A DNA stretch of 64,000 bases. It comes from Pseudoxanthomonas beigongshangi. Lineage in GTDB: Bacteria; Pseudomonadota; Gammaproteobacteria; Xanthomonadales; Xanthomonadaceae. Of the stretch, positions 1-64,000 are shown piece by piece; position 1 is the first letter of the stretch; each line of letters opens with the position of its first letter. The translations under genes were made by a program, and so were the position numbers. The notes under the pieces are model-generated. The model was not told where the DNA came from, did no database searches, and saw only the letters and a program-made list of their open reading frames with translations. The stretch lies in NCBI RefSeq assembly GCF_016820515.1, contig NZ_JADHDV010000018.1, positions 1 through 64,000 of the forward strand, given 5' to 3'.

Positions 1-140
1 GGCGCGGCGGCGCCCAGGCCGGCCTCCGCCGGCTCCAGCTCGGCGGGCGGCGGCGCGCCGGTCACCCAGACCGTATAGCCCAGCGCCGCCAGCCAGCCCT
101 GCTGCTCTGCCGACCATGGCGTCTGCGCGGACAGGCTCAT
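1..140 (-). CDS. N-terminal fragment of a small protein after pssA, possibly HolD-like (partial)
   Basis: Only the first 46 or so codons lie in the window; the gene runs off the left edge. Its ATG overlaps the pssA stop codon as ATGA, so it is translationally coupled to pssA. The visible start reads MSLSAQTPWSAEQQGWLAAL followed by a short hydrophobic stretch (YTVWVTG) and a Pro/Ala-rich segment. The pattern of a Trp-rich start with a leucine-glycine turn recalls the psi subunit of DNA polymerase III (HolD), which in many gammaproteobacteria sits before rimI, but this is a guess from a fragment. No catalytic motif is visible. Confidence 0.6.
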   Translation of the reverse strand, partial: MSLSAQTPWSAEQQGWLAALGYTVWVTGAPPPAELEPAEAGLGAAA

Positions 141-913
141 GCCCGCGCCTCGCCACGGCGCATCCGCTGCCACAGCCAGTAGCCAGGGCCGGACAGTGCA
201 TAGCAAACGCCCACCGCGAACAGGACACGCGGCAGATCGATGAACAGGATCGCGATCACTACCGCGACCAGGAACAGGCCCACGAACGGCACCCGATCCG
301 CGCGCGCGCCGCCTTCACCGCTGCCCTTGAAGCTCCAGAACCGGATCCGGCTGACCATCAACAATGCCGCCAGGATGGTCACCGCCAGCGCCACGTAGCG
401 CAGTTCATCGCCGTTCCAGCCCAGGCTGCCATCGGCGAACGCCCACACGAAGGACATCATCAGCCCGGCTGCCGCCGGACTGGCCAGGCCGACGAACCAG
501 CGCTTGTCGACCGTGCCGACCTGGGTGTTGAACCGCGCCAGCCGCAACGCCGCGCAGGCCGCGTAGAGGAATGCCACCGCCCAGCCCACGCGGCCCATCG
601 CGGCGTTGTCCAGCTTCAGCGCCGAAAGCGACCAGTGATACATCACCAGCGCCGGCGCCAGGCCGAAGCTGACCAGATCGGCCAGCGAGTCGTATTGCAC
701 GCCGAACGCGCTGCTGGTGCCGGTGAGGCGGGCGACGCGGCCGTCGATGCCGTCCATCAGCCCCGCCACGAACACCGCGATGGCGGCGTTGACGAACTGG
801 CCGTCGGCGGCGGCGATGATCGCGTAGAAACCCGCGAACAGGCCGGCGGTGGTGAACAGGTTCGGCAGCAGGTAGATGCCGCGGGAACGCGGCGGCGGCT
901 TGATTTCGTCCAT
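137..913 (-). CDS. pssA: CDP-diacylglycerol--serine O-phosphatidyltransferase
   Basis: Makes phosphatidylserine from CDP-diacylglycerol and serine, the committed step to phosphatidylethanolamine, in the inner membrane. The CDP-alcohol phosphotransferase signature is intact: the DG-x2-AR-x8-G-x3-D-x3-D pattern is read from DGRVARL through GVQYDSLAD. Several hydrophobic segments follow, ending in a basic tail (QRMRRGEARA). The start at MDEIKPPPRSRG was chosen because it gives a normal 258-residue protein; the reading frame stays open upstream but codes for low-complexity sequence there. It overlaps the next small gene by ATGA. Assignment is firm from the motif and the PNLFTT-type N-terminus. 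Confidence 0.93.
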   Translation of the reverse strand: MDEIKPPPRSRGIYLLPNLFTTAGLFAGFYAIIAAADGQFVNAAIAVFVAGLMDGIDGRVARLTGTSSAFGVQYDSLADLVSFGLAPALVMYHWSLSALKLDNAAMGRVGWAVAFLYAACAALRLARFNTQVGTVDKRWFVGLASPAAAGLMMSFVWAFADGSLGWNGDELRYVALAVTILAALLMVSRIRFWSFKGSGEGGARADRVPFVGLFLVAVVIAILFIDLPRVLFAVGVCYALSGPGYWLWQRMRRGEARA

Positions 914-1010
914 GCGTCCCAGTTTAGCCCAAGCCCAGCCGCCGCCGGCTTGCCAGCCCGGCGGGGGAATGCTGCAATCCGGTTCCTGCCGTTTCCGCCT
1001 GGAGCCGACC

Positions 1011-1418
1011 GTGCGCGCACCGCCCCGACCGTCCACCGCCCTTCCGCTGCTGGCGTTGGCGACGCTGGTCGTGGCCAGCCTGCCGGCCCTCGCCGGTCCC
1101 GTTTACCAATGGAAGGACGCCAAGGGCGTGACCCATTATTCGGACAAGCCACCGACGGACCGGCAATACCAGGACCGCCGCATCGCGCCGCGGGGCGAGC
1201 CGGTTCCGCAGGCCGATGCCGCCGCCGGCAAATCCGTCGAACACCCGCAATGCACCACCGCCCGCAAGAATCTGGAAATCCTCGGCAGCAGCGGTCCGGT
1301 CGCGCAGGCTGGCGAGGACGGCAAGCCGGGCCAGGCGATGGACGACACCCAGCGGGCCAACCAGCTGGCACTGGCGCAGGCGGCCGAAAAGGCTTACTGC
1401 GCGCCCCCGGCCAAGTAA
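1011..1418 (+). CDS. DUF4124 domain-containing secreted protein
   Basis: A short exported protein with the DUF4124 signature near the mature N-terminus (VYQWKDAKGVTHYSDKPP, an aromatic-rich beta motif). A signal peptide with a basic start (RAPPRP), a leucine/alanine core and an ALA-G cleavage site precedes it. The GTG at 1011 was chosen because it puts the basic residues directly before the hydrophobic core; an ATG at 969 would add an unlikely arginine- and serine-rich extension. Two cysteines (C in PQCTTA and in AYCAPP) could form a disulfide. DUF4124 proteins are common in Lysobacteraceae and have no settled function. It is divergent from pssA. Confidence 0.8.
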   Translation: MRAPPRPSTALPLLALATLVVASLPALAGPVYQWKDAKGVTHYSDKPPTDRQYQDRRIAPRGEPVPQADAAAGKSVEHPQCTTARKNLEILGSSGPVAQAGEDGKPGQAMDDTQRANQLALAQAAEKAYCAPPAK

Positions 1419-1562
1419 TCGGCGCACCCGCTCTCCAGCGCCGGACGCGGGCATCGGTGCATCCCGCGCCGGTCCGGCTTCACTGCGGGCCCCGCCGCGC
1501 GGGCGCGGACTGCGCAAGGCTGGCAGAATAGGCCGTTCATTCCCCCGAAAAACCGAATCTCG

Positions 1563-3257
1563 ATGCGCCTGTCGCAATTCCATCTCCGCACCGCCAAGGA
1601 AACCCCGGCCGACGCCGAACTGGTCAGCCACCAGTTGATGCTGCGCGCCGGCATGATCCGCAAGCTGGCCGCCGGCCTGTACACCTGGTCGCCGCTGGGC
1701 CTGCGCGTGCTGCGCAAGGTGGAAACCGTCGTGCGCGAGGAAATGAATCGCGCCGGCGCCATCGAAATGGTCATGCCGACCATCCAGCCGCGAGAGCTGT
1801 GGGACGAGAGCGGACGCTGGGACAAGTTCGGCGATCAGTTGCTCAAGCTCAAGGATCGCAAGGAGCAGGAGTTCTGCTACAGCCCCACCGCGGAAGAGGC
1901 GGTCACCGAGTTCGCCCGGCAGGAGCTGAACAGCTACAAGCAGTTGCCGGTGAACTTCTATCAGATCCAGACCAAGTTCCGCGATGAAATCCGTCCGCGC
2001 TTCGGGGTGATGCGCGCGCGCGAATTCATCATGAAGGACGCGTACTCCTTCCACCTGACCGACGAGGATCTGGTGCGCGAGTATCGCAACATGCATGCGG
2101 CGTACACCCGCATCTTCACCCGCCTGGGCCTGGATTTCCGCGCGGTGCAGGCCGACAGCGGCGCGATTGGCGGCGACGCCTCGCAGGAGTTCCATGTGCT
2201 GGCCGAATCCGGCGAGGACGCGCTCGCCTTCTCCACCGGTTCGGACTATGCCGCCAACGTGGAAGCCGCGCAGGCCGCGGCGCCCGGGCCGCGTCCGGCC
2301 GCCGCGGAAGCGCTGCGGAAGATCGATACGCCCACCCAGAAGACCTGCGAGGAAGTGGCCGCGCTGATGGGCGTCGCGTTGCAGCGAACCGTCAAGTCGG
2401 TCGCGCTGATGACCGAAGGCGGCTTCGTGTTGGCGCTGGTGCGCGGCGATCACGCGGTCAACGAGATCAAACTGGCGAAGGTGGCCGGCATGGCCGGGTA
2501 CCGGCTGGCCAGCGAGGCGGAAATCCTGGCCCACCTGGGCAGCGAACCCGGTTTCCTCGGCCCGATCAACCCGCGCATGGCCATCCGCGTGATCGCCGAT
2601 CGCGACGTCGCGGCGATGGCCGATTTCGTGGTCGGCGCCAACGAGGCCGGCTTCCACCTCGCCGGCGTCAACTGGGGTCGCGATCTGGCCGAACCCGAAA
2701 CCGTCGCCGACATCCGCAACGTGGTCGCGGGCGAAGCCGCCGCCGATGGCGGCCAGATCCGCCTGGCGCGCGGCATCGAGGTCGGCCACGTGTTCCAGCT
2801 GGGCCGCAAGTACAGCGAGGCGATGCAGTTCACCGTGCTGGACGAAAACGGCAAGGCCGCCATTCCGGCGATGGGCTGCTATGGCATCGGCGTCACCCGC
2901 ATCGTCGCCGCGGCGATCGAACAGAACCACGACGCCAACGGCATCATCTGGCCCGCGCCGATGGCGCCCTGGTCGGTGGCGGTCTGCGTGATCAATCCCA
3001 AGAACGATCCGGCGGTCACCCAGGCGGCGAACGAATTGCTGGCGGAACTGATCGGCGACGGCGTCGATGCCGTCCTGGATGATCGCGGCCTGCGTCCGGG
3101 CGCGATGTTCGCCGACATCGAACTGATCGGCATTCCGCATCGCGTGGTCGTGTCCGAACGCGGTCTCGCCGCCGGAACCTACGAATATCGCTTCCGCAAG
3201 GCCAGCGAAGCGGAAAACCTCGACAAGTCGGAATTGATTCGCCGCCTCGCGGGCTGA
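1563..3257 (+). CDS. proS: prolyl-tRNA synthetase, bacterial type
   Basis: Charges tRNA-Pro with proline in the cytosol. The 564 residues match the long bacterial class. The N-terminal class II catalytic segment includes [14 protein letters not shown] and the motif 2 region around [17 protein letters not shown]. The YbaK-like editing insertion lies roughly at residues 225-380, and motif 3 ([18 protein letters not shown]) is followed by the anticodon-binding domain. The ATG follows a short leader in which no strong ribosome site is obvious. It is read alone, with an H-NS-like gene about 150 bases downstream in the same direction. Confidence 0.97.
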
Positions 3258-3403
3258 ACGATAATCCGGATGACATTCGGGGCGGATATATGTCGATTCA
3301 CTGACATTATTCGCCCCGATTTGTTTCTGCAAAGCCGCATGGCTAAGATGCAACTCCCGCCATGGACAGGTGATATTCCCTTTCCATACATCCGGAGAAC
3401 TAG

Positions 3404-3787
3404 ATGTCGATTGATTTGCGTGGCCTGTCGGCCAAAGAACTGGGCACCCTGATCGAGAAGGCCCGCCAGCAGCAGACGAAACTGGCCAAGCGCACTCCCA
3501 TCGCTGCCATTCGCAGCAGAATCACCAAGTTCGCCAAGGCCGAGGGCTATACCATCGAGGAACTGTTCGGCACGGCAGGCAAGGCTCCCGCGGCACGTGG
3601 CCGCAAGGCCGCCGCCAAATCCGCTCCGCGCGCCGGCCGCAAGCTCGGCAAGGTGGCGCCCAAGTACCGCAATCCCGCCAATCCCAAGGAAACCTGGACC
3701 GGCCGCGGCAAGCAGCCGCGCTGGCTGGCCGCGCACACCGCCAAGGGCAAGAAGCTGGAAGACTTCCTGATCAACAAGAAGAAGTAA
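3404..3787 (+). CDS. H-NS-like histone family protein
   Basis: A 127-residue basic DNA-binding protein of the short H-NS family common in Xanthomonas and Burkholderia. An N-terminal helical oligomerisation segment (residues 1-55) is joined by an Ala/Lys/Arg-rich linker to a C-terminal DNA-binding domain with the family hallmark TWTGRGKQPRWL. It probably coats AT-rich, horizontally acquired DNA; the low-GC LPS island about 15 kb away is the kind of region it would bind, but that is inference. A good ribosome site (CGGAGAA) lies before the ATG and an intrinsic terminator follows the stop. The gene is monocistronic. Confidence 0.92.
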   Translation: MSIDLRGLSAKELGTLIEKARQQQTKLAKRTPIAAIRSRITKFAKAEGYTIEELFGTAGKAPAARGRKAAAKSAPRAGRKLGKVAPKYRNPANPKETWTGRGKQPRWLAAHTAKGKKLEDFLINKKK

Positions 3788-3812
3788 TCCGCTTCATCGC
3801 AAAGTAAAAAAG

Positions 3813-3850
3813 AACGCCACGGACTTCGGCCCGTGGCGTTTCTTGTTTTT
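3813..3850 (+). terminator. intrinsic terminator after the H-NS-like gene
   Basis: A perfect 10-base inverted repeat (AACGCCACGG / CCGTGGCGTT) with an 8-base loop is followed by TCTTGTTTTT. A run of A residues precedes the left arm, so it could also stop transcription of the converging ThrE-type gene. Confidence 0.9.
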
Positions 3851-3907
3851 GGAGGTGGATTTTCGCGCCGATGCCCGGTCCTGACGGAATCCGGCCAGCA
3901 TCAGGAT

Positions 3908-5152
3908 TCAGAGATTCTTTCGCGCCGATACCACCAGATTGCCGAACAGCAGTCCCGCGATCAGCGCCATCACGATATTGGTCACGCCCAACAGTGCGGA
4001 CTGGCCGACACCGACGTCCTGCTGCTGGACCAGCGTCATCAGTCCGCGCAGGCTCGCGCTGCCCGGGACCAGCATGAGGATGCCCGGTACCCGGATCAAC
4101 GCGCCGGGCCGGTTGGCCCAGCGCGCGAAGGCATTGCCCGCGGCGGTCAGCACCAGTGCCGACAGGAAGATGCCCACCGGCGCCCCCCATGCCTCGCCGG
4201 CGAAGCGCGAGATGCCGTAACCGGCGAAAGCCGCCGCCATCACCCACGGGTAATCGCGCCGATGCGCCTTGAACAGCACCGCGAACGCATACGCGGCCAG
4301 CACCATCGACGACCATTCCACCCATTCCGGCTGCGGCCGCGACGCGCGCACTTCCGGATACAGGCCCACCAGTTCCGCCAGCGTGACCGCGATCAGGCTG
4401 CCGACGGTAAGTTTCAGAATCGTCGCCATCGCACCCGCGAAGCGGGCCACGCCGGACACCAGGTGCTGGCTGGTCAGCTCGTTCACCGAGTTGGTCAGCG
4501 CCATGCCGGGCAGCAGCACGATCAGCGAAGCGATGATGACCGTGTTGAGATTCAGCGGCGCGATGAAGTTGGCGATCAGGATCGCCACGAAGCCGGCCAG
4601 CAGCGCCGACAACGCATCGCTGGCTTCCTTCATCTGCGGCCGTCGCGCGATCACATGGCCCAGCAGGCCAATCAGCAGGCCGATCAGGCCGGCGGTGGCG
4701 ATATCCAGCCACGGCAGCCGCCACAGCCCGGCGACCGCGCCGGAGGCCAGCCCGGAAGCCAGCACCTGCATCGCCCGCCAGCGGGCGCTCGGCCTGCGGT
4801 CCAGCGAGCGCAGCGCGGTATGCCCCTCGGCCACGCTCATGCGCCCGGCGACCACGTCCTCGGCGATCCGGTCGGCCTCGCTCAATTTGTGCAGGTCGTT
4901 TTCACCCGGCGCCAGCCGGATCACCCGGGTCGTGTCGCTGGCGCCCAGCGGACGCGCCGGATCATTGAAACTCAGGATCAGCCCGGTCGGATTCGACCAC
5001 GGCTCGCAATCCAGTCCAAGCCGCTGCGAGAGCGCGGCCACCGCCGCTTCCAGGCGCTGGGCGGTGGTGCCGTAGCTGTGCAGGCGGCTGGCGATCTCGC
5101 AGACGAAGGCGATGCGCTGGGCGTAGGTGGCGGAAGCCGAATTCTCTGACAT
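3908..5152 (-). CDS. threonine/serine exporter family (ThrE-like) membrane protein
   Basis: A single-chain ThrE-type protein of 414 residues. The soluble N-terminal half (residues 1-125) carries the conserved family pattern (LHSYGTTAQRLEAAV, then a stretch around LSEADRIAEDVVAG). About ten membrane segments follow, covering both the DUF1212 and the DUF3815 halves. In Corynebacterium ThrE exports threonine and serine; substrate here is inferred. The start at MSENSASATYAQR was chosen because the frame upstream is low-complexity and overlaps the promoter region shared with the divergent EamA gene. Confidence 0.85.
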   Translation of the reverse strand: MSENSASATYAQRIAFVCEIASRLHSYGTTAQRLEAAVAALSQRLGLDCEPWSNPTGLILSFNDPARPLGASDTTRVIRLAPGENDLHKLSEADRIAEDVVAGRMSVAEGHTALRSLDRRPSARWRAMQVLASGLASGAVAGLWRLPWLDIATAGLIGLLIGLLGHVIARRPQMKEASDALSALLAGFVAILIANFIAPLNLNTVIIASLIVLLPGMALTNSVNELTSQHLVSGVARFAGAMATILKLTVGSLIAVTLAELVGLYPEVRASRPQPEWVEWSSMVLAAYAFAVLFKAHRRDYPWVMAAAFAGYGISRFAGEAWGAPVGIFLSALVLTAAGNAFARWANRPGALIRVPGILMLVPGSASLRGLMTLVQQQDVGVGQSALLGVTNIVMALIAGLLFGNLVVSARKNL

Positions 5153-5241
5153 GTCACAAAGGTTGGAGCCGGCTTCGCCGGGGGTGGGCCGCGAGGGTAT
5201 TGCGTAAACTGATCGCGGTCGGCGCAGCATAAAGGTGGACG

Positions 5242-6138
5242 TTGAGTATTGGTATCGGCGAGGCGCTGGCGCTCGGCAGCGCGGCCGCCTGGGCGGTGGG
5301 CGTGATCCTGGCGCGCCAGCTGGGCGCGACCCTGCCGCCGCTGGCGCTCAACCTGATGAAGAACGGACTGATACTGGCGCTGCTGGCGCCGGTGGTCCTG
5401 TTCCTGCACGCCGGCCAATGGCCGCAGATGCCGATGCGCGATGTCGCGCTGGTTCTGGCCAGCGGCGTGCTCGGCATCGCCGTCGCCGACACCCTGTACT
5501 TCCGCGCGCTCAACGAACTGGGCGCCGGCCGCATGGGCATCATCGGCAACCTCTACAGTCCGCTGGTGCTGCTGATGGGTTTCCTGTGGCTGGACGAGCG
5601 CCTGGGCGCGCGCCAATGGCTGGGCTTCGGCCTGGTCGGCCTGGGCGTGCTGCTGGTCACCCGCCCGCCGCGGGAATGGCGGACACATCCCGCCCACACG
5701 TTGCGTGGCGTGCTGATTGGCATGAGCGCGATTGCGCTGATGGCGATCGCGATCGTGATGGTCAAGCGCATCCTCGAGGAACAGCCGTTGCTCTGGGTCA
5801 CCGTGCTGCGCTTGGCCGGCGCGGTCGCCGGCCTGCTGCTGATCGCCGCCCTGCCCGGGCTGCGCCGCCATCGCGCGTTCGATCCCGGCAAGGTACCGTG
5901 GCACCGGCTGATCCTCGCCGCGGTGATCGGCCAGGGGCTGTCGATGGTGCTGTGGCTGGGCGGCTACAAATACACCTCGGCCTCGGTGGCGGCCATCCTC
6001 AACGAGTCCGCATCGGTATTCCTGGTGATCCTCGCGGCGGTCTGGCTGCGCGAACCGCTGGGCAGGCGCGGCGCGGTCGGCGTCCTGCTTACGTTCAGCG
6101 GCATAGCCTGTATGCTGCTGGGCCGAGCGACGCCATGA
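5242..6138 (+). CDS. DMT-family (EamA) transporter, 10 TM
   Basis: A 298-residue inner-membrane protein of two EamA repeats (about five helices each), of the drug/metabolite transporter superfamily. The start is TTG, supported by the ribosome site AAAGGTGG a few bases upstream and by the usual small N-terminal overhang before helix 1. Its stop overlaps the ATG of the MCE permease as ATGA, so it leads the Mla-type operon, an unusual position for this family. Substrate cannot be told from the sequence. Confidence 0.85.
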   Translation: MSIGIGEALALGSAAAWAVGVILARQLGATLPPLALNLMKNGLILALLAPVVLFLHAGQWPQMPMRDVALVLASGVLGIAVADTLYFRALNELGAGRMGIIGNLYSPLVLLMGFLWLDERLGARQWLGFGLVGLGVLLVTRPPREWRTHPAHTLRGVLIGMSAIALMAIAIVMVKRILEEQPLLWVTVLRLAGAVAGLLLIAALPGLRRHRAFDPGKVPWHRLILAAVIGQGLSMVLWLGGYKYTSASVAAILNESASVFLVILAAVWLREPLGRRGAVGVLLTFSGIACMLLGRATP

Positions 6139-7250
6139 CCCGAACCGACGCACGCCCGCAGTTCCAATCCGACCCCTCCGAACCCTCGCGGGTGCGGCTG
6201 GAAGGCGATTGGACGCTCGCGACCGCCCTGAAGGTGGCCGAGCGCCTGCGCGAAGTCCCCGAAGGGGTGACCGAGCTGGACGCCACGGGCATCGCCCGCA
6301 TCGATTCGGCCGGCGTGCTGCAACTGCTGCGCTTCGCCAGCCGGCGCAAGCTGGCGCCGGAGGCGCTGCTGTTCCGCGAGGATCATCAGGCGCTGGTCTC
6401 GACCATCGAGGATGTCGCCGACGATCGGCCGCCGCGCAAGCGCGACTATGGCTTCCTGGCCGCGTTGTCGCGCCTGGGCGAACGGGTCAGCGAGAACGGG
6501 CACGAAATCGTTGCCCTGCTCAGCTTCACCGGCGAGAACCTGGTCAAGCTGGCACGGATGGTCAAGGAACCGCGCCGCTTCCGCGCCATCGCCACCGTCT
6601 CGCACATGGAGCAGGTCGGCCTGGACGCGGTACCGCTGGTCATCCTGCTGTCGTACATGGTGGGCGCGGTCATCGCGTTCCTCGGCTCGACGGTGCTGCG
6701 GGACTTCGGCGCCGAGATCTTCGTGGTCGAACTGGTCAGCATCGCCTTCCTGCGCGAGTTCGCGGTCCTGATGACGGCAATCGTCCTGGCCGGCCGCACC
6801 GCATCGGCCTTCACCGCCCAGATCGGCGCGATGAAGAGCCGCGAGGAGATCGACGCGATCCGGACCCTGGGCCTGGATCCGGTGGATCTGCTGGTGATTC
6901 CGCGGCTGGTCGCCCTGTTGGTGATGCTGCCGCTGCTGACCTTCATTTCGATGATGGCCGGCCTGGCCGGCGGCGTGACGGTGGGTGCGTTCGACCTGGA
7001 CATTCCCCCGCAGATGTACCTGGCGCGCATGCACGACACCATGGAGGTGCGGCATTTCCTGGTCGGCCTGTCCAAGGCGCCCGTGTTCGCGCTGGTGATC
7101 GGCCTGATTGGCTGCCTGCAGGGCCTGCAGGTCACCGGCACCGCGCAATCGGTCGGCGAGCGCACCACCTCCAGCGTGGTGCAGACGATCTCGCTGGTCA
7201 TCATCCTCGACGCGCTGGCCGCGTTGTGGTTCATGCACATGGGCTGGTGA
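6135..7250 (+). CDS. MlaE-family lipid ABC transporter permease with fused N-terminal STAS domain
   Basis: Permease of an MCE (Mla-type) system that moves phospholipids across the cell envelope. Residues 1-100 form a STAS domain (GDWTLATALKVAERL, then DATGIARIDSAGVLQLLRFA), equivalent to the separate MlaB protein of E. coli but here joined to the permease. The MlaE domain follows with its conserved segments (AFTAQIGAMKSREEIDAIR and GCLQGLQVTGTAQSVGERTT). The ATG overlaps the upstream DMT stop. MlaF and MlaD homologues follow directly; no MlaC-like periplasmic carrier is in the operon. Confidence 0.93.
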   Translation: MTRTDARPQFQSDPSEPSRVRLEGDWTLATALKVAERLREVPEGVTELDATGIARIDSAGVLQLLRFASRRKLAPEALLFREDHQALVSTIEDVADDRPPRKRDYGFLAALSRLGERVSENGHEIVALLSFTGENLVKLARMVKEPRRFRAIATVSHMEQVGLDAVPLVILLSYMVGAVIAFLGSTVLRDFGAEIFVVELVSIAFLREFAVLMTAIVLAGRTASAFTAQIGAMKSREEIDAIRTLGLDPVDLLVIPRLVALLVMLPLLTFISMMAGLAGGVTVGAFDLDIPPQMYLARMHDTMEVRHFLVGLSKAPVFALVIGLIGCLQGLQVTGTAQSVGERTTSSVVQTISLVIILDALAALWFMHMGW

Positions 7251-7254
7251 CGCG

Positions 7255-8049
7255 ATGGCCGATACGAGCGACGACGCGATCATCCAGGTCCGCGGACTGG
7301 TCAACCGGTTCGGCGAGCAGGTCGTGCACGATGGCCTGGACCTGGACGTGCGGCGCGGTGAAATCCTCGGCGTGGTCGGTGGCTCGGGCACCGGAAAATC
7401 GGTGCTGATGCGGGCCATCCTCGGCCTGCGCGCGCCGCAGGCCGGCAGCATCCGCGTGCTCGACACCGATGCGCTGTCAGAAGACCCGCAGGCGCGCCTG
7501 CACATCGAGCGCAACACCGGCGTGCTGTTCCAGGATGGCGCCCTGTTCTCCTCGCTGACCGTCGGCGAGAACGTGCAGGTGCCCCTGAAGGAGCACCACG
7601 GCGAGTTGCCCGACAGCTGGCGCTATGAACTGGCACTGCTGAAGATAAAACTCGCCGGCCTGCCGGCCGACGCGCTCAACAAGCTGCCCGCGCAGCTGTC
7701 CGGCGGCATGCGCAAGCGCGCCGGCCTGGCACGCGCGCTGGCGCTGGACCCGCCGCTGCTGTTCCTGGACGAGCCCACCGCGGGCCTGGACCCGATCGGC
7801 GCCGCCGCGTTCGACCGCCTCATCAAGACGCTACAGGAAGCGCTGGGCCTGACGGTGTTCCTCATCACCCATGACCTGGACACCCTGTACGCTATCTGCG
7901 ACCGGGTCGCGGTACTGGCCGACCGCAAGGTCGTGATCACCGCGCCGCTGGCGGAGGTGGAGCGTTTCGATCACCCCTGGGTCCAGGAGTATTTCCATGG
8001 CCCCCGGGCCAGGGCCGCCCGCGGCGAGCCCGAACAAGAGGAAGCCTGA
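7255..8049 (+). CDS. ABC transporter ATP-binding protein, MlaF type
   Basis: ATPase that powers the MCE lipid transporter. Walker A (GGSGTGKS), the signature LSGGMRKRAGLARAL, Walker B (LLFLDEPTAGLDP) and the switch histidine (ITHDLDT) are all intact in 264 residues. The start MADTSDDAII lies 4 bases after the permease stop. The C-terminal extension after the H-loop is short and acidic (ARGEPEQEEA). It is tightly packed between the permease and MCE genes. Confidence 0.94.
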   Translation: MADTSDDAIIQVRGLVNRFGEQVVHDGLDLDVRRGEILGVVGGSGTGKSVLMRAILGLRAPQAGSIRVLDTDALSEDPQARLHIERNTGVLFQDGALFSSLTVGENVQVPLKEHHGELPDSWRYELALLKIKLAGLPADALNKLPAQLSGGMRKRAGLARALALDPPLLFLDEPTAGLDPIGAAAFDRLIKTLQEALGLTVFLITHDLDTLYAICDRVAVLADRKVVITAPLAEVERFDHPWVQEYFHGPRARAARGEPEQEEA

Positions 8050-8052
8050 AAC

Positions 8053-8979
8053 ATGGAAACCCGTGCCAACTACGTCCTCATCGGCGCCTTTACCCTGGTG
8101 ACGGCGGCGGCGCTGCTGCTGTTCGGCCTGTGGGCGGCGAAATACTCCTCCGAACGCACCTGGCAGCAATACCAGATCGTGTTCCGCGAAGCGGTCACCG
8201 GCCTGTCGGTCGGCAGCCCGGTGCAGTACAACGGCATCGCCGTGGGCTCCATCACCAAGCTGTCGCTGGCCCCCAATGACCCGCGCCAGGTGGTGGCGAG
8301 CATCCGGGTGGAGTCCTCCACCCCGATCAAGACCGACACCCGCGCCAAGCTGGCCATCACCAGCCTGACCGGCCCCACCATCATCCAGCTCAGCGGCGGC
8401 ACCCCGCAGGCGCCGGCGCTGACCTCGGTGGACAAGCGCGAGGCCCCGGTCATCCAGACCGCGCCGTCCGCGCTGCAGAACATCACCGACACCGCCAACC
8501 GGATCGTCGAACGCCTGGATGAAGTGCTGAGCGACAAGAACGTCGCCAGCATCGCCGCGACCTTGCAGAACCTGGAGAACATCAGCGGTTCGCTGGCCAA
8601 CCGCGACGAGGGACTGCAGGCGCTGATCGTCAGCGCGCGCGACGCGGCGAAGAAGCTGGATGCGACCCTGACCACCACCAACGGCGCCATCGAGCGCATC
8701 GATCAGAATCTGGTGCGGCAGCTGCCGCCCCTGCTGAACAAGCTCGACGCCACCCTCGCCAAGCTGGATTCGGCCGCCGGCAACGCCGACGCCATCCTGG
8801 GCGAGAACCGCGCCGCCATCAACAGCTTCGCCAACGATGGCCTGGGCCAGCTGGGTCCGACCCTGACCGAGTTGCGCGGCCTGGTCCGCGACCTGCGCCG
8901 GGTCAGTGATCGGCTGGAAGGCAACCCCACCCGCTACCTGCTCGGCCGCGACGCACCCAAGGAGTTCGAACCCAAATGA
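8053..8979 (+). CDS. MCE-family lipid-binding protein, MlaD type
   Basis: Periplasmic, inner-membrane-anchored substrate-binding component of the MCE transporter. One N-terminal membrane helix (about residues 8-28) is followed by a single MCE/MlaD domain (about 40-118, with VGSPVQYNGIAVGSI). A long helical region (about 140-300, rich in N, L and D heptads) probably extends across the periplasm as in PqiB/LetB-type proteins. The 308 residues are longer than E. coli MlaD (183). The stop overlaps the lipoprotein start by ATGA. Confidence 0.92.
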   Translation: METRANYVLIGAFTLVTAAALLLFGLWAAKYSSERTWQQYQIVFREAVTGLSVGSPVQYNGIAVGSITKLSLAPNDPRQVVASIRVESSTPIKTDTRAKLAITSLTGPTIIQLSGGTPQAPALTSVDKREAPVIQTAPSALQNITDTANRIVERLDEVLSDKNVASIAATLQNLENISGSLANRDEGLQALIVSARDAAKKLDATLTTTNGAIERIDQNLVRQLPPLLNKLDATLAKLDSAAGNADAILGENRAAINSFANDGLGQLGPTLTELRGLVRDLRRVSDRLEGNPTRYLLGRDAPKEFEPK

Positions 8980-9602
8980 AGGCGCTGCGCATTCCCGTCT
9001 CCCTGTCGCTGGTCCTGCTGGCCGGCTGCTCCTCGATCCTGGGCAGCGGCCCGCGTGAACCCACCACCATCTACGCACCGGAAGTCCGGGTCACGGCCAA
9101 CCCGAACTGGCCGACCGTCGCCTGGTCGCTGGTCATCGCCAAACCCACCGCCGCGCGCGTGGTCGACAGCCCGCGCATCTCGGTACGGCCGGCGCCGGGT
9201 GAACTGCAGGTCTACAAGGGCGCGTCGTGGTCGCAACCGGCGACCGAACTGCTGCAGGACGCGGTGCAGCGCACGCTGGAGGATTCCGGCCGGATTCCCG
9301 CCGTTTCCAGTGCCGACGCCGGCATCCTGGGCGACTACCGGCTGGTGATGGACGTGCGCCGCTTCGAGGCCGACTACGCCGGCCAATCGGTGCCGGCCGC
9401 GACCATCGAGGTCAACGCCAAGCTGGTGCAGAACCGCAGCCAGCGCGTGGTCGCCTCGCGCACCTTCCAGCAGGTCCGGCCAGCCGGTTCGACCGACGTC
9501 GCACAGGTGGCGACCGCGTTCGAACAGGCGCTGTCCACCCTGACTGGCGAGATTGCCGGCTGGGTGCTGGTCAGCGGACAGGCCGACGCCAGTCGCCCCT
9601 GA
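8976..9602 (+). CDS. ABC-type transport auxiliary lipoprotein (PqiC/DUF330-like)
   Basis: Outer-membrane-type lipoprotein, last gene of the MCE operon. The signal peptide ends in a clear lipobox (LLAGC), with Cys as the first mature residue followed by SS. The body has the PqiC/YmbA-like pattern (PRISVRPAPGELQVYKGASW, then a helix with WSQPATELLQDAV). PqiC partners PqiB in E. coli as the outer-membrane acceptor, so a similar role opposite the MlaD-type protein is likely. The ATG overlaps the preceding stop. Confidence 0.88.
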   Translation: MKALRIPVSLSLVLLAGCSSILGSGPREPTTIYAPEVRVTANPNWPTVAWSLVIAKPTAARVVDSPRISVRPAPGELQVYKGASWSQPATELLQDAVQRTLEDSGRIPAVSSADAGILGDYRLVMDVRRFEADYAGQSVPAATIEVNAKLVQNRSQRVVASRTFQQVRPAGSTDVAQVATAFEQALSTLTGEIAGWVLVSGQADASRP

Positions 9603-9635
9603 GCGCTTTGCCGTCCTGTCCGCGCATGCCGGCCG

Positions 9636-10259
9636 CTACCCGCGGCCCGGCGCCGGATGGATGAGGCGGAAGGTCAGGTTGATCCGCTCGCCCACCGGCC
9701 GCGCCGTGCGCGGGAGCGCATGGCGGTAATGGCGCTGGGTGTCGCCAGCCATCAGCAACAGGCTGCCATGCGGCAGATCCAGGGCCAGTCGGCTTTCCGC
9801 CCGTTCACGGTGCTTCAGCGCGAAGCGGCGGGTGGCGCCCAGGCTGATCGAGGCGATTGCCGGCGCCTCGCCCAGTTCCGGTTCGTCATCGCTGTGCCAT
9901 CCCATCGCATCGCGCCCGTTGCGGTAGCGATTGAGCAGTACGCTGTTGAACGGCGTACCCAGCGTATCCCGCAGGCGTGACGCCAGCCGCTTCACGTCCG
10001 GATGCCAGGCGTGCGGTTCGAACAGCGCGCCCGAGTAGCGATAGCGCGCTTCCGGTTCCCCCATCCAGCAGCTTAGCCGCGGCGAATCCACTTCCCGCCC
10101 GAACAGGCGGATGCGATGCACTTCCCACGGCACCCCCGCCATCACGCTGGCGAACAGGACGTCGGCCTCCTCCGGTTCCAGCCACTGTGGCCACAGGCGC
10201 AAATGCGCCCCCGGCAGGTCAATCATTCCATCCGGCAGCAGCGGCAGGGGTATGGTCAT
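9636..10259 (-). CDS. alkB: alpha-ketoglutarate-dependent dioxygenase AlkB
   Basis: Repairs N-alkylated DNA bases by oxidative demethylation, using Fe(II) and 2-oxoglutarate. The iron ligands are visible: H and D in MGWHSDDEPELG and the distal H in QRHYRHALPRT. The 2-oxoglutarate-binding arginines lie in RINLTFRLI. Nucleotide-recognition loop residues NSVLLNRYRNG are also present. The 207-residue length fits the AlkB family. The start MTIPLPLLPDG was chosen over longer in-frame extensions that overlap the promoter of the divergent ETF-QO gene. Confidence 0.93.
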   Translation of the reverse strand: MTIPLPLLPDGMIDLPGAHLRLWPQWLEPEEADVLFASVMAGVPWEVHRIRLFGREVDSPRLSCWMGEPEARYRYSGALFEPHAWHPDVKRLASRLRDTLGTPFNSVLLNRYRNGRDAMGWHSDDEPELGEAPAIASISLGATRRFALKHRERAESRLALDLPHGSLLLMAGDTQRHYRHALPRTARPVGERINLTFRLIHPAPGRG

Positions 10260-10341
10260 CGCACGCCATGCTCGCGGATTTGCCCCACCCCGCGCAAACC
10301 CCGAAAATAGCCGCAGCCTAACGCCACGAGGAAGCCCAGCC

Positions 10342-11967
10342 ATGTCCGAAGCCGAACGCGATGTCATGGAGTACGACGTCGTCACCGTCGGTGCCGGTCC
10401 CGCGGGCCTGGCCTTCGCCATCCGCCTGAAGCAGCTCAACCCGGAAATCTCGGTCTGCGTGATCGAGAAGGCCAGCACGGTCGGCGCGCAGATCCTGTCC
10501 GGCGCGGTGATCGAACCGGCGCCGCTCGATGCCCTGCTGCCCGGCTGGCGCGACAATCCGCCACCGGTCTGCGTGCCCGCGAAGGACGATGAGTTCTGGT
10601 TCCTCAGCAAGGCCGGCGGCCGCAAGGCGCCCATCGTCCCGCCCGGCATGCGCAACCATGGCAATTTCATCGTCAGCCTCGGCGCGATGTGCGCCTGGCT
10701 GGCGCCGCAGGCCGAGGCGCTGGGCGTGGAAATCTATCCCGGCTTCGCCGCCGCCGAGACCCTGCACGACGAAAGCGGCAAGGTGGTTGGCGTGCGCATC
10801 GGCGACATGGGCGTGGCCAAGGATGGTTCGCACAAGCCCGGCTATACCCAGGGCATCGACATCCGCGCCAAGGTCACGGTGCTGGCCGAAGGCGCCCGTG
10901 GTCACCTGACCAAGCGGCTGGTCAAGCGCTTCGGCCTGGACAAGGACAGCGACCCGCAGGGCTATTCGATCGGCATCAAGGAGCTGTGGCAGGTGCCGGA
11001 AGGGCGCGTCAGTCCCGGCAAGATCGTGCACACCATGGGCTGGCCGGCGGACGGCAGGATCTATGGCGGCAGTTTTCTCTACCACCTGGACAACAACCAG
11101 ATCGCGCTGGGCTACGTCAGCGGACTGGACTACGCCGATCCCGAGTACAAGCCGTGGGAGGCCTTCCAGCAGTGGAAGAACCACCCGATGATCAAACCGC
11201 TGCTGGAAGGCGGCAGCATCCTGTCCGCCGGCGCACGCGCCATCGTCACCGGCGGCTGGCAATCGCTGCCCAAGGTGGAAATGCCCGGCGCGCTGCTGAT
11301 CGGCGACACCGCCGGCCTGCTCAACGTGCCCAAGATCAAGGGCACCCACCAGGCCATCCGCAGCGGCATGCTGGCCGCCGAACACCTGGCCGGCAACAGC
11401 CTGGAACCAGCCGGCTTCGACGCCCGCCTGCGCGCCTCCGAGGCGATGAAGGAACTGAAGCAGGTCCGCAACATCAAGCCCGGCTTCAAGAAAGGCATGT
11501 GGTTCGGCCTGCTCAACGCCGCCTGGGAAACCGCGACCGGCGGACTCTCGCCGTGGACGCTCAAGGTCAAGCCGGACTGGTCGTCGCTGGACAAGATCGG
11601 CCAGCACGAGGAACCGCGCCGCGACTACGTCGAGCGCACGCTCGCCCCGCGTGACCGCCTGCAAGGCGTCTACTACGCCGCCACCGAGCACGACGAGGAC
11701 CAGCCGGTCCACCTGAAGGTCGCCGACACCTCGATCTGCGTCACCCGCTGCGCCGAGGAATACGACAATCCCTGTACCCGCTTCTGCCCCGCCGGCGTCT
11801 ACGAGATCGTCGACGACACCCTGCCGGATGGAAGCAGCGGCAAGCGCCTGCAGATCAACGCCGCCAATTGCGTGCACTGCAAGACCTGCGACATCAAGGA
11901 CCCCTACGAGATCATCACCTGGGTGACCCCGGAGGGTGGTTCGGGGCCGAACTACCAGAATCTCTGA
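10342..11967 (+). CDS. electron transfer flavoprotein-ubiquinone oxidoreductase
   Basis: Membrane-associated FAD/4Fe-4S enzyme that passes electrons from ETF to ubiquinone in fatty-acid and amino-acid oxidation. An FAD-binding dinucleotide fold opens the protein (VGAGPAGLAFA, about residues 16-26). The second FAD motif LLIGDTAGLLN is near the middle. The C-terminal ferredoxin-like domain supplies the cluster cysteines (CPAGVYE and the triad in NCVHCKTCD). It is 541 residues, the family's usual length. Its partners etfB and etfA lie 5 kb downstream. The start is MSEAERDVMEYD, preceded by GAGGAAG. Confidence 0.95.
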   Translation: MSEAERDVMEYDVVTVGAGPAGLAFAIRLKQLNPEISVCVIEKASTVGAQILSGAVIEPAPLDALLPGWRDNPPPVCVPAKDDEFWFLSKAGGRKAPIVPPGMRNHGNFIVSLGAMCAWLAPQAEALGVEIYPGFAAAETLHDESGKVVGVRIGDMGVAKDGSHKPGYTQGIDIRAKVTVLAEGARGHLTKRLVKRFGLDKDSDPQGYSIGIKELWQVPEGRVSPGKIVHTMGWPADGRIYGGSFLYHLDNNQIALGYVSGLDYADPEYKPWEAFQQWKNHPMIKPLLEGGSILSAGARAIVTGGWQSLPKVEMPGALLIGDTAGLLNVPKIKGTHQAIRSGMLAAEHLAGNSLEPAGFDARLRASEAMKELKQVRNIKPGFKKGMWFGLLNAAWETATGGLSPWTLKVKPDWSSLDKIGQHEEPRRDYVERTLAPRDRLQGVYYAATEHDEDQPVHLKVADTSICVTRCAEEYDNPCTRFCPAGVYEIVDDTLPDGSSGKRLQINAANCVHCKTCDIKDPYEIITWVTPEGGSGPNYQNL

Positions 11968-12042
11968 AGTTACTCACCTGCCTCCATTGGACTGATTTCA
12001 CGTACCGGCGAACGGCAAAAACACGGCGACAAATGCATGAAT

Positions 12043-12073
12043 GAAAATGGCCTCCATAAAGGAGGCCATTTTC
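12043..12073. terminator. bidirectional intrinsic terminator between converging genes
   Basis: A perfect 13-base inverted repeat (GAAAATGGCCTCC / GGAGGCCATTTTC) with loop ATAAA lies between the ETF-QO stop and the converging metalloprotease stop. The A-tract on one side and T-tract on the other let it work in both directions. Confidence 0.9.
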
Positions 12074-12092
12074 GTTTCTATCCGCGATGTTC

Positions 12093-14477
12093 CTATTTAC
12101 CTGGGTCGAGGATCGACCAGCCGGCCGGCGACTTGCCCAAAGCGGTACTCGTGAACGAACCATTCGAGGCGCCCTGCCACATCCATGCCCCTCGGCTCGC
12201 CGAGTCGAACCACACCAGGTCCAGCCGCCCATCGCCGTTGTAGTCGCCCGACGTCACCAGCTGATAGATCGGGTTCCAAGTGAAATTACGCTCGCTGCCT
12301 TTCACAGCACCATTCATGAGCGTGTACTTGAAATAACCTGTTCCACCCTGGATGTAGCGCCACAGCAAGTCAGATTTGCCATCGCCATCGATGTCGCCGG
12401 CTCCGGCAATCGACCAGCCCGCTGCATACGAACCAAGCGCATGTCCTGCAAAGGTGCCCGCAGAACTACCAAGCCACAGATAGGCACGCCGTGCCGCGGT
12501 TTCTTCCCAGACGATATCCAGATAGCCATCCGCATTGAAATCACCCGTTGCTGCCAGTCTGTAGGCGGAACTCCAGGTGAAGTTCTTCTCGCTGACCCGG
12601 GTTGCCCCGTTCATCAGCGAGTACTTGAAGTAAGCCACGTTCCCCTGCTGATAGCGCCACAACAGGTCGTCACGCCCATCATTGTTGATGTCCCCGGATC
12701 CGGCGATCGACCAACCAGCCGGATACGTTCCCATGGAACTACTGGAGAAAGAGCCATCTGCACGGCCAAGCCACATCCAGCTCCCTCGGGTCGAAGGCAA
12801 TATCCACACTAGATCCAGAAGGCCATCACCATTGAAATCCCCAGCCGTCACCAGCTGATAGGCTGGATTCCAGGTGAAGGACTTCTCCCTGCTCTTGGTT
12901 GCACCATTCATGATCGAATACTTGAAGGCTCCGCTACTACCAGCGATGTACCGCCAGAGCAGGTCGGACCGTCCATCGCCATCGATGTCGTGCTTTGCAC
13001 GCCCCGAGAAGGGAACCTTGGTTTCACGGAAACGCGCCACCACCGGAATCGTCTGATTCAGGCTACGGGCGTTGTCGGCCGCATTGGCGACACCGCAGGC
13101 TGCCGTCGGGGTTCCGCAAGTCGTGATGTTCGGATTGGAGAACAGGCGATACGGTGTCTGCCCGGAATCCCCATAGGCCATGATCGTGTAGAAATTGCTG
13201 GCGGTATTCTTGTAACCGTAGGAATACGGATATCGACCAGCCGTATTGTTGGAGTTGGCCTGGTCATGCGCCGAACCCAGCAGATGGCCCACCTCGTGCA
13301 CCAGGCTCTCGGGGGCGCAGTAGTAACTATTGCCATCGGTGCCCAGATCATCGCCGAAACTGACAACGCCATATCCCCAGCCCGCGTGCTGGGCCGGGGT
13401 CACCGTCGTGCCCTTTGCACCGATCAACCAGGCAATGCCGCATCCCTGATGCTCGGGCTGCTGGAATCCACGCACCAGCAGCGCGACGTCGGCGCCGTAC
13501 TGGTCACGTGCCGTACGCAGGGGGGTCAGCGTCGTAGGAGTCGTAACGTTGTTGACGCCATCACTACCCGTGAGTTCGTACAGGGCCGTCTGGTTCGCAT
13601 TGCTATCGGTGTAGGACACTTCCTGCGCATTCACCAGTCGCAGATAGCCATCGACCTTGCTGTTGCTCAGTCCCTGATTGGCGACCTGGAACAGGAAGGT
13701 CAGCGCGGTCGTCACCGACTGTTGCTTCAGGGCCGCCTGGTTGCGGAATCCGGCGGTGTAGCCCACCGCGACGTCAATGGTGTTGGAACTACCTGGGGCC
13801 GCAGCCATGGCGACCGCCTTTTGCGCAACCTGCGCATTGGCCGCCAGTGCTTGATTCACCACTGTGTCCATGAGGCCACTGGCCTGCGGAATGGCCATAT
13901 CGTCATGGCCGATGTTTGGCGAGCGGACCTTGGTGGGATCCATTTCGACCGCATACAGGCCGCTACCTTGCGTACGGATGGCGATCGGCGGTTTGCCGTC
14001 GCTTTGCGGAATGGATGCAAAAACAGCCTCTTCACCAAAGGTGATGATGGCTTCCTGCATGGGATCTCCGCCTTCAACGCGACCCACCCAGGTCCAATTG
14101 CCATCGATACCTTCTTCATGCCGCTCGTACTTGAGCTTGACCTCGCCTCCATTCGGCAGGGGCACGGTCATGTGGCCGGTCACCACACCCTTGAGCGCGT
14201 GTTCCTCGCTCATGCTCACCGGGTAATAGGTAAAGGCGCCTTCGCGCTTCACCGGCTTCCCCTGGTTCTGATAGGCCATCAGCGTCCCGCGGTCGGGTGC
14301 GTTGGCAATCGAATGATGGACGTCGCGGCCGGATGGGGTCATCCCCGCCCGGGCCTGTGACTTGAGCGAATCGCCTCCTGCGGAGCCATGCAGCGCAGCC
14401 ATCTGGCTGTCGGACTTCTGGCCGCTGCAGGCGGCCAACAAAACTACGGCGGCGCATGCGCCGAGGCGAAACTTCAT
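12093..14477 (-). CDS. zinc-dependent metalloprotease lipoprotein with FG-GAP/VCBS repeats
   Basis: A large (794 residue) exported protein. A lipoprotein-type signal (AAVVLLAAC, Cys17) is followed by a pro-region. The metzincin zinc site HEVGHLLGSAHD is at about residues 394-405 and a Met-turn (TIMAYGD) follows about 30 residues later, as in reprolysin-like proteases. From about 495 to the end there are six calcium-binding FG-GAP/VCBS repeats, alternating D-x-[DN]-x-DG motifs such as DIDGDGRSDLLW and DFNGDGLLDLVW. Family members degrade extracellular proteins. The C-terminal repeats probably form a beta-propeller that binds substrate or the cell surface. The gene stands alone between two converging or divergent neighbours. 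Confidence 0.88.
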   Translation of the reverse strand: MKFRLGACAAVVLLAACSGQKSDSQMAALHGSAGGDSLKSQARAGMTPSGRDVHHSIANAPDRGTLMAYQNQGKPVKREGAFTYYPVSMSEEHALKGVVTGHMTVPLPNGGEVKLKYERHEEGIDGNWTWVGRVEGGDPMQEAIITFGEEAVFASIPQSDGKPPIAIRTQGSGLYAVEMDPTKVRSPNIGHDDMAIPQASGLMDTVVNQALAANAQVAQKAVAMAAAPGSSNTIDVAVGYTAGFRNQAALKQQSVTTALTFLFQVANQGLSNSKVDGYLRLVNAQEVSYTDSNANQTALYELTGSDGVNNVTTPTTLTPLRTARDQYGADVALLVRGFQQPEHQGCGIAWLIGAKGTTVTPAQHAGWGYGVVSFGDDLGTDGNSYYCAPESLVHEVGHLLGSAHDQANSNNTAGRYPYSYGYKNTASNFYTIMAYGDSGQTPYRLFSNPNITTCGTPTAACGVANAADNARSLNQTIPVVARFRETKVPFSGRAKHDIDGDGRSDLLWRYIAGSSGAFKYSIMNGATKSREKSFTWNPAYQLVTAGDFNGDGLLDLVWILPSTRGSWMWLGRADGSFSSSSMGTYPAGWSIAGSGDINNDGRDDLLWRYQQGNVAYFKYSLMNGATRVSEKNFTWSSAYRLAATGDFNADGYLDIVWEETAARRAYLWLGSSAGTFAGHALGSYAAGWSIAGAGDIDGDGKSDLLWRYIQGGTGYFKYTLMNGAVKGSERNFTWNPIYQLVTSGDYNGDGRLDLVWFDSASRGAWMWQGASNGSFTSTALGKSPAGWSILDPGK

Positions 14478-14621
14478 GCGAACCCTCAATCTGGCTGGTG
14501 TTGCCCCTGAATCGGGAAATATAACCCAGCTCGCGGCTTCCCGGCCGTGAAGCCGGGTTTCACACGACGGGAGGGGCGGCATCGTACAGGTTGTCTTAAG
14601 CCGCCCCTGCCCCTCCCTTTT

Positions 14622-15254
14622 TCAGGGGGTCCGGATGGGTACGCCGGTCTTGTCCCTGAGTTCGTCAAGGGTGACGCCGTCCGCAGTTTCAACCAGGGCC
14701 AGCCCCTCCGGGGTGACGTCGAACACGGCCAGGTCGGTGATGATCCGGTTCACCACCCCGACGCCGGTCAGCGGAAGGTCGCACTGGGGCAGGATCTTGT
14801 GGCTGCCGTCCTTCGCCACGTGCTCCATCAGCACGACGATGCGCTTGACCCCGGCGACCAGGTCCATGGCGCCACCCATGCCCTTGACCATCTTGCCGGG
14901 CACCATCCAGTTGGCCAGGTCGCCCCGGTCGGTGACCTGCATGGCGCCCAGCACGGCCAGGTCGATGTGGCCACCCCGGATCATGCCGAACGAATCGTGG
15001 CTGCCGAAGTAGCTGGCACCTGCCCGGGCGGTGACGGTCTGCTTGCCGGCGTTGATCAGGTCGGCGTCGACTTCGTCCTCGGTCGGGAACGGGCCGATGC
15101 CCAGCAGCCCGTTCTCGGACTGCAGCCAGACGTCGATGCCGGCGGGGATGTGGTTGGCTACCAGGGTCGGCAGGCCGATGCCCAGGTTCACGTAGGCGCC
15201 ATCGGTCAGTTCGCGCGCGGCGCGCTGTGCCATCTCGTCGCGGGTCCAGGCCAT
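14622..15254 (-). CDS. scoB: 3-oxoacid CoA-transferase subunit B
   Basis: Small beta subunit of a succinyl-CoA:3-ketoacid-type CoA-transferase, which activates acetoacetate or similar acids. The catalytic glutamate sits in the family motif [10 protein letters not shown]. The segment [17 protein letters not shown] is also typical. At 210 residues it matches the two-subunit form. The ATG (MAWTRDEM) overlaps the stop of subunit A as ATGA; a GTG one codon earlier is the less likely start. A GC-rich inverted repeat follows in the 140 bases before the metalloprotease gene. Confidence 0.94.
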
Positions 15255-15994
15255 CACTTGTCTCCTTGGCGCACGGTGCGCTGTTCGATGCGCTTCTCGG
15301 GATTCGGGTTGTGGACGATGCGATCCACGTAGATGCCCGGCAGGTGGACGTGGTCGGGGTCAATCTCGCCGATCTCGACGACCTGCTCGACCTCGGCCAC
15401 GCAGATTTTCCCGGCCATGGCGCAGGCGGGATTGAAATTGCGCGCCGTCTTGCGGAACACCAGGTTGCCGGCCCGATCGGCCTTCCAGGCCTTGACCAGC
15501 GACACGTCGGCCACCAGCGCGGTTTCCATCACGTACCAGTGCTCGCCGAACTGACGGGTCTCCTTGCCCTCGGCCACCACGGTGCCGTAGCCGGTACGGG
15601 TGAAGAAGGCCGGAATGCCGGCGCCGCCGGCGCGCAGACGCTCGGCCAGCGTGCCCTGCGGGTTGAATTCCAGCTCCAGTTCACCGGCCAGGTACTGGCG
15701 CTCGAACTCCTTGTTCTCACCCACGTAGGACGAAATCATCTTGCTGATCTGGCGGGTCGCCAGCAGTTGCCCCAGGCCGAAACCGTCGACGCCGGCATTG
15801 TTGGAGATGGCCGTCAGCCCCTTCACGCCGCTGTCCCGCAGCGCGGCGATCAGCGCTTCCGGGATGCCGCACAGGCCGAATCCGCCGACCGCCAGGATCT
15901 GGCCATCCGCCACGATGCCATCCAGCGCGGCGGCGGCGCTGGGAAAGAGTTTCTGCTTGCCCGTCTTGGGGGCCGCGTTCGCGGTTTCAGCCAT
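15254..15994 (-). CDS. scoA: 3-oxoacid CoA-transferase subunit A
   Basis: Alpha subunit that pairs with the overlapping downstream beta subunit. The CoA-binding motif [10 protein letters not shown] is near residue 38. Other conserved blocks are [12 protein letters not shown] and [14 protein letters not shown]. It is 246 residues, slightly longer than the usual 230 because of a Lys/Ala-rich N-terminal overhang. Its substrate specificity (acetoacetate versus a longer 3-oxoacid) cannot be told. The nearby ETF and ETF-QO genes fit a shared role in fatty-acid and amino-acid breakdown, though they are not in one operon. Confidence 0.94.
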
Positions 15995-16106
15995 TGGCAG
16001 GGTCCATCTCGGGAAATGTCCGCCATTCTACCCGTGCCCCCCCTGCGCAACAGGTACTTTCGGGCAATGGCAACACCCGCTCGACCATGCCCCTACACTG
16101 CACGCC

Positions 16107-17039
16107 ATGACCGCCATCGCCCTCATCACCGCCATCTCCGCCACCGGCCACGACGAAGATCTTCCACCGCTGCTGGCCGCCTGCGAACGCGCCGGGCTAT
16201 CGGTCCGCGCGCTTGCCTGGGATGACGCGTCGGTGGGCTGGAGCCGCCTGGATGCCGCCTTGCTGCGTTCGCCGTGGGACTACACCGAGCGCCTGGCCGA
16301 GTTCATGGCGTGGTGCGAGCGCGCGGCGCATTCCCTGGCACTGTTCAACCCGCTGCCGGTGGTCCGCTGGAACACCGACAAGCACTATCTGGCCGATATG
16401 GCCGCACTCGGCGTACCCGTCGTGCCGACGGAGTTCGTCGAACCCGACGCCGAACCGATGGAGGCCCTGCAGGCGTTCCTGGCAAAACACCCGTCCGCGG
16501 AATTCGTGGTGAAGCCGACCGTAAGCGCGGGTGCCCGTGATACCCAGCGTTACCGTCGCGACCAGGAGTTCGCCGCCGGCAACCATCTGGCACGCCTGCT
16601 GGACGCCAACCGCAGCGCGATGCTCCAGCCGTATCTGTCGGCCGTGGATGCCGACGGGGAAACCGCCCTCATCCACATCGACGGCGTATTCAGCCACGCC
16701 ATCCGCAAGGCCGCATTGCTGAAGGCCGGCGACACACCGCCGCTGGATCCGCATGCTTTCGGCGATATCCAGGCGCGGGAACCGGCCGACGACGAACGGC
16801 AGTTGGCCGATCAGGTGCTCGCCGCGGCCACCCGGCTGCTCAAGCTGGAAGCTCCCCTCCTGTATGCGCGCGTGGACCTGCTGCGCGGGATGGACGGCGT
16901 GCCGCGCCTGCTGGAACTCGAACTGACCGAGCCTTCCCTGTTCTTCGCCCAGGCCCCGGAGGCCGCCGGCCGGCTGGCCGAGGCCCTGGCGGGAAGGCTC
17001 GCGAACGGCACCGTACGGACTCGCACGGATATCGGCTGA
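16107..17039 (+). CDS. ATP-grasp domain protein, possible peptide/amino-acid ligase
   Basis: A 310-residue ATP-grasp protein. The N-terminal pre-ATP fold (TAIALITAISATG, LLRSPWDYTERLAEF) is followed by the ATP-grasp core: FVVKPTVSAGARDTQRY holds the nucleotide-binding lysine and loop, and LLELELTEPSLFF the metal-binding acidic residues. The pattern PWDYxxR is shared with proteins related to cycloserine synthetase DcsG and with a Xanthomonas family of unknown role. No neighbour points to a substrate; the etfBA pair follows. It could ligate an amino acid or make a modified peptide, but this is not shown. Start MTAIALIT chosen for good fit to the fold. Confidence 0.8.
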   Translation: MTAIALITAISATGHDEDLPPLLAACERAGLSVRALAWDDASVGWSRLDAALLRSPWDYTERLAEFMAWCERAAHSLALFNPLPVVRWNTDKHYLADMAALGVPVVPTEFVEPDAEPMEALQAFLAKHPSAEFVVKPTVSAGARDTQRYRRDQEFAAGNHLARLLDANRSAMLQPYLSAVDADGETALIHIDGVFSHAIRKAALLKAGDTPPLDPHAFGDIQAREPADDERQLADQVLAAATRLLKLEAPLLYARVDLLRGMDGVPRLLELELTEPSLFFAQAPEAAGRLAEALAGRLANGTVRTRTDIG

Positions 17040-17116
17040 CCGCTAGAATCAGCGTTCTGCCCTCGGCCAGCCGCCGCGGCCGGGCCTCTCCGTAGCACTG
17101 AAGGAATTCCCAGAGG

Positions 17117-17863
17117 ATGAAGATTCTCGTCGCCTACAAGCGCGTGGTGGACTACAACGTCCGCATCCAGGTCAAGCCGGACGGGTCCGGCGTGGTCACC
17201 GACGGCGTCAAGCTGTCGGCCAACCCCTTCGATGAAATCGCGCTGGAAGAAGCCCTGCGGCTGCGCGACAAGGGCATCGCCACCGAGGTCGTGGTCGCCA
17301 CCATCGCGCCGGCCGACGCCCAGGCGCACCTGCGCAACGGCCTGGCCATGGGCGCCAACCGCGCCATCCACGTGGTCACCGACCAGCCGATCCAGCCGCT
17401 GACCGCCGCCCGCACCCTGCTCAAGCTGATCGAGAAGGAACAGCCACAGCTGGTCATCCTGGGCAAGCAGGCCATCGACGACGATGCCAACCAGACCGGC
17501 CAGATGCTGGCCACCCTGTGGGGCCGTCCGCAGGCGACCTTCGCATCCAAGCTGGAAATCGCCGGCGACAAGGCCACCGTGACCCGGGAAGTGGACGCCG
17601 GCCTGGAAACCCTGGAAGTCGACCTGCCAGCGGTGGTCACCACCGACCTGCGCCTCAACGAGCCGCGCTTCATCAAGCTGCCGGACATCATGAAGGCCAA
17701 GAGCAAGCCGCTGGAGACCCTGCAACTGGCCGATCTCGGCGTGCAGGCGGCCGATACCCTGAAGACCACCCATTACGCTGCCCCGGCCAAGCGCAGCAAG
17801 GGCGTGATGGTCAAGGATGCGGCCGAACTGGTCGCCGCGCTCAAGGCCAAGGGCCTGCTGTAA
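17117..17863 (+). CDS. etfB: electron transfer flavoprotein beta subunit
   Basis: Beta subunit of the FAD/AMP-containing electron carrier that collects electrons from acyl-CoA dehydrogenases and hands them to ETF-QO. The AMP-binding and family signature region is intact (NPFDEIALEEALRLRDKG, GKQAIDDDANQTGQM, and the signature VDLPAVVTTDLRLNEPRF). It is 248 residues. A clear ribosome site (CAGAGG) precedes the ATG. etfA follows after a 94-base gap that contains two strong hairpins. In Xanthomonas this etfBA pair forms one edge of the LPS locus, as it does here. Confidence 0.97.
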   Translation: MKILVAYKRVVDYNVRIQVKPDGSGVVTDGVKLSANPFDEIALEEALRLRDKGIATEVVVATIAPADAQAHLRNGLAMGANRAIHVVTDQPIQPLTAARTLLKLIEKEQPQLVILGKQAIDDDANQTGQMLATLWGRPQATFASKLEIAGDKATVTREVDAGLETLEVDLPAVVTTDLRLNEPRFIKLPDIMKAKSKPLETLQLADLGVQAADTLKTTHYAAPAKRSKGVMVKDAAELVAALKAKGLL

Positions 17864-17872
17864 CCCATCGTT

Positions 17873-17937
17873 CCCTCTTCTTCCGGGAAGAGGGTCGCGG
17901 CGATGGCGCGACGCGGAAACGCAGGCGCGCCATCGCC
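17873..17937 (+). other. two stable hairpins between etfB and etfA
   Basis: The gap holds CCCTCTTC / GAAGAGGG with a 6-base loop and then a perfect 12-base pair arm (GGCGATGGCGCG / CGCGCCATCGCC) around a 15-base loop. Neither is followed by a T-tract, so they are unlikely to be terminators. They may protect an mRNA end or set the etfB:etfA ratio, or the second may be a copy of an intergenic repeat. Confidence 0.7.
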
Positions 17938-17957
17938 AGAATTCTGGAGATTCCGCA

Positions 17958-18896
17958 ATGTCCAAAGTCCTCGTCATCGCCGAACACCTGGACGGCAAGC
18001 TCAACAGCGCCACCGCCAAGACCGTCAGCGCCGCCCAGGCCCTGAAGCCCGACAGCATCGATGTCGTGGTGCTGGCCGCCGATCCGGCCGGCATCGCCGC
18101 CGAAGCGGCGCAGGTCGCCGGGGTCGCCCGCGTCCTGACGGTCGCCAATCCCGCCAACGCGAACGCCATCGCCCAGGTGCTGGCTCCGCAGATCGCGCAG
18201 TTGGCCGCCGGCTACACCCATGTCTTCGGTCCTTCCACCACTTTCGGCAAGGATCTGATGCCCTGCGTCGCCGCGCTGCTGGGCGTGGCCCAGGTGTCGG
18301 ACGTGATGAGCGTCGAGGGCAGCCACGTGTTCAAGCGCCCGATCTACGCCGGCAACGCCATCATCACCGTCGAGGCGCCGGCCGATCAGACCGTCGTCGC
18401 CACCGTCCGCACCGCCTCCTGGCCGGAAGCGGCCAAGGGTGGCAGCGCCAGCGTCGAGACGGTCTCCGCCGATGCCTCCCTGCCCGCGCACACCCGCTAC
18501 CTCGGCCTGGCTGCCGGAAAATCCGACCGCCCCGATCTCCAGAGCGCAAAGCGCGTGGTCTCCGGTGGCCGCGGCGTCGGCTCGGCGGAGAACTTCAAGA
18601 TCATCTACGACCTGGCCGACAAGCTGGGCGCGGGCGTCGGTGCCTCGCGCGCCGCGGTCGACGCCGGCTATGTCCCGAACGAACTCCAGGTCGGCCAGAC
18701 CGGCAAGATCATCGCCCCCGAGCTATACGTGGCCGTCGGCATCTCCGGCGCCATCCAGCACCTGACCGGCATCAAGGACGCCGGCACCATCGTGGCCATC
18801 AACAAGGACGCCGAAGCCCCGATTTTCGAGATTGCGGACATCGGGTTGGTGGGGGATCTGTTCAAGTTGCTGCCGGAGTTGCAGGCGCAGCTGTAA
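17958..18896 (+). CDS. etfA: electron transfer flavoprotein alpha subunit
   Basis: Alpha subunit of ETF, which carries the FAD. The FAD-binding signature is present near the C-terminus ([20 protein letters not shown]) together with [15 protein letters not shown]. It is 312 residues. It starts at [13 protein letters not shown] with a ribosome site (CTGGAGAT). The strong terminator after the stop insulates it from the LPS island that begins immediately downstream. Confidence 0.97.
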
Positions 18897-18902
18897 TACG
18901 AA

Positions 18903-18930
18903 AAAAAGGGCCCTCACGGGCCCTTTTTTA
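18903..18930. terminator. bidirectional terminator after etfA
   Basis: A perfect 11-base inverted repeat (AAAAAGGGCCC / GGGCCCTTTTT) with loop TCAC lies between the etfA stop and the converging methyltransferase stop. It marks the housekeeping side of the LPS island boundary. Confidence 0.93.
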
Positions 18931-18939
18931 ACTTGGTGC

Positions 18940-19809
18940 TCACTGCTTTTTCAAAAACCAGACCTCGATGTCGGAGGGCAGGATCTTGAGGAACGGGATT
19001 GCCAGCATCATTCCGGCAGTGATGACAGCTGCTTTCAGCGCCGAGATATCGTTCGAACAGTGGATGCGGTCATAAAGGCCATCGGCCGTCACCGAGGGCA
19101 ATGACATTTTGGATTCCAGCTTGAATCCATTTTTCTCTGCCAGACGTTGCATACTTGGTGTATCGAGATAGTGCACATGCGGCGAGGGAAGGCCCAACTG
19201 CCACAAGCGGTCGAACGCACCTCCCATGCCAAGCCGAAGCATGACCTTCGACAGCCTGTACAGGAATCCCGTGCGCGATGGCGCGTTCACCACGACATAG
19301 CCGTCTGGATTCAAATGGTGATGGCACGCGGCAAGCGTCGCGTTTATGTCCGGGATATGTTCGAGGACATCGTTGAACACGATGGCATCAAACCGCTCAT
19401 CCTCCTGCAACGCCGCCGGGAAAAAACCTTCGCGGACCGGCAACCCGCGCGCCATCGTCGCTGCAGCGACGATAGGGTCGGGCTCGATACCGAACGTACG
19501 GAAGGTATGTTCGTTCGATTGCAAGAACCAGCCGTGCGCGCACCCGACGTCAAGCAGGCGAGGACCGCCGTCGCCCTTTAGGTCCTCCCAGTTCCGTAGG
19601 CCGCCGAGTCGCAGCGAAAGCAAGCTGAAATTCTTCTGTCGCAATGGCGACAATCCGTGCTCGCGCGCATCTTCATCAATGTTACCGGCTTGTTCCACAA
19701 TCCTTGGCGACAAGGACGAGCCTTCGTAGGAACAGGTCACACATTGCAGGTGCCAGGACCGTAATCCGACCTGTAGCGTGGTCCCGCAGCTTGGACATGC
19801 CGGTCCCAT
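18940..19809 (-). CDS. class I SAM-dependent methyltransferase with N-terminal zinc ribbon
   Basis: A 289-residue protein in the LPS island. Two CxxC pairs (CPSC near residue 5 and CVTC near 25) form a zinc-ribbon-like start. The SAM-binding motif I LLDVGCAHGWFL and the motif IV-like VFNDVLEHIPD mark a class I methyltransferase of the polysaccharide or lipid-modifying type. The C-terminus ends in a hydrophobic segment (AAVITAGMMLAIPFLKIL) that may dock on the membrane. The start shares a base with the stop of the upstream EamA gene (TAATG), so the two are coupled. A sugar or lipid acceptor is inferred from context. Confidence 0.85.
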   Translation of the reverse strand: MGPACPSCGTTLQVGLRSWHLQCVTCSYEGSSLSPRIVEQAGNIDEDAREHGLSPLRQKNFSLLSLRLGGLRNWEDLKGDGGPRLLDVGCAHGWFLQSNEHTFRTFGIEPDPIVAAATMARGLPVREGFFPAALQEDERFDAIVFNDVLEHIPDINATLAACHHHLNPDGYVVVNAPSRTGFLYRLSKVMLRLGMGGAFDRLWQLGLPSPHVHYLDTPSMQRLAEKNGFKLESKMSLPSVTADGLYDRIHCSNDISALKAAVITAGMMLAIPFLKILPSDIEVWFLKKQ

Positions 19810-20177
19810 TAATTCCCCCTCCAGGAGGTAATGCTCACTCCCAGGAGGATGATCGCTCCGCCTACCAGCACCTGCCATCGCAGTGGTTCATTCAGGAACA
19901 GGCGCGCAAACACCGGGACCAGCACAAAACCCAGTCCATAGAAGGGGAAGGCAAGCGAAAGCGGAACTCTCGCGAGTACCGCCAACCATGCCAAGGTCGC
20001 GACACCATAGATTGCTATGGCGCCAATCAGGACCGGAGACATGAATGTGCGCGGGTCCAGCAGGCTGACGTTGACGGACGCGTGCTTGAAAAGCACCTGT
20101 CCGAACGACAACAAGCCAACCGTCCCCAGAATCAGCAAAAGCGTTGAAGGGGTCAAAGCGCTATCTAGTCTGCTCAC
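19809..20177 (-). CDS. small EamA/ArnE-F-like transporter, 4 TM
   Basis: A 122-residue four-helix membrane protein of one EamA-like repeat (LSFGQVLFKHASV in helix 1, then PLSLAFPFYGLGFVLVPV and a C-terminal helix). This half-size form resembles ArnE/ArnF and EmrE-type proteins. In glycosylation loci such proteins flip undecaprenyl-phosphate-linked sugars. The start is GTG with AGGA upstream. It is co-transcribed with the methyltransferase and lies back to back with the GT2 gene; a flippase role is inference from the neighbours. Confidence 0.8.
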   Translation of the reverse strand: MSRLDSALTPSTLLLILGTVGLLSFGQVLFKHASVNVSLLDPRTFMSPVLIGAIAIYGVATLAWLAVLARVPLSLAFPFYGLGFVLVPVFARLFLNEPLRWQVLVGGAIILLGVSITSWRGN

Positions 20178-20279
20178 AGCTGAATCCTGGGGCGATGGGA
20201 TGAAAAACTAGGGCTGTCCAGCGACCGGACCGCTTGCAGGTCGGTCTGGCAACAAGGGCGTATGATAACTTGTTCCCGC

Positions 20280-20317
20280 CATCGCAGCCCGGCCCATGCC
20301 TGTGCCGGGCTGCGATG
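20280..20317 (+). promoter_or_regulatory. long hairpin in the leader of the GT2-GNAT-PIG-L operon
   Basis: A perfect 14-base inverted repeat (CATCGCAGCCCGGC / GCCGGGCTGCGATG) with a 10-base loop lies 40 bases before the GT2 start codon. A TATGAT -10-like hexamer is at 20261-20266, so the hairpin would be at the 5' end of the mRNA. No T-tract follows it. It has no ops/JUMPstart element of the enteric kind. Confidence 0.6.
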
Positions 20318-20356
20318 CACGGTGACCCGACATCTGCCATTGGAAAGTGTAGAAAG

Positions 20357-21394
20357 ATGCCCCTGACTAGGACGGAATCCGCGTCGACGCCGGAGTGGAC
20401 TTCGGGAATAGCGGTCGTGATCCCCTGTTTCAGGGTAACCCGCCACATCGGAGAGGTTATTGCCGCCATCGGTCCCGAAGTCGATCGCATCTATTGCGTG
20501 GATGACTGCTGCCCTGATGGCAGTGGCGATTTCATCATGGCATCCGTCGATGACCCCCGGGTCCATGTGCTCCGGAATGCCGCGAATCTCGGCGTAGGTG
20601 GTGCGGTGATGAGCGGTTACAGGCGCGCCATCGAGGAAGGTGCCACGGTCATCGTCAAGGTGGATGGCGATGGCCAGATGGACCCGAAATTGATCATGAG
20701 TTTTGCCCTCCCAATACTCGAAGGCGAAGCGGACTACACGAAGGGAAACAGGTTTTTCGACCTTAGCAAGATCCGGGACATGCCACTGATCCGTCGCCTC
20801 GGGAACCTGGGGTTGTCGTTCATGGCAAAGGCATCCACCGGCTACTGGGATGTTTTCGATCCCACCAATGGCTATACGGCGATCCATTCTTCGGTCGCCG
20901 CAAGACTACCGCTGGATTCGATAAGCACGCGCTACTTTTTTGAAACCGACATCCTCTTCCGTCTGAACACCCTGAGAGCCGTCGTTCTGGATATACCCAT
21001 GGACGCACGCTATGGAGACGAGGTAAGCAACCTGAAGATCTCGAGGATCCTTGGGGAATTCCTTGTCAAGCACGTTCGCAACGCGTTCAAGAGAATCCTG
21101 TACAACTATTTCCTGCGCGACATGCCAATTGCTTCGCTTGAGCTGACGGCTTCCATTCTGTTGCTCGGCTTTGGCGTCATCTATGGCGGGCTACATTGGT
21201 GGCATTCCGCCCAAGCGGGGGTTGGAACTCCCATCGGCACCATCATGATCGCAACCGTTTGCATCGTGGCGAGTCTGCAGTTCTTGTTGGCTTTCCTCGC
21301 ATACGACACATCGAATCTGCCCAAGCGTCCCATACACCTTCGCCTCTCCAGGTGGCGGGACGCCAGGCGAAATGGAGGCACATCGTGGAACTGA
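20357..21394 (+). CDS. family 2 glycosyltransferase, polyprenyl-phosphate type, with C-terminal membrane helices
   Basis: Transfers a sugar to a lipid carrier, probably undecaprenyl phosphate. The GT-A fold is clear: AVVIPCFRV at the N-terminus, VDDCCPDGS, the DxD-like VDGDGQMDP and the FDPTNGYTAIH block. Two or three hydrophobic helices close the protein (ASLELTASILLLGFGVIYGG and the next), as in DPMS/GtrB-like enzymes. It is 345 residues. Start MPLTRTES was chosen because the frame upstream overlaps the leader hairpin. The next gene starts inside its last codons, so the three plus-strand genes are coupled. Confidence 0.9.
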   Translation: MPLTRTESASTPEWTSGIAVVIPCFRVTRHIGEVIAAIGPEVDRIYCVDDCCPDGSGDFIMASVDDPRVHVLRNAANLGVGGAVMSGYRRAIEEGATVIVKVDGDGQMDPKLIMSFALPILEGEADYTKGNRFFDLSKIRDMPLIRRLGNLGLSFMAKASTGYWDVFDPTNGYTAIHSSVAARLPLDSISTRYFFETDILFRLNTLRAVVLDIPMDARYGDEVSNLKISRILGEFLVKHVRNAFKRILYNYFLRDMPIASLELTASILLLGFGVIYGGLHWWHSAQAGVGTPIGTIMIATVCIVASLQFLLAFLAYDTSNLPKRPIHLRLSRWRDARRNGGTSWN

Positions 21395-22242
21395 GGCCAA
21401 CAGAAGCCACTCCGATCATGCTGGTGAAGTACGAAGCGCTCTTCGCGGAATGCTTTCCCGGTGCCACCCACCTGAACACCGCTTACCTCGCGTGGCTGTA
21501 CCGCGACAATCCTGCGGGAACAGTGGTCGGTTTCGATGCATGGGAGGGTGACGTGCTGGCGGCGCATTATGTCTGCGTGCCTGTTGATGCCGTACTCAAT
21601 GGGAATCCCGCCCGACTGCTCTTGTCCCTTAATACCGCCACTGCACCCGCGTTCCAGGGAAAGGGCCTGTTCACACGCCTGGCTGATGCCACATACCAGT
21701 ATGCCGCGTCCCGTGGCTTCGATGCCGTGTATGGCGTGGCCAATGCAAACTCAACGCCCGGTTTCATACGGAAACTCGGTTTCGACCTGTTGACTCCTCT
21801 CGACGCGAAGGTCGGCGTTGGCCATCTCCCGATGGTCGACGATACCGACAACCTCCAACGGCAAGCACTCTTTCATCGCCTGTGGCGGCGGGACGCACTT
21901 TCCTGGCGCTTGGGCAGCCCGGCCCGGCCTTATCAACTTGTCCGTGCCGGACAACGGATTGCAGCATGGACGACCACCGGGCGGGCGGGCATCGCCGCCT
22001 GGGCGGAACCCATACTGGAGGAGTCTCTGCCTGAGAACCTGCCGTCTCCCCCTATGCGCATCCATCTACAGCTTGGCCTGATTCCCGAAGCAATGAAGAC
22101 GAAGGGCGTGCGTTGGTTCAACATCCCCGATCGGTTCCGCGCCAGCCCACTGAATCTCATCTTCAAGCCATTGCAATCCGGCGTGTCTGCCCCTCCCCGC
22201 GATGCGATCCTGTTCGGGCAACTGGACTTCGATGCGTTCTGA
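21385..22242 (+). CDS. GNAT-family N-acetyltransferase-like protein
   Basis: A 285-residue protein with an N-terminal GNAT domain. The acetyl-CoA-binding region reads TAPAFQGKGLFTRLADATYQ, followed by the typical GVANANSTPGFIRKLGF block. The C-terminal third (from about residue 165) is unlike ordinary GNATs and ends in a second beta-rich segment. The GTG start with ribosome site AATGGAGG overlaps the GT2 stop by 10 bases, and its end overlaps the PIG-L gene. It probably acylates an amino sugar of the polysaccharide; the sugar is not identifiable. Confidence 0.83.
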   Translation: MELRPTEATPIMLVKYEALFAECFPGATHLNTAYLAWLYRDNPAGTVVGFDAWEGDVLAAHYVCVPVDAVLNGNPARLLLSLNTATAPAFQGKGLFTRLADATYQYAASRGFDAVYGVANANSTPGFIRKLGFDLLTPLDAKVGVGHLPMVDDTDNLQRQALFHRLWRRDALSWRLGSPARPYQLVRAGQRIAAWTTTGRAGIAAWAEPILEESLPENLPSPPMRIHLQLGLIPEAMKTKGVRWFNIPDRFRASPLNLIFKPLQSGVSAPPRDAILFGQLDFDAF

Positions 22243-22990
22243 TATTCCCCTGGTCGTGATCATGGCGCACCCGGACGATGAGTTCGCGGTGTTCCCTTGG
22301 CTCGAGGCGGCGTGTCGCGAACACAGGCTCATTCATTGTTGCTGGCTCACCGATGGTGGTTGGGGTGGCCAGGACATCAGCAGGAGGCGGGCAGAAAGCA
22401 CCGCGGTGCTCCGCAAGATTGGCATTCCGCTGGAGGCGATGCACTTCATCGGCGAGCAACTGGAAATCCCGGATGGGGAGCTCCATACTCGACTCGAGCA
22501 GGTGGTGCCTGCCCTACGCAAACTTTTCCTTGGGTTGCCTGAAGCGGTGGAGGTTTTAGTTCCTGCTTGGGAAGGCGGACACCAGGACCACGATGCTACC
22601 CAACTCGCAGCCATCGCTGGGGTATCAGGCAGGCGGGCACGCCTCCGGCAGTTCTCTCTTTACCATGGCGCGCGCTTGTCCGGGCCCTGGTTCCGGGTTC
22701 TTGCCCCCCTCGCGGAGAATGGTCCCCTGTCCACTCTCCCGCTCGGGCCGACAGCGCGACTTCGGTGCCTTGTCAGATGCACCCGCTATGTATCGCAGTG
22801 GAAGAGTTTTCTTGGATTGCTACCTTTCTATGGCTTGAAAATGCTCGTCCGCCACCCGTTCGCTTTGCAAGACGTGAGCTTTTCGAGAACGGCAGAAAGG
22901 CCCCATCCGGGGAGGCTCCTTTACGAGCGCAGAACTGTCCTGACGTGGGAAGCCTTCGCCGAGTGGACTAGCGCCTATCGCAGCCCCTGA
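22232..22990 (+). CDS. PIG-L family (LmbE-like) deacetylase
   Basis: A zinc-dependent N-deacetylase of the PIG-L/LmbE family, 252 residues. The metal-binding motif AHPDDE is at the N-terminus and the third ligand region is GGHQDHDAT. Family members remove acetyl groups from GlcNAc-containing lipids or sugars. Its start lies within the end of the GNAT gene, so deacetylation and re-acylation may be linked steps. It ends 8 bases from the converging wecB stop. The C-terminal 90 residues (basic, aromatic) go beyond the core fold. Confidence 0.9.
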   Translation: MRSDIPLVVIMAHPDDEFAVFPWLEAACREHRLIHCCWLTDGGWGGQDISRRRAESTAVLRKIGIPLEAMHFIGEQLEIPDGELHTRLEQVVPALRKLFLGLPEAVEVLVPAWEGGHQDHDATQLAAIAGVSGRRARLRQFSLYHGARLSGPWFRVLAPLAENGPLSTLPLGPTARLRCLVRCTRYVSQWKSFLGLLPFYGLKMLVRHPFALQDVSFSRTAERPHPGRLLYERRTVLTWEAFAEWTSAYRSP

Positions 22991-22998
22991 GCGAACAT

Positions 22999-24120
22999 TC
23001 AGGCATGCGAACTCACTACCTCAACGATCCGCGAGGCAGCCAGACCATCTCCGTAAGGATTATGCGCTCGCGACATCGCCCCATAGGCGCGCTCGTCATC
23101 CAGTAATCGGTTGGCCTCTTGGACGATACGCTGACTATCGGTCCCTACCAGTAGAACCGTACCAGCCTCGATCGCCTCGGGCCTCTCCGTAGTATCCCGC
23201 ATAACCAACACGGGCTTGCCGAGGGACGGGGCCTCTTCCTGAATGCCGCCGGAATCCGTAATGATGACGTGCGCTCGCGACATCAAGTAGACGAACGGCA
23301 GGTAATCCAAAGGCTCGATCAGGTGTACACCGGCGGCCCCGCCCAGGATACGATTCACGGGGCCTTGCACATTCGGATTCAGATGCACGGGATAGACGAC
23401 CTGGACGTCGCCCCGCGACGCGATTTCCTTGAGTGCGTGGCATATCTGTTCGAATCCCTCACCGAAATTTTCGCGCCGGTGCCCAGTCACCAGTACCAGC
23501 CGCTTGTCCGACGAGAGAAATGGAAAACGCAGCGCCAGTGCTGAGCTCAAGCCCACGTCTGCCTCGATCTTTTTCACGACGGCAAGCAGGGCATCGATAA
23601 CCGTGTTGCCGGTTACGTGAATCGAATCCTTGGCGATACCTTCGTCCAACAGATTGCGGCGAGATTGTTCGGTGGGCGCGAAATGCAGCGTCGAAAGCGG
23701 AGCAGTCAAGCGCCGATTGGCCTCTTCCGGCCAAGGCGAGTAAACGTTGCCGGTTCTCAGCCCGGCCTCGACATGGGCCAGGGGCGTACGATGGTAGTAG
23801 GCGGCCAGCGAGGTCGCCAGCGTGGTACTGGTATCGCCATGGACCAGTACGAGATCCGGCGCGTGCTTCTCGATAACGCCCGCCATGCCGGTCAGGACCC
23901 TAGCGGTCAGGTCAGCGAGGCTCTGGCCGGGCTTCATGACATTGAGGTCTTCATCAGGCACGATTCCAAACAGCTCAAGCACCTGATCCAGCATCTGCCG
24001 GTGCTGTGCCGTGGCCACCACAATCGTCTGGATCCCGTCCGCGGCACGCAGCGCTTCCACCACCGGCGCCATCTTGATGGCTTCCGGTCTCGTGCCAAAC
24101 ACAACCATTACCTTCTTCAT
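22999..24120 (-). CDS. wecB: non-hydrolysing UDP-N-acetylglucosamine 2-epimerase
   Basis: Converts UDP-GlcNAc to UDP-ManNAc. The family is recognisable from [44 protein letters not shown] and [19 protein letters not shown]; the catalytic acidic and histidine residues in these blocks are present. It is 373 residues from the ATG of MKKVMVV (an in-frame GTG three codons upstream is possible but has a weaker ribosome site). It is the last gene of the long minus-strand LPS operon. With wecC 9 kb upstream it supplies UDP-ManNAcA. Confidence 0.96.
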
Positions 24121-24142
24121 TCGATTCACCAGGGGAAAGCAC

Positions 24143-26152
24143 TCAGGACATCGCGACGTCGAGCCGGCTTCCGTCCAGCGCCGCGAGTGATTTTAGGGTA
24201 TGCAGGTAGAACTCTGGAACATAATGGAATGGTGACACTCCCCATTTGTGTGCGCTGTCCGAGACTAGCAGCCCCGGAGGATAATCGATTGCTCTAATTC
24301 CCTCGAATGAATCGATAAAGCCATACATCCGTGCCAACTGGATGTTTGCAGCCTGAATCTCGTCCTGCTTGGGAAGCTCCATGCCGCTTTCGTCGTGCGT
24401 CGCCCAGAAGACCCTGTTTAGGATGATCCTTTCTTCGCCCACTACCGATGCCAGACGCCTGAATCCCTCTCGCCAGCGTCTCATTCGCGTTGGATTTGCC
24501 AGCGGAACCCACTCCGCCCTGGGCGGAAGTTGAATTCCCGCTTTGAGCATTTCTGAGGATACCGTAACGAAAGAATCCCCGAACTCAGCAAGATCAAAGC
24601 GTTCATCAATGAGGTCCAGCAAGAGATAGTCATACTCCGTGGTACCTAGGACCGTGACGGCGGTGCGTCGCAGGTCGGCGGCGACCATTCTCCGCTGAAA
24701 CTCGCTGGTGATGCCACTGAGGTCGGCTTCTCCCACAGTAACATCACAGGAACGACCAAACGCGCTCGCTATCGATGAGCGGGCAAGATAGTCGTGGGGT
24801 TTCGTATCACCGAGAAAGGCGTCCCTCGAGACACAACTCCCGAAGACGAAAATGCGCTTGCAATCATCCTCTTCGGACTCGAAGGCCAACTCTCCGCTGA
24901 AGGCCAATTGGTCGAGCCCATCCCGCATGAAGGCCACGATCTTATCAATTGGTTTACTTTTCTCGGTCCTGAAGTAGGCCTGCCTGCTTGGTGTATACCA
25001 ATGCGTCCTGATGCGTTCCCCGCGGCTATAGGCATAGAACGCATAGCTTGCTCCCGGGTACCTGGCGCCATCCGGAAGCATAACCGAAGCAACGATACCG
25101 CCGTATGCCGATGCGACCTCCACGTTGAGCGACGCCATGGACCCTCGCGCCGCGTTGAACGGCGCAAGCTCACGTTTCCGCACCGCGATGACCTGCTCCG
25201 AAATCGAAGACTCGAACAAACTGCCAGGCATGAAATCTCGCCCACACATCGCCCCAACCAATGTCTTGATCAGTTCAATGGAAGGAATAGCATGTCCCTT
25301 CCCCCAACTTCCAAAGAAGACCGCCCAATGGTCGTTCCTGGTCAAGTACAGATCGGGTTCGACGGGCGCGAGTCCATGTCCTGCAATGAAGGGGGCAGCA
25401 TGGGCCTTCACATGCCAGTCACTGGAGTTCTGGAGATAGAGCATCCGCCTAGGTCCAGGCATTGCATCTGGCGCGGTGACGGAAGCGCGGACTCCCACCT
25501 TTGCTAGCGACTCCGCTGTCACGGCATCTGCGCCCCGTTCGCCCACGAGGTCGGGAAAAGCCGCTTTCAGATACGTGTCGACACTTCGGCGCGAATACTT
25601 GAGGAAATCGGTCTGTGGATTCCAGACCAACACGGAAGCCTTTTCTCCCAGTCGCATGCCGAGATTGATCGCAGCAAAGCCACCACCACTACCTCCGATC
25701 AACAGCAGTTCCATGCCGAAGGAATCCGACAGGTGAACAAGTATTTCCGTCAGCTCATCCTGCAGCCGTTGCCATTGGTTACCTGCATACCACGCCAGTC
25801 CCAGATCTTCGTCCAGAGACACGGTTGGGTCAGCAATGCAGATGCATGGTCTGCCCAGCTGCCTTGACACCGAAAGGCCCGAAAAGAAAGGAGGCGTCTT
25901 TTCAGCTCTTCCGCTCACTGCACCCGCGAAGAATACGGGAAGTACCTCACCTTCTTTGAAACCTGCCTCGCAACCATGGATGAGCAATTGGATCGGACAT
26001 CCGGATGTCTGGATGACGTGAAGGCCAACGGACTGCTTTCCTGCCGCTATGAAGTCCTGTGGCGCTCGCCAAATGCTCGGCTCGCCACTGACCCATGGCC
26101 GATAGTTGGGCGCCTGAAGGGCGGGGAGTATTGCGCCAGCGGTCTTGCTCAT
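24143..26152 (-). CDS. alpha/beta-hydrolase-like protein fused to a DUF6270 domain
   Basis: A 669-residue protein of two parts. Residues 1-300 look like an alpha/beta hydrolase: nucleophile elbow GGSGGG (Ser155), a DWH near 245 and a possible catalytic His at 275 (NDHW). From about 433 to 655 lies a DUF6270-type domain opening with [11 protein letters not shown] and then [15 protein letters not shown]6270 proteins occur in capsule and teichoic-acid loci and have a Ser/Cys reminiscent of acyl-hydrolases, but their reaction is unknown. A middle beta region (330-420) joins the parts. The start overlaps the GT39 stop as ATGA. An O-acyl transfer or hydrolysis role is inference. Confidence 0.72.
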
Positions 26153-27732
26153 CGGTCTGACTGGCAGGTGCCATCCGGCTCAAGCATCAGTACGAATACC
26201 CTAGGTTTGGTTTCCGTCATGCTCCAATCGAAAAAACCCAATTCAGCCTCCACTCCATCCATCCTGGTTCGTGCCATCCGTGGGCCAACCTCCGACGTAA
26301 TATCCCTGACACCGGCCCCCTCTACCGAAGCGCATCGTAAAGGCCAAGAATTCGTATGTTTTAGCGCTTCTGAAGGATTGTAGACAATGATCGCCCTGCT
26401 ACCTTGGCGCAAATTGCCTTTCGCCGGACTCACGCCATGTTGCGGTCCATAGCCAAGTGCACGGAACGAAAAATAGTCGTCGACATACACTGGGACTCCC
26501 GGGAAGCGTTCCCGGGCATTGGATACGGCGGCCTGGAATGCACGGAACTCACGCGCGCGATAGATGTCGCCGGCTCGCTCCGCAGGAAACACTATCTGTT
26601 GGGCGACCAGTCCAACGAGCGCTGCCATCGCCATTGAGCGCAAAATCCCACTCGACCCCAGCCAGGGGGATACGGCCCGCGCCAGCACGATGCAAAACAA
26701 CACCGCCGCGGGTGCGTAATAGCGGATCTGGATGGGAATGCCGACGTACTCGCGCAAGGAAATACTACCAAACGTCAGAAACAACAGTACCCAGAGCGCA
26801 GACAAGGATACGATGCCATCAACCGAACAGATAAATCGCGAGATCGATCGATGCCGCCAGATCAGCAGCAAGATTGACGCGAAGTATATGGGAGCCACCG
26901 GCCATAATGCCCTGAATTGTCCATAAGCATAGTTAAGTCGCTCTATCGGCATGGTTCCTTGGTATGACATGAACTTGGCTGCCTCCTGGACCACGTTCAT
27001 ATTCTTTGCAACAGTAAAACGAATCAATGGATCACCAAAGACCCCGTACGAGAGCAGTAGGTCTCCCAACAGTACGCAGGCCACTCCTCCAATCCCCCAA
27101 CCCAGATGACGGAAAGCGGCCTGCAGTGGCATGCCACGAATCGTCCAGAGCGCGTACGCGGCGACCGGCAGGAAAAACGCTAGTGCAGCCTCTTTCGTCA
27201 CATAACACAGTGCCGCAAAAGATGATGCGAGAAACAAGCTCCATCCTCCGGATGAAACCCCTAGTCGCATGCATTTGTACCAGTACGCAAACAGCAGCAC
27301 TGCCACGACGAACATGATGGACAACATGTTGTCCGGGAGAACGGCTCCGGCAAAGAAGAAAAGGACGGGATTTGCCACCACGAGGATTGACGACAGCAAG
27401 GCTTCGCGCTTGTTATAGACCCTTGCTGCGAGGAAATAGACAACCAGCGCAAGCACTACGAAAACGAAAACGAAACCAAAAACTGCTTTCTGAGGCTCGT
27501 TCCCGGAGAGCTCCAGCATGACACGCAGCGGCACCGAGATCGTATATCGCGCAGCCCCGAGTAACGCGTAGTAAGGCGCCTGGGCAAAGCCCGCGGCGCC
27601 ATTTATGTATGCCAGATCGTCCGAGCCAAACAAGCCCGTGAAGTAATACAACGAAATCAAGGCGCCGCCGATGATCACCAGCAACAGTGCATAAAAGTTG
27701 TCGGTTTGACCAATTTTTCCGGCGGTGCGCAT
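26149..27732 (-). CDS. GT39/PMT-like polytopic membrane glycosyltransferase
   Basis: A 527-residue protein with about eleven hydrophobic segments and a C-terminal soluble part (from about 420). The first periplasmic loop contains the acidic pair of GT-C enzymes (LFGSDDLAYINGA, near residue 36). Membrane helices alternate as in dolichyl-phosphate-mannose-type glycosyltransferases. GT-C enzymes use a lipid-linked sugar donor on the outer face of the inner membrane. It is coupled by ATGA overlap to the DUF6270 gene and follows the lipoprotein by 3 bases. The acceptor (LPS or a protein) is unknown. Confidence 0.78.
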   Translation of the reverse strand: MRTAGKIGQTDNFYALLLVIIGGALISLYYFTGLFGSDDLAYINGAAGFAQAPYYALLGAARYTISVPLRVMLELSGNEPQKAVFGFVFVFVVLALVVYFLAARVYNKREALLSSILVVANPVLFFFAGAVLPDNMLSIMFVVAVLLFAYWYKCMRLGVSSGGWSLFLASSFAALCYVTKEAALAFFLPVAAYALWTIRGMPLQAAFRHLGWGIGGVACVLLGDLLLSYGVFGDPLIRFTVAKNMNVVQEAAKFMSYQGTMPIERLNYAYGQFRALWPVAPIYFASILLLIWRHRSISRFICSVDGIVSLSALWVLLFLTFGSISLREYVGIPIQIRYYAPAAVLFCIVLARAVSPWLGSSGILRSMAMAALVGLVAQQIVFPAERAGDIYRAREFRAFQAAVSNARERFPGVPVYVDDYFSFRALGYGPQHGVSPAKGNLRQGSRAIIVYNPSEALKHTNSWPLRCASVEGAGVRDITSEVGPRMARTRMDGVEAELGFFDWSMTETKPRVFVLMLEPDGTCQSDR

Positions 27733-27735
27733 GTC

Positions 27736-28218
27736 TTACTGCTCCTTCGCCACGTCTTCCCAAACGAAATAAATAGTTCCCTGTGCCTCTGGCGGCAACT
27801 TCAGCGCCGGATCCTTATTGATGTCGGCGGTCATACGCCCAATCTTGGAATTCTGTGCGACATACCGAATCGCTCCATTGCGCTCAACCGGCTCTTTGAC
27901 GACTAGTCCGCGTGCTTTCAAATCGGCCGACAGCAAATCTCCGATGGCATCGTCGGTAGCCTTATACTCTACGATGACGATGTGGCGGGAACGCCCCTCA
28001 GAGAGCGGCTCTTCCCGCTTCGAACGCAAGCGTGTTTCGAATGTTGGCACGTAGCCGCCCAGGAGCGTGTAGTCCACTCCTGCCGCCGGACCAGTGACTG
28101 CCGGTGTAGCCGCAGCATCAACTGCCGGTACCGCCGTCTTGTCCTGTTCGGACTTCTTCTCCCCGCACGCAACCAGCACCAGGGCGGCCGCCGAGAACAA
28201 CATGACGCGAAGTTTCAT
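27736..28218 (-). CDS. small lipoprotein of unknown function inside the LPS operon
   Basis: A 160-residue lipoprotein. The signal peptide ends in lipobox LVLVAC (Cys18) and is followed by an acidic/Lys start (GEKKSEQDK) and an Ala/Pro linker. The body (residues 48-160) has mixed alpha/beta character with an amphipathic helix DDAIGDLLSADLKARGL and a conserved-looking C-terminal strand GTIYFVWED. I do not recognise a family. Being in the middle of a polysaccharide operon it might be an outer-membrane accessory or anchoring factor, but nothing in the sequence proves that. Confidence 0.8.
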   Translation of the reverse strand: MKLRVMLFSAAALVLVACGEKKSEQDKTAVPAVDAAATPAVTGPAAGVDYTLLGGYVPTFETRLRSKREEPLSEGRSRHIVIVEYKATDDAIGDLLSADLKARGLVVKEPVERNGAIRYVAQNSKIGRMTADINKDPALKLPPEAQGTIYFVWEDVAKEQ

Positions 28219-28288
28219 TTCAATCTCCTGAAAGCATGATGGGTGGAAGGATACCCGCCGGCCTCTGTGGCCGGACAGCCGGGCATTC

Positions 28289-31200
28289 CTATCGGTGCAA
28301 CGAAATCAGTGCCACTTCTCGCCGAATGGTGGAATCGAAGCCGCTCTGGCCGCGAACCCGCCTGGCTGCATTCGACGACAGCCGTTCGAACTGCGTCGGA
28401 TCCTGGACTACCTGGAGGATTCCCTGCGCCATGGCGCGCCAGTCCTCTCCGGGTGCGAGAATCCCGCAAGTCTCGTCGACAAACTCGGGAATAGCGGTTA
28501 CCGCATTGGTCACCGGAACCAGACCAGACGCCATTGCTTCATCACGGGATACACCCTGTGAATCCATCCGGGTGGGGGCAAGGAAGATACCGTACTGCTT
28601 GTGGAGCTCTGCAATCTCCCCTTGGCTCAGGAACCTTCGCTCGATGCGCACGTTCCGCATCTCCAACAGAGGCTGAAGTGTTTCGTCGAACAGAGCGCCA
28701 TCGCCTAGTATGTGGAAGCTCATTTGCTCAAATACCGGGTGCTTGCTCAATTCGACAATCGCATTTACAGAAAGATCGTTCGCGTATTTGGCTGAGGCGA
28801 ACGGTCTGATGCTCAGAACCTTGAATCGCTGCTCAGGGTCCTTTCTCTCGTAGGAGAAAAGTTCCTCGTCAATATAGTTATGGATAATCTCGTACCGCGA
28901 TACGTCCAGCTTGATTCCAACGTCCTCCATAACCTCGTTGGCGAAATATTGGGAAACGAATACGAAGCCAAGGAGAGGACTTGTCTCAGAAAACACCTCC
29001 CGCCACAACCGCATGCGCGCATCACTTGCAATGACGGCCTTGGCCTTTTCTTCCTCGGTTCGGTAGTTGAACTCGCGTCTATGCCAAGGCTGTACCTCGG
29101 CTCCATGGATCCAGACGATGACCCGGATCTTGTCAACGAAGTCCTTAATGACCGACCACATCCCCTCATCGAGGAAGTGCACGAGGACGGACTCTACCCC
29201 TCCAGATTCAAGCAGGGAACGTAACATCTCCCTGTCGGCATACCTGACGTCCACGCCTTCGAACTCGTGGGACATGGCCTGCCTCTCCGAGAGACAGACT
29301 ACATCCACGTCCAGTCCCAAGTCGCGATACCCGACCACTCGCCTGTGAACAAAGCCATTTCGATACAGATTGTCATATGAAGGATAGTGGTTGGTAAGCA
29401 CCAGCGTCTTTCGTCTGACCACCATCGCGCCGATGTCGGCCGGCAAGTGCTCCATGTAGAGAGCTCGGATCACACCCTCTCCCGCTCCCTTGACACGCAG
29501 GCCGAATCGAACCGCCTCGGAACCTGCCGGCACCATCACTGTATGATTGCGTCCTGCCGCCACCATCTGCACCCCGGTACGCTCGCCCCCCTTTCCGAGG
29601 AAGACCACGGCGAGCTCCATCCCGACATTCGTGCTCACATCCAGATTGAACCGGAGCTCCTCGTGGGACCACCAGTCAAGCGGGAGCGGCTGCATATACA
29701 GGTAGAGATGCTTGTCATGCGCGAGCGTCGATACCACCCGGATACCTGCATCGGGGTCAAAACCAGCAGTTACAGCCCCGTTTCCGTGATTCCCGAACAG
29801 CTGGGCAAGCCGTTCACCATCAATGCGCGGGAGTGCGACATCTGGTTGGAAAGCAGCAGCCGGAATGCTCTCTGCCTGACGGAGAATCTCCACCAGAGGG
29901 ATGCCACCGTCTATCTCTGGCAGGCAAACTACACCATCCAGGTTGTTCGCCGATGCGCCACGGAGGTAGTGGAACTCATCAACGGCAAGAGCACGTCCGT
30001 GGTACGCACCTCGCTCGATAGAATCCACGAAATTCTTGAGATCGCCCTGGATCAAATCGCTCGCAAGCACGGAGCACCGGATGTCTATCGCATCAAGGTA
30101 ACTGTACTGCCCGCCTTCCTTGTTCAGCGCCACGCCAGCTTCCATCACCTCGAAATAGGTTCCCTTCCCGATCGCCCTCGTATCAGAGTAAACGAGCGCC
30201 AGCATCATGTCGGTCAGGTAGTGATCGCCATAGGAATCATCAAGCGACACCCCTGCCAGCATGGCTTTTGGCCACTTCTGCGAAGGGTTCACCTTGACGC
30301 AGGATTCATAGCCAAGTACCGAGACATCCGCGGAACGCGGCAGATCGCCAGCACGAAGTCCTTCGGAAGCGACGAGCACAAGGTGTTTTTCGGGCCACGA
30401 TTGTCGAAGGAAATTTGCGCGCGCCTGCTCCACGTCGGCCAGCGAGGAAACCCTCGCGACCATGACGGCGAGGGGCTTATCGACACCGGGATGATGCTCG
30501 TCAACCTTTGAGAGAACGTACTCAAGCCGATGCTGATAGGTATGTTCCATCATGATCTTGCGTAAACCGGATAAGCGGAATCGTCGATACGCCAGATCAT
30601 CGTCCAACAACGGCTTGAGGCGTTCTAGCATCTGCCCGCCGTTGTCTGTGGTGAACACGAGGTCGCCAAACATCAGTCTGAGACCGAGGGAGAAATTGCT
30701 TATCGTCGCTGTATTGCAGCCGAGCAGATCGAATACGCGGCGCGCGAACATCGATTGCGACTGCTTCACGGAATTCAAGTTGATGTTGTAACGATATCCC
30801 TTGTACGCTCGGTCAATCTGATCAAACGCAAGCCCTCCCTTGATCAGGGGCTGATAATCGGCCGGAAATTTGTAGGCAGGATCGTCTTTACCATGATTGC
30901 GGTCATAGATATGTATCTCGGTCTCCTCCCGGAGCACTCCAATGAACGTATCCAGATCCCTCTGGCGCTCTGGAAACCTCGCGTAATACGCCCCGGCGAA
31001 ACAGAACGCATCTTGCCTCTCATACTGCTCGACGGGATTGTGCGTCACTGGCTGGCAAGCAAATGGCAACAGATAGACGCGATCATGGCCAAGGTTGGCC
31101 TTGTACCGGGAGATACAATCAATATCGGTCGTGAATACATGATCAAAGCGGCTTGCCGTCGCGATGAAGCCCTCAAAATGGACTGGATCTTCCTTGTTCC

Positions 31201-33106
31201 AGAATATGGTAGGAATTCTCCGGATTCGACACCAGTCAATGATGTCCCTTAGCTCATCCGAGCAATGGCTTATCTTGCCCTTCCAGGCATCATTCTTCCC
31301 GCGCCACGCGGATTCGATGAAAAGAATGTCCGGCGAATGGTTCTCAAGCTCTTCTCTCCAGTTGGAGGGGGTCAACTGAAGCACGTTGCAGCAGTGCTGA
31401 TAGGACGAATAGGTGAATTCGTCCATGATCGCAGCCATCCTTATTCCGGATAGATTTTTTGGCAGGGACGGCAGCCGCGCTGTGCGCACACTGGCATCCG
31501 ATGGAATACTTGCGGATGGAACACCTGTTCCAATTTCCGTCAGTGCTGGAGAGATGGGAGAGTTCTCCAAATAGCTCAGTGCTTCCGATCGAAGTGCCCC
31601 AATCTGTGATCTGTAGCCGACATCGACAATCTGACGGGGAGAGGCACCGCTGCGCCTTGCGCTTGCCTCACGAGCCAAGCGCAGTAGCGTGCCAGGCAGC
31701 TTGATGGCCTTGGATGGCGAGGTGGCCGCACGCAGCAAGCTGTTCCCAAGCTGCAGCGAAAGTGAGTTCGCCAACACCTCTTGAGCCTCCAGAGCGTGAA
31801 TTGCTCGACCCAATGCCGAAGACAACCGGCCGATCACTTGATCCCCGACAACCTTTTGCTTTGCCGCATCATCCAGCTTTTGAGTGAGGCCAGCGAGCGT
31901 CGCTTTTACGATTTCCAACTGTTTGCCTTGCGCGACCTCACTATTCTTGGCGTCAGCCAGTCTCCGTAACTCGGTATCCAGGCGTGTCTGTAGTTCCGCT
32001 GCCCGCGACTGACTTTCCAGCAGTTGTTCGTTCAAACGCTGGAGACTTTGCGCATGGCCCTCGAAATGCATCGCAACTCGTTCCATCCATGCATCGTTAC
32101 GCTTGGCCAGTTCCATCCCTTGCCGCTCAACCAGCGATTGGAATGAATCAGACATCGCAGTGAGCATCACCATGAATTCCCTGCGTGCATCCGCCGCATC
32201 GGCCGTCAGGCCCCGCAGCTCTTCCCTTAGCTCGTTCTCGCTCGCCATTTGTAGATCTTTCAGTTCCTTTACGACGTCGGCCCTTTGTCCATCAGAGTAT
32301 TGTCTTCCTTCACGGCTCAGCCGTTCCGAATACCTGTCGGACCTCCTAATTTCCCCTTGCAGTCTCCTGATTTCTCGTTGCAGCAGGATGATCTCTTCGA
32401 AGCCATGCTCCGTCAGTCTCCCTTTCTCTTCCTCTGTTCTCGCGGGGAGGAATAGATAGGTGTCCGTTGCGTTGTAGCAGGCTGTCGGCAGATAACCCAT
32501 TTCCGCCATGAACGAGCTGATGGCCATGCGCTGGCTGGCCGTTGCAGCCTCGCAGACCACCCAAGGTCGGTCCTTGAGCAAGGTTTTCCTCGCGCCCTGC
32601 AGGACGTCCAAGTCCATTCCCTCGACATCGACCTTGAGGAGGGAAACTTTCTCTTCTAGGTTCAGTTCATCAATCGAGACCACATCGATTTCGCCATCCG
32701 AGCCCAAGGCCAAGCTGGTGCCACCGATATTGGTCGGATCGAACGATGCAACGCGGGCCTTCGCGCTGGCTCTACCGAGGCCTGACTTCCTTGGGCTGAC
32801 CAGGTGCTGCACCTCATTGAGGGCAATGTTTTTCTGCAGGAGATTGAATGTCTCCTCGATCGGTTCAAAAGCGAGGACGCGGCAACCTACGCACTTGGCG
32901 AAGAAAATCGAGTGGTTCCCGATGTTCGCACCAGCATCCACGACCAGATCGCCCGGCGCCAGGAGGGCTGCCAGAGACAACAGCATTTCCTCCTCATAGA
33001 AAGCATTGCCGTCGATGATCGACTTGGCGATATGGTCTTCCCGGCTGGAGAAAACGAACTCGATTTCCTTGCCGGCATGGACAAACTTGAAATAGCCGTC
33101 GCTCAT
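28289..33106 (-). CDS. giant multidomain protein: FkbM methyltransferase, coiled coil, CgeB-like and GT4 glycosyltransferases
   Basis: A 1605-residue protein that makes up over a quarter of the island. Residues 1-215 are an FkbM-type methyltransferase (VVDAGANIGNHSIFF at 55-69, FEP at 80-82, KVDVEGMDLDVLQGA at 158-172). Residues 225-450 are strongly heptad-patterned, Glu/Arg/Leu-rich coiled coil. Residues 553-880 resemble CgeB-type glycosyltransferases (MDEFTYSSY, FWNKEDPVHFEGF, CFAGAYYARFPERQ). Residues 880-1100 look like a weaker GT2/GT-like segment and 1110-1230 a beta-rich module. Residues 1230-1605 are a GT4 glycosyltransferase (FHILGDG, LAPTRMDSQGVSRDEAMA, EFVDETCG). It likely builds and modifies the glycan; order of action is inference. 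Confidence 0.85.
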   Translation of the reverse strand: MSDGYFKFVHAGKEIEFVFSSREDHIAKSIIDGNAFYEEEMLLSLAALLAPGDLVVDAGANIGNHSIFFAKCVGCRVLAFEPIEETFNLLQKNIALNEVQHLVSPRKSGLGRASAKARVASFDPTNIGGTSLALGSDGEIDVVSIDELNLEEKVSLLKVDVEGMDLDVLQGARKTLLKDRPWVVCEAATASQRMAISSFMAEMGYLPTACYNATDTYLFLPARTEEEKGRLTEHGFEEIILLQREIRRLQGEIRRSDRYSERLSREGRQYSDGQRADVVKELKDLQMASENELREELRGLTADAADARREFMVMLTAMSDSFQSLVERQGMELAKRNDAWMERVAMHFEGHAQSLQRLNEQLLESQSRAAELQTRLDTELRRLADAKNSEVAQGKQLEIVKATLAGLTQKLDDAAKQKVVGDQVIGRLSSALGRAIHALEAQEVLANSLSLQLGNSLLRAATSPSKAIKLPGTLLRLAREASARRSGASPRQIVDVGYRSQIGALRSEALSYLENSPISPALTEIGTGVPSASIPSDASVRTARLPSLPKNLSGIRMAAIMDEFTYSSYQHCCNVLQLTPSNWREELENHSPDILFIESAWRGKNDAWKGKISHCSDELRDIIDWCRIRRIPTIFWNKEDPVHFEGFIATASRFDHVFTTDIDCISRYKANLGHDRVYLLPFACQPVTHNPVEQYERQDAFCFAGAYYARFPERQRDLDTFIGVLREETEIHIYDRNHGKDDPAYKFPADYQPLIKGGLAFDQIDRAYKGYRYNINLNSVKQSQSMFARRVFDLLGCNTATISNFSLGLRLMFGDLVFTTDNGGQMLERLKPLLDDDLAYRRFRLSGLRKIMMEHTYQHRLEYVLSKVDEHHPGVDKPLAVMVARVSSLADVEQARANFLRQSWPEKHLVLVASEGLRAGDLPRSADVSVLGYESCVKVNPSQKWPKAMLAGVSLDDSYGDHYLTDMMLALVYSDTRAIGKGTYFEVMEAGVALNKEGGQYSYLDAIDIRCSVLASDLIQGDLKNFVDSIERGAYHGRALAVDEFHYLRGASANNLDGVVCLPEIDGGIPLVEILRQAESIPAAAFQPDVALPRIDGERLAQLFGNHGNGAVTAGFDPDAGIRVVSTLAHDKHLYLYMQPLPLDWWSHEELRFNLDVSTNVGMELAVVFLGKGGERTGVQMVAAGRNHTVMVPAGSEAVRFGLRVKGAGEGVIRALYMEHLPADIGAMVVRRKTLVLTNHYPSYDNLYRNGFVHRRVVGYRDLGLDVDVVCLSERQAMSHEFEGVDVRYADREMLRSLLESGGVESVLVHFLDEGMWSVIKDFVDKIRVIVWIHGAEVQPWHRREFNYRTEEEKAKAVIASDARMRLWREVFSETSPLLGFVFVSQYFANEVMEDVGIKLDVSRYEIIHNYIDEELFSYERKDPEQRFKVLSIRPFASAKYANDLSVNAIVELSKHPVFEQMSFHILGDGALFDETLQPLLEMRNVRIERRFLSQGEIAELHKQYGIFLAPTRMDSQGVSRDEAMASGLVPVTNAVTAIPEFVDETCGILAPGEDWRAMAQGILQVVQDPTQFERLSSNAARRVRGQSGFDSTIRREVALISLHR

Positions 33107-33156
33107 GGTTGGTTTCCCCGACCGGCCTGTTTCGACATATGCCCTCCCACCATCGC

Positions 33157-34446
33157 TCAGGCGCGCCAGAAACCGACCGGGTCAATAGTAATCGCGTTCT
33201 TTCCTGGGCGTAGCCCACGGAAGGTCGTATGCGGCACCAACATCACCGCGAGATCGGCACCTGTCAGAGCATCGTCGACTTTGCCGAGGATCAGATCTCC
33301 TACCGGCTCTCCGGAGTGTGCGAGCGCGTCGATATAGGGGTCGACGCCGATCACCTGGCCGGGGAAGCGTTCAGACAGGTCCCTTGCAATGGTCAGCGCC
33401 GGACTTTCTCTGAAATCATCGACATCCGCCTTGTAAGTCAAGCCCAGGCATACGATCCTGCCACCAGGACGATCCTGCATGGCCTCAACAACCTGCTGAA
33501 CCACATATGCGGGCTTCGCATCATTCACTTCACGCGCAGTACGGATGATGCGCGATTGTTCGGGTGCACCGGCAACGATGAACCAGGGATCGACCGCGAT
33601 GCAGTGTCCGCCCACTCCGGGACCTGGATTCAATATATTGACCCGAGGGTGATGGTTGGCCAATTGAATGACCTTCCACACATCCAGCCCCAGCCGTCCG
33701 CAGATCATCGACAGTTCGTTGGCAAATGCGATGTTGACGTCGCGGAAGGAATTTTCGGTCAATTTGCAGAGTTCTGCGGTTCTGTCGTCACTAGGTAGGC
33801 AGTCCCCCTTGACGAAACTCGAGTAGAGCGTGGTTGCCTTTTTTGTGCATGCAGCGGTCATCCCGCCGATGATCCTGTCGTTCTCGACCAGTTCGACAAG
33901 CATCCGCCCGGGGATGATTCGTTCCGGGCAATAGGCGAGATGTACATCAGGTGACGCTTGCCCATCAAGCGGAAAGCTCAGGTCTGGACGCATCTCCGCT
34001 AGCAGTTGTGCAACCAGGCGTGTGGTGCCCACAGGTGACGTGGATTCCAGAACGATGAGGTCACCCTTCTTCAACACCGGTCCGATGGAACGGGCGGCGG
34101 CTTCCACATATGACGTATCCGGTACGTGGCTGTCGTGATCAACCGGCGTGGGCACGGCGATGATGAAACTGTCAGCGGCTTCGGGAACTCCTGTCGCACG
34201 CAGCCTGCCGCTGGTTACACAGCGGTGGACCAGTTCGGACAGTCCCGTTTCCTCAATGTGGGGTGAGCCCGCATTCACGGCGTCGACGGCCCGTTGTGAG
34301 ACATCGATTCCGATGACCGAGTGACCTGCCGAAGCAAACATTGCAGCGGTCGGCAAGCCAATGTATCCAAGGCCAATAACGGAGATTACACCGAGTTCCC
34401 CATTGTTCGCGCTCATACCGTTATTTCCTTTGTTATCCATTTTCAT
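33157..34446 (-). CDS. wecC: UDP-N-acetyl-D-mannosamine dehydrogenase
   Basis: Oxidises UDP-ManNAc to UDP-ManNAcA by two NAD-dependent steps. The Rossmann start VIGLGYIGLPTAAMFA, the TSPVGTT block, KLTENSFRDVNIAFANEL and the catalytic cysteine segment GPGVGGHCIAVDPWF are intact. The C-terminal UDP-binding domain holds GLTYKADVDDFRESPAL. It is 429 residues. The ATG overlaps the upstream GT4 stop as ATGA. With wecB it gives the polymer an acidic amino sugar. A UDP-glucose-6-dehydrogenase role is excluded by the WecC-type HHPRVNIL segment. Confidence 0.95.
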   Translation of the reverse strand: MKMDNKGNNGMSANNGELGVISVIGLGYIGLPTAAMFASAGHSVIGIDVSQRAVDAVNAGSPHIEETGLSELVHRCVTSGRLRATGVPEAADSFIIAVPTPVDHDSHVPDTSYVEAAARSIGPVLKKGDLIVLESTSPVGTTRLVAQLLAEMRPDLSFPLDGQASPDVHLAYCPERIIPGRMLVELVENDRIIGGMTAACTKKATTLYSSFVKGDCLPSDDRTAELCKLTENSFRDVNIAFANELSMICGRLGLDVWKVIQLANHHPRVNILNPGPGVGGHCIAVDPWFIVAGAPEQSRIIRTAREVNDAKPAYVVQQVVEAMQDRPGGRIVCLGLTYKADVDDFRESPALTIARDLSERFPGQVIGVDPYIDALAHSGEPVGDLILGKVDDALTGADLAVMLVPHTTFRGLRPGKNAITIDPVGFWRA

Positions 34447-35885
34447 GCCCCGCGCATATATTGCTGGGGGTCTTCGGCACGCGACGCCACTGCGTAAATG
34501 CACTGCAACTGGGCAAGCAGCCTGTGTGCGACAGATTTCCAGGAAAACTCGTCAATTTTCATTTTGTCCCGCATAGCCATCAGTTCCGCTCCCTCTTCTC
34601 GCTCGTAGTTGCCGAGGAAATCCAAAATGGCCTCCCGCCTGTTGGGAAGGCTCCAACCGGAACCTGTTTGCATAACGATTTTCCCGGACTCGTCCTCTTC
34701 GGAGCCTCCTATGTGGAGGATTGGCCGGCCTGCCCCAAGATATTCGAACAGTTTACCCGGAACTTGAATTGGATCGGCATTCGCGAGATTTACCAGCAGA
34801 TCGCACTCGCGCTGCGCCTGGATCGCCGCCGCATGCGGAACGAAACCCAATAAACGTATTGAGTCCGGGTACTTGCGCGCAGCTTCCAACAATTCCATAG
34901 GGGGATTGATACTAGCCACGCTCAATCTTGTTCCATTCGCACGCACTACTGCGGAGATAAGCTCATCTGGCTTGCGGAAACTGTAGAAACTTCCAGCATA
35001 GAACAACTCAAGCCTGTTCCTGTCGAAGACGACCACCTTGCATCCAGACGGCGCCGCTTGAACTCCGGCGTACCCCTGGGTCGCTACCAAGAATTTTTCT
35101 GGAGAAACCCCATGTCTCTGGACAAGGACATCCCTTGCCCCTGCGGCAGTGAGGGTGATCAGATCCGCGCGCTCGCATACCATCCTCTCAAGCGACTCGG
35201 CATGCTCTCTCCATCGTATGGGTGTGTACGGAGAAAGTACGGGATCCCCCAGATCAGCAATCCAGCGATACCCCCGACGCTTGGCGAGGATGCCGAGCGG
35301 AAGGGAATTCGCGGGTTCGTGCGATGTCACTACGAAATCCGGCTGGAATCTTGCGAGCAACCGCAACAACTTCCAGCGGGCCCATGGCCACCATTCGGCC
35401 CGGATGTCAGGGTACATCCAAAGCTCCGCAAGGACCCTTGGCAAGTCCGCGAGGCTGCCCCCCACCCGCAGGTCCAGCCCGCAGCGCCCCGCCCATCCCG
35501 CCAGTCCGGGACCGATTCGAAGGGCCGCCTCCATGGAGCGCCTCAACTTGCCTTTCCAGTTGAGCACGACAGGCTGTAACGTCACCGGGTCTGACGTCGT
35601 CCCCGGGTCGGTGCATGCGCCATCGGCACTGCTTCGATTCAGGGCCTGGCGGCGACGCATCCGCCACGTCCGCCAGGCCGAAAATGGACCCGGCCATACC
35701 CGGTGCACGTGCACGTCGGCATGTGGCACCGGCAATCCCCCTCCCCCGCCATATCCTTCAACATCGGGGGCGAGCACGTGGACTTCGTGTCCCGCCTCAG
35801 CCAGTTCGTTGGCCAGATAAGCCCATCGGAGCGACTGTGGGGAAGGAATCGGTGGAAAATCGTAGGCGACAAGAAGAAATCGCAT
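34443..35885 (-). CDS. family 4 glycosyltransferase
   Basis: A 480-residue GT-B glycosyltransferase. The N-terminal fold starts LLVAYDFPPIPSPQSLRW with the glycine-rich loop GYGGGGGLP; the C-terminal half has LELFYAGSFYSFRKPDELI and the donor-binding block VPGKLFEYLGAGRPILHIGG with the EX7E-type acid. A long basic insertion (residues 75-150) separates the first strands from the catalytic core. It is tightly coupled to wecC downstream and follows wzt by 9 bases. The sugar transferred is not identifiable. Confidence 0.88.
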   Translation of the reverse strand: MRFLLVAYDFPPIPSPQSLRWAYLANELAEAGHEVHVLAPDVEGYGGGGGLPVPHADVHVHRVWPGPFSAWRTWRMRRRQALNRSSADGACTDPGTTSDPVTLQPVVLNWKGKLRRSMEAALRIGPGLAGWAGRCGLDLRVGGSLADLPRVLAELWMYPDIRAEWWPWARWKLLRLLARFQPDFVVTSHEPANSLPLGILAKRRGYRWIADLGDPVLSPYTPIRWREHAESLERMVCERADLITLTAAGARDVLVQRHGVSPEKFLVATQGYAGVQAAPSGCKVVVFDRNRLELFYAGSFYSFRKPDELISAVVRANGTRLSVASINPPMELLEAARKYPDSIRLLGFVPHAAAIQAQRECDLLVNLANADPIQVPGKLFEYLGAGRPILHIGGSEEDESGKIVMQTGSGWSLPNRREAILDFLGNYEREEGAELMAMRDKMKIDEFSWKSVAHRLLAQLQCIYAVASRAEDPQQYMRGA

Positions 35886-35894
35886 AGGCAGAAA

Positions 35895-36656
35895 TCAGGA
35901 AGAGGCCTCTACCTTGGCATGCAGGATCTTCTCGTACTCCCGCAGGGCGGGCCGTATGTCACCAAAGTATTGGATTTTCCCCCGCTCAAGTAGAAGCCCC
36001 TTGTTGCAAACCTCTTTCATGAGCTGGAAGTTGTGGCTCGCAAGGATGACCACCTTCGCGCCATCCACTCGGCCCAGCATCCGGTCCTTTGCTTTCGTGA
36101 TGAACGCGGCATCACCCGCGCCGATCCATTCGTCCATTACCATGATGTCGTGCTGAACCGCCGTGGCGATGGCAAAACCTAATCGCATCCGCTGTCCGGA
36201 CGATAGGGTCTTGAGCCGGTCATTGGCCTTTTCGGCAAGCTCGGCAAACTCAAGTACTGGCACCACAAGATCCATCAACTGGGAGGTACGCATTCCCATC
36301 GCGGTTCCCCGCAGATAGATGTTCTCCTTGAGCGTTGCTTCATTGTTGAAGCCAAGCGAAATGTTCAACAACGCCTGTCGACTTCCGGTCATGTCCAGCC
36401 AACCCCGGGTTGGCTGATACGCGCCTGCCAGGATGCGCAGGAGGGTCGATTTGCCCGCTCCGTTGCGCCCCACTATTCCGATGCGATCCCCTTCGTTCGC
36501 CTCGAAGTTGATGTCATCGAGTATGGTCCTGAACTCTCTTTTCGGTGGTTCGAACGCGGCTCGGACCAGCATCGACAGCCAGGACCCGGGGGAGCTGTCC
36601 TTCTGACGGAAGACGGGAAGTTCCAGCGAAACATGACGGGCAGCAAGAAAAGCCAT
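35895..36656 (-). CDS. wzt: polysaccharide ABC transporter ATP-binding protein (Wzt), short form
   Basis: ATPase that exports the finished O-polysaccharide on its lipid carrier. Walker A (GRNGAGKST), signature LSSGQRMRLGFAIATAV, Walker B (IMVMDEWIGAGD) and the HNF switch region are intact. At 253 residues it lacks the C-terminal carbohydrate-binding domain that longer Wzt proteins (such as E. coli O9a) use to read the chain end. The ATG at 36656 was chosen because GAGGG stands six bases upstream; the in-frame GTG at 36674 overlaps the permease stop. It is downstream of wzm. Confidence 0.93.
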   Translation of the reverse strand: MAFLAARHVSLELPVFRQKDSSPGSWLSMLVRAAFEPPKREFRTILDDINFEANEGDRIGIVGRNGAGKSTLLRILAGAYQPTRGWLDMTGSRQALLNISLGFNNEATLKENIYLRGTAMGMRTSQLMDLVVPVLEFAELAEKANDRLKTLSSGQRMRLGFAIATAVQHDIMVMDEWIGAGDAAFITKAKDRMLGRVDGAKVVILASHNFQLMKEVCNKGLLLERGKIQYFGDIRPALREYEKILHAKVEASS

Positions 36657-36664
36657 CGGAACCC

Positions 36665-37453
36665 TCACATCCACAGCGGAACGAAACGCGCGTAGCGGCG
36701 ATATAGATAGGCGGTCATCGCCAGTCCGACGATCGTCAAACCTGCAACATAAAACAAGGTCGTCGTTTCCAGCGACTCGCCAAGCAGGGGCGCCCTGACT
36801 AGCTCAATCAGGTGATACAGCGGGTTGATTCGCATGAAGACTCCATGCACGGTACCAGGCGGGGCCGCGCTCGCACTCCAGAGAATCGGGGTGAGGATGA
36901 AGCCAAAAATGAAAACGCTGGTCATCAGCTCATGGATGTCGGGGAACCTCGCGCCCAACAGTGCGATGGCAATACCCATCCACATCGCGTTCAGAATCAA
37001 TACGACAAGAGCCGGCAGCGAAATCGCCAGGCCCCACAGTTCCAGTCGCGGGGACACCAAAAGGGCAACGATCAAAACCGGCGCCGCCACGGAGAGGTAA
37101 AAGAGTCCCTTGGCCACCACCCTGAAAACGAAATCCGTCAGTCGTGCGTGTCCATCCAGTATGAAACTGGAGTTCGCGGGCAGGACCAATGATGATTCAG
37201 TGATTATCGTCATCAGAAACCGGAACAGCAGATAGCCCACGCCCAGATGGGGAATGAATTCGAGGGGCGACAGGCCTTGCAGCTTGGCGAAGTAATAGCC
37301 CACTCCAAGGACGTAGATCAGGGGCGGAATCAGCAGCCAGACGAGACCCAATCGCGAACGCCGATATTTGGTCACGATATCCAGCCAGGTGGAATAGGCC
37401 CAGAATTCGGGCTCCCGCAGGCTGCCAAGCACATCCCTGACAAGCGAACTCAA
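36665..37453 (-). CDS. wzm: polysaccharide ABC transporter permease (Wzm)
   Basis: Six-helix permease of the O-polysaccharide exporter, 262 residues. The ABC-2/TagG pattern is clear: YSTWLDIVTKYRRSRLG near the start (amphipathic gate helix), six hydrophobic segments and a C-terminal RINPLYHLIELVRAPLLG block. The start is TTG and overlaps the stop of the metB-like gene (TTGA), which couples this transporter to the housekeeping gene next to it. wzt follows 8 bases downstream. Confidence 0.93.
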   Translation of the reverse strand: MSSLVRDVLGSLREPEFWAYSTWLDIVTKYRRSRLGLVWLLIPPLIYVLGVGYYFAKLQGLSPLEFIPHLGVGYLLFRFLMTIITESSLVLPANSSFILDGHARLTDFVFRVVAKGLFYLSVAAPVLIVALLVSPRLELWGLAISLPALVVLILNAMWMGIAIALLGARFPDIHELMTSVFIFGFILTPILWSASAAPPGTVHGVFMRINPLYHLIELVRAPLLGESLETTTLFYVAGLTIVGLAMTAYLYRRYARFVPLWM

Positions 37454-38628
37454 AGTCCCACCTCCAGGCTGTTCCTCAGGTCATCAACGGCCTCGATCCC
37501 GACACTCAACCGGACAAGTCCATCCGAGATGCCCAGCGTATTCCGACGATCTGGAGGAATCGAAGCATGTGTCATCACTGCCGGATGGTTGACGAGACTT
37601 TCGACGCCACCAAGCGATTCGGCCAAGGTAAACAAGCCACTGTTCTCACACAGTCTGCGCGCGGCCTCGAAACCGCCTTTCATCACGATGGAAATGATTC
37701 CGCCGTAGCCCTGCATTTGGCGCGAGGCAAGACCGTGATGCGGATGGTCCTTGAGACCAGGATAGATGACCCGTTCAATCGCAACCTGGCCTTGCAGCCA
37801 TTCGGCCAGCGCCATGGCATTCTCGCAATGCGCCTTCATGCGCAGATGCAGGGTCTTCAGGCCACGCAGTGCCAGGAAGCTGTCGAACGGTCCCTGTACC
37901 GCGCCGATGGAGTTCTGCAGGAACGCCATCTGCTCGGCGAGCGCGTTGTCGTCTCCAACCACGGCGATGCCACCGACCATGTCCGAGTGGCCATTGAGAT
38001 ACTTGGTGGCAGAATGCATGACGATGTGCGCGCCGAGTTGCAACGGACGTTGCAGGATCGGCGAGGCGAAGGTGTTGTCCACGACCACGATCAGGCCGTG
38101 CTTGCGGGCGGCCTCGGCGATCGCCTGGATGTCGACGATCTTGAGCATCGGGTTGGTCGGGGTTTCGATCCAGACCATCCGGGTGTTCGGGCGAACCGCC
38201 GCTTCGAACGCGGCGGGATCAGTCAGGTCGACGAAACTGAATTCCAGTCCTGCGCTGCGCTTGCGCACGCGCTCGAACAACCGATAGCTGCCGCCATAGA
38301 TATCGTCCATGGCGATCACATGGCTGCCGCTGTCCAACAGTTCCAGCACCGTGGAGGTGGCGGCCATGCCGGAGGCGAAAGCGAAACCGCGGGTACCGCC
38401 TTCAAGCGCGGCCACGCAGCGCTCGTAAGCGAACCGGGTGGGATTGTGGGTCCGTGAGTACTCGAAGCCCTGGTGCACGCCCGGGCTGGCCTGGGCGTAG
38501 GTCGAGGTGGCGTAGATCGGGGGCATGACCGCCCCGGTGCTCGGATCGGGAGCCTGTCCGCCATGGATGGCCAGCGTGCCGAGGGCGTAGGAGGCTTCTC
38601 CCCCGCCATTGGGCTTGGAGTCCGACAT
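37450..38628 (-). CDS. metB: cystathionine gamma-synthase/gamma-lyase, PLP enzyme
   Basis: Cys/Met-metabolism PLP enzyme of 392 residues. The PLP lysine is at about 209 in SATKYLNGHSD, with YSRTHNPTR and the DNTFASP block. Whether it makes cystathionine (MetB) or splits it (gamma-lyase) is not settled by sequence alone. The cystathionine beta-synthase gene directly upstream favours a reverse transsulfuration pair, so a gamma-lyase activity is likely. MetB is the name used for this gene at the Xanthomonas LPS locus edge. Good ribosome site (AAAGGAAC). wzm overlaps its end. Confidence 0.9.
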   Translation of the reverse strand: MSDSKPNGGGEASYALGTLAIHGGQAPDPSTGAVMPPIYATSTYAQASPGVHQGFEYSRTHNPTRFAYERCVAALEGGTRGFAFASGMAATSTVLELLDSGSHVIAMDDIYGGSYRLFERVRKRSAGLEFSFVDLTDPAAFEAAVRPNTRMVWIETPTNPMLKIVDIQAIAEAARKHGLIVVVDNTFASPILQRPLQLGAHIVMHSATKYLNGHSDMVGGIAVVGDDNALAEQMAFLQNSIGAVQGPFDSFLALRGLKTLHLRMKAHCENAMALAEWLQGQVAIERVIYPGLKDHPHHGLASRQMQGYGGIISIVMKGGFEAARRLCENSGLFTLAESLGGVESLVNHPAVMTHASIPPDRRNTLGISDGLVRLSVGIEAVDDLRNSLEVGL

Positions 38629-38714
38629 AGTTGTTCCTTTCAAACCGACCGCGAATTCTAGCAGTCGCGGCTTAACGTACCGTCCTTTTCACGCGGTTCC
38701 GGGACCCCGGGCGG

Positions 38715-40085
38715 TTACTGCGCCCGGCGCCTCAGGTAGTTCAGCAAATCGATCCGGGTAATCAGGCCCAGGAAGGCGTCGCCATCGGTGATGATGGCGA
38801 CCTGGCCGCGGTCGAACACCGGCAGCAGGGCCTCGATGGGGGAACGGACGTCCAGGCGATCCAGCTTGCTGACCATGGCGGTGGACACAGGGTCGCGGAA
38901 CCGGGCCTCGTCGCCGTAGACGTGCAGCAGCACGTCGCTTTCATCGACGATGCCCACCAGTTTGTCGCCTTCCATGACCGGCAGCTGGGACACGTCATAC
39001 AGCTTCATCCGCTGGTAGGCGGTGGTGAGCAGGTCGGTGGGGCTGACCACCACGGTGTCCCGCTGGCTGTAGGGGCGCAGGATCAGGTCGCGCAGGTCGC
39101 CGTACTGGGGGCGTTCGATGAAGCCGTTGTCCAGCATCCAGTAGTCGTTGTACATCTTGGACAGGTACTTGTTGCCGGTGTCCGGCACCAGCACCACGAC
39201 GCGCTTGGGCGTGGTCTGCTCGCGGCAGTATTTCAGGGCCGCGGCCAGCAGGGTGCCGGTGGAGGAGCCGCCGAGGATGCCCTCCTTCGCCAGCAGCTCG
39301 CGCGCGGTCAGGAAGCTCTCCTTATCGCTGATCGAATAGGCCTTCTTCACCCGGCTGAAATCGGAAATCTGCGGCAGGAAATCCTCGCCGATGCCTTCCA
39401 CCAGCCAGGTACCGGACTTCTCGCTGAGGGTGCCTTCGTTGATGTACTGGGTCAGGATGGAACCGACCGGGTCGGCCAGCACCATCTCCACGCCCGGGGC
39501 ATCCTTGGCGAACGCGCGCGACAGGCCGGTCATGGTGCCGGAACTGCCGCAGCCGAACACGAGCGCGTCCAGCTTCCCGTCCATCTGGGCCAGGATTTCC
39601 GGGCCGGTGCCGAATTCGTGCGCGGCCGGATTGTCGGGATTGCCGAACTGGTTGATGAAGTAGGCGCCCGGCGTCTCGCTGGCGATACGGGCGGCCAGGT
39701 CCTGGTAGTACTCCGGATGGCCCTTGGCCACGTCCGAGCGGGTCAGCACGACTTCCGCGCCCATCGCCTTGAGATTGAAGATTTTTTCCCGGCTCATCTT
39801 GTCCGGAACGACGAGGATCAGCTTGTAGCCCTTCTGCTGGGCGACCAGCGCCAGGCCGATGCCGGTGTTGCCGGCGGTGCCTTCGACCAGGGTGGCGCCG
39901 GGCTTCAGATCGCCGCGCTTTTCGGCGGCCTCGATCATCGAAAGGCCGATGCGATCCTTGATGGACCCGCCGGGGTTGGCGCTTTCCAGCTTGAGGAACA
40001 GCTCGCAGACGCCGGTGTCCAGGCGCTGGGCCTTGATCATCGGCGTGTTGCCGATCAGCTGGAGAACGGAAGATTGAATCGCCAT
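38715..40085 (-). CDS. cystathionine beta-synthase
   Basis: PLP enzyme that condenses serine and homocysteine to cystathionine. The PLP lysine (about 43) is in ANPGGSIKDR, and the phosphate loop reads EGTAGNTG. GCGSSGTMTGLSRAF and GGSSTGTLLAA are further conserved blocks. Residues 335-456 form a CBS pair, which in related enzymes responds to adenosyl ligands. At 456 residues it matches the bacterial CBS-domain-bearing class, unlike CysK. Together with the metB-like neighbour it supports reverse transsulfuration. Confidence 0.94.
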   Translation of the reverse strand: MAIQSSVLQLIGNTPMIKAQRLDTGVCELFLKLESANPGGSIKDRIGLSMIEAAEKRGDLKPGATLVEGTAGNTGIGLALVAQQKGYKLILVVPDKMSREKIFNLKAMGAEVVLTRSDVAKGHPEYYQDLAARIASETPGAYFINQFGNPDNPAAHEFGTGPEILAQMDGKLDALVFGCGSSGTMTGLSRAFAKDAPGVEMVLADPVGSILTQYINEGTLSEKSGTWLVEGIGEDFLPQISDFSRVKKAYSISDKESFLTARELLAKEGILGGSSTGTLLAAALKYCREQTTPKRVVVLVPDTGNKYLSKMYNDYWMLDNGFIERPQYGDLRDLILRPYSQRDTVVVSPTDLLTTAYQRMKLYDVSQLPVMEGDKLVGIVDESDVLLHVYGDEARFRDPVSTAMVSKLDRLDVRSPIEALLPVFDRGQVAIITDGDAFLGLITRIDLLNYLRRRAQ

Positions 40086-40139
40086 TGCGGACTCGCGCTC
40101 ACGGATCGTGATGGAGCCCGGATTATCGCATCGAGTGAC

Positions 40140-40179
40140 GCGGGCGGCGACGGCCGACGAGGAGGCCGCCGCCGCCCGC
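40140..40179. repeat. long inverted repeat upstream of cystathionine beta-synthase
   Basis: Arms GCGGGCGGCGACGGCC and GGCCGCCGCCGCCCGC pair over 16 positions with one mismatch around an 8-base loop, between the ydcH-like stop and the CBS start. There is no T-tract, so it is a weak terminator candidate at best. Confidence 0.6.
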
Positions 40180-40200
40180 GACGATGGAGCGGGTCGTGGG

Positions 40201-40419
40201 TCAGTGCGGCTTCGCGTCGTAGATGCGGATCAGCCGTTCCTTGGTCGCGAGCTTCTCGCGCTTCATCTGTCCCAGCAGATTGTCGTCGATGGGCAGCACG
40301 CCCAGCTCGGCATCGGTGACCTTCTTGTCCAGTTCGCGATGGCGCTGGTACAGCTGCTTGAATTCCGGGTCGGCCTTGATCAGTGCGTCGATTTCAGTCT
40401 GCGGTTGACCTTCGAACAT
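40201..40419 (-). CDS. DUF465 (YdcH-like) small protein
   Basis: A 72-residue helical protein of the YdcH/DUF465 family. The family pattern is visible in FKQLYQRHRELDKKVTDAE and the conserved LKREKLATKERL-like segment (QMKREKLATKERLIRIYD). The role is unknown; it is often co-expressed with stress genes in other bacteria. A strong ribosome site (GAAGGAGGTACTCCC) precedes the ATG. An intrinsic terminator ends only about 20 bases before the start, so it needs readthrough or a hidden promoter. Confidence 0.88.
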   Translation of the reverse strand: MFEGQPQTEIDALIKADPEFKQLYQRHRELDKKVTDAELGVLPIDDNLLGQMKREKLATKERLIRIYDAKPH

Positions 40420-40433
40420 GGGGAGTACCTCCT

Positions 40434-40586
40434 TCAGCGGAAAAACGAACGCCCCGGCCTGGGCAGGCTCGGGGCGTTGGCTTGGGAGCGGAACGTCGAA
40501 GCGGGATGGCGGGCGCCTCCACCGGGAACACCCGCACGGACCTGGCCGTCGGGGGCGTTCTCCTCTGGGGCTTTGAACAACGTCAT
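40434..40586 (-). CDS. possible 50-residue leader peptide before the DUF465 gene
   Basis: An ATG with GGAGAG eight bases upstream opens a 50-codon frame (MTLFKAPEENAPDGQVRAGV and a basic, Pro/Ser-rich end). Its last codons overlap the terminator hairpin and the stop is 14 bases before the DUF465 start. No homologue is known to me; the overlap with the hairpin is what makes it interesting. It may be a chance frame. Confidence 0.25.
   Translation of the reverse strand: MTLFKAPEENAPDGQVRAGVPGGGARHPASTFRSQANAPSLPRPGRSFFR
40441..40478 (-). terminator. intrinsic terminator just before the DUF465 gene
   Basis: On the minus strand AACGCCCCG / CGGGGCGTT pairs over 9 bases, extended by GCCT/AGGC past one bulge, and is followed by CGTTTTTCC. 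It ends about 20 bases before the DUF465 start codon. Confidence 0.75.
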
Positions 40587-40775
40587 CGGCTCGACTCTCC
40601 GGTGAGCCAAGCGACGGGGGTCGCTTGGGTATATGACCCTACTCCTCGTCCCCGGACCCGACAAGCCCCTTCACAAGTCCTTGATCCGACAAGGCAAGAA
40701 CGGCAAACGAGGCGTTCAGACTGTTCGTCCGGAACGCCCCGTTTTTCGTGCAGGTCTTTGTTTTTAAAAACAAAA

Positions 40776-41666
40776 CTACTGCGTGACCACGATCTCCGCC
40801 GCCTTGCTGCTGGAACCATTGCCCTTGCCGGCGGCCTGGATCCGCCCCTTGGACACGCCCGCCGCGACCAGGGCATCGCGCAAGGCGTCGGCGCGGCGCT
40901 GGCCGGGGGTCTGCTTGTCGCCGAAACCCTCGATCCGGGCCTTGGCCTTGGGACTGGCCTGCAGGTAGGCGGCCAACGCGGACGCGCTGGATTGGCCCGC
41001 CTCCGACAGCTTGGCCGAGCCGCCGGCGAACGCGCTCGCCGGCAGGGTGAAGACTTCGCCGCGCGCCTCGAACTTCGAAGCCGGCAGCTTGGTCCCGGAC
41101 ACCAGTTCGGCCTCCTCGCGGGCCAGCCGCGCTTCCTTCTGCCGGGCGGCACTGAGCTTGGCGCTCTGCTGCCCGGCCACGCTGGTCAGCGCCAGCTCGG
41201 CGTCCTGGCGGGCCAGGGTTTCGGCTTCGGCGGCCTGGCGCAGGCGCTCGGCTTCCTCGGCCTGGATCTGCGCCTGGATGCGCATCCGCTCGACTTCCTG
41301 CCGGGCGCGTTCGGCCTCGCGCCGGCTGGCTTCCACCAGCAGCTCGCTGCGGGTGCGATCGAGGCGTCCGACTTCGCGCTGCGCGGCCTGGGTGCGGGTG
41401 GCGATCTCGGCGATTTCCACCCGCCGCTCGGCGACGTACTGGGCCCGCTCGCGGACACTGCGCCGCGCTTCGGCCAGTTCACTGATGGCCTGCTGGGCCT
41501 GCAGGCGTTCGAAGGCCGCCAATTCAGCGTATTCGGGATTGGCGCGCAATGCCGCCAGGCGCTGGCCGAGTTGGATGACGACGGGATTGTCCCCTGCCAG
41601 CAATGCGCCGGCCGGCAGCGACAGCAGCAGGACCAGCAGGCCCGCGCGACCGAGATTGCGGTTCAT
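40776..41666 (-). CDS. OmpA-family protein with long helical N-terminal region
   Basis: A 296-residue exported protein. A signal peptide (LLVLLLSLPAGALLAG) is followed by a long Ala/Glu/Arg-rich coiled-coil (residues 40-190, many heptads such as RREAERARQEVERMR). A C-terminal OmpA-like peptidoglycan-binding domain (about 195-296) contains KARIEGFGDKQTPGQRRADALR. Proteins of this build tie the outer membrane or periplasmic structures to the cell wall. Its ATG overlaps the stop of the preceding DUF4398 gene (ATGA), so they form one operon. Confidence 0.86.
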   Translation of the reverse strand: MNRNLGRAGLLVLLLSLPAGALLAGDNPVVIQLGQRLAALRANPEYAELAAFERLQAQQAISELAEARRSVRERAQYVAERRVEIAEIATRTQAAQREVGRLDRTRSELLVEASRREAERARQEVERMRIQAQIQAEEAERLRQAAEAETLARQDAELALTSVAGQQSAKLSAARQKEARLAREEAELVSGTKLPASKFEARGEVFTLPASAFAGGSAKLSEAGQSSASALAAYLQASPKAKARIEGFGDKQTPGQRRADALRDALVAAGVSKGRIQAAGKGNGSSSKAAEIVVTQ

Positions 41667-42058
41667 TGGCCGCCCTCCATGCCGAGCTTGCGCTGGAGAT
41701 CCGCGATTTCGGCGCGTCGCTGCTGCAGGTCGGCGTTCGCCACCGCCTCCAGGCTCAGCGCGCGCGCCACGTCGGCATCGGCCGCCGCACGGATGGCCAG
41801 GTCCAGGGCCACCTTCTTGTCGCGGCTGCTCTGCGCGGCCTGGGCCTGGGCGAGCAACTGGCGCGCGATGGCCATGCGGTCCGGGGCGTACTGATCGGCG
41901 TCGGCCTGATCCGCGCGCTCCACGGCCTGGCGCGCCGTTTCCAGTTCCGGCGTGGTCGCGGTCTGGGCCCGGATCGGGAATGCCGACCCGCCGGCGACCG
42001 TGAGTGCGGCCACCATCACATACAGGGGCAAGCGGATTTGTGCGAAGCTACGAATCAT
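41663..42058 (-). CDS. DUF4398 domain-containing protein
   Basis: A 131-residue exported helical protein. The signal peptide has a hydrophobic core VMVAALTVAGGSA, and the DUF4398 helices include ELETARQAVERADQADADQYAP. DUF4398 commonly precedes or is fused to OmpA domains, exactly as in this pair, so the two probably work together in the envelope. The start MIRSFAQIR is close to the divergent pilU promoter. Confidence 0.85.
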   Translation of the reverse strand: MIRSFAQIRLPLYVMVAALTVAGGSAFPIRAQTATTPELETARQAVERADQADADQYAPDRMAIARQLLAQAQAAQSSRDKKVALDLAIRAAADADVARALSLEAVANADLQQRRAEIADLQRKLGMEGGQ

Positions 42059-42154
42059 CTGGGTGCCGTGACGTATCAGGGGATCGCGCGGCCATTGTCG
42101 GAAGCCTGCGCCCCCGTTGCAACGGTGGGCCGCCACAAATGGGGATGCTCGCAC

Positions 42155-43300
42155 ATGGACATCGGCTATTTCCTGAAGCTGATGACCGAGAAAAACGCCT
42201 CGGACATGTTCCTGACCACCGGGGCGCCGGTCTATATCAAGATTGAGGGAAAGCTTTATCCGCTGGGCAATACCGGCCTGCCGCCCGGCATGGTCAAGAA
42301 GATTGCCTACTCGCTGATGGACGAGGGCCAGGTGCCCGTGTTCGAGCGCGAGCTGGAACTGAACATGGCCATCGCCCTGCAGGATGCGGGGCGTTTCCGC
42401 GTCAACGTGTTCAAGCAGCGCGGCGAGGTCGGCATGGTGATCCGCGCCATCCGCAGCGTGATCCCGTCCATCGAGGACCTGCACCTGCCGCCGGTGCTCA
42501 AGGACATCATCATGACCCCGCGCGGGCTGGTCCTGATCGTGGGTTCCACCGGCTCGGGCAAATCGACCACGCTGGCGTCGATGATCGACCACCGCAACAG
42601 CAACACCACCGGGCACATCCTCACCATCGAGGATCCCATCGAGTACCTGCACAAGCACAAGCAATCGATCGTCAACCAGCGCGAGGTCGGCCTGGATACC
42701 CATGCCTTCCACAATGCGCTGAAGAACGCGATGCGCGAGGCGCCGGACGTGATCCTCATCGGCGAGATCCTCGACGCCACCACCATGGAGGCGGCCATCG
42801 CCTTCGCCGAAACCGGTCACCTGTGCCTGGCGACCCTGCACTCCAACAACGCCGACCAGACCATCGAGCGCATCCTCAATTTCTTCCCGGAGAGCGCGCA
42901 CAAGAACGTGCTGATGAACCTGGCGCTGAACCTGCGCGCGGTGGTGTCGCAACGCCTGGTCAAGGGCGTGGACGGGCGCCGCCTGCCGGCCGCGGAAGTG
43001 CTGATCAACACGCCGATGATCCGCGACCTGCTGCGCCGCGGCCAGGTCCACGAGATCAAGCAGGCGATGGAGGAATCGCTGGAGGAAGGCATGGAGACCT
43101 TCGACCAGTGCCTGTTCCGTATGGCGAAGGACGGCGAGATCGAGCAGGAGGAGGCGCTGCGCGCCGCGGATTCGCGCGATGGCCTGGCGTTGAAGTTCCG
43201 CCTCTCGGAGGGTAGCCAGGGCGAGCACGATCCCTACGCGGACTACGAGAATTCCAATCCGGGCACCTCGTCCCCGCGCATCACCCACGGCTTCGGCTGA
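42155..43300 (+). CDS. pilU: type IV pilus retraction ATPase PilU
   Basis: Hexameric secretion-type ATPase that helps PilT retract type IV pili for twitching. Walker A (GSTGSGKST, about residues 130-138), the Asp box TIEDPIEYLHKHKQS and the His box LATLHSNNADQTIERI identify the PilT/PilU class; the C-terminal extension (EEGMETFDQCLF) is of PilU type. It is 381 residues. The Walker B-like motif reads GEILD, with leucine where PilT and PilU relatives usually have arginine. No pilT is adjacent in the window. Confidence 0.93.
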   Translation: MDIGYFLKLMTEKNASDMFLTTGAPVYIKIEGKLYPLGNTGLPPGMVKKIAYSLMDEGQVPVFERELELNMAIALQDAGRFRVNVFKQRGEVGMVIRAIRSVIPSIEDLHLPPVLKDIIMTPRGLVLIVGSTGSGKSTTLASMIDHRNSNTTGHILTIEDPIEYLHKHKQSIVNQREVGLDTHAFHNALKNAMREAPDVILIGEILDATTMEAAIAFAETGHLCLATLHSNNADQTIERILNFFPESAHKNVLMNLALNLRAVVSQRLVKGVDGRRLPAAEVLINTPMIRDLLRRGQVHEIKQAMEESLEEGMETFDQCLFRMAKDGEIEQEEALRAADSRDGLALKFRLSEGSQGEHDPYADYENSNPGTSSPRITHGFG

Positions 43301-43305
43301 CAGAC

Positions 43306-43329
43306 GTAGAGCGGAGCTTGCTCCGCTAC
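43306..43329 (+). repeat. GTAG-headed REP element
   Basis: GTAG followed by the palindrome AGCGGAGC-TT-GCTCCGCT lies between the converging pilU and maiA genes. The same headed palindrome type occurs at 58911-59007 and 61169-61193. Confidence 0.75.
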
Positions 43330-43362
43330 GCTCTGGCTCCACCACACCGATACGCGGCCGCC

Positions 43363-44022
43363 TCAGGGCTGTGCGTCGGGCTGCTTTTCCGGGCGCGCCA
43401 GGTCAAAGGCCGGTAGCGCGAGGCAGGCCTGTTCGATCCTGACCAGCGTCGGGAACGCCTCCATGTCCACGCCGAACCGGCGGGCATTGAAGATCTGCGG
43501 GATCAGGCAGCAATCGGCCATGCCCGGCGTCTGCCCATGGCAATAGGCGCCGGTCGCCGCATCCCCTGACAGCAGCGTCTCCATCGCGGAAAACCCTTCA
43601 AGGATCCAATGCTTGATCCAGTCGTCGCGCTCGGAATGCGGGACATGCCAGGTGTTCTCGAAGTACTGGAGCACGCGCAGGTTGTTGAGCGGATGGATGT
43701 CGCTGGTGACCATCTGCGCGAGCGCGCGCACCCGCGCCCGGTCGCGCGCGGTCATTGGCAGCAGTCGCGGGGACGGCCAGGCCTCGTCGAGGTATTCGAG
43801 GATCGCCAGCGACTGCCGGATCACCCGGGTCCCGTGCAGCAAGGTGGGTACCAGGTGCTGCGGATTCTTGGCGACGTAATCGGGATGATGCTGCTGCCCC
43901 CCTTCGCGGACCAGATGGACCGGAATCGTCTCGTAAGCCAGGCCCTTGAGGTTCAGGCCGATGCGCACGCGGTAGGCCGCGCTGGAACGCCAGTACGAAT
44001 AGAGCTTCAGTTGCTCACCCAT
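43363..44022 (-). CDS. maiA: maleylacetoacetate isomerase (zeta-class GST)
   Basis: Glutathione-dependent cis-trans isomerase of homogentisate breakdown (tyrosine and phenylalanine catabolism). The zeta-class motif is LYSYWRSSAAYRVRIGLNLKG near the start; the C-terminal helical domain ends in QIFNARRFGVDMEAFPTL. The cysteine of some animal enzymes is replaced by Ala, which is common in bacteria. It is 219 residues. It is the partner of the fumarylacetoacetase gene just upstream in the same direction, about 100 bases away. Confidence 0.93.
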   Translation of the reverse strand: MGEQLKLYSYWRSSAAYRVRIGLNLKGLAYETIPVHLVREGGQQHHPDYVAKNPQHLVPTLLHGTRVIRQSLAILEYLDEAWPSPRLLPMTARDRARVRALAQMVTSDIHPLNNLRVLQYFENTWHVPHSERDDWIKHWILEGFSAMETLLSGDAATGAYCHGQTPGMADCCLIPQIFNARRFGVDMEAFPTLVRIEQACLALPAFDLARPEKQPDAQP

Positions 44023-44121
44023 GGCGGAAACTCCGTTCCGTTTTGTTTTGCCTTCCCTGTTGCCGAACGCCCATGAGCCCCCCTACGCGACAGTCTGGTC
44101 CATTTGCGCTCTCCGGCCGGC

Positions 44122-45111
44122 TCAAGGCAAGGACTGGGGCTCGATGCGCTGCTCGATTGCGCCAAAAATGGAATCGCCGTCACTATTCAGCATTTCAATG
44201 CGAACCACGTCACCGAACTTCATGAACGGCGTGCTCGGCTTGCCGTCCCGCAGGGTCTCCACCGTGCGTCGCTCGGCGAAGCAGGACGCGCCCTTGGAGA
44301 CGTCCTCGTTGGCGATCGTGCCCGAACCCACCAGGGTGCCGGCCGAGAGCGGGCGGGTCTTGGCGGCATGGGCAACCAGTTGGGCGAAGTCGAACTGCAT
44401 GTCCACGCCGGCCTCCGGCGCGCCGAACCATTCGCCGTTGATATGGGTCAGCAGCGGGAGGTGCACCTTGTTGCCGCGCCACACGTCACCGAGTTCGTCG
44501 GGCGTGACGAACACCGGCGACAGCGCCGAACGCGGCTTGGACTGCAGGAAGCCGAAGCCCTTGGCCAGTTCCGGCGGAATCAGGTTGCGCAGCGATACAT
44601 CGTTGACCAGGCCGATCAGCTGGATGTGTCCTGCCGCCTGCTCGGGAGTGACGGCCATCGGCACGTCGTCGGTGACCACGAGGATTTCCGCCTCCAGATC
44701 GATGCCGTAGTCCTCGCTGACCACCCGGACCGGATCGCGCGGGCCGTGGAAGCCGGCGCTGGTGGCCTGGTACATCAGCGGGTCGGTGTAGAAGCTTTCC
44801 GGCACTTCGGCGTTGCGGGCACGCCGCACCCGCTCGACATGCGGCAGGTAGGCGCTGCCGTCGACGAATTCGTACGCACGCGGCAGCGGCGCGGCCAGCG
44901 CCTTGTGATCCAGATCGAACACCCCGTCGGCGTCGCCATGGTTGAGTGACTCGGACAGGGCATTGAGGCGCGGCGCGACATTGGACCAGTCTTCCAGCGC
45001 CTGCTGCAGGGTCGCGGCGATGCCGGTCGCGCGCACGGCGCGGGCCAGGTCACGGGACACCACCACCAGCGTGCCGTCGCGGCCGCCTTCCTTCAAAGAA
45101 CCCAGTTTCAT
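44122..45111 (-). CDS. fahA: fumarylacetoacetate hydrolase family protein
   Basis: Final enzyme of the homogentisate pathway, hydrolysing fumarylacetoacetate to fumarate and acetoacetate. The 329-residue length and blocks DYGIDLEAEILVVTDDVP (metal-binding glutamates), GLVNDVSLRNLIPPEL, QSKPRSALSPV and GSGTIANEDVSKG identify the bacterial FAH class. maiA follows. The acetoacetate product could be activated by the CoA-transferase pair at 14.6-16.0 kb; this link is inference. The upstream gap has no clear regulator site. Confidence 0.93.
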   Translation of the reverse strand: MKLGSLKEGGRDGTLVVVSRDLARAVRATGIAATLQQALEDWSNVAPRLNALSESLNHGDADGVFDLDHKALAAPLPRAYEFVDGSAYLPHVERVRRARNAEVPESFYTDPLMYQATSAGFHGPRDPVRVVSEDYGIDLEAEILVVTDDVPMAVTPEQAAGHIQLIGLVNDVSLRNLIPPELAKGFGFLQSKPRSALSPVFVTPDELGDVWRGNKVHLPLLTHINGEWFGAPEAGVDMQFDFAQLVAHAAKTRPLSAGTLVGSGTIANEDVSKGASCFAERRTVETLRDGKPSTPFMKFGDVVRIEMLNSDGDSIFGAIEQRIEPQSLP

Positions 45112-45169
45112 CGCTCTGCGGACCTCTGCTGATTATGGTTTCAATTGTAACTACCCGCGCGCCACGCTG

Positions 45170-45907
45170 TCAGTCGCCCTGGAAGCCATCCGCGCGGAAA
45201 GTCAGTACCAGCGTATCGCGGTGACCCGCCTGCCCTTCAACGGGCTGGATGGGGGTGGATTCGTGGATCACCCGGGCATCATCCAGGAACATCAGTGACC
45301 AGGGCGCTTCCAGTGTGAAGCGCTGCCCGTCCGGGCCAGCCGCCTCGAACACCCGGGTTTCGCCGCCCTTGATGCCGACCCGATCCACCAGCATCACCGC
45401 CACGAAATCCACGCCGTCGCGATGGGCGCCCTCGGGCGTGGGGCGGCCGATGCCGTCGGTGGTGTCGATGCGGAACTGGTGGGCTTCGACATACCAGGCA
45501 CGCGCGCCTTTCAGCTCGGAGCAGACCCGGCCCAGCGCCATGAGCAGATGCCGCCACAGCGGATGGCCAGCGGTTTCCGGCCGCATCGGCTCGAACCAGC
45601 GGCGCATGCCACCGTGCAGCGCGTTGTAGTCCAGCGACTGCCAATGCGCGCGATGTGGCGCCTGGCCCAACTCATCGCCCTCGACGACGAAACAGGAATG
45701 CCGCCGTCGCCGATAGCGTCCGCCGTCCTTCAGATACTCATCGACCGCCAGGTGGTCCCAGTCCGGCTTGAACACGTCCAGGGCGGGGACCGGAAAGCCG
45801 CACAGTTCGCCGACGGCGGCCGGCTCGAGCACGGCATAGCCGCGCTGGCGCATCTGCGGCAGCAGTTGCGCGGCGGGAATGAAGGGCGGCAGGAACGTCG
45901 CGACCAT
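45170..45907 (-). CDS. 2OG-Fe dioxygenase family protein (BsmA/IDO-like)
   Basis: A 245-residue member of the 2OG-Fe dioxygenase family related to isoleucine 4-hydroxylase. The HxD iron ligands are in EGAHRDGVDF, the distal His in GHRDTLVLTF, where an arginine is positioned to bind 2-oxoglutarate. The central HSCFVVEGD-YRRRR region is typical. Substrate (probably a free amino acid) is unknown. The start MVATFLPPF has ribosome site GAGGA; a terminator stem lies only about 18 bases upstream of it, after tRNA-Gln. Confidence 0.82.
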   Translation of the reverse strand: MVATFLPPFIPAAQLLPQMRQRGYAVLEPAAVGELCGFPVPALDVFKPDWDHLAVDEYLKDGGRYRRRRHSCFVVEGDELGQAPHRAHWQSLDYNALHGGMRRWFEPMRPETAGHPLWRHLLMALGRVCSELKGARAWYVEAHQFRIDTTDGIGRPTPEGAHRDGVDFVAVMLVDRVGIKGGETRVFEAAGPDGQRFTLEAPWSLMFLDDARVIHESTPIQPVEGQAGHRDTLVLTFRADGFQGD

Positions 45908-45923
45908 CACATGGTCCTCGGCA

Positions 45924-45955
45924 AAAGCAAAAACCCGCACGAGGCGGGCTTTTGC
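45924..45955 (-). terminator. intrinsic terminator after tRNA-Gln
   Basis: On the minus strand GCCCGC...GCGGG forms a short stem followed by TTTTTGCTTTT, and longer arms AGCAAAA/TTTTGCT pair outside it. It ends the rpsI-tRNA transcript but leaves almost no room before the dioxygenase gene. Confidence 0.85.
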
Positions 45956-46000
45956 TGGATTCCGGTTCCCTGGCGAGGCCAGAGTGACCGGTCTTCGAAT

Positions 46001-46075
46001 TGGCAGCCCCGGATGGATTCGAACCACCGAATGCCTGAGTCAGAGTCAGGTGCCTTACCGCTTGGCGACGGGGCT
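46001..46075 (-). tRNA. tRNA-Gln (anticodon CTG)
   Basis: A full cloverleaf can be drawn: acceptor arms AGCCCCG and CGGGGCT, anticodon stem CCTGA/TCAGG around loop CTCTGAC (anticodon CTG, reads CAG), and T-arm with GGTTCGAATCC. The 3' CCA is encoded. It lies 21 bases after the rpsI stop, in the same direction, and before a terminator. Confidence 0.95.
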
Positions 46076-46096
46076 GTAAAACGTGTGGAGCGTAGT

Positions 46097-46489
46097 TTAG
46101 CGCTTCGAGAACTGGGTTGCACGACGTGCTTTGTGCAGACCGACCTTCTTGCGCTCGACCTCGCGGGCGTCGCGGGTCACGAAGCCGGCCTTGCGCAGCT
46201 CGGTCTTCAGGGTTTCGTCATACTCCACCAGCGCGCGGGCGATGCCCAGGCGGATGGCGCCGGCCTGGCCGGTGGTACCGCCGCCGGAAGCGGTGGCGAC
46301 GATGTCGAAATTCTCGGTGTTCTTGGTCAGTTCCAGCGGCTGGCGCACGATCATGCGCGCGGTCTCACGGCCAAAGAACTCGTCCAGCGGACGGCCATTG
46401 ACGGTGATGTTGCCGGTGCCCTTGCGCAGGAACACGCGGGCGGTGGAAGACTTGCGACGGCCGGTGCCGTAGTTCTGAGTGATAGCCAT
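46097..46489 (-). CDS. rpsI: 30S ribosomal protein S9
   Basis: Small-subunit ribosomal protein, 130 residues, with the conserved [14 protein letters not shown] start, the glycine-rich [14 protein letters not shown] and the basic C-terminus [11 protein letters not shown] that reaches the P site. It is 2 bases after rplM, the usual bacterial pair. Start [10 protein letters not shown] confirmed by the family. tRNA-Gln follows. Confidence 0.98.
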
Positions 46490-46491
46490 GA

Positions 46492-46920
46492 TTAGATGTC
46501 CAGGACCTGCGGCTGCTGAGCGGCGTGCGGATGATTCGGGCCGGCGTAGACCTTGAGCTTGCGGTACATGTCGCGGCCCAGCGGGCCCTTCGGCAGCATG
46601 CCCTTCACGGCGGTCTCGATCACTCGCTCCGGATGACGTTCCAGCGCCTGCGCCAGGGTTTCCGTCTTCAGGTTGCCGATGTAGCCGGTGAAGCGGTGGT
46701 ACTTCTTGTCCGCCAGCTTGTTGCCGGTCACCGCGATCTTCTCGGCGTTGATCACGACGAGGTAATCGCCGGTATCGACGTGCGGGGTGTAGACGGGCTT
46801 GTGCTTGCCACGCAGGCGGCGGGCCAGTTCGGTGGACAGACGGCCGAGCGTCTTGCCGGTGGCGTCGACGAGATACCAGTCGCGCTGGACGGTCTCGGAC
46901 TTGGCGGTGAAGGTCTTCAT
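46492..46920 (-). CDS. rplM: 50S ribosomal protein L13
   Basis: Large-subunit ribosomal protein of 142 residues. Conserved blocks are [27 protein letters not shown] and [20 protein letters not shown]. First gene of the rplM-rpsI operon, with a long upstream gap (220 bases, divergent from coq7) that will hold its promoter. In E. coli L13 autoregulates this operon; whether that holds here is not visible. Confidence 0.98.
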
Positions 46921-47142
46921 GACGGAACTCTAGGTGTGGGTCGGGCGGATTGCGCCGGCGGGCGCCGACGGAACTTTGCCACGCGATGTGAAGGGTGGAG
47001 CGAAAGAAGCGGGATTGTACTGGTCGGTCGAGCGGCGTGCAAGTCGGCCCCCTGGCGGAATCCGGGCGGCGGCGCTCGCCGGGTTGGCAGGGGAAGCGTC
47101 GGGGGCGAGAATCCGTCCACCCCACTCGCCACTGCCCGTCCC

Positions 47143-47787
47143 ATGCGTCCGCTCCGCCTGCACACCCCGCTGGACCAGTTCCTGATCGAGACCCAGCGCG
47201 CCCTGGAAACCGTGTTCGGCAGCCCGGCCGCGCAGCGCCCGAACCCGGCCGGGGACACCCCGGAGGTCGAACTGGACGCCGGCGAGCGCCGCCACGCGGC
47301 CGGACTGATGCGGATCAACCATGTCGGCGAGGTCTGCGCGCAGGGCCTGTACTTCGGCCAGGCGGCCGTCGCACGCGACGATGCGACGAAGGCCCACCTG
47401 CTGGAAGCCGCCCAGGAGGAGACCGACCACCTGGCCTGGTGCGCCGACCGCCTGCGCGAGCTGGACAGCCGGCCGAGCCTGTTCAATCCGCTCTGGTACG
47501 GCGGCAGCTACGCCCTGGGCGCGCTCGCGGGCCTGCGCGGCGACGGCTGGAGCCTGGGTTTCGTGGTGGAAACCGAACACCAGGTCGAAGCGCACCTGGA
47601 CGAGCATCTGGAAACCCTGCCGGAGGCGGATCTGCGCAGCCGCGAGATCCTCAAGGTGATGAAGGCCGACGAGGCCCGCCACGCCGAGCACGCCGAACAG
47701 GCCGGCGCGCGGGTGTTGCCACCGCCGATTCCCACCCTGATGGCCGCCGCCTCGCGGTTCATGAAGACGGTCGCCTACCGCCTGTAG
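47143..47787 (+). CDS. coq7: ubiquinone biosynthesis monooxygenase Coq7
   Basis: Di-iron hydroxylase of ubiquinone synthesis (hydroxylation of demethoxyubiquinone). The four-helix ferritin-like motif supplies iron ligands: [32 protein letters not shown] and [11 protein letters not shown]. It is 214 residues, a typical bacterial Coq7 that replaces UbiF. Start [13 protein letters not shown] was chosen because the frame upstream is low-complexity. It is divergent from rplM. Confidence 0.95.
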
Positions 47788-47895
47788 CTGGTCCGGAAAG
47801 CCATCTTTACGGCCCCACCGCCCCGCCCCCCGCTTCTTGCCCTTTCCTGAAGCGACAGGATCCGCCGGCACGTCCGTCCCGATCGGAGTCACGGC

Positions 47896-47922
47896 AAATG
47901 GGTCCCGGCCTTGCCCGGGACC
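47896..47922 (+). repeat. dispersed intergenic repeat, copy 1
   Basis: AAATGGGTCCCGGC followed by a short palindrome (CCCGGGACC) lies between coq7 and the SugE-like gene. The same start occurs at 57523. Confidence 0.55.
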
Positions 47923-47973
47923 ACGGCGCATCGCCATGCGCCAGCCGGAAACGGCGATGGCGCCCGGGGCCAC

Positions 47974-48294
47974 TTACCCGTTCGAGGTGAGCTTGAGCCC
48001 GGCGATGCCGGCGATGATCAGGCCGATGCAGACCAGCCGCGCCACCGTGGCCGGCTCCTTCAGCACCAGCATGCCGAGCAGGGCGGTGCCCACGGCGCCG
48101 ATGCCCACCCAGATCGCGTAACCGGTACCGAGCGGGATCTGCTTGAGCGCCGTCGCCAGCAGCCAGAAGCTGGCCACCATCGCGACCACCGTGATCAGGC
48201 TCGGCCACAGCCGGCTGAAACCTTCCGAATACTTCAGGCCCATCGCCCATACCACTTCCAGCAGGCCGGCCAGCACCAGATATACCCACGCCAT
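47974..48294 (-). CDS. gdx: guanidinium exporter of the SMR family (Gdx/SugE)
   Basis: Four-helix small multidrug resistance protein of the Gdx (formerly SugE) subgroup, which exports guanidinium in exchange for protons. The catalytic glutamate is Glu13 in [19 protein letters not shown], with the Gdx-typical W-x-M-G-x-K-x-S pattern. [19 protein letters not shown] is the conserved helix 3 region. It is 106 residues. A recognisable guanidine-II riboswitch lies in its leader, which settles the substrate better than the protein sequence does. Ribosome site GGAGGAAAG. Confidence 0.93.
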
Positions 48295-48356
48295 ACGTCT
48301 TTCCTCCAGGTTGTACCCGGGCCGCCAACGAAAAAGCGGCCCGGAACTCTCGCTCC

Positions 48357-48412
48357 GGACCGCCGTCGGTCCTGCTTTCGCGGCCTGCGGGCCGCGGGCG
48401 GGTCGTCCCGCC
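48357..48412 (-). promoter_or_regulatory. guanidine-II (mini-ykkC) riboswitch
   Basis: On the minus strand two perfect 6-pair stems each cap the family's ACGR tetraloop: GGCGGG-ACGA-CCCGCC (48397-48412) then GGACCG-ACGG-CGGTCC (48357-48372), joined by a 24-base linker that itself forms CGCGGCC/GGCCGCG. It ends 62 bases before the gdx start. Such leaders raise expression when guanidine binds. A further strong stem (CCGGGCCGC/GCGGCCCGG) separates it from the ribosome site. Confidence 0.88.
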
Positions 48413-48475
48413 TGATTTGCGCGCCAGTGTGAACCCGCGCGCCCGAACCGGATGTAACCGGCGCAGGCCCGCCGA

Positions 48476-49270
48476 TTACTCGGACAGGTTGCGCCCGTGG
48501 AACAGTTCCTCGATCTCACGCTTGAGCAGCGCCTCGATCTTCATCCGTTCCTTGAACGACAGGTTCTTGGCCTTCTCTTCGAACAGGTACTGATCCAGGT
48601 CGAAGTCCTTCAGGTGCATCTTCGTGTGGAAGATGTTTTCCTGGTAGACGTTGACGTCGAACATCTCGTAGCGCGACTTGATGTTGTTCGCCAGGAAGTT
48701 CTGGATCGAGTTGATCTTGTGATCGATGTAGTGCTTCTTGCCCTTCACGTCGCGGGTGAAGCCACGCACCCGGTAGTCCATGATGACAATGTCGGACTCC
48801 AGACTCTCGATCAGGTAGTTCAGCGCCTTCAGCGGCGAAATCACGCCGCAGGTGGCGACGTCGATGTCGGCGCGGAACGTGGCGATGCCGTGCTGCGGAT
48901 GGGTCTCCGGATAGGTGTGCACGGTGATGTGGCTCTTGTCCATGTGCGCCACCACCGCGTCGGAGATGATCTCCTTGCCTGCCTGCTTCTTGTCGATCAC
49001 CGGTTCTTCGGAGATCAGGATCGTCACCGACGCACCCTGCGGGTCGTAGTCCTGGCGGGCCACGTTGAGGATGTTGGCACCGATGATCTCCGCCACATCC
49101 GTCAGGATCTGGGTGAGGCGATCGGCGTTGTACTCTTCGTCGATGTATTCGATGTAGCGCTGGCGCTCGTCTTCGGATACGGCGTAGCACACGTCATAGA
49201 TGTTGAAGCTCAGCGCCTTGGTGAGGTTGTTGAAACCTTGCAGCCTGAGGCGAGGCAGTGGTTTTACCAC
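48476..49270 (-). CDS. speD: S-adenosylmethionine decarboxylase proenzyme
   Basis: Makes decarboxylated SAM for spermidine synthesis. It is a pyruvoyl enzyme that cuts itself; the cleavage site is KS in [15 protein letters not shown] (Lys112-Ser113), matching E. coli type enzymes (264 residues). The start is GTG, giving [13 protein letters not shown] as in Xanthomonas. It is divergent from clp, as in Xanthomonas genomes, which is one of the best indicators of family membership in the window. Confidence 0.96.
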
Positions 49271-49452
49271 GGCAGCGGTCCCTCTTTGGGGGTAATGGGG
49301 AAGGGGCGGAATTATGGGGCAAACGACGTGACAACGAAATGTCCGGGGCCGACGGCCGGCCGACGCGGGTTTGGCCCGGCGCTTGCATGGCCCGGGTTTG
49401 CCGTCCGGGGCGTATTGGGACTAAGCTTCCTGAATTCACCGCCCCGACCATC

Positions 49453-50139
49453 ATGAGCCCTGGCCTGCCTCTTTCCGCCCCCGCTCGCACCGCCGCCAGC
49501 CCACTGACGCCGGATGCAGCCACGATCGAGCGTTTCCTCGCCCACAGCCATCGCCGGCGCTATCCCGCTCGGGCCGATGTGTTCCGCCCGGGGGATCCCG
49601 CCGGCACACTCTACTATGTGGTCAGCGGTTCCGTGAGCATCATCACGGAAGAAGATGACGACCGCGAGTTGGTGCTCGGCTATTTCGGCGGCGGCGAGTT
49701 CGTCGGCGAGATGGGCCTGTTCATCGAGTCCGACCGGCGGGAAGTCATCCTGCGGACCCGGACCCAGTGCGAACTGGCCGAGATCAGCTACGAGCGCCTG
49801 CACCAGTTGTTCCTGGGCTCGCTGTCGGCGGATGCGCCCAAGCTGCTCTACGCCATCGGCGCGCAGCTTTCGCGCCGGTTGCTGGATACCAGCAGGAAAG
49901 CCAGCCGGCTGGCCTTCCTGGACGTCACCGACCGCATCGTGCGCACCCTGCACGATCTGGCCCGCGAGCCGGAGGCGATGAGCCATCCGCAGGGTACCCA
50001 GCTGCGCGTGTCGCGCCAGGAACTGGCCCGTCTGGTGGGCTGCTCCCGCGAGATGGCTGGCCGCGTGCTGAAGAAGCTGCAGGCCGACGGCACGCTGCAC
50101 GCGCGCGGCAAGACCGTGGTGCTGTACGGCACGCGCTGA
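49453..50139 (+). CDS. clp: CRP-like global regulator Clp
   Basis: Xanthomonas-type Clp, a CRP/FNR-family transcription factor that controls extracellular enzymes, motility and virulence-like traits and is switched off by cyclic di-GMP in that genus. The cNMP-type beta-roll spans about residues 25-125 (DPAGTLYYVVSGSVSIITEE, FVGEMGLFIES), the dimer helix follows, and the winged helix-turn-helix is LRVSRQELARLVGCSREMAG (about 184-203). Most of the 228 residues match the Xanthomonas protein as I remember it; only the first 20 differ. Start MSPGLPLSAP. Confidence 0.96.
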   Translation: MSPGLPLSAPARTAASPLTPDAATIERFLAHSHRRRYPARADVFRPGDPAGTLYYVVSGSVSIITEEDDDRELVLGYFGGGEFVGEMGLFIESDRREVILRTRTQCELAEISYERLHQLFLGSLSADAPKLLYAIGAQLSRRLLDTSRKASRLAFLDVTDRIVRTLHDLAREPEAMSHPQGTQLRVSRQELARLVGCSREMAGRVLKKLQADGTLHARGKTVVLYGTR

Positions 50140-50244
50140 CGGGTCACATTGATTGCTCCGCCGGGTCCAGATGGACCCGGCCTCCCCGCCTCCGGTTATC
50201 CTGACCGCGCAAACCGGGCATTCCTGCCCCACGGGAAGCGCTGG

Positions 50245-50994
50245 ATGGCGTTTGGAAGCGAGTTCTACTGGTTCATCCTCATCGGCCTGGGCGCGCAACT
50301 GGTGGATGGCGCGCTGGGCATGGCCTTCGGGCTGGTCTCCTCGTCGATCCTGCTGGGCATGGGCCTGCCGCCGGCGGCGGTGAGCGCGAGCGTCCACACG
50401 GCCGAGGTCTTCACCACGGGCGTCTCGGGCGCCTCGCATGCCTATTTCCGCAACATCGACAAGCGCCTGTTCTGGCGCCTGACCCTGTCCGGCGCGCTCG
50501 GCGGGGTGATTGGCGCCTACGTGCTCACCCGGCTGCCCGGCGAGGCCATCCGTCCCTTCGTCTACCTGTACCTGCTGTTGCTGTCGATCCTGATCCTGTT
50601 GCGCTCGTTCGGCCGCTTCATGCCGAAAAAGCAGATCCAGCGGGTGCCCGTGCTGGGCTTTTTCGCCGGACTGCTGGATGCCAGCGGCGGCGGCGGCTGG
50701 GGCCCGTTGGCGACCTCGACCCTGCTTGCCGGCGGCGGCAAGGCGCGCACCACCATCGGCACGGTCAACGCGGCCGAGTTCGTCATCACCCTCGCCGTTT
50801 CGCTGACCTTCTTCCTGACCATCGGCCTGCAGCACCTGGAAATCGTGCTGGGCCTGCTGATCGGCGGCGTGCTCGCCGCACCGCTGGCGGCCTATCTGGT
50901 GCGCCATGTGCCGGAGCGCGTCGTGCTGACCGTGGTGGGCGTGCTGGTCCTGTGCATCAGCCTGTACCACATCGGCGCGGCCTGGCTGTTCTGA
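50245..50994 (+). CDS. sulfite exporter TauE/SafE family permease
   Basis: Eight-helix membrane protein of the TauE/SafE family, 249 residues. The repeat hallmarks are visible: VDGALGMAFGLVSSSILLGMG in the first half and GLLDASGGGGWGPLATSTLL in the second. It may export sulfite, sulfonates or organic acids; context (clp and a zinc-ribbon protein) does not tell which. Start MAFGSEFYW chosen as the first Met just before helix 1. Confidence 0.88.
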   Translation: MAFGSEFYWFILIGLGAQLVDGALGMAFGLVSSSILLGMGLPPAAVSASVHTAEVFTTGVSGASHAYFRNIDKRLFWRLTLSGALGGVIGAYVLTRLPGEAIRPFVYLYLLLLSILILLRSFGRFMPKKQIQRVPVLGFFAGLLDASGGGGWGPLATSTLLAGGGKARTTIGTVNAAEFVITLAVSLTFFLTIGLQHLEIVLGLLIGGVLAAPLAAYLVRHVPERVVLTVVGVLVLCISLYHIGAAWLF

Positions 50995-51061
50995 GCGCTG
51001 GGCAAGCCGGGCCGCGCCCGCTAACGTATCCGCCACGTTTCCCGCCGCGAGCCGCCCCGCC

Positions 51062-51436
51062 ATGCAATGCCCCAAGTGCCACCACGCGATGGAGCGACTG
51101 AACCTGCCCGAGGCCGACGTGCACCGCTGCACGCACTGCAAGGGATTGTGGTTCGACATGCGTACCCATGAACTCCTGAAGGAGCGCGTGGACGAGATCG
51201 ATACCGGAGATCCGGCGCAGGGCGAAAAATGCAACGACGTCGACCGCATCCAGTGCCCCGTCTGCATCGGCCACTGGGATCTGGTGCGCATGGTCGATCC
51301 GCAGCAGCCGCACATCTGGTTCGAGAGCTGCAAGAACTGCTACGGGCGGTTCTATGACGCCGGCGAGTACCAGGATTTCGTCCATCACGACCTGATGGAC
51401 CTGATCAGGGATTGGAACGCTCCCGAGCGACTGTAA
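51062..51436 (+). CDS. zinc-ribbon (zf-TFIIB-like) protein
   Basis: A 124-residue protein with two treble-type zinc ribbons. The first is MQCPKCHHAMERL then RCTHCKGLWFD; the second is IQCPVCIGHWDL then SCKNCYGRFYDAGEY. The family name comes from the TFIIB-like zinc finger; bacterial members are small and of unknown role. An acidic helical linker joins the ribbons. Downstream HAD and trp genes are read the other way. Confidence 0.85.
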   Translation: MQCPKCHHAMERLNLPEADVHRCTHCKGLWFDMRTHELLKERVDEIDTGDPAQGEKCNDVDRIQCPVCIGHWDLVRMVDPQQPHIWFESCKNCYGRFYDAGEYQDFVHHDLMDLIRDWNAPERL

Positions 51437-51451
51437 GTTTCGCCCGTTCCG

Positions 51452-52174
51452 TCAGGACACCGGCTCGCCACCGCGATCACGGCAGCCCCAGTTGAGGATC
51501 GGCGTGCCGGCCGGCAATACCCGCCGGAACATTTCGATCCGGCCGGGTTTCGGGTTGACCACCACCGGGGCGCGCGCGGCCTTGAGCAGCGGCAGATCGG
51601 CGCTGCTGTCCGAATAGGCCACGGCGACTTCGCCATAGCCGCGTTCGCGCAACATCCGCATCTTTTCCTCGTTGTGGCAATGACGGGTCGCGACCACCGC
51701 GCCCAGGCGCGGCCCCACCGCGGTGCCGATCACCGGCACGTCCTCGTGGGCGACGAAGCTGAGGATCGCCCGCGCCAGTTCCGGTGGTGCGCCGGTGGCC
51801 ACCACCACCCGGTCACCGGACGCGCGATGCTGGCGGAATACCTCCAGCGCCACCGGCAGCAGTCGCTGCCGCACTTCCTCGCGATGGGTGGCGACGTAGC
51901 GATCGATCAATGAGTCGAAGCTTCGGCGCCCATGCAGGCCAAAGGTACCGATCCAGATGTAGCCGGAAATGCCATGCCGGCGGGTTGGCAGGAAGGCCAC
52001 CATCGGGCCCAGCACCACCGAGGCGAGGATCGCCACGGCGGCACGCAGCGGGTTGCGCCTGATCAGCCAGGTCACCAGATGGCCGCCGGAATCGCCGGCG
52101 TACAGGGTATGGTCGAAATCGAACACCACCAGCGGCGCCTCGGGACGCGGCTTCGGGTAGGAAAGATCGCTCAT
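51452..52174 (-). CDS. HAD-superfamily IB phosphatase
   Basis: A 240-residue phosphatase of HAD subfamily IB (the SerB type). The nucleophile motif is [13 protein letters not shown], motif [13 protein letters not shown], and the late acidic motif [13 protein letters not shown] membrane-like or cap segment ([18 protein letters not shown], about 45-62) is unusual for a soluble phosphatase. It overlaps the trpC stop by ATGA but its link to tryptophan synthesis is doubtful; the substrate is unknown. Confidence 0.87.
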
Positions 52175-52965
52175 GACGCGAAGAATAGCTGACGCAACGC
52201 CTCGCCCGGTTCGTCCGCGCGCATGAAGGTCTCGCCGACCAGGAACGCGTTGACCCCGGCCGCGCGCATCCGTGCCACATCGTCCGGTACCAGGATGCCG
52301 CTCTCGGTCACCAGCAGCCGGTCGCGCGGCACCGCGTCCTTCATCGCCAACGTGGTCTCCAGCGAGACTTCGAAGGTGCGCAGGTTGCGGTTGTTGATGC
52401 CTACCAGCGGCACCGGCACCTGCAGGGCACGCTCCAGCTCGTCGATATCGTGCACTTCCACCAGCACGTCCATGTCCAGCTGCATCGCCAGGCCGGACAG
52501 ATCGACCAGTTGGTTGTCATCCAGCGCGGCGACGATCAGCAGGATGCAGTCGGCCCCCAGCACGCGCGCTTCGTATACCTGGTAAGGATCGATGGTGAAG
52601 TCCTTGCGCAGGACCGGCAGCGTGCAGGCCTCGCGTGCCTGCCGCAGGTAGTCGTCGGCGCCCTGGAAGAAATCCACGTCGGTCAGCACCGACAGGCAGG
52701 CCGCGCCGCCGAACTCGTAGCTCACCGCGATGTCGGCCGGGCGGAAGTCGGGCCGGATCACGCCCTTGGACGGACTGGCCTTCTTCACCTCCGCAATCAC
52801 CGCCGGGTCGCCCTGCGCGATCATCGCGTTGAGCGCATCGGCGAAGCCGCGCGTGTCGGGCACGTCGGCGGCACGCGCGACCAGTTCGGCCAGCGGCACG
52901 CGGGCGCTGCGCTCGGCGATTTCCCCGGTCTTGCGGGCGAGGATGGTGTTGAGGATGTCGCTCAT
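52171..52965 (-). CDS. trpC: indole-3-glycerol phosphate synthase
   Basis: Ring-closing enzyme of tryptophan synthesis, a TIM barrel of 264 residues. Conserved elements are [16 protein letters not shown] (catalytic Lys), [51 protein letters not shown] and ESGI. It is monofunctional (no TrpF part). It follows the ABM gene in the same direction, with a HAD gene after it. Confidence 0.96.
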
Positions 52966-53015
52966 GGGGTTCCGATCAATGTCCAGTCTTCGGTGGTGCG
53001 GCGGCGCGGGAAGTC

Positions 53016-53357
53016 CTAGCCGCGATCCCAGCCGTAGGCGCGTTCCACCTTGGCCACGCGCAGTTCGAAGTGATCGTACCAGTCGCGCCGGCCCTGCTCC
53101 CGCGCCGCGGTGTGCTCGGCGTGCTGCCGCCAGGCGCGGATCGCGTCCTCGCTGTCCCAGTACGCCACGGTGATGCCGAAGCCGTCAGCCCCCCGGGTCG
53201 ACTCGATGCCCAGGAAGCCTGGCTGCTGCACGGCCAGTTCGACCATCCGCTGGGCCATCGCGCCATAGCCCGGATCATCCTGGCCGTTGCGTTGAGAGGA
53301 AAAGATCACCGCGTAGTACGGCGGCTTGGGGAGCTGGGCGAAACCGTTGCCTGCCAT
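53016..53357 (-). CDS. antibiotic biosynthesis monooxygenase-like (ABM) protein
   Basis: A 113-residue dimeric alpha/beta-barrel protein of the ABM superfamily, with the family pattern [29 protein letters not shown] and [17 protein letters not shown]. It is usually a small heme- or quinone-active enzyme or a stress protein; the role here is unknown. It sits between trpD and trpC with only 2 bases to the trpD stop, so it is transcribed with them. Confidence 0.85.
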
Positions 53358-53359
53358 GT

Positions 53360-54400
53360 CTACTTCCCTTCCCCGGCCAGGCGCCGGGTGGTCTCGACGA
53401 AGGATTGCAGCCGCGCGGCCGCGCGACCGTCGGTGATGGCTTCACGTGCGCGGACGATGCCGTCCTCGATGCTGTCGGCCACGCCGGCCACGTACAGCGC
53501 CGCCCCGGCATTGAGCGCGACGATATCGCGTGCCGGTCCGGGCTTGTTGTCCAGCACGCCCAGCAGGATCGCCTTCGACTCGGCGGCATCGGCCACGCGC
53601 AGGTTGCGGCTGGCGGACATGGCGATGCCGAAATCCTCCGGATGCACTTCGTACTCGCGCACCACGCCGTCGCGCAGTTCGCCGACCAGGGTGGCCGCGC
53701 CCAGCGACAGTTCGTCCATGCCGTCCCGGCCCCACACCACCAGCGCGCGTTCGGCGCCCAGTTCTTGCATCACCCGCGCCTGGATGCCGACCAGGTCGGG
53801 ATGGAACACGCCCATCAGGATGTTGGGCGCACCGGCCGGATTGGTCAGCGGACCGAGGATGTTGAAAATCGTGCGCACGCCCATTTCGCGGCGGACCGGG
53901 GCGACCACCTTCATCGCCGGATGATGTACCGGCGCGAACATGAAGCCGATGCCGGCCTGTTCGATGGAACTCGCCACCTGTTCCGGTTGCAGTTCGATCG
54001 CCGCGCCCAGCGCTTCCAGCACGTCGGCGCTGCCGGACTTGGAGGACACGCTGCGGTTGCCGTGCTTGGCGACCTTGGCGCCGGCCGCCGCGGCCACGAA
54101 CATCGAACAGGTGGAGATGTTGAAGGTGTGCGAGCCGTCGCCGCCGGTGCCGACGATATCGACCAGATGGCGGGTGTCGGCAATCGGCACCGGCCGCGAG
54201 AACTCGCGCATCACCGTGGCGGCGCCGGCGATCTCGCCGACGGTTTCCTTCTTGACCCGCAGGCCGGTGAGGATGGCCGAGGTCATCGTCGGCGACACGT
54301 CGCCGCGCATGATCTGGCGCATCAGGTCGACCATCTCGTCGTGGAAGATCTCGCGGTGCTCGATGGTCCGTTGCAGCGCTTCCTGGGGGGTAAGGGGCAT
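53360..54400 (-). CDS. trpD: anthranilate phosphoribosyltransferase
   Basis: Transfers phosphoribose to anthranilate. Glycine-rich phosphate loop [14 protein letters not shown], the [21 protein letters not shown] block and the metal-binding region GRDGMDEL are all intact in 346 residues. The start [11 protein letters not shown] was chosen because the upstream frame is low-complexity. It lies 52 bases after trpG. Confidence 0.96.
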
Positions 54401-54452
54401 GGTGTGATTCCCGCGTGGCTGGTTGGCGGCGTGGGGCGGCCGACCGGTGGCG

Positions 54453-55031
54453 CTATCGTTCAAGGAAATTCTTGAGCAGGGCGTGGCCATGCTCGGTCAG
54501 GATGGACTCGGGGTGGAACTGCACGCCTTCCACCGGGAACTCCCGGTGACGCAGTCCCATGATCTCCTCGAACGAGCCGTCCTCGTTCTCGGTCCAGGCG
54601 GTGATCTCCAGCGCGTCCGGCAGCGAGCCGCGCTCGACCACCAGCGAGTGGTAGCGGGTGGCCTCGTAGGCATCCGGCAAACCGGCGAACACGCCCCGAC
54701 CCTCGTGACGGATGCGCGAGGTCTTGCCGTGCATGATCTGGCCGGCACGGATCACCTTGCCGCCGTAGGCCTGGCCGATGCCCTGGTGGCCCAGGCACAC
54801 GCCGAGGATCGGCGTATTCCGTCCCAGCGATTCAATCACGTCCAGCGAGACACCGGCCTCGTTGGGCGTGCACGGACCGGGCGAAATGACGATGCGTTCC
54901 GGCGCGAGCCGCACGATTTCGTCCACCGTCAGCGCATCGTTGCGCACCACCTTCACCTCGGCGCCCAGCGACTGCAGGTACTGCACGAGGTTGTAGGTGA
55001 AGCTGTCGTAGTTGTCGATCATCAGGAGCAT
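54453..55031 (-). CDS. trpG: anthranilate synthase component II (glutamine amidotransferase)
   Basis: Supplies ammonia from glutamine to TrpE. Class I amidotransferase triad: Cys in [16 protein letters not shown], His and Glu in [12 protein letters not shown]. The start motif [17 protein letters not shown] and [13 protein letters not shown] are typical. It is 192 residues. It could also serve p-aminobenzoate synthase (PabA) since the two are alike, but the adjacent trpD points to trpG. A SIMPL-family gene lies between it and trpE. Confidence 0.95.
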
Positions 55032-55077
55032 GCGGAACTCCCCTCTTTCATTTCGATGGAAAGAGGAATGCGGGGGG

Positions 55078-55845
55078 CTAGGGTGCGATCAGGAAGATCG
55101 CGTACACGTTTTCGGTGAAGGTGAGGGTGCCGGCCGCGAGGCTTTCCGCCTGCAGCGGCGGTGCCGCGGGGGCCGGCGGCAGGTAGGTATCGGCCGGCCT
55201 GGGCTCCATGGCCGCCACGGGACCGCTGGGCCATGTTCCCGCTTGCACGCCATAGGCAAAATCCGGAGCCACATCGGAAATGCTGTACAGGCCACGAATC
55301 CGGGTACCGTATGCCTTGGCCAGCTGCTCGGCCGTATGCCGGGTTTGCTCACCGGCTTCGCGTTTGAGCTGCCCGCGCAAGCTGGCCTCTGCGGAGTAGC
55401 CCGGTTCGAGACTGGCGATCTGTAGCTCGGGACTGGCCTTGATTTGCGCCAGGAAAGCCTGCGTATCTTCCAACCGGGAAAAGGTTCCAAGGACCTTCCG
55501 GCGCACCTGGCTTCCCTTGAACTCCCGCTTGTTGTCGCGCCAATCATAGTCAGGGGAAACACTCAGGGAGGATGCCTGCAGGGAGTCTTCGATCACCTGG
55601 TTGCGCTTGAAGGCTTCGATGACCTGGGCGGCGCTGGCCTGCACCTTCCGCCTGGCGGCGTCGGTGTCCAGGTCAGTCACCTGCAGGTCCAGGGAAACAG
55701 TGAAGCGATCCGGCACCACCGTGCGCGTGCCCTGCCCCTTGACCAACAGATGCGGTAGGGCCGGCAAGGCATTCATCTGCGCAGCGGCCAGCATCGGGGT
55801 GGACAGGAACACTATCGCCCACAACAATCGATTCATCATTCGCAT
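55078..55845 (-). CDS. SIMPL-domain (DUF541) periplasmic protein
   Basis: A 255-residue exported protein with a signal peptide ([17 protein letters not shown]) and a SIMPL/DUF541 domain (residues 33-215, starting [22 protein letters not shown]). SIMPL proteins form large oligomers in the periplasm and respond to oxidative stress in some bacteria. A Pro/Ala-rich tail ends the protein. It is inserted between trpE and trpG in the same direction, which is odd for an amino-acid operon. Confidence 0.87.
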
Positions 55846-55873
55846 CGGTACAGCTCCTTCGTCCCGTGGATTC

Positions 55874-57349
55874 TCACAATCCCTTCGCCGCTTCGGCCAC
55901 CGCGCGGAACAGCGCGCGGCCCTTGTTCATCGTCTCGTCCCATTCCTTGTCCGGATCCGAGTCGTAGACGATGCCGGCGCCGGCCTGCACGTGCAGGCGG
56001 CCGTCCTTGATCACCGCGGTGCGGATGGCGATGGCGGTGTCGGCGTCGCCGTGCCAGCCGATGTAGCCGATGCTGCCGGCGTAGACGTTGCGCTTGATCG
56101 GTTCCAGTTCGCGGATCACTTCCAGCGCGCGGATCTTCGGCGCGCCGCTGACGGTGCCGGCCGGGAAGGTCGCGCGCAGTACGTCGGCATAGCTCAGGCC
56201 CGGCAGCAGCCGGCCGGTCACCTCGCTGACGATATGCATGACGTGGCTGTAGCGTTCGATGACGAACTGCTCGCCCACCTGCACGGTCCCCGCCTCGGAG
56301 ACCCGGCCGGCATCGTTGCGGCCGAGGTCAATCAGCATCAAGTGTTCGGCGCGCTCCTTGGGATCGGCCAGCAGCTCGGCTTCCAGCGCCAGGTCCTCGT
56401 CGTGGGTGCGGCCGCGTGGACGGGTGCCGGCGATCGGACGCACGGTGACCTCGCCGTCCTGCAGGCGTACCAGGATTTCCGGCGACGAACCGACCACCTG
56501 GACGTCGCCCACATCGAGGAAATACATGTAGGGCGACGGATTCAGCGCACGCAGGGCGCGGTACACGTCCACCGGACGCGCGCTGAACGGTACGCTCAGC
56601 CGCTGCGAGAGCACCACCTGGAAGATGTCGCCGGCACGGATGTAGTCCTTGGACTTTTCCACCGCGGCGATGAAGCCCTCGCGGGTGAAGCCGGAGACGA
56701 AGTGGCTTTCATCCAGCACATCGCGGGTGATGGGCGCCGGATAGCCCGCGCCGGGCTGGCGCAGCTTGGCGGTGAGCGCGTCCAGGCGCGCCTGCGCGCC
56801 TTCCCAGGCGCCGTCCTCGCGCGGATCGGCGTGCACGATCAGGTACAGGCGCCCCTTGAGGTTGTCGAACACCGCAAGTTCTTCCGACAGCATCAACAGG
56901 ATGTCCGGGGTATCGAGTTCGTCGGGCTTGTCGCCGCCGCTCAGGCGCGGCTCGATATAGCCGATGCACTCGAAACCGAACCAGCCCACGAGCCCGCCGG
57001 TGAAACCGGGTAGCCCTTCCAGTCGCGGCACGGTATGCGCGGCGCGCAGGGACTCGACCTCGGCGAAAGGGTCGGCCACTTCGCGGCGTTCCACGAGTTC
57101 GCCGCGTTCGCGGATTTCCAGCGTGTGCCCGCGGAAGCTGATCACCCGCCGCGCCGGCAGGCCGATGATCGAATAGCGGCCGAAACGCTCGCCGCCTTCC
57201 ACCGATTCGAACAGGTAGGTATGCGGGGCGTCGGCGAGTTTCAGGTAGACCGAGAGCGGCGTGTCCAGGTCGGACAGCACTTCACGGACAACGGGGATGC
57301 GGGTGTGACCTTCAGCGGCGTGGCGCTGGAACTGCTCGAGCGAAATCAA
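55874..57349 (-). CDS. trpE: anthranilate synthase component I
   Basis: Chorismate-using subunit that makes anthranilate with TrpG. The N-terminal regulatory block contains the tryptophan-binding type segment YLFESVEGGERFGRYSI; the catalytic core has PSPYMYFLDVGDVQVVGSSP, RPIAGTRPRGRTHDEDLALE and the C-terminal GSIGYIGWHGDADTAIAIRT. The TTG start (LISLEQFQRH) has ribosome site GGAAGG seven bases upstream and gives 491 residues; an ATG five to ten codons upstream is possible. Confidence 0.93.
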   Translation of the reverse strand: MISLEQFQRHAAEGHTRIPVVREVLSDLDTPLSVYLKLADAPHTYLFESVEGGERFGRYSIIGLPARRVISFRGHTLEIRERGELVERREVADPFAEVESLRAAHTVPRLEGLPGFTGGLVGWFGFECIGYIEPRLSGGDKPDELDTPDILLMLSEELAVFDNLKGRLYLIVHADPREDGAWEGAQARLDALTAKLRQPGAGYPAPITRDVLDESHFVSGFTREGFIAAVEKSKDYIRAGDIFQVVLSQRLSVPFSARPVDVYRALRALNPSPYMYFLDVGDVQVVGSSPEILVRLQDGEVTVRPIAGTRPRGRTHDEDLALEAELLADPKERAEHLMLIDLGRNDAGRVSEAGTVQVGEQFVIERYSHVMHIVSEVTGRLLPGLSYADVLRATFPAGTVSGAPKIRALEVIRELEPIKRNVYAGSIGYIGWHGDADTAIAIRTAVIKDGRLHVQAGAGIVYDSDPDKEWDETMNKGRALFRAVAEAAKGL

Positions 57350-57522
57350 GACGGCTTTCCTTCCGGGACGCGGGGGCATGGCAGACGACGGCAACGGGCC
57401 ACCATCGCCAGCAGCGGCGTGCGGAAGAAACGGAAAGCGGGGTCGTCTGGCTGAACACGGGGCTACTCTACCCGATGGCCGGGCCGCGGGGCCAGTCCTC
57501 GGGGCTGTGGATCACTGGGTGG

Positions 57523-57548
57523 AAATGGGTCCCGGCTTTCGCTGGGAC
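57523..57548 (+). repeat. dispersed intergenic repeat, copy 2
   Basis: AAATGGGTCCCGGC then TTTCGCTGGGAC lies in the 284-base gap before trpE. It shares its first 14 bases with the copy at 47896. Repeats of this shape (ATGGGTCCCGGC...GGGAC) are common between genes in Xanthomonas relatives. Confidence 0.55.
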
Positions 57549-57633
57549 GGCGGGAGGCGGACCTTAAATCGTCCTCTGGTGGAGGCTGGATATGGTCCGG
57601 CGCGAAATCCGTCGCCATCCAGCGAACGCTGGG

Positions 57634-58566
57634 TCAGCCGTGCGCCAGCAGCGGGCAATCGGGTGGCAGGTGCATGCGCAGACGGCCGGGGACGCAGGTG
57701 ATGCGGAAATGCCGTGAACGCACCGGTTCGCCGTCGAGGTTGAGTGTGATGGGTTCGGCTGCCGACAACTCGACCCAGGGCAGGCGCGCATGCGTGGCGA
57801 TCCGCTCCAGCGCCTCGCGCTTGCCCTGGGTCAGGAGGGTTCCCACGGTCGCGCCCACTTCCCCGTTGAGCGTCGGCACGATGGTCAGATCGAGTTGTCC
57901 GTCGTTGGCGACGGCATCCGGACACAGCGCCTGACCGCCGCCGGCCTGGCGCCCGTTGCCGATGCCCAGGGCGATGAACTCGCCGCCCCAGGCGAAATCC
58001 GGGCCGCGCAGTTCCGCCACGATCGGCTCGATGCGGCCGAGGCGGGCAATCCCCGTGACCAGATAGGCCAGCCCGCCCAGCACTTTCTTCAGGCCTTCAT
58101 CGGTTTCCACGGTCACTTCCGTGCCAAACCCGCCACTGGCCAGGTTGGCGCACCAATGGACCTCGTCGCCAGTTTCGATCCTCAGCAGATCGATCGGCAC
58201 CGCGGGTTCGGCGGCCGCCAGTCCCAGCGCGTCTCCGGGCTCGGGCGGGATGCCGGCGGCGGCGGCGAAGTCGTTGGCCGTGCCCATCGGCACCAGGGCC
58301 AGCGTGGGGAGCGCGTCGGCGGTTTCCTCGCGATGGGCCAGGGCGGTCGCCACCTCGCTCAGGGTTCCGTCGCCTCCGGCGGCCACCAGCGCGTCCACGC
58401 CTTCGGCGATTGCTTCGGATACGTGGCGTTCGGCGTCGCCGGCTTCCCAGGTCACCCGCACTTCCAGCGTGATCCCGCGTTCGCGCCAGTGCGCGACCGC
58501 CGCGCGCAGGGCATCGTCGCCCGCCGCTTTGCCATTGAGGATGAGACGCCAGCGCGCTGTCTGCAT
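57634..58566 (-). CDS. yegS: YegS-type lipid kinase (DAGK catalytic domain)
   Basis: Kinase of the diacylglycerol kinase catalytic family, 310 residues, acting on a membrane lipid such as phosphatidylglycerol or diacylglycerol. The nucleotide-binding glycine motif is [15 protein letters not shown]; the substrate and metal region [15 protein letters not shown] and [15 protein letters not shown] are conserved, as is the LDLTIV segment of the beta-sandwich domain. Start [12 protein letters not shown]. It is divergent from a possible small RNA downstream of its promoter. Confidence 0.92.
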
Positions 58567-58764
58567 GAAGGAGGATGAAGAAGGGGATGGCGAACGCTAG
58601 CAGGTCACGCGCACCGGCAGGTTAACGCGTGGGCGCGGGACGATGCGGAATGCCTGCCCGGCAGCGGTCGCGGGCAATCGTGCAGGTGCCGTTGCTTTCG
58701 TTCCCGCTTGGGTCGATCCCGGCGCACATTGCGCAACCGCCTGAACTACCGTGATGAGGCCCGG
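58567..58764. other. non-coding stretch upstream of yegS
   Basis: Part of the 441-base gap between yegS and rpe. This section holds the presumed yegS promoter but I see no clear hexamers, repeats or short genes in it. The next 245 bases hold the Pho-box-like site, the small RNA candidate and the REP cluster listed separately. Confidence 0.6.
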
Positions 58765-58798
58765 CTGTCATCCGGGTGTCATCCGGCGCCGGTAGCGT
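58765..58798 (+). promoter_or_regulatory. Pho-box-like promoter of a small RNA
   Basis: CTGTCAT at 58765 and GTGTCAT at 58776 form direct repeats four bases apart, the architecture of a PhoB-binding Pho box (13 of 14 repeat positions match CTGTCAT). TAGCGT, a weak -10, starts 10 bases after the second repeat, the spacing PhoB-dependent promoters use in place of a -35. The promoter faces right. Confidence 0.5.
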
Positions 58799-58803
58799 AG
58801 AAA

Positions 58804-58887
58804 GTCATAGCAGGGACGATGGGCGGAGGCAGGATCAGCCTCCAATTTTCCGAAAGGCGGTGGCCATTGGCCACCGCCTTTCTTCTT
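58804..58887 (+). ncRNA. candidate small RNA with GGA loop and terminator
   Basis: A predicted start around 58804 follows the Pho-box-like promoter. The transcript would contain stem GGAGGC/GCCTCC whose loop AGGATCA exposes a GGA (the core of CsrA/RsmA sites), a second GGA further 5', and a perfect 13-base terminator stem (AAAGGCGGTGGCC/GGCCACCGCCTTT) followed by CTTCTT. It would be about 80 bases. No known RNA family is recognised. Confidence 0.45.
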
Positions 58888-58910
58888 GGCCGGGATTTGA
58901 CGGCCGGGGC

Positions 58911-59007
58911 AGCGGAAGCTCCGCTCTACCGTCTACGTGGAGCCGAGCTTGCTCGGCTGCTCTTCGCGCGGAACCAACCTCGCACAGCGAAGCAAGCTCC
59001 GCTCTAC
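58911..59007. repeat. cluster of three REP palindromes next to rpe
   Basis: Two minus-oriented GTAG-headed copies (58911-58929 and 58986-59007; GTAGAGCGGAGC... type) flank a plus-oriented copy (58937-58958, AGCCGAGC-TT-GCTCGGCT, headed GTGG). The last ends directly at the rpe stop codon. Confidence 0.75.
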
Positions 59008-59679
59008 TCAGCGGGCGGCGGCGACGGCTTCGCGCATGCGGCGGATGACATCGGCGTAGTCCGGCGCGTTGAAGATCGCCGAGCCGGCGACGAAGGTGTC
59101 GGCGCCGGCTGCGGCGATTTCGCCGATGTTGTCGGCCTTCACCCCGCCGTCGATTTCCAGCCGGATGGCCTTGCCGGAGGCATCGATCTTTTCGCGGACC
59201 GCACGCAGCTTGTCGAGCGCGGAAGGAATGAACGCCTGGCCGCCGAAGCCGGGATTCACCGACATCAGCAGGACCAGATCCAGATCCGCCAGCACCCAGT
59301 CCAGCACGTCCACCGGCGTGGCCGGATTCAGCACCAGCCCGGCCTTGCAGCCGTGCGACTTGATCAGCTGCACCGTGCGATGGACATGACGCGAGGCCTC
59401 GGGATGGAAGCTGATGATGCTGGCGCCGGCCTCGGCGAAGTCCGGGATGATCCGATCCACCGGTTCCACCATCAGGTGCACGTCGATCGGCGCGGTGACG
59501 CCGTGCTTGCGCAGGGCCTGGCACACCATCGGGCCGATGGTGAGGTTGGGGACGTAGTGGTTGTCCATCACGTCGAAGTGCACCCAGTCGGCGCCGGCGG
59601 CGATCACGTTGTCGACTTCCTCGCCCAGCCTGGCGAAGTCGGCGGACAGGATGGAGGGGGCAATCAGGCAATCGGACAT
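59008..59679 (-). CDS. rpe: ribulose-phosphate 3-epimerase
   Basis: Interconverts ribulose 5-phosphate and xylulose 5-phosphate in the pentose phosphate pathway. TIM barrel of 223 residues with [35 protein letters not shown] (metal ligands), [15 protein letters not shown] and the C-terminal [18 protein letters not shown]. Start MSDCLIAPS. It follows the DnaJ-like gene by 43 bases and is probably co-transcribed with it. Confidence 0.96.
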
Positions 59680-59722
59680 GGGGCTCTCGTCGGGTCGGTG
59701 CGGCGGGAAGGCGCGGGCGCGT

Positions 59723-60049
59723 TCAGCGCCGGCGCAGGGTCTTGATGCGGTCGTAGGCGGCATTGATTTCGCCGGCCTTGCGCTCGGCCTGGCGGCGCAG
59801 TTCCTCGGCGGCGCCCGCGTACTTGTCGGGGTGGTACTGGGAAATCAGCCGGCGGTAGGCCTGGTCGATCTCGGCGTCGGTGGCGTCGCTGGTGAGGTTG
59901 AACACCCGGTAGGGGTTGTCCCGGGACAGCTTGAACCAGTCCTCGTCGAAGGCATGGCCGATCAGCAGCCCGATCAGGCCGCCCACCGGGTGCCGCATCA
60001 GCAGCCAGCCGGCGATGAATCCGAGCAATTTGCCGTACCAGCGCTTCAT
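59723..60049 (-). CDS. small membrane-anchored J-domain protein
   Basis: A 108-residue protein with one N-terminal membrane helix ([11 protein letters not shown]) and a short glycine-rich loop, then a J-domain (about 47-105) with the HPD motif in [11 protein letters not shown]. It resembles a cut-down DjlA: the central TerB-like domain is absent. It probably recruits DnaK to the membrane. It is transcribed just before rpe and is divergent from purC. Confidence 0.85.
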
Positions 60050-60234
60050 CCGGGCGGGGTTTCCGTGAAATTGGCGGCCATTTTACGGCACAGCGGCCCG
60101 GCATCGCCGTACACTACGCGGCCCGGCCGGGTTCCGGGCACGCCCAGGCGGCTTGCGGGACACGGAGCGGGGAGGACTTCGGGTGCGCTGCGCGCGCCCT
60201 TCCGACCGAAATCCGGACTCCCCGAGGAGTATTT

Positions 60235-61161
60235 GTGCCGACGACGTTGCTTCAATCCGATCTGCCCGGCCTGCCGTTGCGCCACCGCGGCAAGGTCCGC
60301 GATGTATTCGACATTCCCCGCGAGCGTCTGCCCGCCGACGCGCCGCCTGGCGACTACCTGCTGATGGTAGCCACCGATCGCCTCAGCGCGTTCGACGTGG
60401 TGCTGCCGGATCCGATTCCCGGCAAGGGCGAGATGCTCTGCCAGATCTCCAACTTTTGGTTCGCCAAGACCGCCCACCTGCTGCCCAACCACCTGACCGG
60501 CATCGACGTGGCCAGCGTGCTGCCCGCAGGCGTGGATCCCGCGCTGTACGCGAAGCGCGCGGTGGTGACCCGCAGGCTCAAGCCGGTGCCGGTGGAAGCC
60601 ATCGCCCGCGGCTACCTGATCGGCAGCGGCTGGAAGGACTACCAGCGCACGGGCAAGGTCAGTGGCATCGAGCTGCCCGACGGCCTGCGCCAGGCCGAAC
60701 GTCTGGCGGAACCGATTTTCACGCCCTCCACCAAGGCGGCGGTCGGCGACCACGACGAGAACATCGATTTCGACGCGATGGTCAAGACCGTGGGCGCGGA
60801 ACTGGCCGAGCGCGTGCGCGACGCCACCCTGCGCATCTACCGCTACGCCGCCGAGTACGCGGCCGAGCGCGGCATCCTGCTGGCCGACACCAAGTTCGAG
60901 TTCGGTACCGACGCCGACGGCCGCCTGTACATCATGGACGAGATGCTGACTCCCGATTCCTCGCGCTACTGGCCGGCGGATCAGTACGAGGTCGGCACCA
61001 GCCCGCCGAGCTACGACAAGCAGTTCGTGCGCGACTACCTGGAAACGCTGGACTGGGACAAGACCGCGCCGGGCCCGCGCCTGCCCGCCGAAGTCATCGA
61101 ACGCACCCGCGCGAAGTACGCCGAAGCGCTGCTGCGGCTGGCTGATCTGCGGCTGGATTGA
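60235..61161 (+). CDS. purC: phosphoribosylaminoimidazole-succinocarboxamide synthase
   Basis: SAICAR synthetase of purine synthesis, 308 residues (the long form). The nucleotide-binding [33 protein letters not shown] and DTKFEFG motifs are intact, as is the C-terminal [17 protein letters not shown]. The start is GTG with ribosome site CGAGGAG seven bases before. A REP element lies after its stop. Confidence 0.96.
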
Positions 61162-61168
61162 TCCCGGG

Positions 61169-61193
61169 GCTCGCGGCCGGAGGCCGCTCCTAC
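61169..61193 (-). repeat. GTAG-headed REP element
   Basis: Read on the minus strand, GTAG heads the palindrome GAGCGGCC-TCC-GGCCGCG. It lies just after the purC stop. The core palindrome differs from the 43306 and 58911 copies but the head and build agree. Confidence 0.65.
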
Positions 61194-61310
61194 CGAGGTT
61201 ACCGCCGCTCTTGCGGGACCGGCGCCTGGCGCGCGCCGGTCGGGTGGCGTTCACCGCGGCGTGGGCTAGCATCGCCATCCCGTGCTGTTCGCACCTCGCC
61301 GGCCTCGTCC

Positions 61311-61646
61311 ATGAATCCGGGTTACCTGTATCTGGCCATCGCCATCGTGGCCGAGGTCGTCGCCACCAGCGCGTTGAAATCGGCGGCCGGCTTCACCCGG
61401 CTCGGGCCATCGCTGATCGTGGCCATCGGCTACGGCATCGCCTTCTACTGCCTGTCGCTAGTGATGAAAACCGTCCCGATCGGCGTTGCCTATGCGATCT
61501 GGTCCGGGGCGGGCATCGTGCTGATCGCTCTGATCGGCTGGCTGGTGCTCAAGCAGAGCCTGGACCTGCCGGCCGTGCTCGGCATGGGCCTGATCGTGGC
61601 CGGGGTGGCCGTGATCCAGCTGTTCTCGCGCGTCTCCGGTCATTGA
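61311..61646 (+). CDS. SMR-family multidrug transporter, EmrE-like
   Basis: Four-helix small multidrug resistance protein of 111 residues. The essential glutamate is Glu15 in [19 protein letters not shown]; helix 3 reads [20 protein letters not shown]. The sequence is of the quaternary-ammonium exporting EmrE/QacE subgroup rather than Gdx, so the two SMR genes of the window are not duplicates. It has no riboswitch-like leader. Confidence 0.92.
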
Positions 61647-61735
61647 ACCCCGGTGCCGGCCCGCGCACAGCGCGCGCCGCCCGCGCCTGCGCTATGCTCC
61701 ATACCCTGCCGCATCGACATCCTCGGGAGGGATGC

Positions 61736-62215
61736 ATGAACGCGACCGCGCAACGCCCGGTGGACCGCTGGTTCGCCAGTTACTCCGGCGACCACCAGAA
61801 CGTCACCAACCAGAAGATCCACCTCTTCGCCGTCCCCGCCATCCTGTGGACGGTGGTCGCGCTGCTGTGGTGCATCCCCGTGTTCGGCACCTGGATGAAG
61901 TCCGGCATCTGGGCGGCGCTGGCGATGTTCGGTGCGTGGATGTTCTACAACCGGATGTCGCGCCCGCTCGGCCTGGGCATGCTGGCGATCTTCGTGGCGA
62001 TGGCCTGGCTGACCCGCTGGCTGGAAGGCATGCTGGGGGTGGCGAACCTGTTCTGGCTGGCCCTGTGCGTGTTCGTGGTCGCCTGGATCGCGCAGTTCAT
62101 CGGCCACAAGATCGAAGGCCGCAAACCGAGTTTCCTCACCGATCTCACCTACCTGCTGATCGGGCCGGCCTGGGTCCTGGCCAAGTTCTACCGGGTGATG
62201 GGCTGGCGTTACTGA
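61736..62215 (+). CDS. DUF962 (Mpo1/YGL010w-like) membrane protein
   Basis: A 159-residue protein with four hydrophobic helices and the family's N-terminal HxxxxN...NxxxH pattern (YSGDHQNVTNQKIHLFAVP). The yeast member Mpo1 is an iron-dependent dioxygenase acting on 2-hydroxy fatty acids; bacterial members are untested. WIAQFIGHKIEGRKPS supplies the second conserved His segment. Ribosome site GGGAGGGA. Confident family, uncertain function. Confidence 0.88.
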   Translation: MNATAQRPVDRWFASYSGDHQNVTNQKIHLFAVPAILWTVVALLWCIPVFGTWMKSGIWAALAMFGAWMFYNRMSRPLGLGMLAIFVAMAWLTRWLEGMLGVANLFWLALCVFVVAWIAQFIGHKIEGRKPSFLTDLTYLLIGPAWVLAKFYRVMGWRY

Positions 62216-62231
62216 TCGGGATGCGCCGCGC

Positions 62232-63101
62232 TCAGCGCGGCAGCATGTCCGCATCCGGCTGGAAACCGCGCGGCGCGTAGCCGAAATCCTGTCGCGCCGG
62301 CCCGGCGTCGAATACCAGGTCCTCGCGCATACGCGCCACCGCCGCACCCGTCAGGCCCTGCAAACGTCCGCTCGCGCGCGCCGCCAGGACCGCGGCGGAA
62401 AACATCGGCGACGGCAGCACGATCAGGCGCGGCGGAGGCTGCAGCGCGGCCAGCGTGCGTCGGACCATTTCGCGATAGACCACGGTTTCGCCACCGGGCA
62501 ACGCATAGGCCTTGGCGTGCGTGGCCGCCACATCCACCACCGCCTGGGCGGCCGCGGCCAGGTCCGCCACATGGACCGGCTGGCGCCGCCCGCGCGCATT
62601 GGCAGGCAACACGAAGAATCCGCTGCGCCGTGCCATCGCCGCGATTCGCGACAGGGTCTGGTCGCTGCCCGCGCCATAGACCAGCGTGGGACGCAGCACC
62701 GTGGCCTGCGCCCCCCGCAGCGCCGCCGTCCCGAACACCCGCGCCTCGGCATCCCGCAGGCGTCCGGCCAAATCACGCTCGCCACTGTCGGCGGAAGCGT
62801 GCTTGGTCTCGACGCTCGTGGATCCGAAGGCCACCACGCGCGGACATGCCATTCGCGCGTCCGCGTACCAATGTGAAAAACGATCCAGCGGACCAGTGCT
62901 GAAAATCACGTCGACCCGCTCGGGGAGTTCCGGCATCGCGTCGAACTCCCCTCGCAACCAGTGAACGCCGGACTGTTGCTCGCGCGATTGCCGTGACACG
63001 GCGTAGCTGCGCCAACCCGCCGCGCGCAGACGCGCCAGCAGGGCCGCGCCGATCTGTCCGGTGCCGCCGAAGATCAGGGCGCTGCGGGACTGCGAAGACA
63101 T
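62232..63101 (-). CDS. NAD(P)-dependent sugar epimerase/SDR-type oxidoreductase
   Basis: A 289-residue extended-SDR protein. The nucleotide-binding motif is LIFGGTGQIGAALLARL; the later motifs RPTLVYGAGSDQTLSR and VHVADLAAAAQAVVD are of the NAD-dependent epimerase/dehydratase class. The YxxxK-type catalytic tyrosine is not obvious (SVETKHASADSGER occupies the usual place), so it may be an atypical or non-epimerase member. Start MSSQSRSAL. It is divergent from the antiporter gene. Confidence 0.82.
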   Translation of the reverse strand: MSSQSRSALIFGGTGQIGAALLARLRAAGWRSYAVSRQSREQQSGVHWLRGEFDAMPELPERVDVIFSTGPLDRFSHWYADARMACPRVVAFGSTSVETKHASADSGERDLAGRLRDAEARVFGTAALRGAQATVLRPTLVYGAGSDQTLSRIAAMARRSGFFVLPANARGRRQPVHVADLAAAAQAVVDVAATHAKAYALPGGETVVYREMVRRTLAALQPPPRLIVLPSPMFSAAVLAARASGRLQGLTGAAVARMREDLVFDAGPARQDFGYAPRGFQPDADMLPR

Positions 63102-63225
63102 GGAATGCACGTTTCCCCGTGGATGAACGAGATGGCCGGAACCGGTGCAAAGCATAGCGAAGCCGCCATTCCGCGTGCGTTGCCCTGTTAAACTCGGGTC
63201 AACACCCGCCATCGAAGTCCGACGA

Positions 63226-64000
63226 GTGTCCGCATCTCTCGACCTGCTCCTGTGCCTGCCGTTCCTGATCGCCCTGCTCATCGCACTGTGGCGACCCAAG
63301 TCGCGCAGCATGGCGGCCTGGCTGGCCGGCGCGGCGCCATTGCTGGGCCTGGGCCTGCTGGCGACGATGACGCCGGAGATCCTGCACGGCGGCGTCGTGC
63401 ACGCGGAGCATCCCTGGATTCCCCAGCTTGGCCTCGCCTTCGGCCTGCGCCTGGACGGCCTGGCCTGGACTTTCGCCGGGCTGGTGCTGGCGATCGGCGC
63501 GCTGGTGGTGATGTACGCGCACTACTACCTGAGCCCGCGCGATTCGGCGGTGCGCCTGTATGCGTACCTGCTGCTGTTCATGGGCTCCATGCTCGGCGTG
63601 GTGCTGGCCGGCAACCTGATCCTGCTGCTGGTGTTCTGGGAGATGACCAGCATCAGTTCGTTCCTGCTGATCGGTTACTGGCACCAGCGCCAGGACGCCC
63701 GCGAGGGCGCGCGCATGGCGCTGGCGATCACCGGCGGTGGCGGCCTGGCGCTGCTGGCCGGCGCGCTGCTGCTGGGCCATATCGTCGGCAGTTACCAACT
63801 GGATGACGTGCTCGCCGCCGGCCCGCAGATCCGCGCCCACGCGCTGTATCCGCTGACCCTGGTACTGGTGCTGCTGGGCGTGTTCACCAAGAGCGCGCAG
63901 TTTCCGTTCCACTTCTGGCTGCCGCACGCGATGGCCGCGCCGACGCCGGTTTCAGCCTACCTGCATTCGGCGACGATGGTGAAGGCCGGCGTGTTCCTGC
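63226..64000 (+). CDS. monovalent cation/H+ antiporter subunit A, MrpA type (partial)
   Basis: N-terminal 258 residues of a large membrane subunit; the gene runs off the right edge. It has the Mrp/NuoL fold: [17 protein letters not shown], the conserved [17 protein letters not shown] (buried glutamate) and the proton-channel segment [20 protein letters not shown]. Mrp complexes exchange Na+ or K+ for protons. The start is GTG (VSASLDLLL). Other Mrp subunits would follow outside the window. Confidence 0.88.

Follow-up and report, generated by a model that had tools for sequence, protein, structure and literature searches.

How is the length of an O-antigen chain set when a terminator-like half and a polymerase are encoded as one polypeptide and the neighbouring Wzt carries no recognisable reader of the cap? 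Do ruler and cap alone set it? The question is raised by a 64,000-nucleotide stretch (the window) of contig NZ_JADHDV010000018.1 from Pseudoxanthomonas beigongshangi, which encodes a 1605-residue protein close to Wzm and Wzt. An initial annotation had likened this protein to WbdD of E. coli O9a and suggested that it might build, cap and measure a chain. Our analysis partly supports its main idea, that of a methyltransferase, coil and polymerase of the terminator-ruler type.

An intact one-chain gene in an LPS locus

The open reading frame is intact on the minus strand, running from an ATG at 33106 to 28292 with the stop codon reaching 28289, and the single 1605-residue chain annotated at 28289..33106 is therefore confirmed. 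A start further upstream was ruled out, as 33106 is the first ATG, GTG or TTG after the preceding stop. Fusion through an assembly error or frameshift was also ruled out, because 15 of 80 homologous loci (the best 80 of 577) show this one-chain order as well.

The minus-strand gene order is wzm, wzt, a 480-residue glycosyltransferase gene, wecC, the 1605-residue gene, a 160-residue ORF, a PMT-type glycosyltransferase gene, a DUF6270 gene and wecB (Table 1). Reading the junction places the start of the 1605-residue ORF 50 nt past the wecC stop. A DUF6270-like protein was found by blastp in 35 of 80 homologous loci (best 80 of 577), and it may be a regular partner of the polymerase. According to an excerpt of PMC2238763, etfA and metB flank a variable LPS locus in Xanthomonas and Stenotrophomonas. 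The Xanthomonas loci share these flanking genes and the wzm-wzt start on the metB side with the locus described here; however, their Wzt proteins have 410 (Xoo BXO8) and 452 (Xoc BLS256) residues in that excerpt, compared with 259 here. Between 20 and 38 kb the G+C content, taken in 2-kb steps, is 0.54–0.60; elsewhere in the window it is 0.59–0.69. The source genome contains no match to Capsule_synth (PF05159), on which ground a Kdo-linked capsule route in this genome was rejected, and three matches to Wzy_C (PF04932). These two results fit LPS rather than a Kdo-linked capsule.

Genes for a GT2 glycosyltransferase, a GNAT acetyltransferase and a PIG-L deacetylase lie on the plus strand at 20234-22990, convergent with the cluster, and likely belong to the same LPS locus. 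Elsewhere in the window, the minus strand encodes an 829-residue reprolysin-like metallopeptidase with FG-GAP repeats (12093-14582) and a 342-residue ORF (46097-47125) with a ribosomal protein S9 domain at residues 222-342, the true start of which is probably internal.

Table 1. Coordinates of the protein segments and neighbouring genes in the window
Feature	Position	Strand	Basis
FkbM-type SAM methyltransferase, residues 1-220; proposed non-reducing-end cap enzyme	32447..33106	-	Pfam, NCBIfam, Foldseek
Coiled-coil rod, residues 236-446; proposed ruler	31769..32401	-	coil script, PDB profile matches, AF2
Post-coil helical segment, residues 447-484	31655..31768	-	conserved consensus, AF2 short helices 449-484
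CgeB-type GT-B glycosyltransferase, residues 550-890	30437..31459	-	PF13524, AF2
Degenerate GT2-like (GT-A) module, residues 893-1063	29918..30430	-	profile match to homologue L032
All-beta module, residues 1064-1232	29411..29917	-	AF2: nine strands 1112-1217
GT4-type GT-B glycosyltransferase, residues 1233-1605	28292..29410	-	Pfam, PDB profile, Foldseek
Wzm permease	36665..37453	-	PF01061; NF050109 160 bits, below cut-off 380
Wzt, 259 aa	35895..36674	-	ABC_tran 52-183, no Wzt_C
GT4-like glycosyltransferase, 480 aa	34443..35885	-	PF13439/PF13579
wecC, UDP-ManNAc dehydrogenase	33157..34503	-	NF008286 equivalog 573 bits, cut-off 459
160-aa ORF directly after the 1605-residue gene, no Pfam family	27736..28218	-	Pfam search
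PMT-type membrane glycosyltransferase	26149..27732	-	PF13231/PF02366
DUF6270 protein, recurrent neighbour	24143..26152	-	PF19786, 1.2e-52
wecB, UDP-GlcNAc 2-epimerase, about 4 kb downstream	22999..24129	-	TIGR00236 521 bits, cut-off 210
etfA, flanking gene	17817-18896	+	locus border
metB-like, flanking gene	37450-38643	-	locus border

The methyltransferase domain

The FkbM methyltransferase that had been placed at residues 1-215 is well supported. PF05050 matches residues 57-205 (E 1.9e-18, 67.6 bits vs a cut-off of 22.7), TIGR01444 scores 88.6 bits against a cut-off of 37.7, and the top Foldseek match of the model of the N-terminal half is the crystal structure of an FkbM methyltransferase (2py6). 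The domain was modelled by AF2 from an alignment of 23 N-termini with a pLDDT of about 95, and D57, G59-A60-N61, G63-N64-H65, E81, K158, D160, E162 and G163 are invariant in the 23 aligned sequences. It provides the sole PF05050 match found in the source genome. FkbM enzymes also modify non-terminal sugar positions.

No Pfam match in the 1605-residue protein corresponds to the kinase that stands between methyltransferase and coil in WbdD of the O9a/O3 type. In the AF2 model about 15 residues, from 221 to the coil helix at 236, separate that helix from the FkbM domain. Because this leaves no space for a kinase ahead of the coil, we rejected a kinase-methyl cap. A putative FkbM cap without room for a kinase is new relative to the published one-chain systems.

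The coiled coil and the segment that follows it

The initial annotation had made its ruler idea depend on a coiled coil at residues 225-450, and several lines of evidence agree on one. A COILS-type script (P>0.5, window 28) called pieces at 237-269, 283-318 and 348-389; with weighting, the pieces lie inside 236-455. The call is discontinuous, with 111 residues of 220-450 above P 0.5; in 200 shuffles the number averaged 14.9 and never exceeded 74. At the same window length, no coil residues were called in nine other proteins of the window. A profile of the 23 homologous N-termini matches the rods of myosin, tropomyosin and SMC among PDB sequences (within 227-474). The AF2 model of the N-terminal half (monomer, mean pLDDT 79.1, pTM 0.52) contains helices at 236-269 and 277-446, followed by shorter ones, a long predicted helix in a monomer model not being by itself a coiled coil. 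If 236-455 were continuous, simple arithmetic would give a rod of about 33 nm.

The segment after the coil has the consensus LRxSxxxxxGxxLxxAxxSxxxxxxLPxxL in the 23 aligned N-termini, and three of seven FkbM proteins encoded separately from the polymerase (L087, L088 and L095) terminate at this motif. An amphipathic membrane helix was expected here as in WbdD, but is unsupported by a hydrophobic-moment scan, in which the segment lies outside the 15 strongest helices. Contact of this segment with the membrane, by analogy with WbdD, would be only a guess.

The polymerase half

Both glycosyltransferases of the initial annotation were recovered. The one it had named CgeB-like, at 553-880, matches Glyco_trans_1_2 (PF13524) at 756-865 (E 4.5e-14), and the GT4 at 1230-1605 matches Glyco_trans_1_4 (PF13692) at 1444-1569 (E 2.6e-12, 47.6 bits vs a cut-off of 27) and Glycos_transf_1 (PF00534) at 1424-1582 (E 3.1e-11, 43.5 bits vs a cut-off of 26.4). 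The two modules are 44–65% and 44–60% identical, respectively, to the main polymerase of each of the 80 loci (best 80 of 577). Profile matches of the GT4 module in the PDB are glycogen synthase and GT4 enzymes. The AF2 model of the polymerase half (59 aligned sequences) has a mean pLDDT of 91.7 and a pTM of 0.87, with the CgeB-type module mostly above 90. Among 1736 Foldseek matches of the whole polymerase model, the best 50 are all GT-B proteins of the GT4 and glycogen/starch/sucrose-phosphate-synthase kind.

The region between these enzymes, previously described as less clear middle modules, can now be divided into a GT2-like module and an all-beta module. A profile of the GT2-like module matches three of seven relatives tried, the best being L032 at residues 851-1023 (E 5e-16), overlapping the PF00535 GT2 domain of that protein (837-960). 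In Pfam and PDB profile searches the module alone gave no more than a weak match to GalT1 (E 0.07), and no meaningful Pfam family. Because the aligned DxD is only partly kept, activity of this module is doubtful and the number of active glycosyltransferases uncertain.

For the all-beta module, neither Pfam nor PDB profile searches returned a useful match. It is possible that the module binds carbohydrate. That it is a cap-reading carbohydrate-binding module (CBM) moved from Wzt is a weak proposal, as homologous modules also occur without a fused FkbM domain. Of the 46 polymerases whose N-terminus is short and carries no FkbM (best 80 of 577), 26 give such a match, which makes a role in acceptor binding or processivity likelier.

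A transporter without a carbohydrate-binding module

The window Wzt has no C-terminal Wzt_C carbohydrate-binding module in Pfam searches, and Wzt_C (PF14524) has no match anywhere in the source genome. A Wzt-like ORF was found in 45 loci (from the best 80 of 577), and one of these (L053) has a C-terminal extension of at least 100 residues beyond the match to the nucleotide-binding domain (NBD). Wzt_C was found in none of 10 Wzt proteins scanned, the extended L053 protein included, and in all 16 Wzt proteins of the family set the chain extends no more than 32 residues past the NBD match. In this survey the query was itself CBM-less, 35 of the 80 loci (best 80 of 577) had no Wzt-like ORF in the stretch covered, and a transporter encoded nearby may handle a different glycan. 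According to an excerpt of PMC11231755, all terminated systems carry a CBM attached to Wzt. Because this module was looked for and is absent, we do not file the protein in the CBM-gated class. The 1605-residue protein may nevertheless work like a terminator-ruler despite its CBM-less Wzt.

Homologues with fused, separate and no putative caps

Homologues were collected by a scan of genome contigs. Since only the best 80 of 577 confirmed relatives were kept, the sample is biased to close matches. Within the family Xanthomonadaceae, 17 of 297 genomes (own included) match the 1605-residue protein at E 1e-20, mostly over the polymerase half. Five of 38 genomes of the genus match; the full chain is present in one, and no other match covers the FkbM domain. 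With the FkbM domain as the sole query, 12 of 395 family genomes (own included) match at E 1e-15, strongly only G048 and G097, in which FkbM sits on a different protein with a GT2 or GT4 domain of its own.

FkbM, a CgeB-type glycosyltransferase and GT4 are combined in one ORF in 15 of the 80 loci (blastp 1e-4; best 80 of 577). These come from Nitratireductor (two), Paenochrobactrum, Nitrospira, Billgrantia, Desulfovibrio, Advenella, a Burkholderiales MAG, Agrococcus, Helicobacter, Arthrobacter, Nocardioides, Segeticoccus, Cellulomonas and Colwellia; several are MAGs. Judged by sequence similarity, the polymerase half is found across phyla. Seven more of these 80 loci encode FkbM in an ORF of its own no further than 3.5 kb upstream, six times with a coil (L089 has none). 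Methyltransf_11/23-type domains occur in 12 of 18 FkbM-less N-termini (8/10 and 4/8), in a scan that left out three long ones (L060, L067 and L081). Another 39 of the 80 polymerases have a short N-terminus and FkbM neither fused nor just upstream, and because of these the polymerase appears able to work without a fused cap.

Coil and cap occur together. At least 28 coil residues precede the first glycosyltransferase in 15/15 FkbM-fused proteins and in 17/19 others with at least 300 residues there, compared with 3/7 polymerases with a separate FkbM gene and 8/39 remaining polymerases with fewer than 300 residues in this position (all from the best 80 of 577). As background, 39 of 838 other ORFs of at least 200 aa in the homologous loci have at least 50 coil residues.

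Three homologues deviate in other respects. In a Colwellia MAG (L115:4135-10359) the FkbM-coil-GT-GT4 chain continues into a C-terminal radical SAM and SPASM domain, and in Arenimonas fontis (L067:5326-8070) the matches to the 480-residue glycosyltransferase and to wecC lie within one 915-residue ORF. Locus L025, from family genome G160, has an in-frame TAG inside the matched stretch and is possibly a broken copy.

Changes of cap label on the polymerase tree

A tree of 88 polymerase halves (LG+G4), 78 labelled and 10 unlabelled, was used to follow three labels: FkbM, other methyltransferase and none. The last was given where fewer than 300 residues precede the first glycosyltransferase and no FkbM lies just upstream; L089 was labelled none and L113 dropped. 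The three labels change at least 20 times on a quick tree and at least 16 times on a careful one, where 100 label shuffles gave a mean of 29.5 and a minimum of 24 changes. When only the 34 FkbM or other-methyltransferase rows are considered, at least 6 changes are needed (200 shuffles: mean 10.0, minimum 5). An AU test, run after the quick tree was seen and with the FkbM group set by label, rejects a single FkbM clade (p 3e-7). These label changes suggest repeated gain, loss or exchange of caps among related polymerases; from the counts alone the three cannot be told apart. The 1605-residue protein pairs with the Paenochrobactrum fusion L041 (SH-aLRT 98, quick tree).

The putative donor sugar

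The names wecB and wecC rest on NCBIfam models whose cut-offs both window proteins exceed. Of the 69 loci with room for an upstream gene (from the best 80 of 577), 36 have a wecC-like gene that ends no more than 200 nt ahead of the polymerase; when genes of these loci were drawn at random 500 times, the mean was 1.4 and the maximum 6. Anywhere in the locus, wecC occurs in 61, wecB in 56 and both in 50 of the 80 loci (best 80 of 577). The adjacency of wecC is a sequence-level observation pointing to glycans that may contain ManNAcA. It is unlikely, in our view, that the glycan is not ManNAcA-based and that wecB and wecC serve another polymer, brought together here by mixing of loci. The distance of about 4 kb between the 1605-residue ORF and wecB would suit such an arrangement, as would the 25 of 69 loci (from the best 80 of 577) in which the 3.5 kb upstream contain no wecC match on this strand. 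However, the frequency of wecC directly upstream is far above that of random genes from the same loci.

Comparison with known systems

In the terminator-ruler layout as described in an excerpt of PMC11231755, a modifying enzyme stands at the far end of a coil and is followed by a helical segment and then the polymerase. The 1605-residue protein shares this layout: methyltransferase, long coil, conserved helical segment and polymerase modules, beside Wzm and Wzt. Compared with capped ABC systems, it has, by prediction, an enzyme at the distal coil end and polymerising glycosyltransferases in the same chain. The FkbM core, the C-terminal GT4 module and the WecC equivalog are all over cut-off, whereas no Wzt CBM and no WbdD-type kinase was found.

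The closest comparisons come from the same excerpt (PMC11231755). K. pneumoniae O7 ORF6 has the same N-to-C order in one chain and belongs to an ABC-transporter cluster; however, it has a kinase before the coil, a methyl-phosphate cap and two GT2 modules, compared with FkbM and CgeB plus GT4 here. WbbB of K. pneumoniae O12 likewise unites terminator, coil ruler and polymerase (two glycosyltransferases) in one polypeptide, but its cap is beta-Kdo, added by a GT99 module and read by a CBM of the transporter. Given these two precedents, building, capping and measuring in one chain is known in kind. In WbdD (E. coli O9a, K. pneumoniae O3/O5), a coil follows the N-terminal methyltransferase and keeps it apart from the site of polymerisation. 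The polymerase, WbdA, is not part of this chain but a protein of its own, a kinase is present as well in the O3/O9a form, and the corresponding Wzt carries a CBM; O5-type WbdD caps with methyl. The likeness to WbdD drawn in the initial annotation stands for the methyltransferase and the long coil, here joined to a polymerase beside Wzm/Wzt; the CBM on Wzt that such systems would lead one to expect is absent. Its statement that the parts are in a different order was mistaken, because the catalytic sites of WbdD are also N-terminal with the coil after them, and WbdD and O7 ORF6 share the methyltransferase-coil order (excerpt of PMC11231755).

The Wzm/Wzt of the K. pneumoniae O1/O2a galactan are, like those of the window, CBM-less, and their NCBIfam models are the nearest to the window proteins, below cut-offs. 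In that system length is set by transporter:synthase stoichiometry, and the excerpt of PMC11231755 describes no coil terminator for it. Group 3 capsule clusters of E. coli contain putative methyltransferases with coils of varying length according to an excerpt of PMC13171606, a likeness by description only.

Among the papers searched, we found none on FkbM-coiled-coil polysaccharide proteins. Because the terminator census of Mann (2019) may describe FkbM caps, we claim no priority for the cap. Apart from this reservation, what is new here comprises the putative FkbM cap, the cross-phylum polymerase half, the apparent exchange of caps, the range of coil content and the CBM-less transporter.

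A proposed mechanism and its alternatives

We propose, with somewhat more confidence than doubt, that the protein is a one-chain O-antigen assembly enzyme combining a polymerase, an FkbM terminal cap and a coil ruler with CBM-less export. WecB and WecC would supply ManNAcA, and the C-terminal half (CgeB-type GT-B, GT2-like, all-beta and GT4 modules) would polymerise a lipid-linked glycan containing this sugar. The FkbM domain would O-methylate the non-reducing end and extension would stop. By keeping the methyltransferase away from the polymerase, the coil of roughly 30 nm would impose a minimum chain length before capping. Wzm and the CBM-less Wzt would then export the chain for ligation to lipid A-core. 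An excerpt of a 2024 paper on Ochrobactrum LPS ascribes control of O-chain length to FkbM with reference to O. cytisi IPA7.2, the LPS of which is said to contain D-ManNAcA (PMC10888714).

Alternatively, FkbM may methylate an internal sugar of every repeat, or may methylate the terminal residue while growth continues; the coil would then serve only for dimerisation or as a scaffold, and length would follow from transporter stoichiometry, as in K. pneumoniae O2a. We regard this as rather improbable, although the transporter speaks for it: a CBM-less Wzm/Wzt resembles the O1/O2 transporter, where export is coupled to extension and, in O1, the terminal group only diversifies the chain (excerpt of PMC11231755). 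The nearest NCBIfam models of both window proteins are galactan exporters, each below cut-off. However, a simple decorator would not need a coil-separated geometry, and FkbM stands across a coil from the polymerase in 15/15 fused homologues (best 80 of 577), while methyltransferases of other Pfam families occupy the N-terminal place in other homologues. It is very unlikely that the FkbM-coil half is vestigial or recently acquired and has no effect on the glycan. The rarity of the full chain in the genus (1/38 genomes) and the variable locus of lower G+C would be compatible with this. On the other hand, residues of the SAM-binding and catalytic region are intact and invariant in 23 sequences, and the nearest polymerase relative on the tree, from Paenochrobactrum (L041), carries the same fusion.

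More tentatively, the one-chain assembly enzyme may be one form of a ManNAcA-glycan polymerase chassis found across phyla, in which capping methyltransferases are swapped by fusion or as neighbouring genes, each with its own ruler, and in which ruler and cap within the chain set length without a checkpoint at export. If this is true, capping and export selection are separable. The 15 fused homologues (from the best 80 of 577) form a natural series of coil contents, from 51 to 723 residues, attached to polymerases that are related to one another, and the ruler model can therefore be tested by comparing rod with chain length, besides engineering. The highest content is that of a Nitrospira MAG (L043:9884-16414), in which 723 coil residues separate FkbM from the polymerase; second among the 15 comes a homologue with 307.
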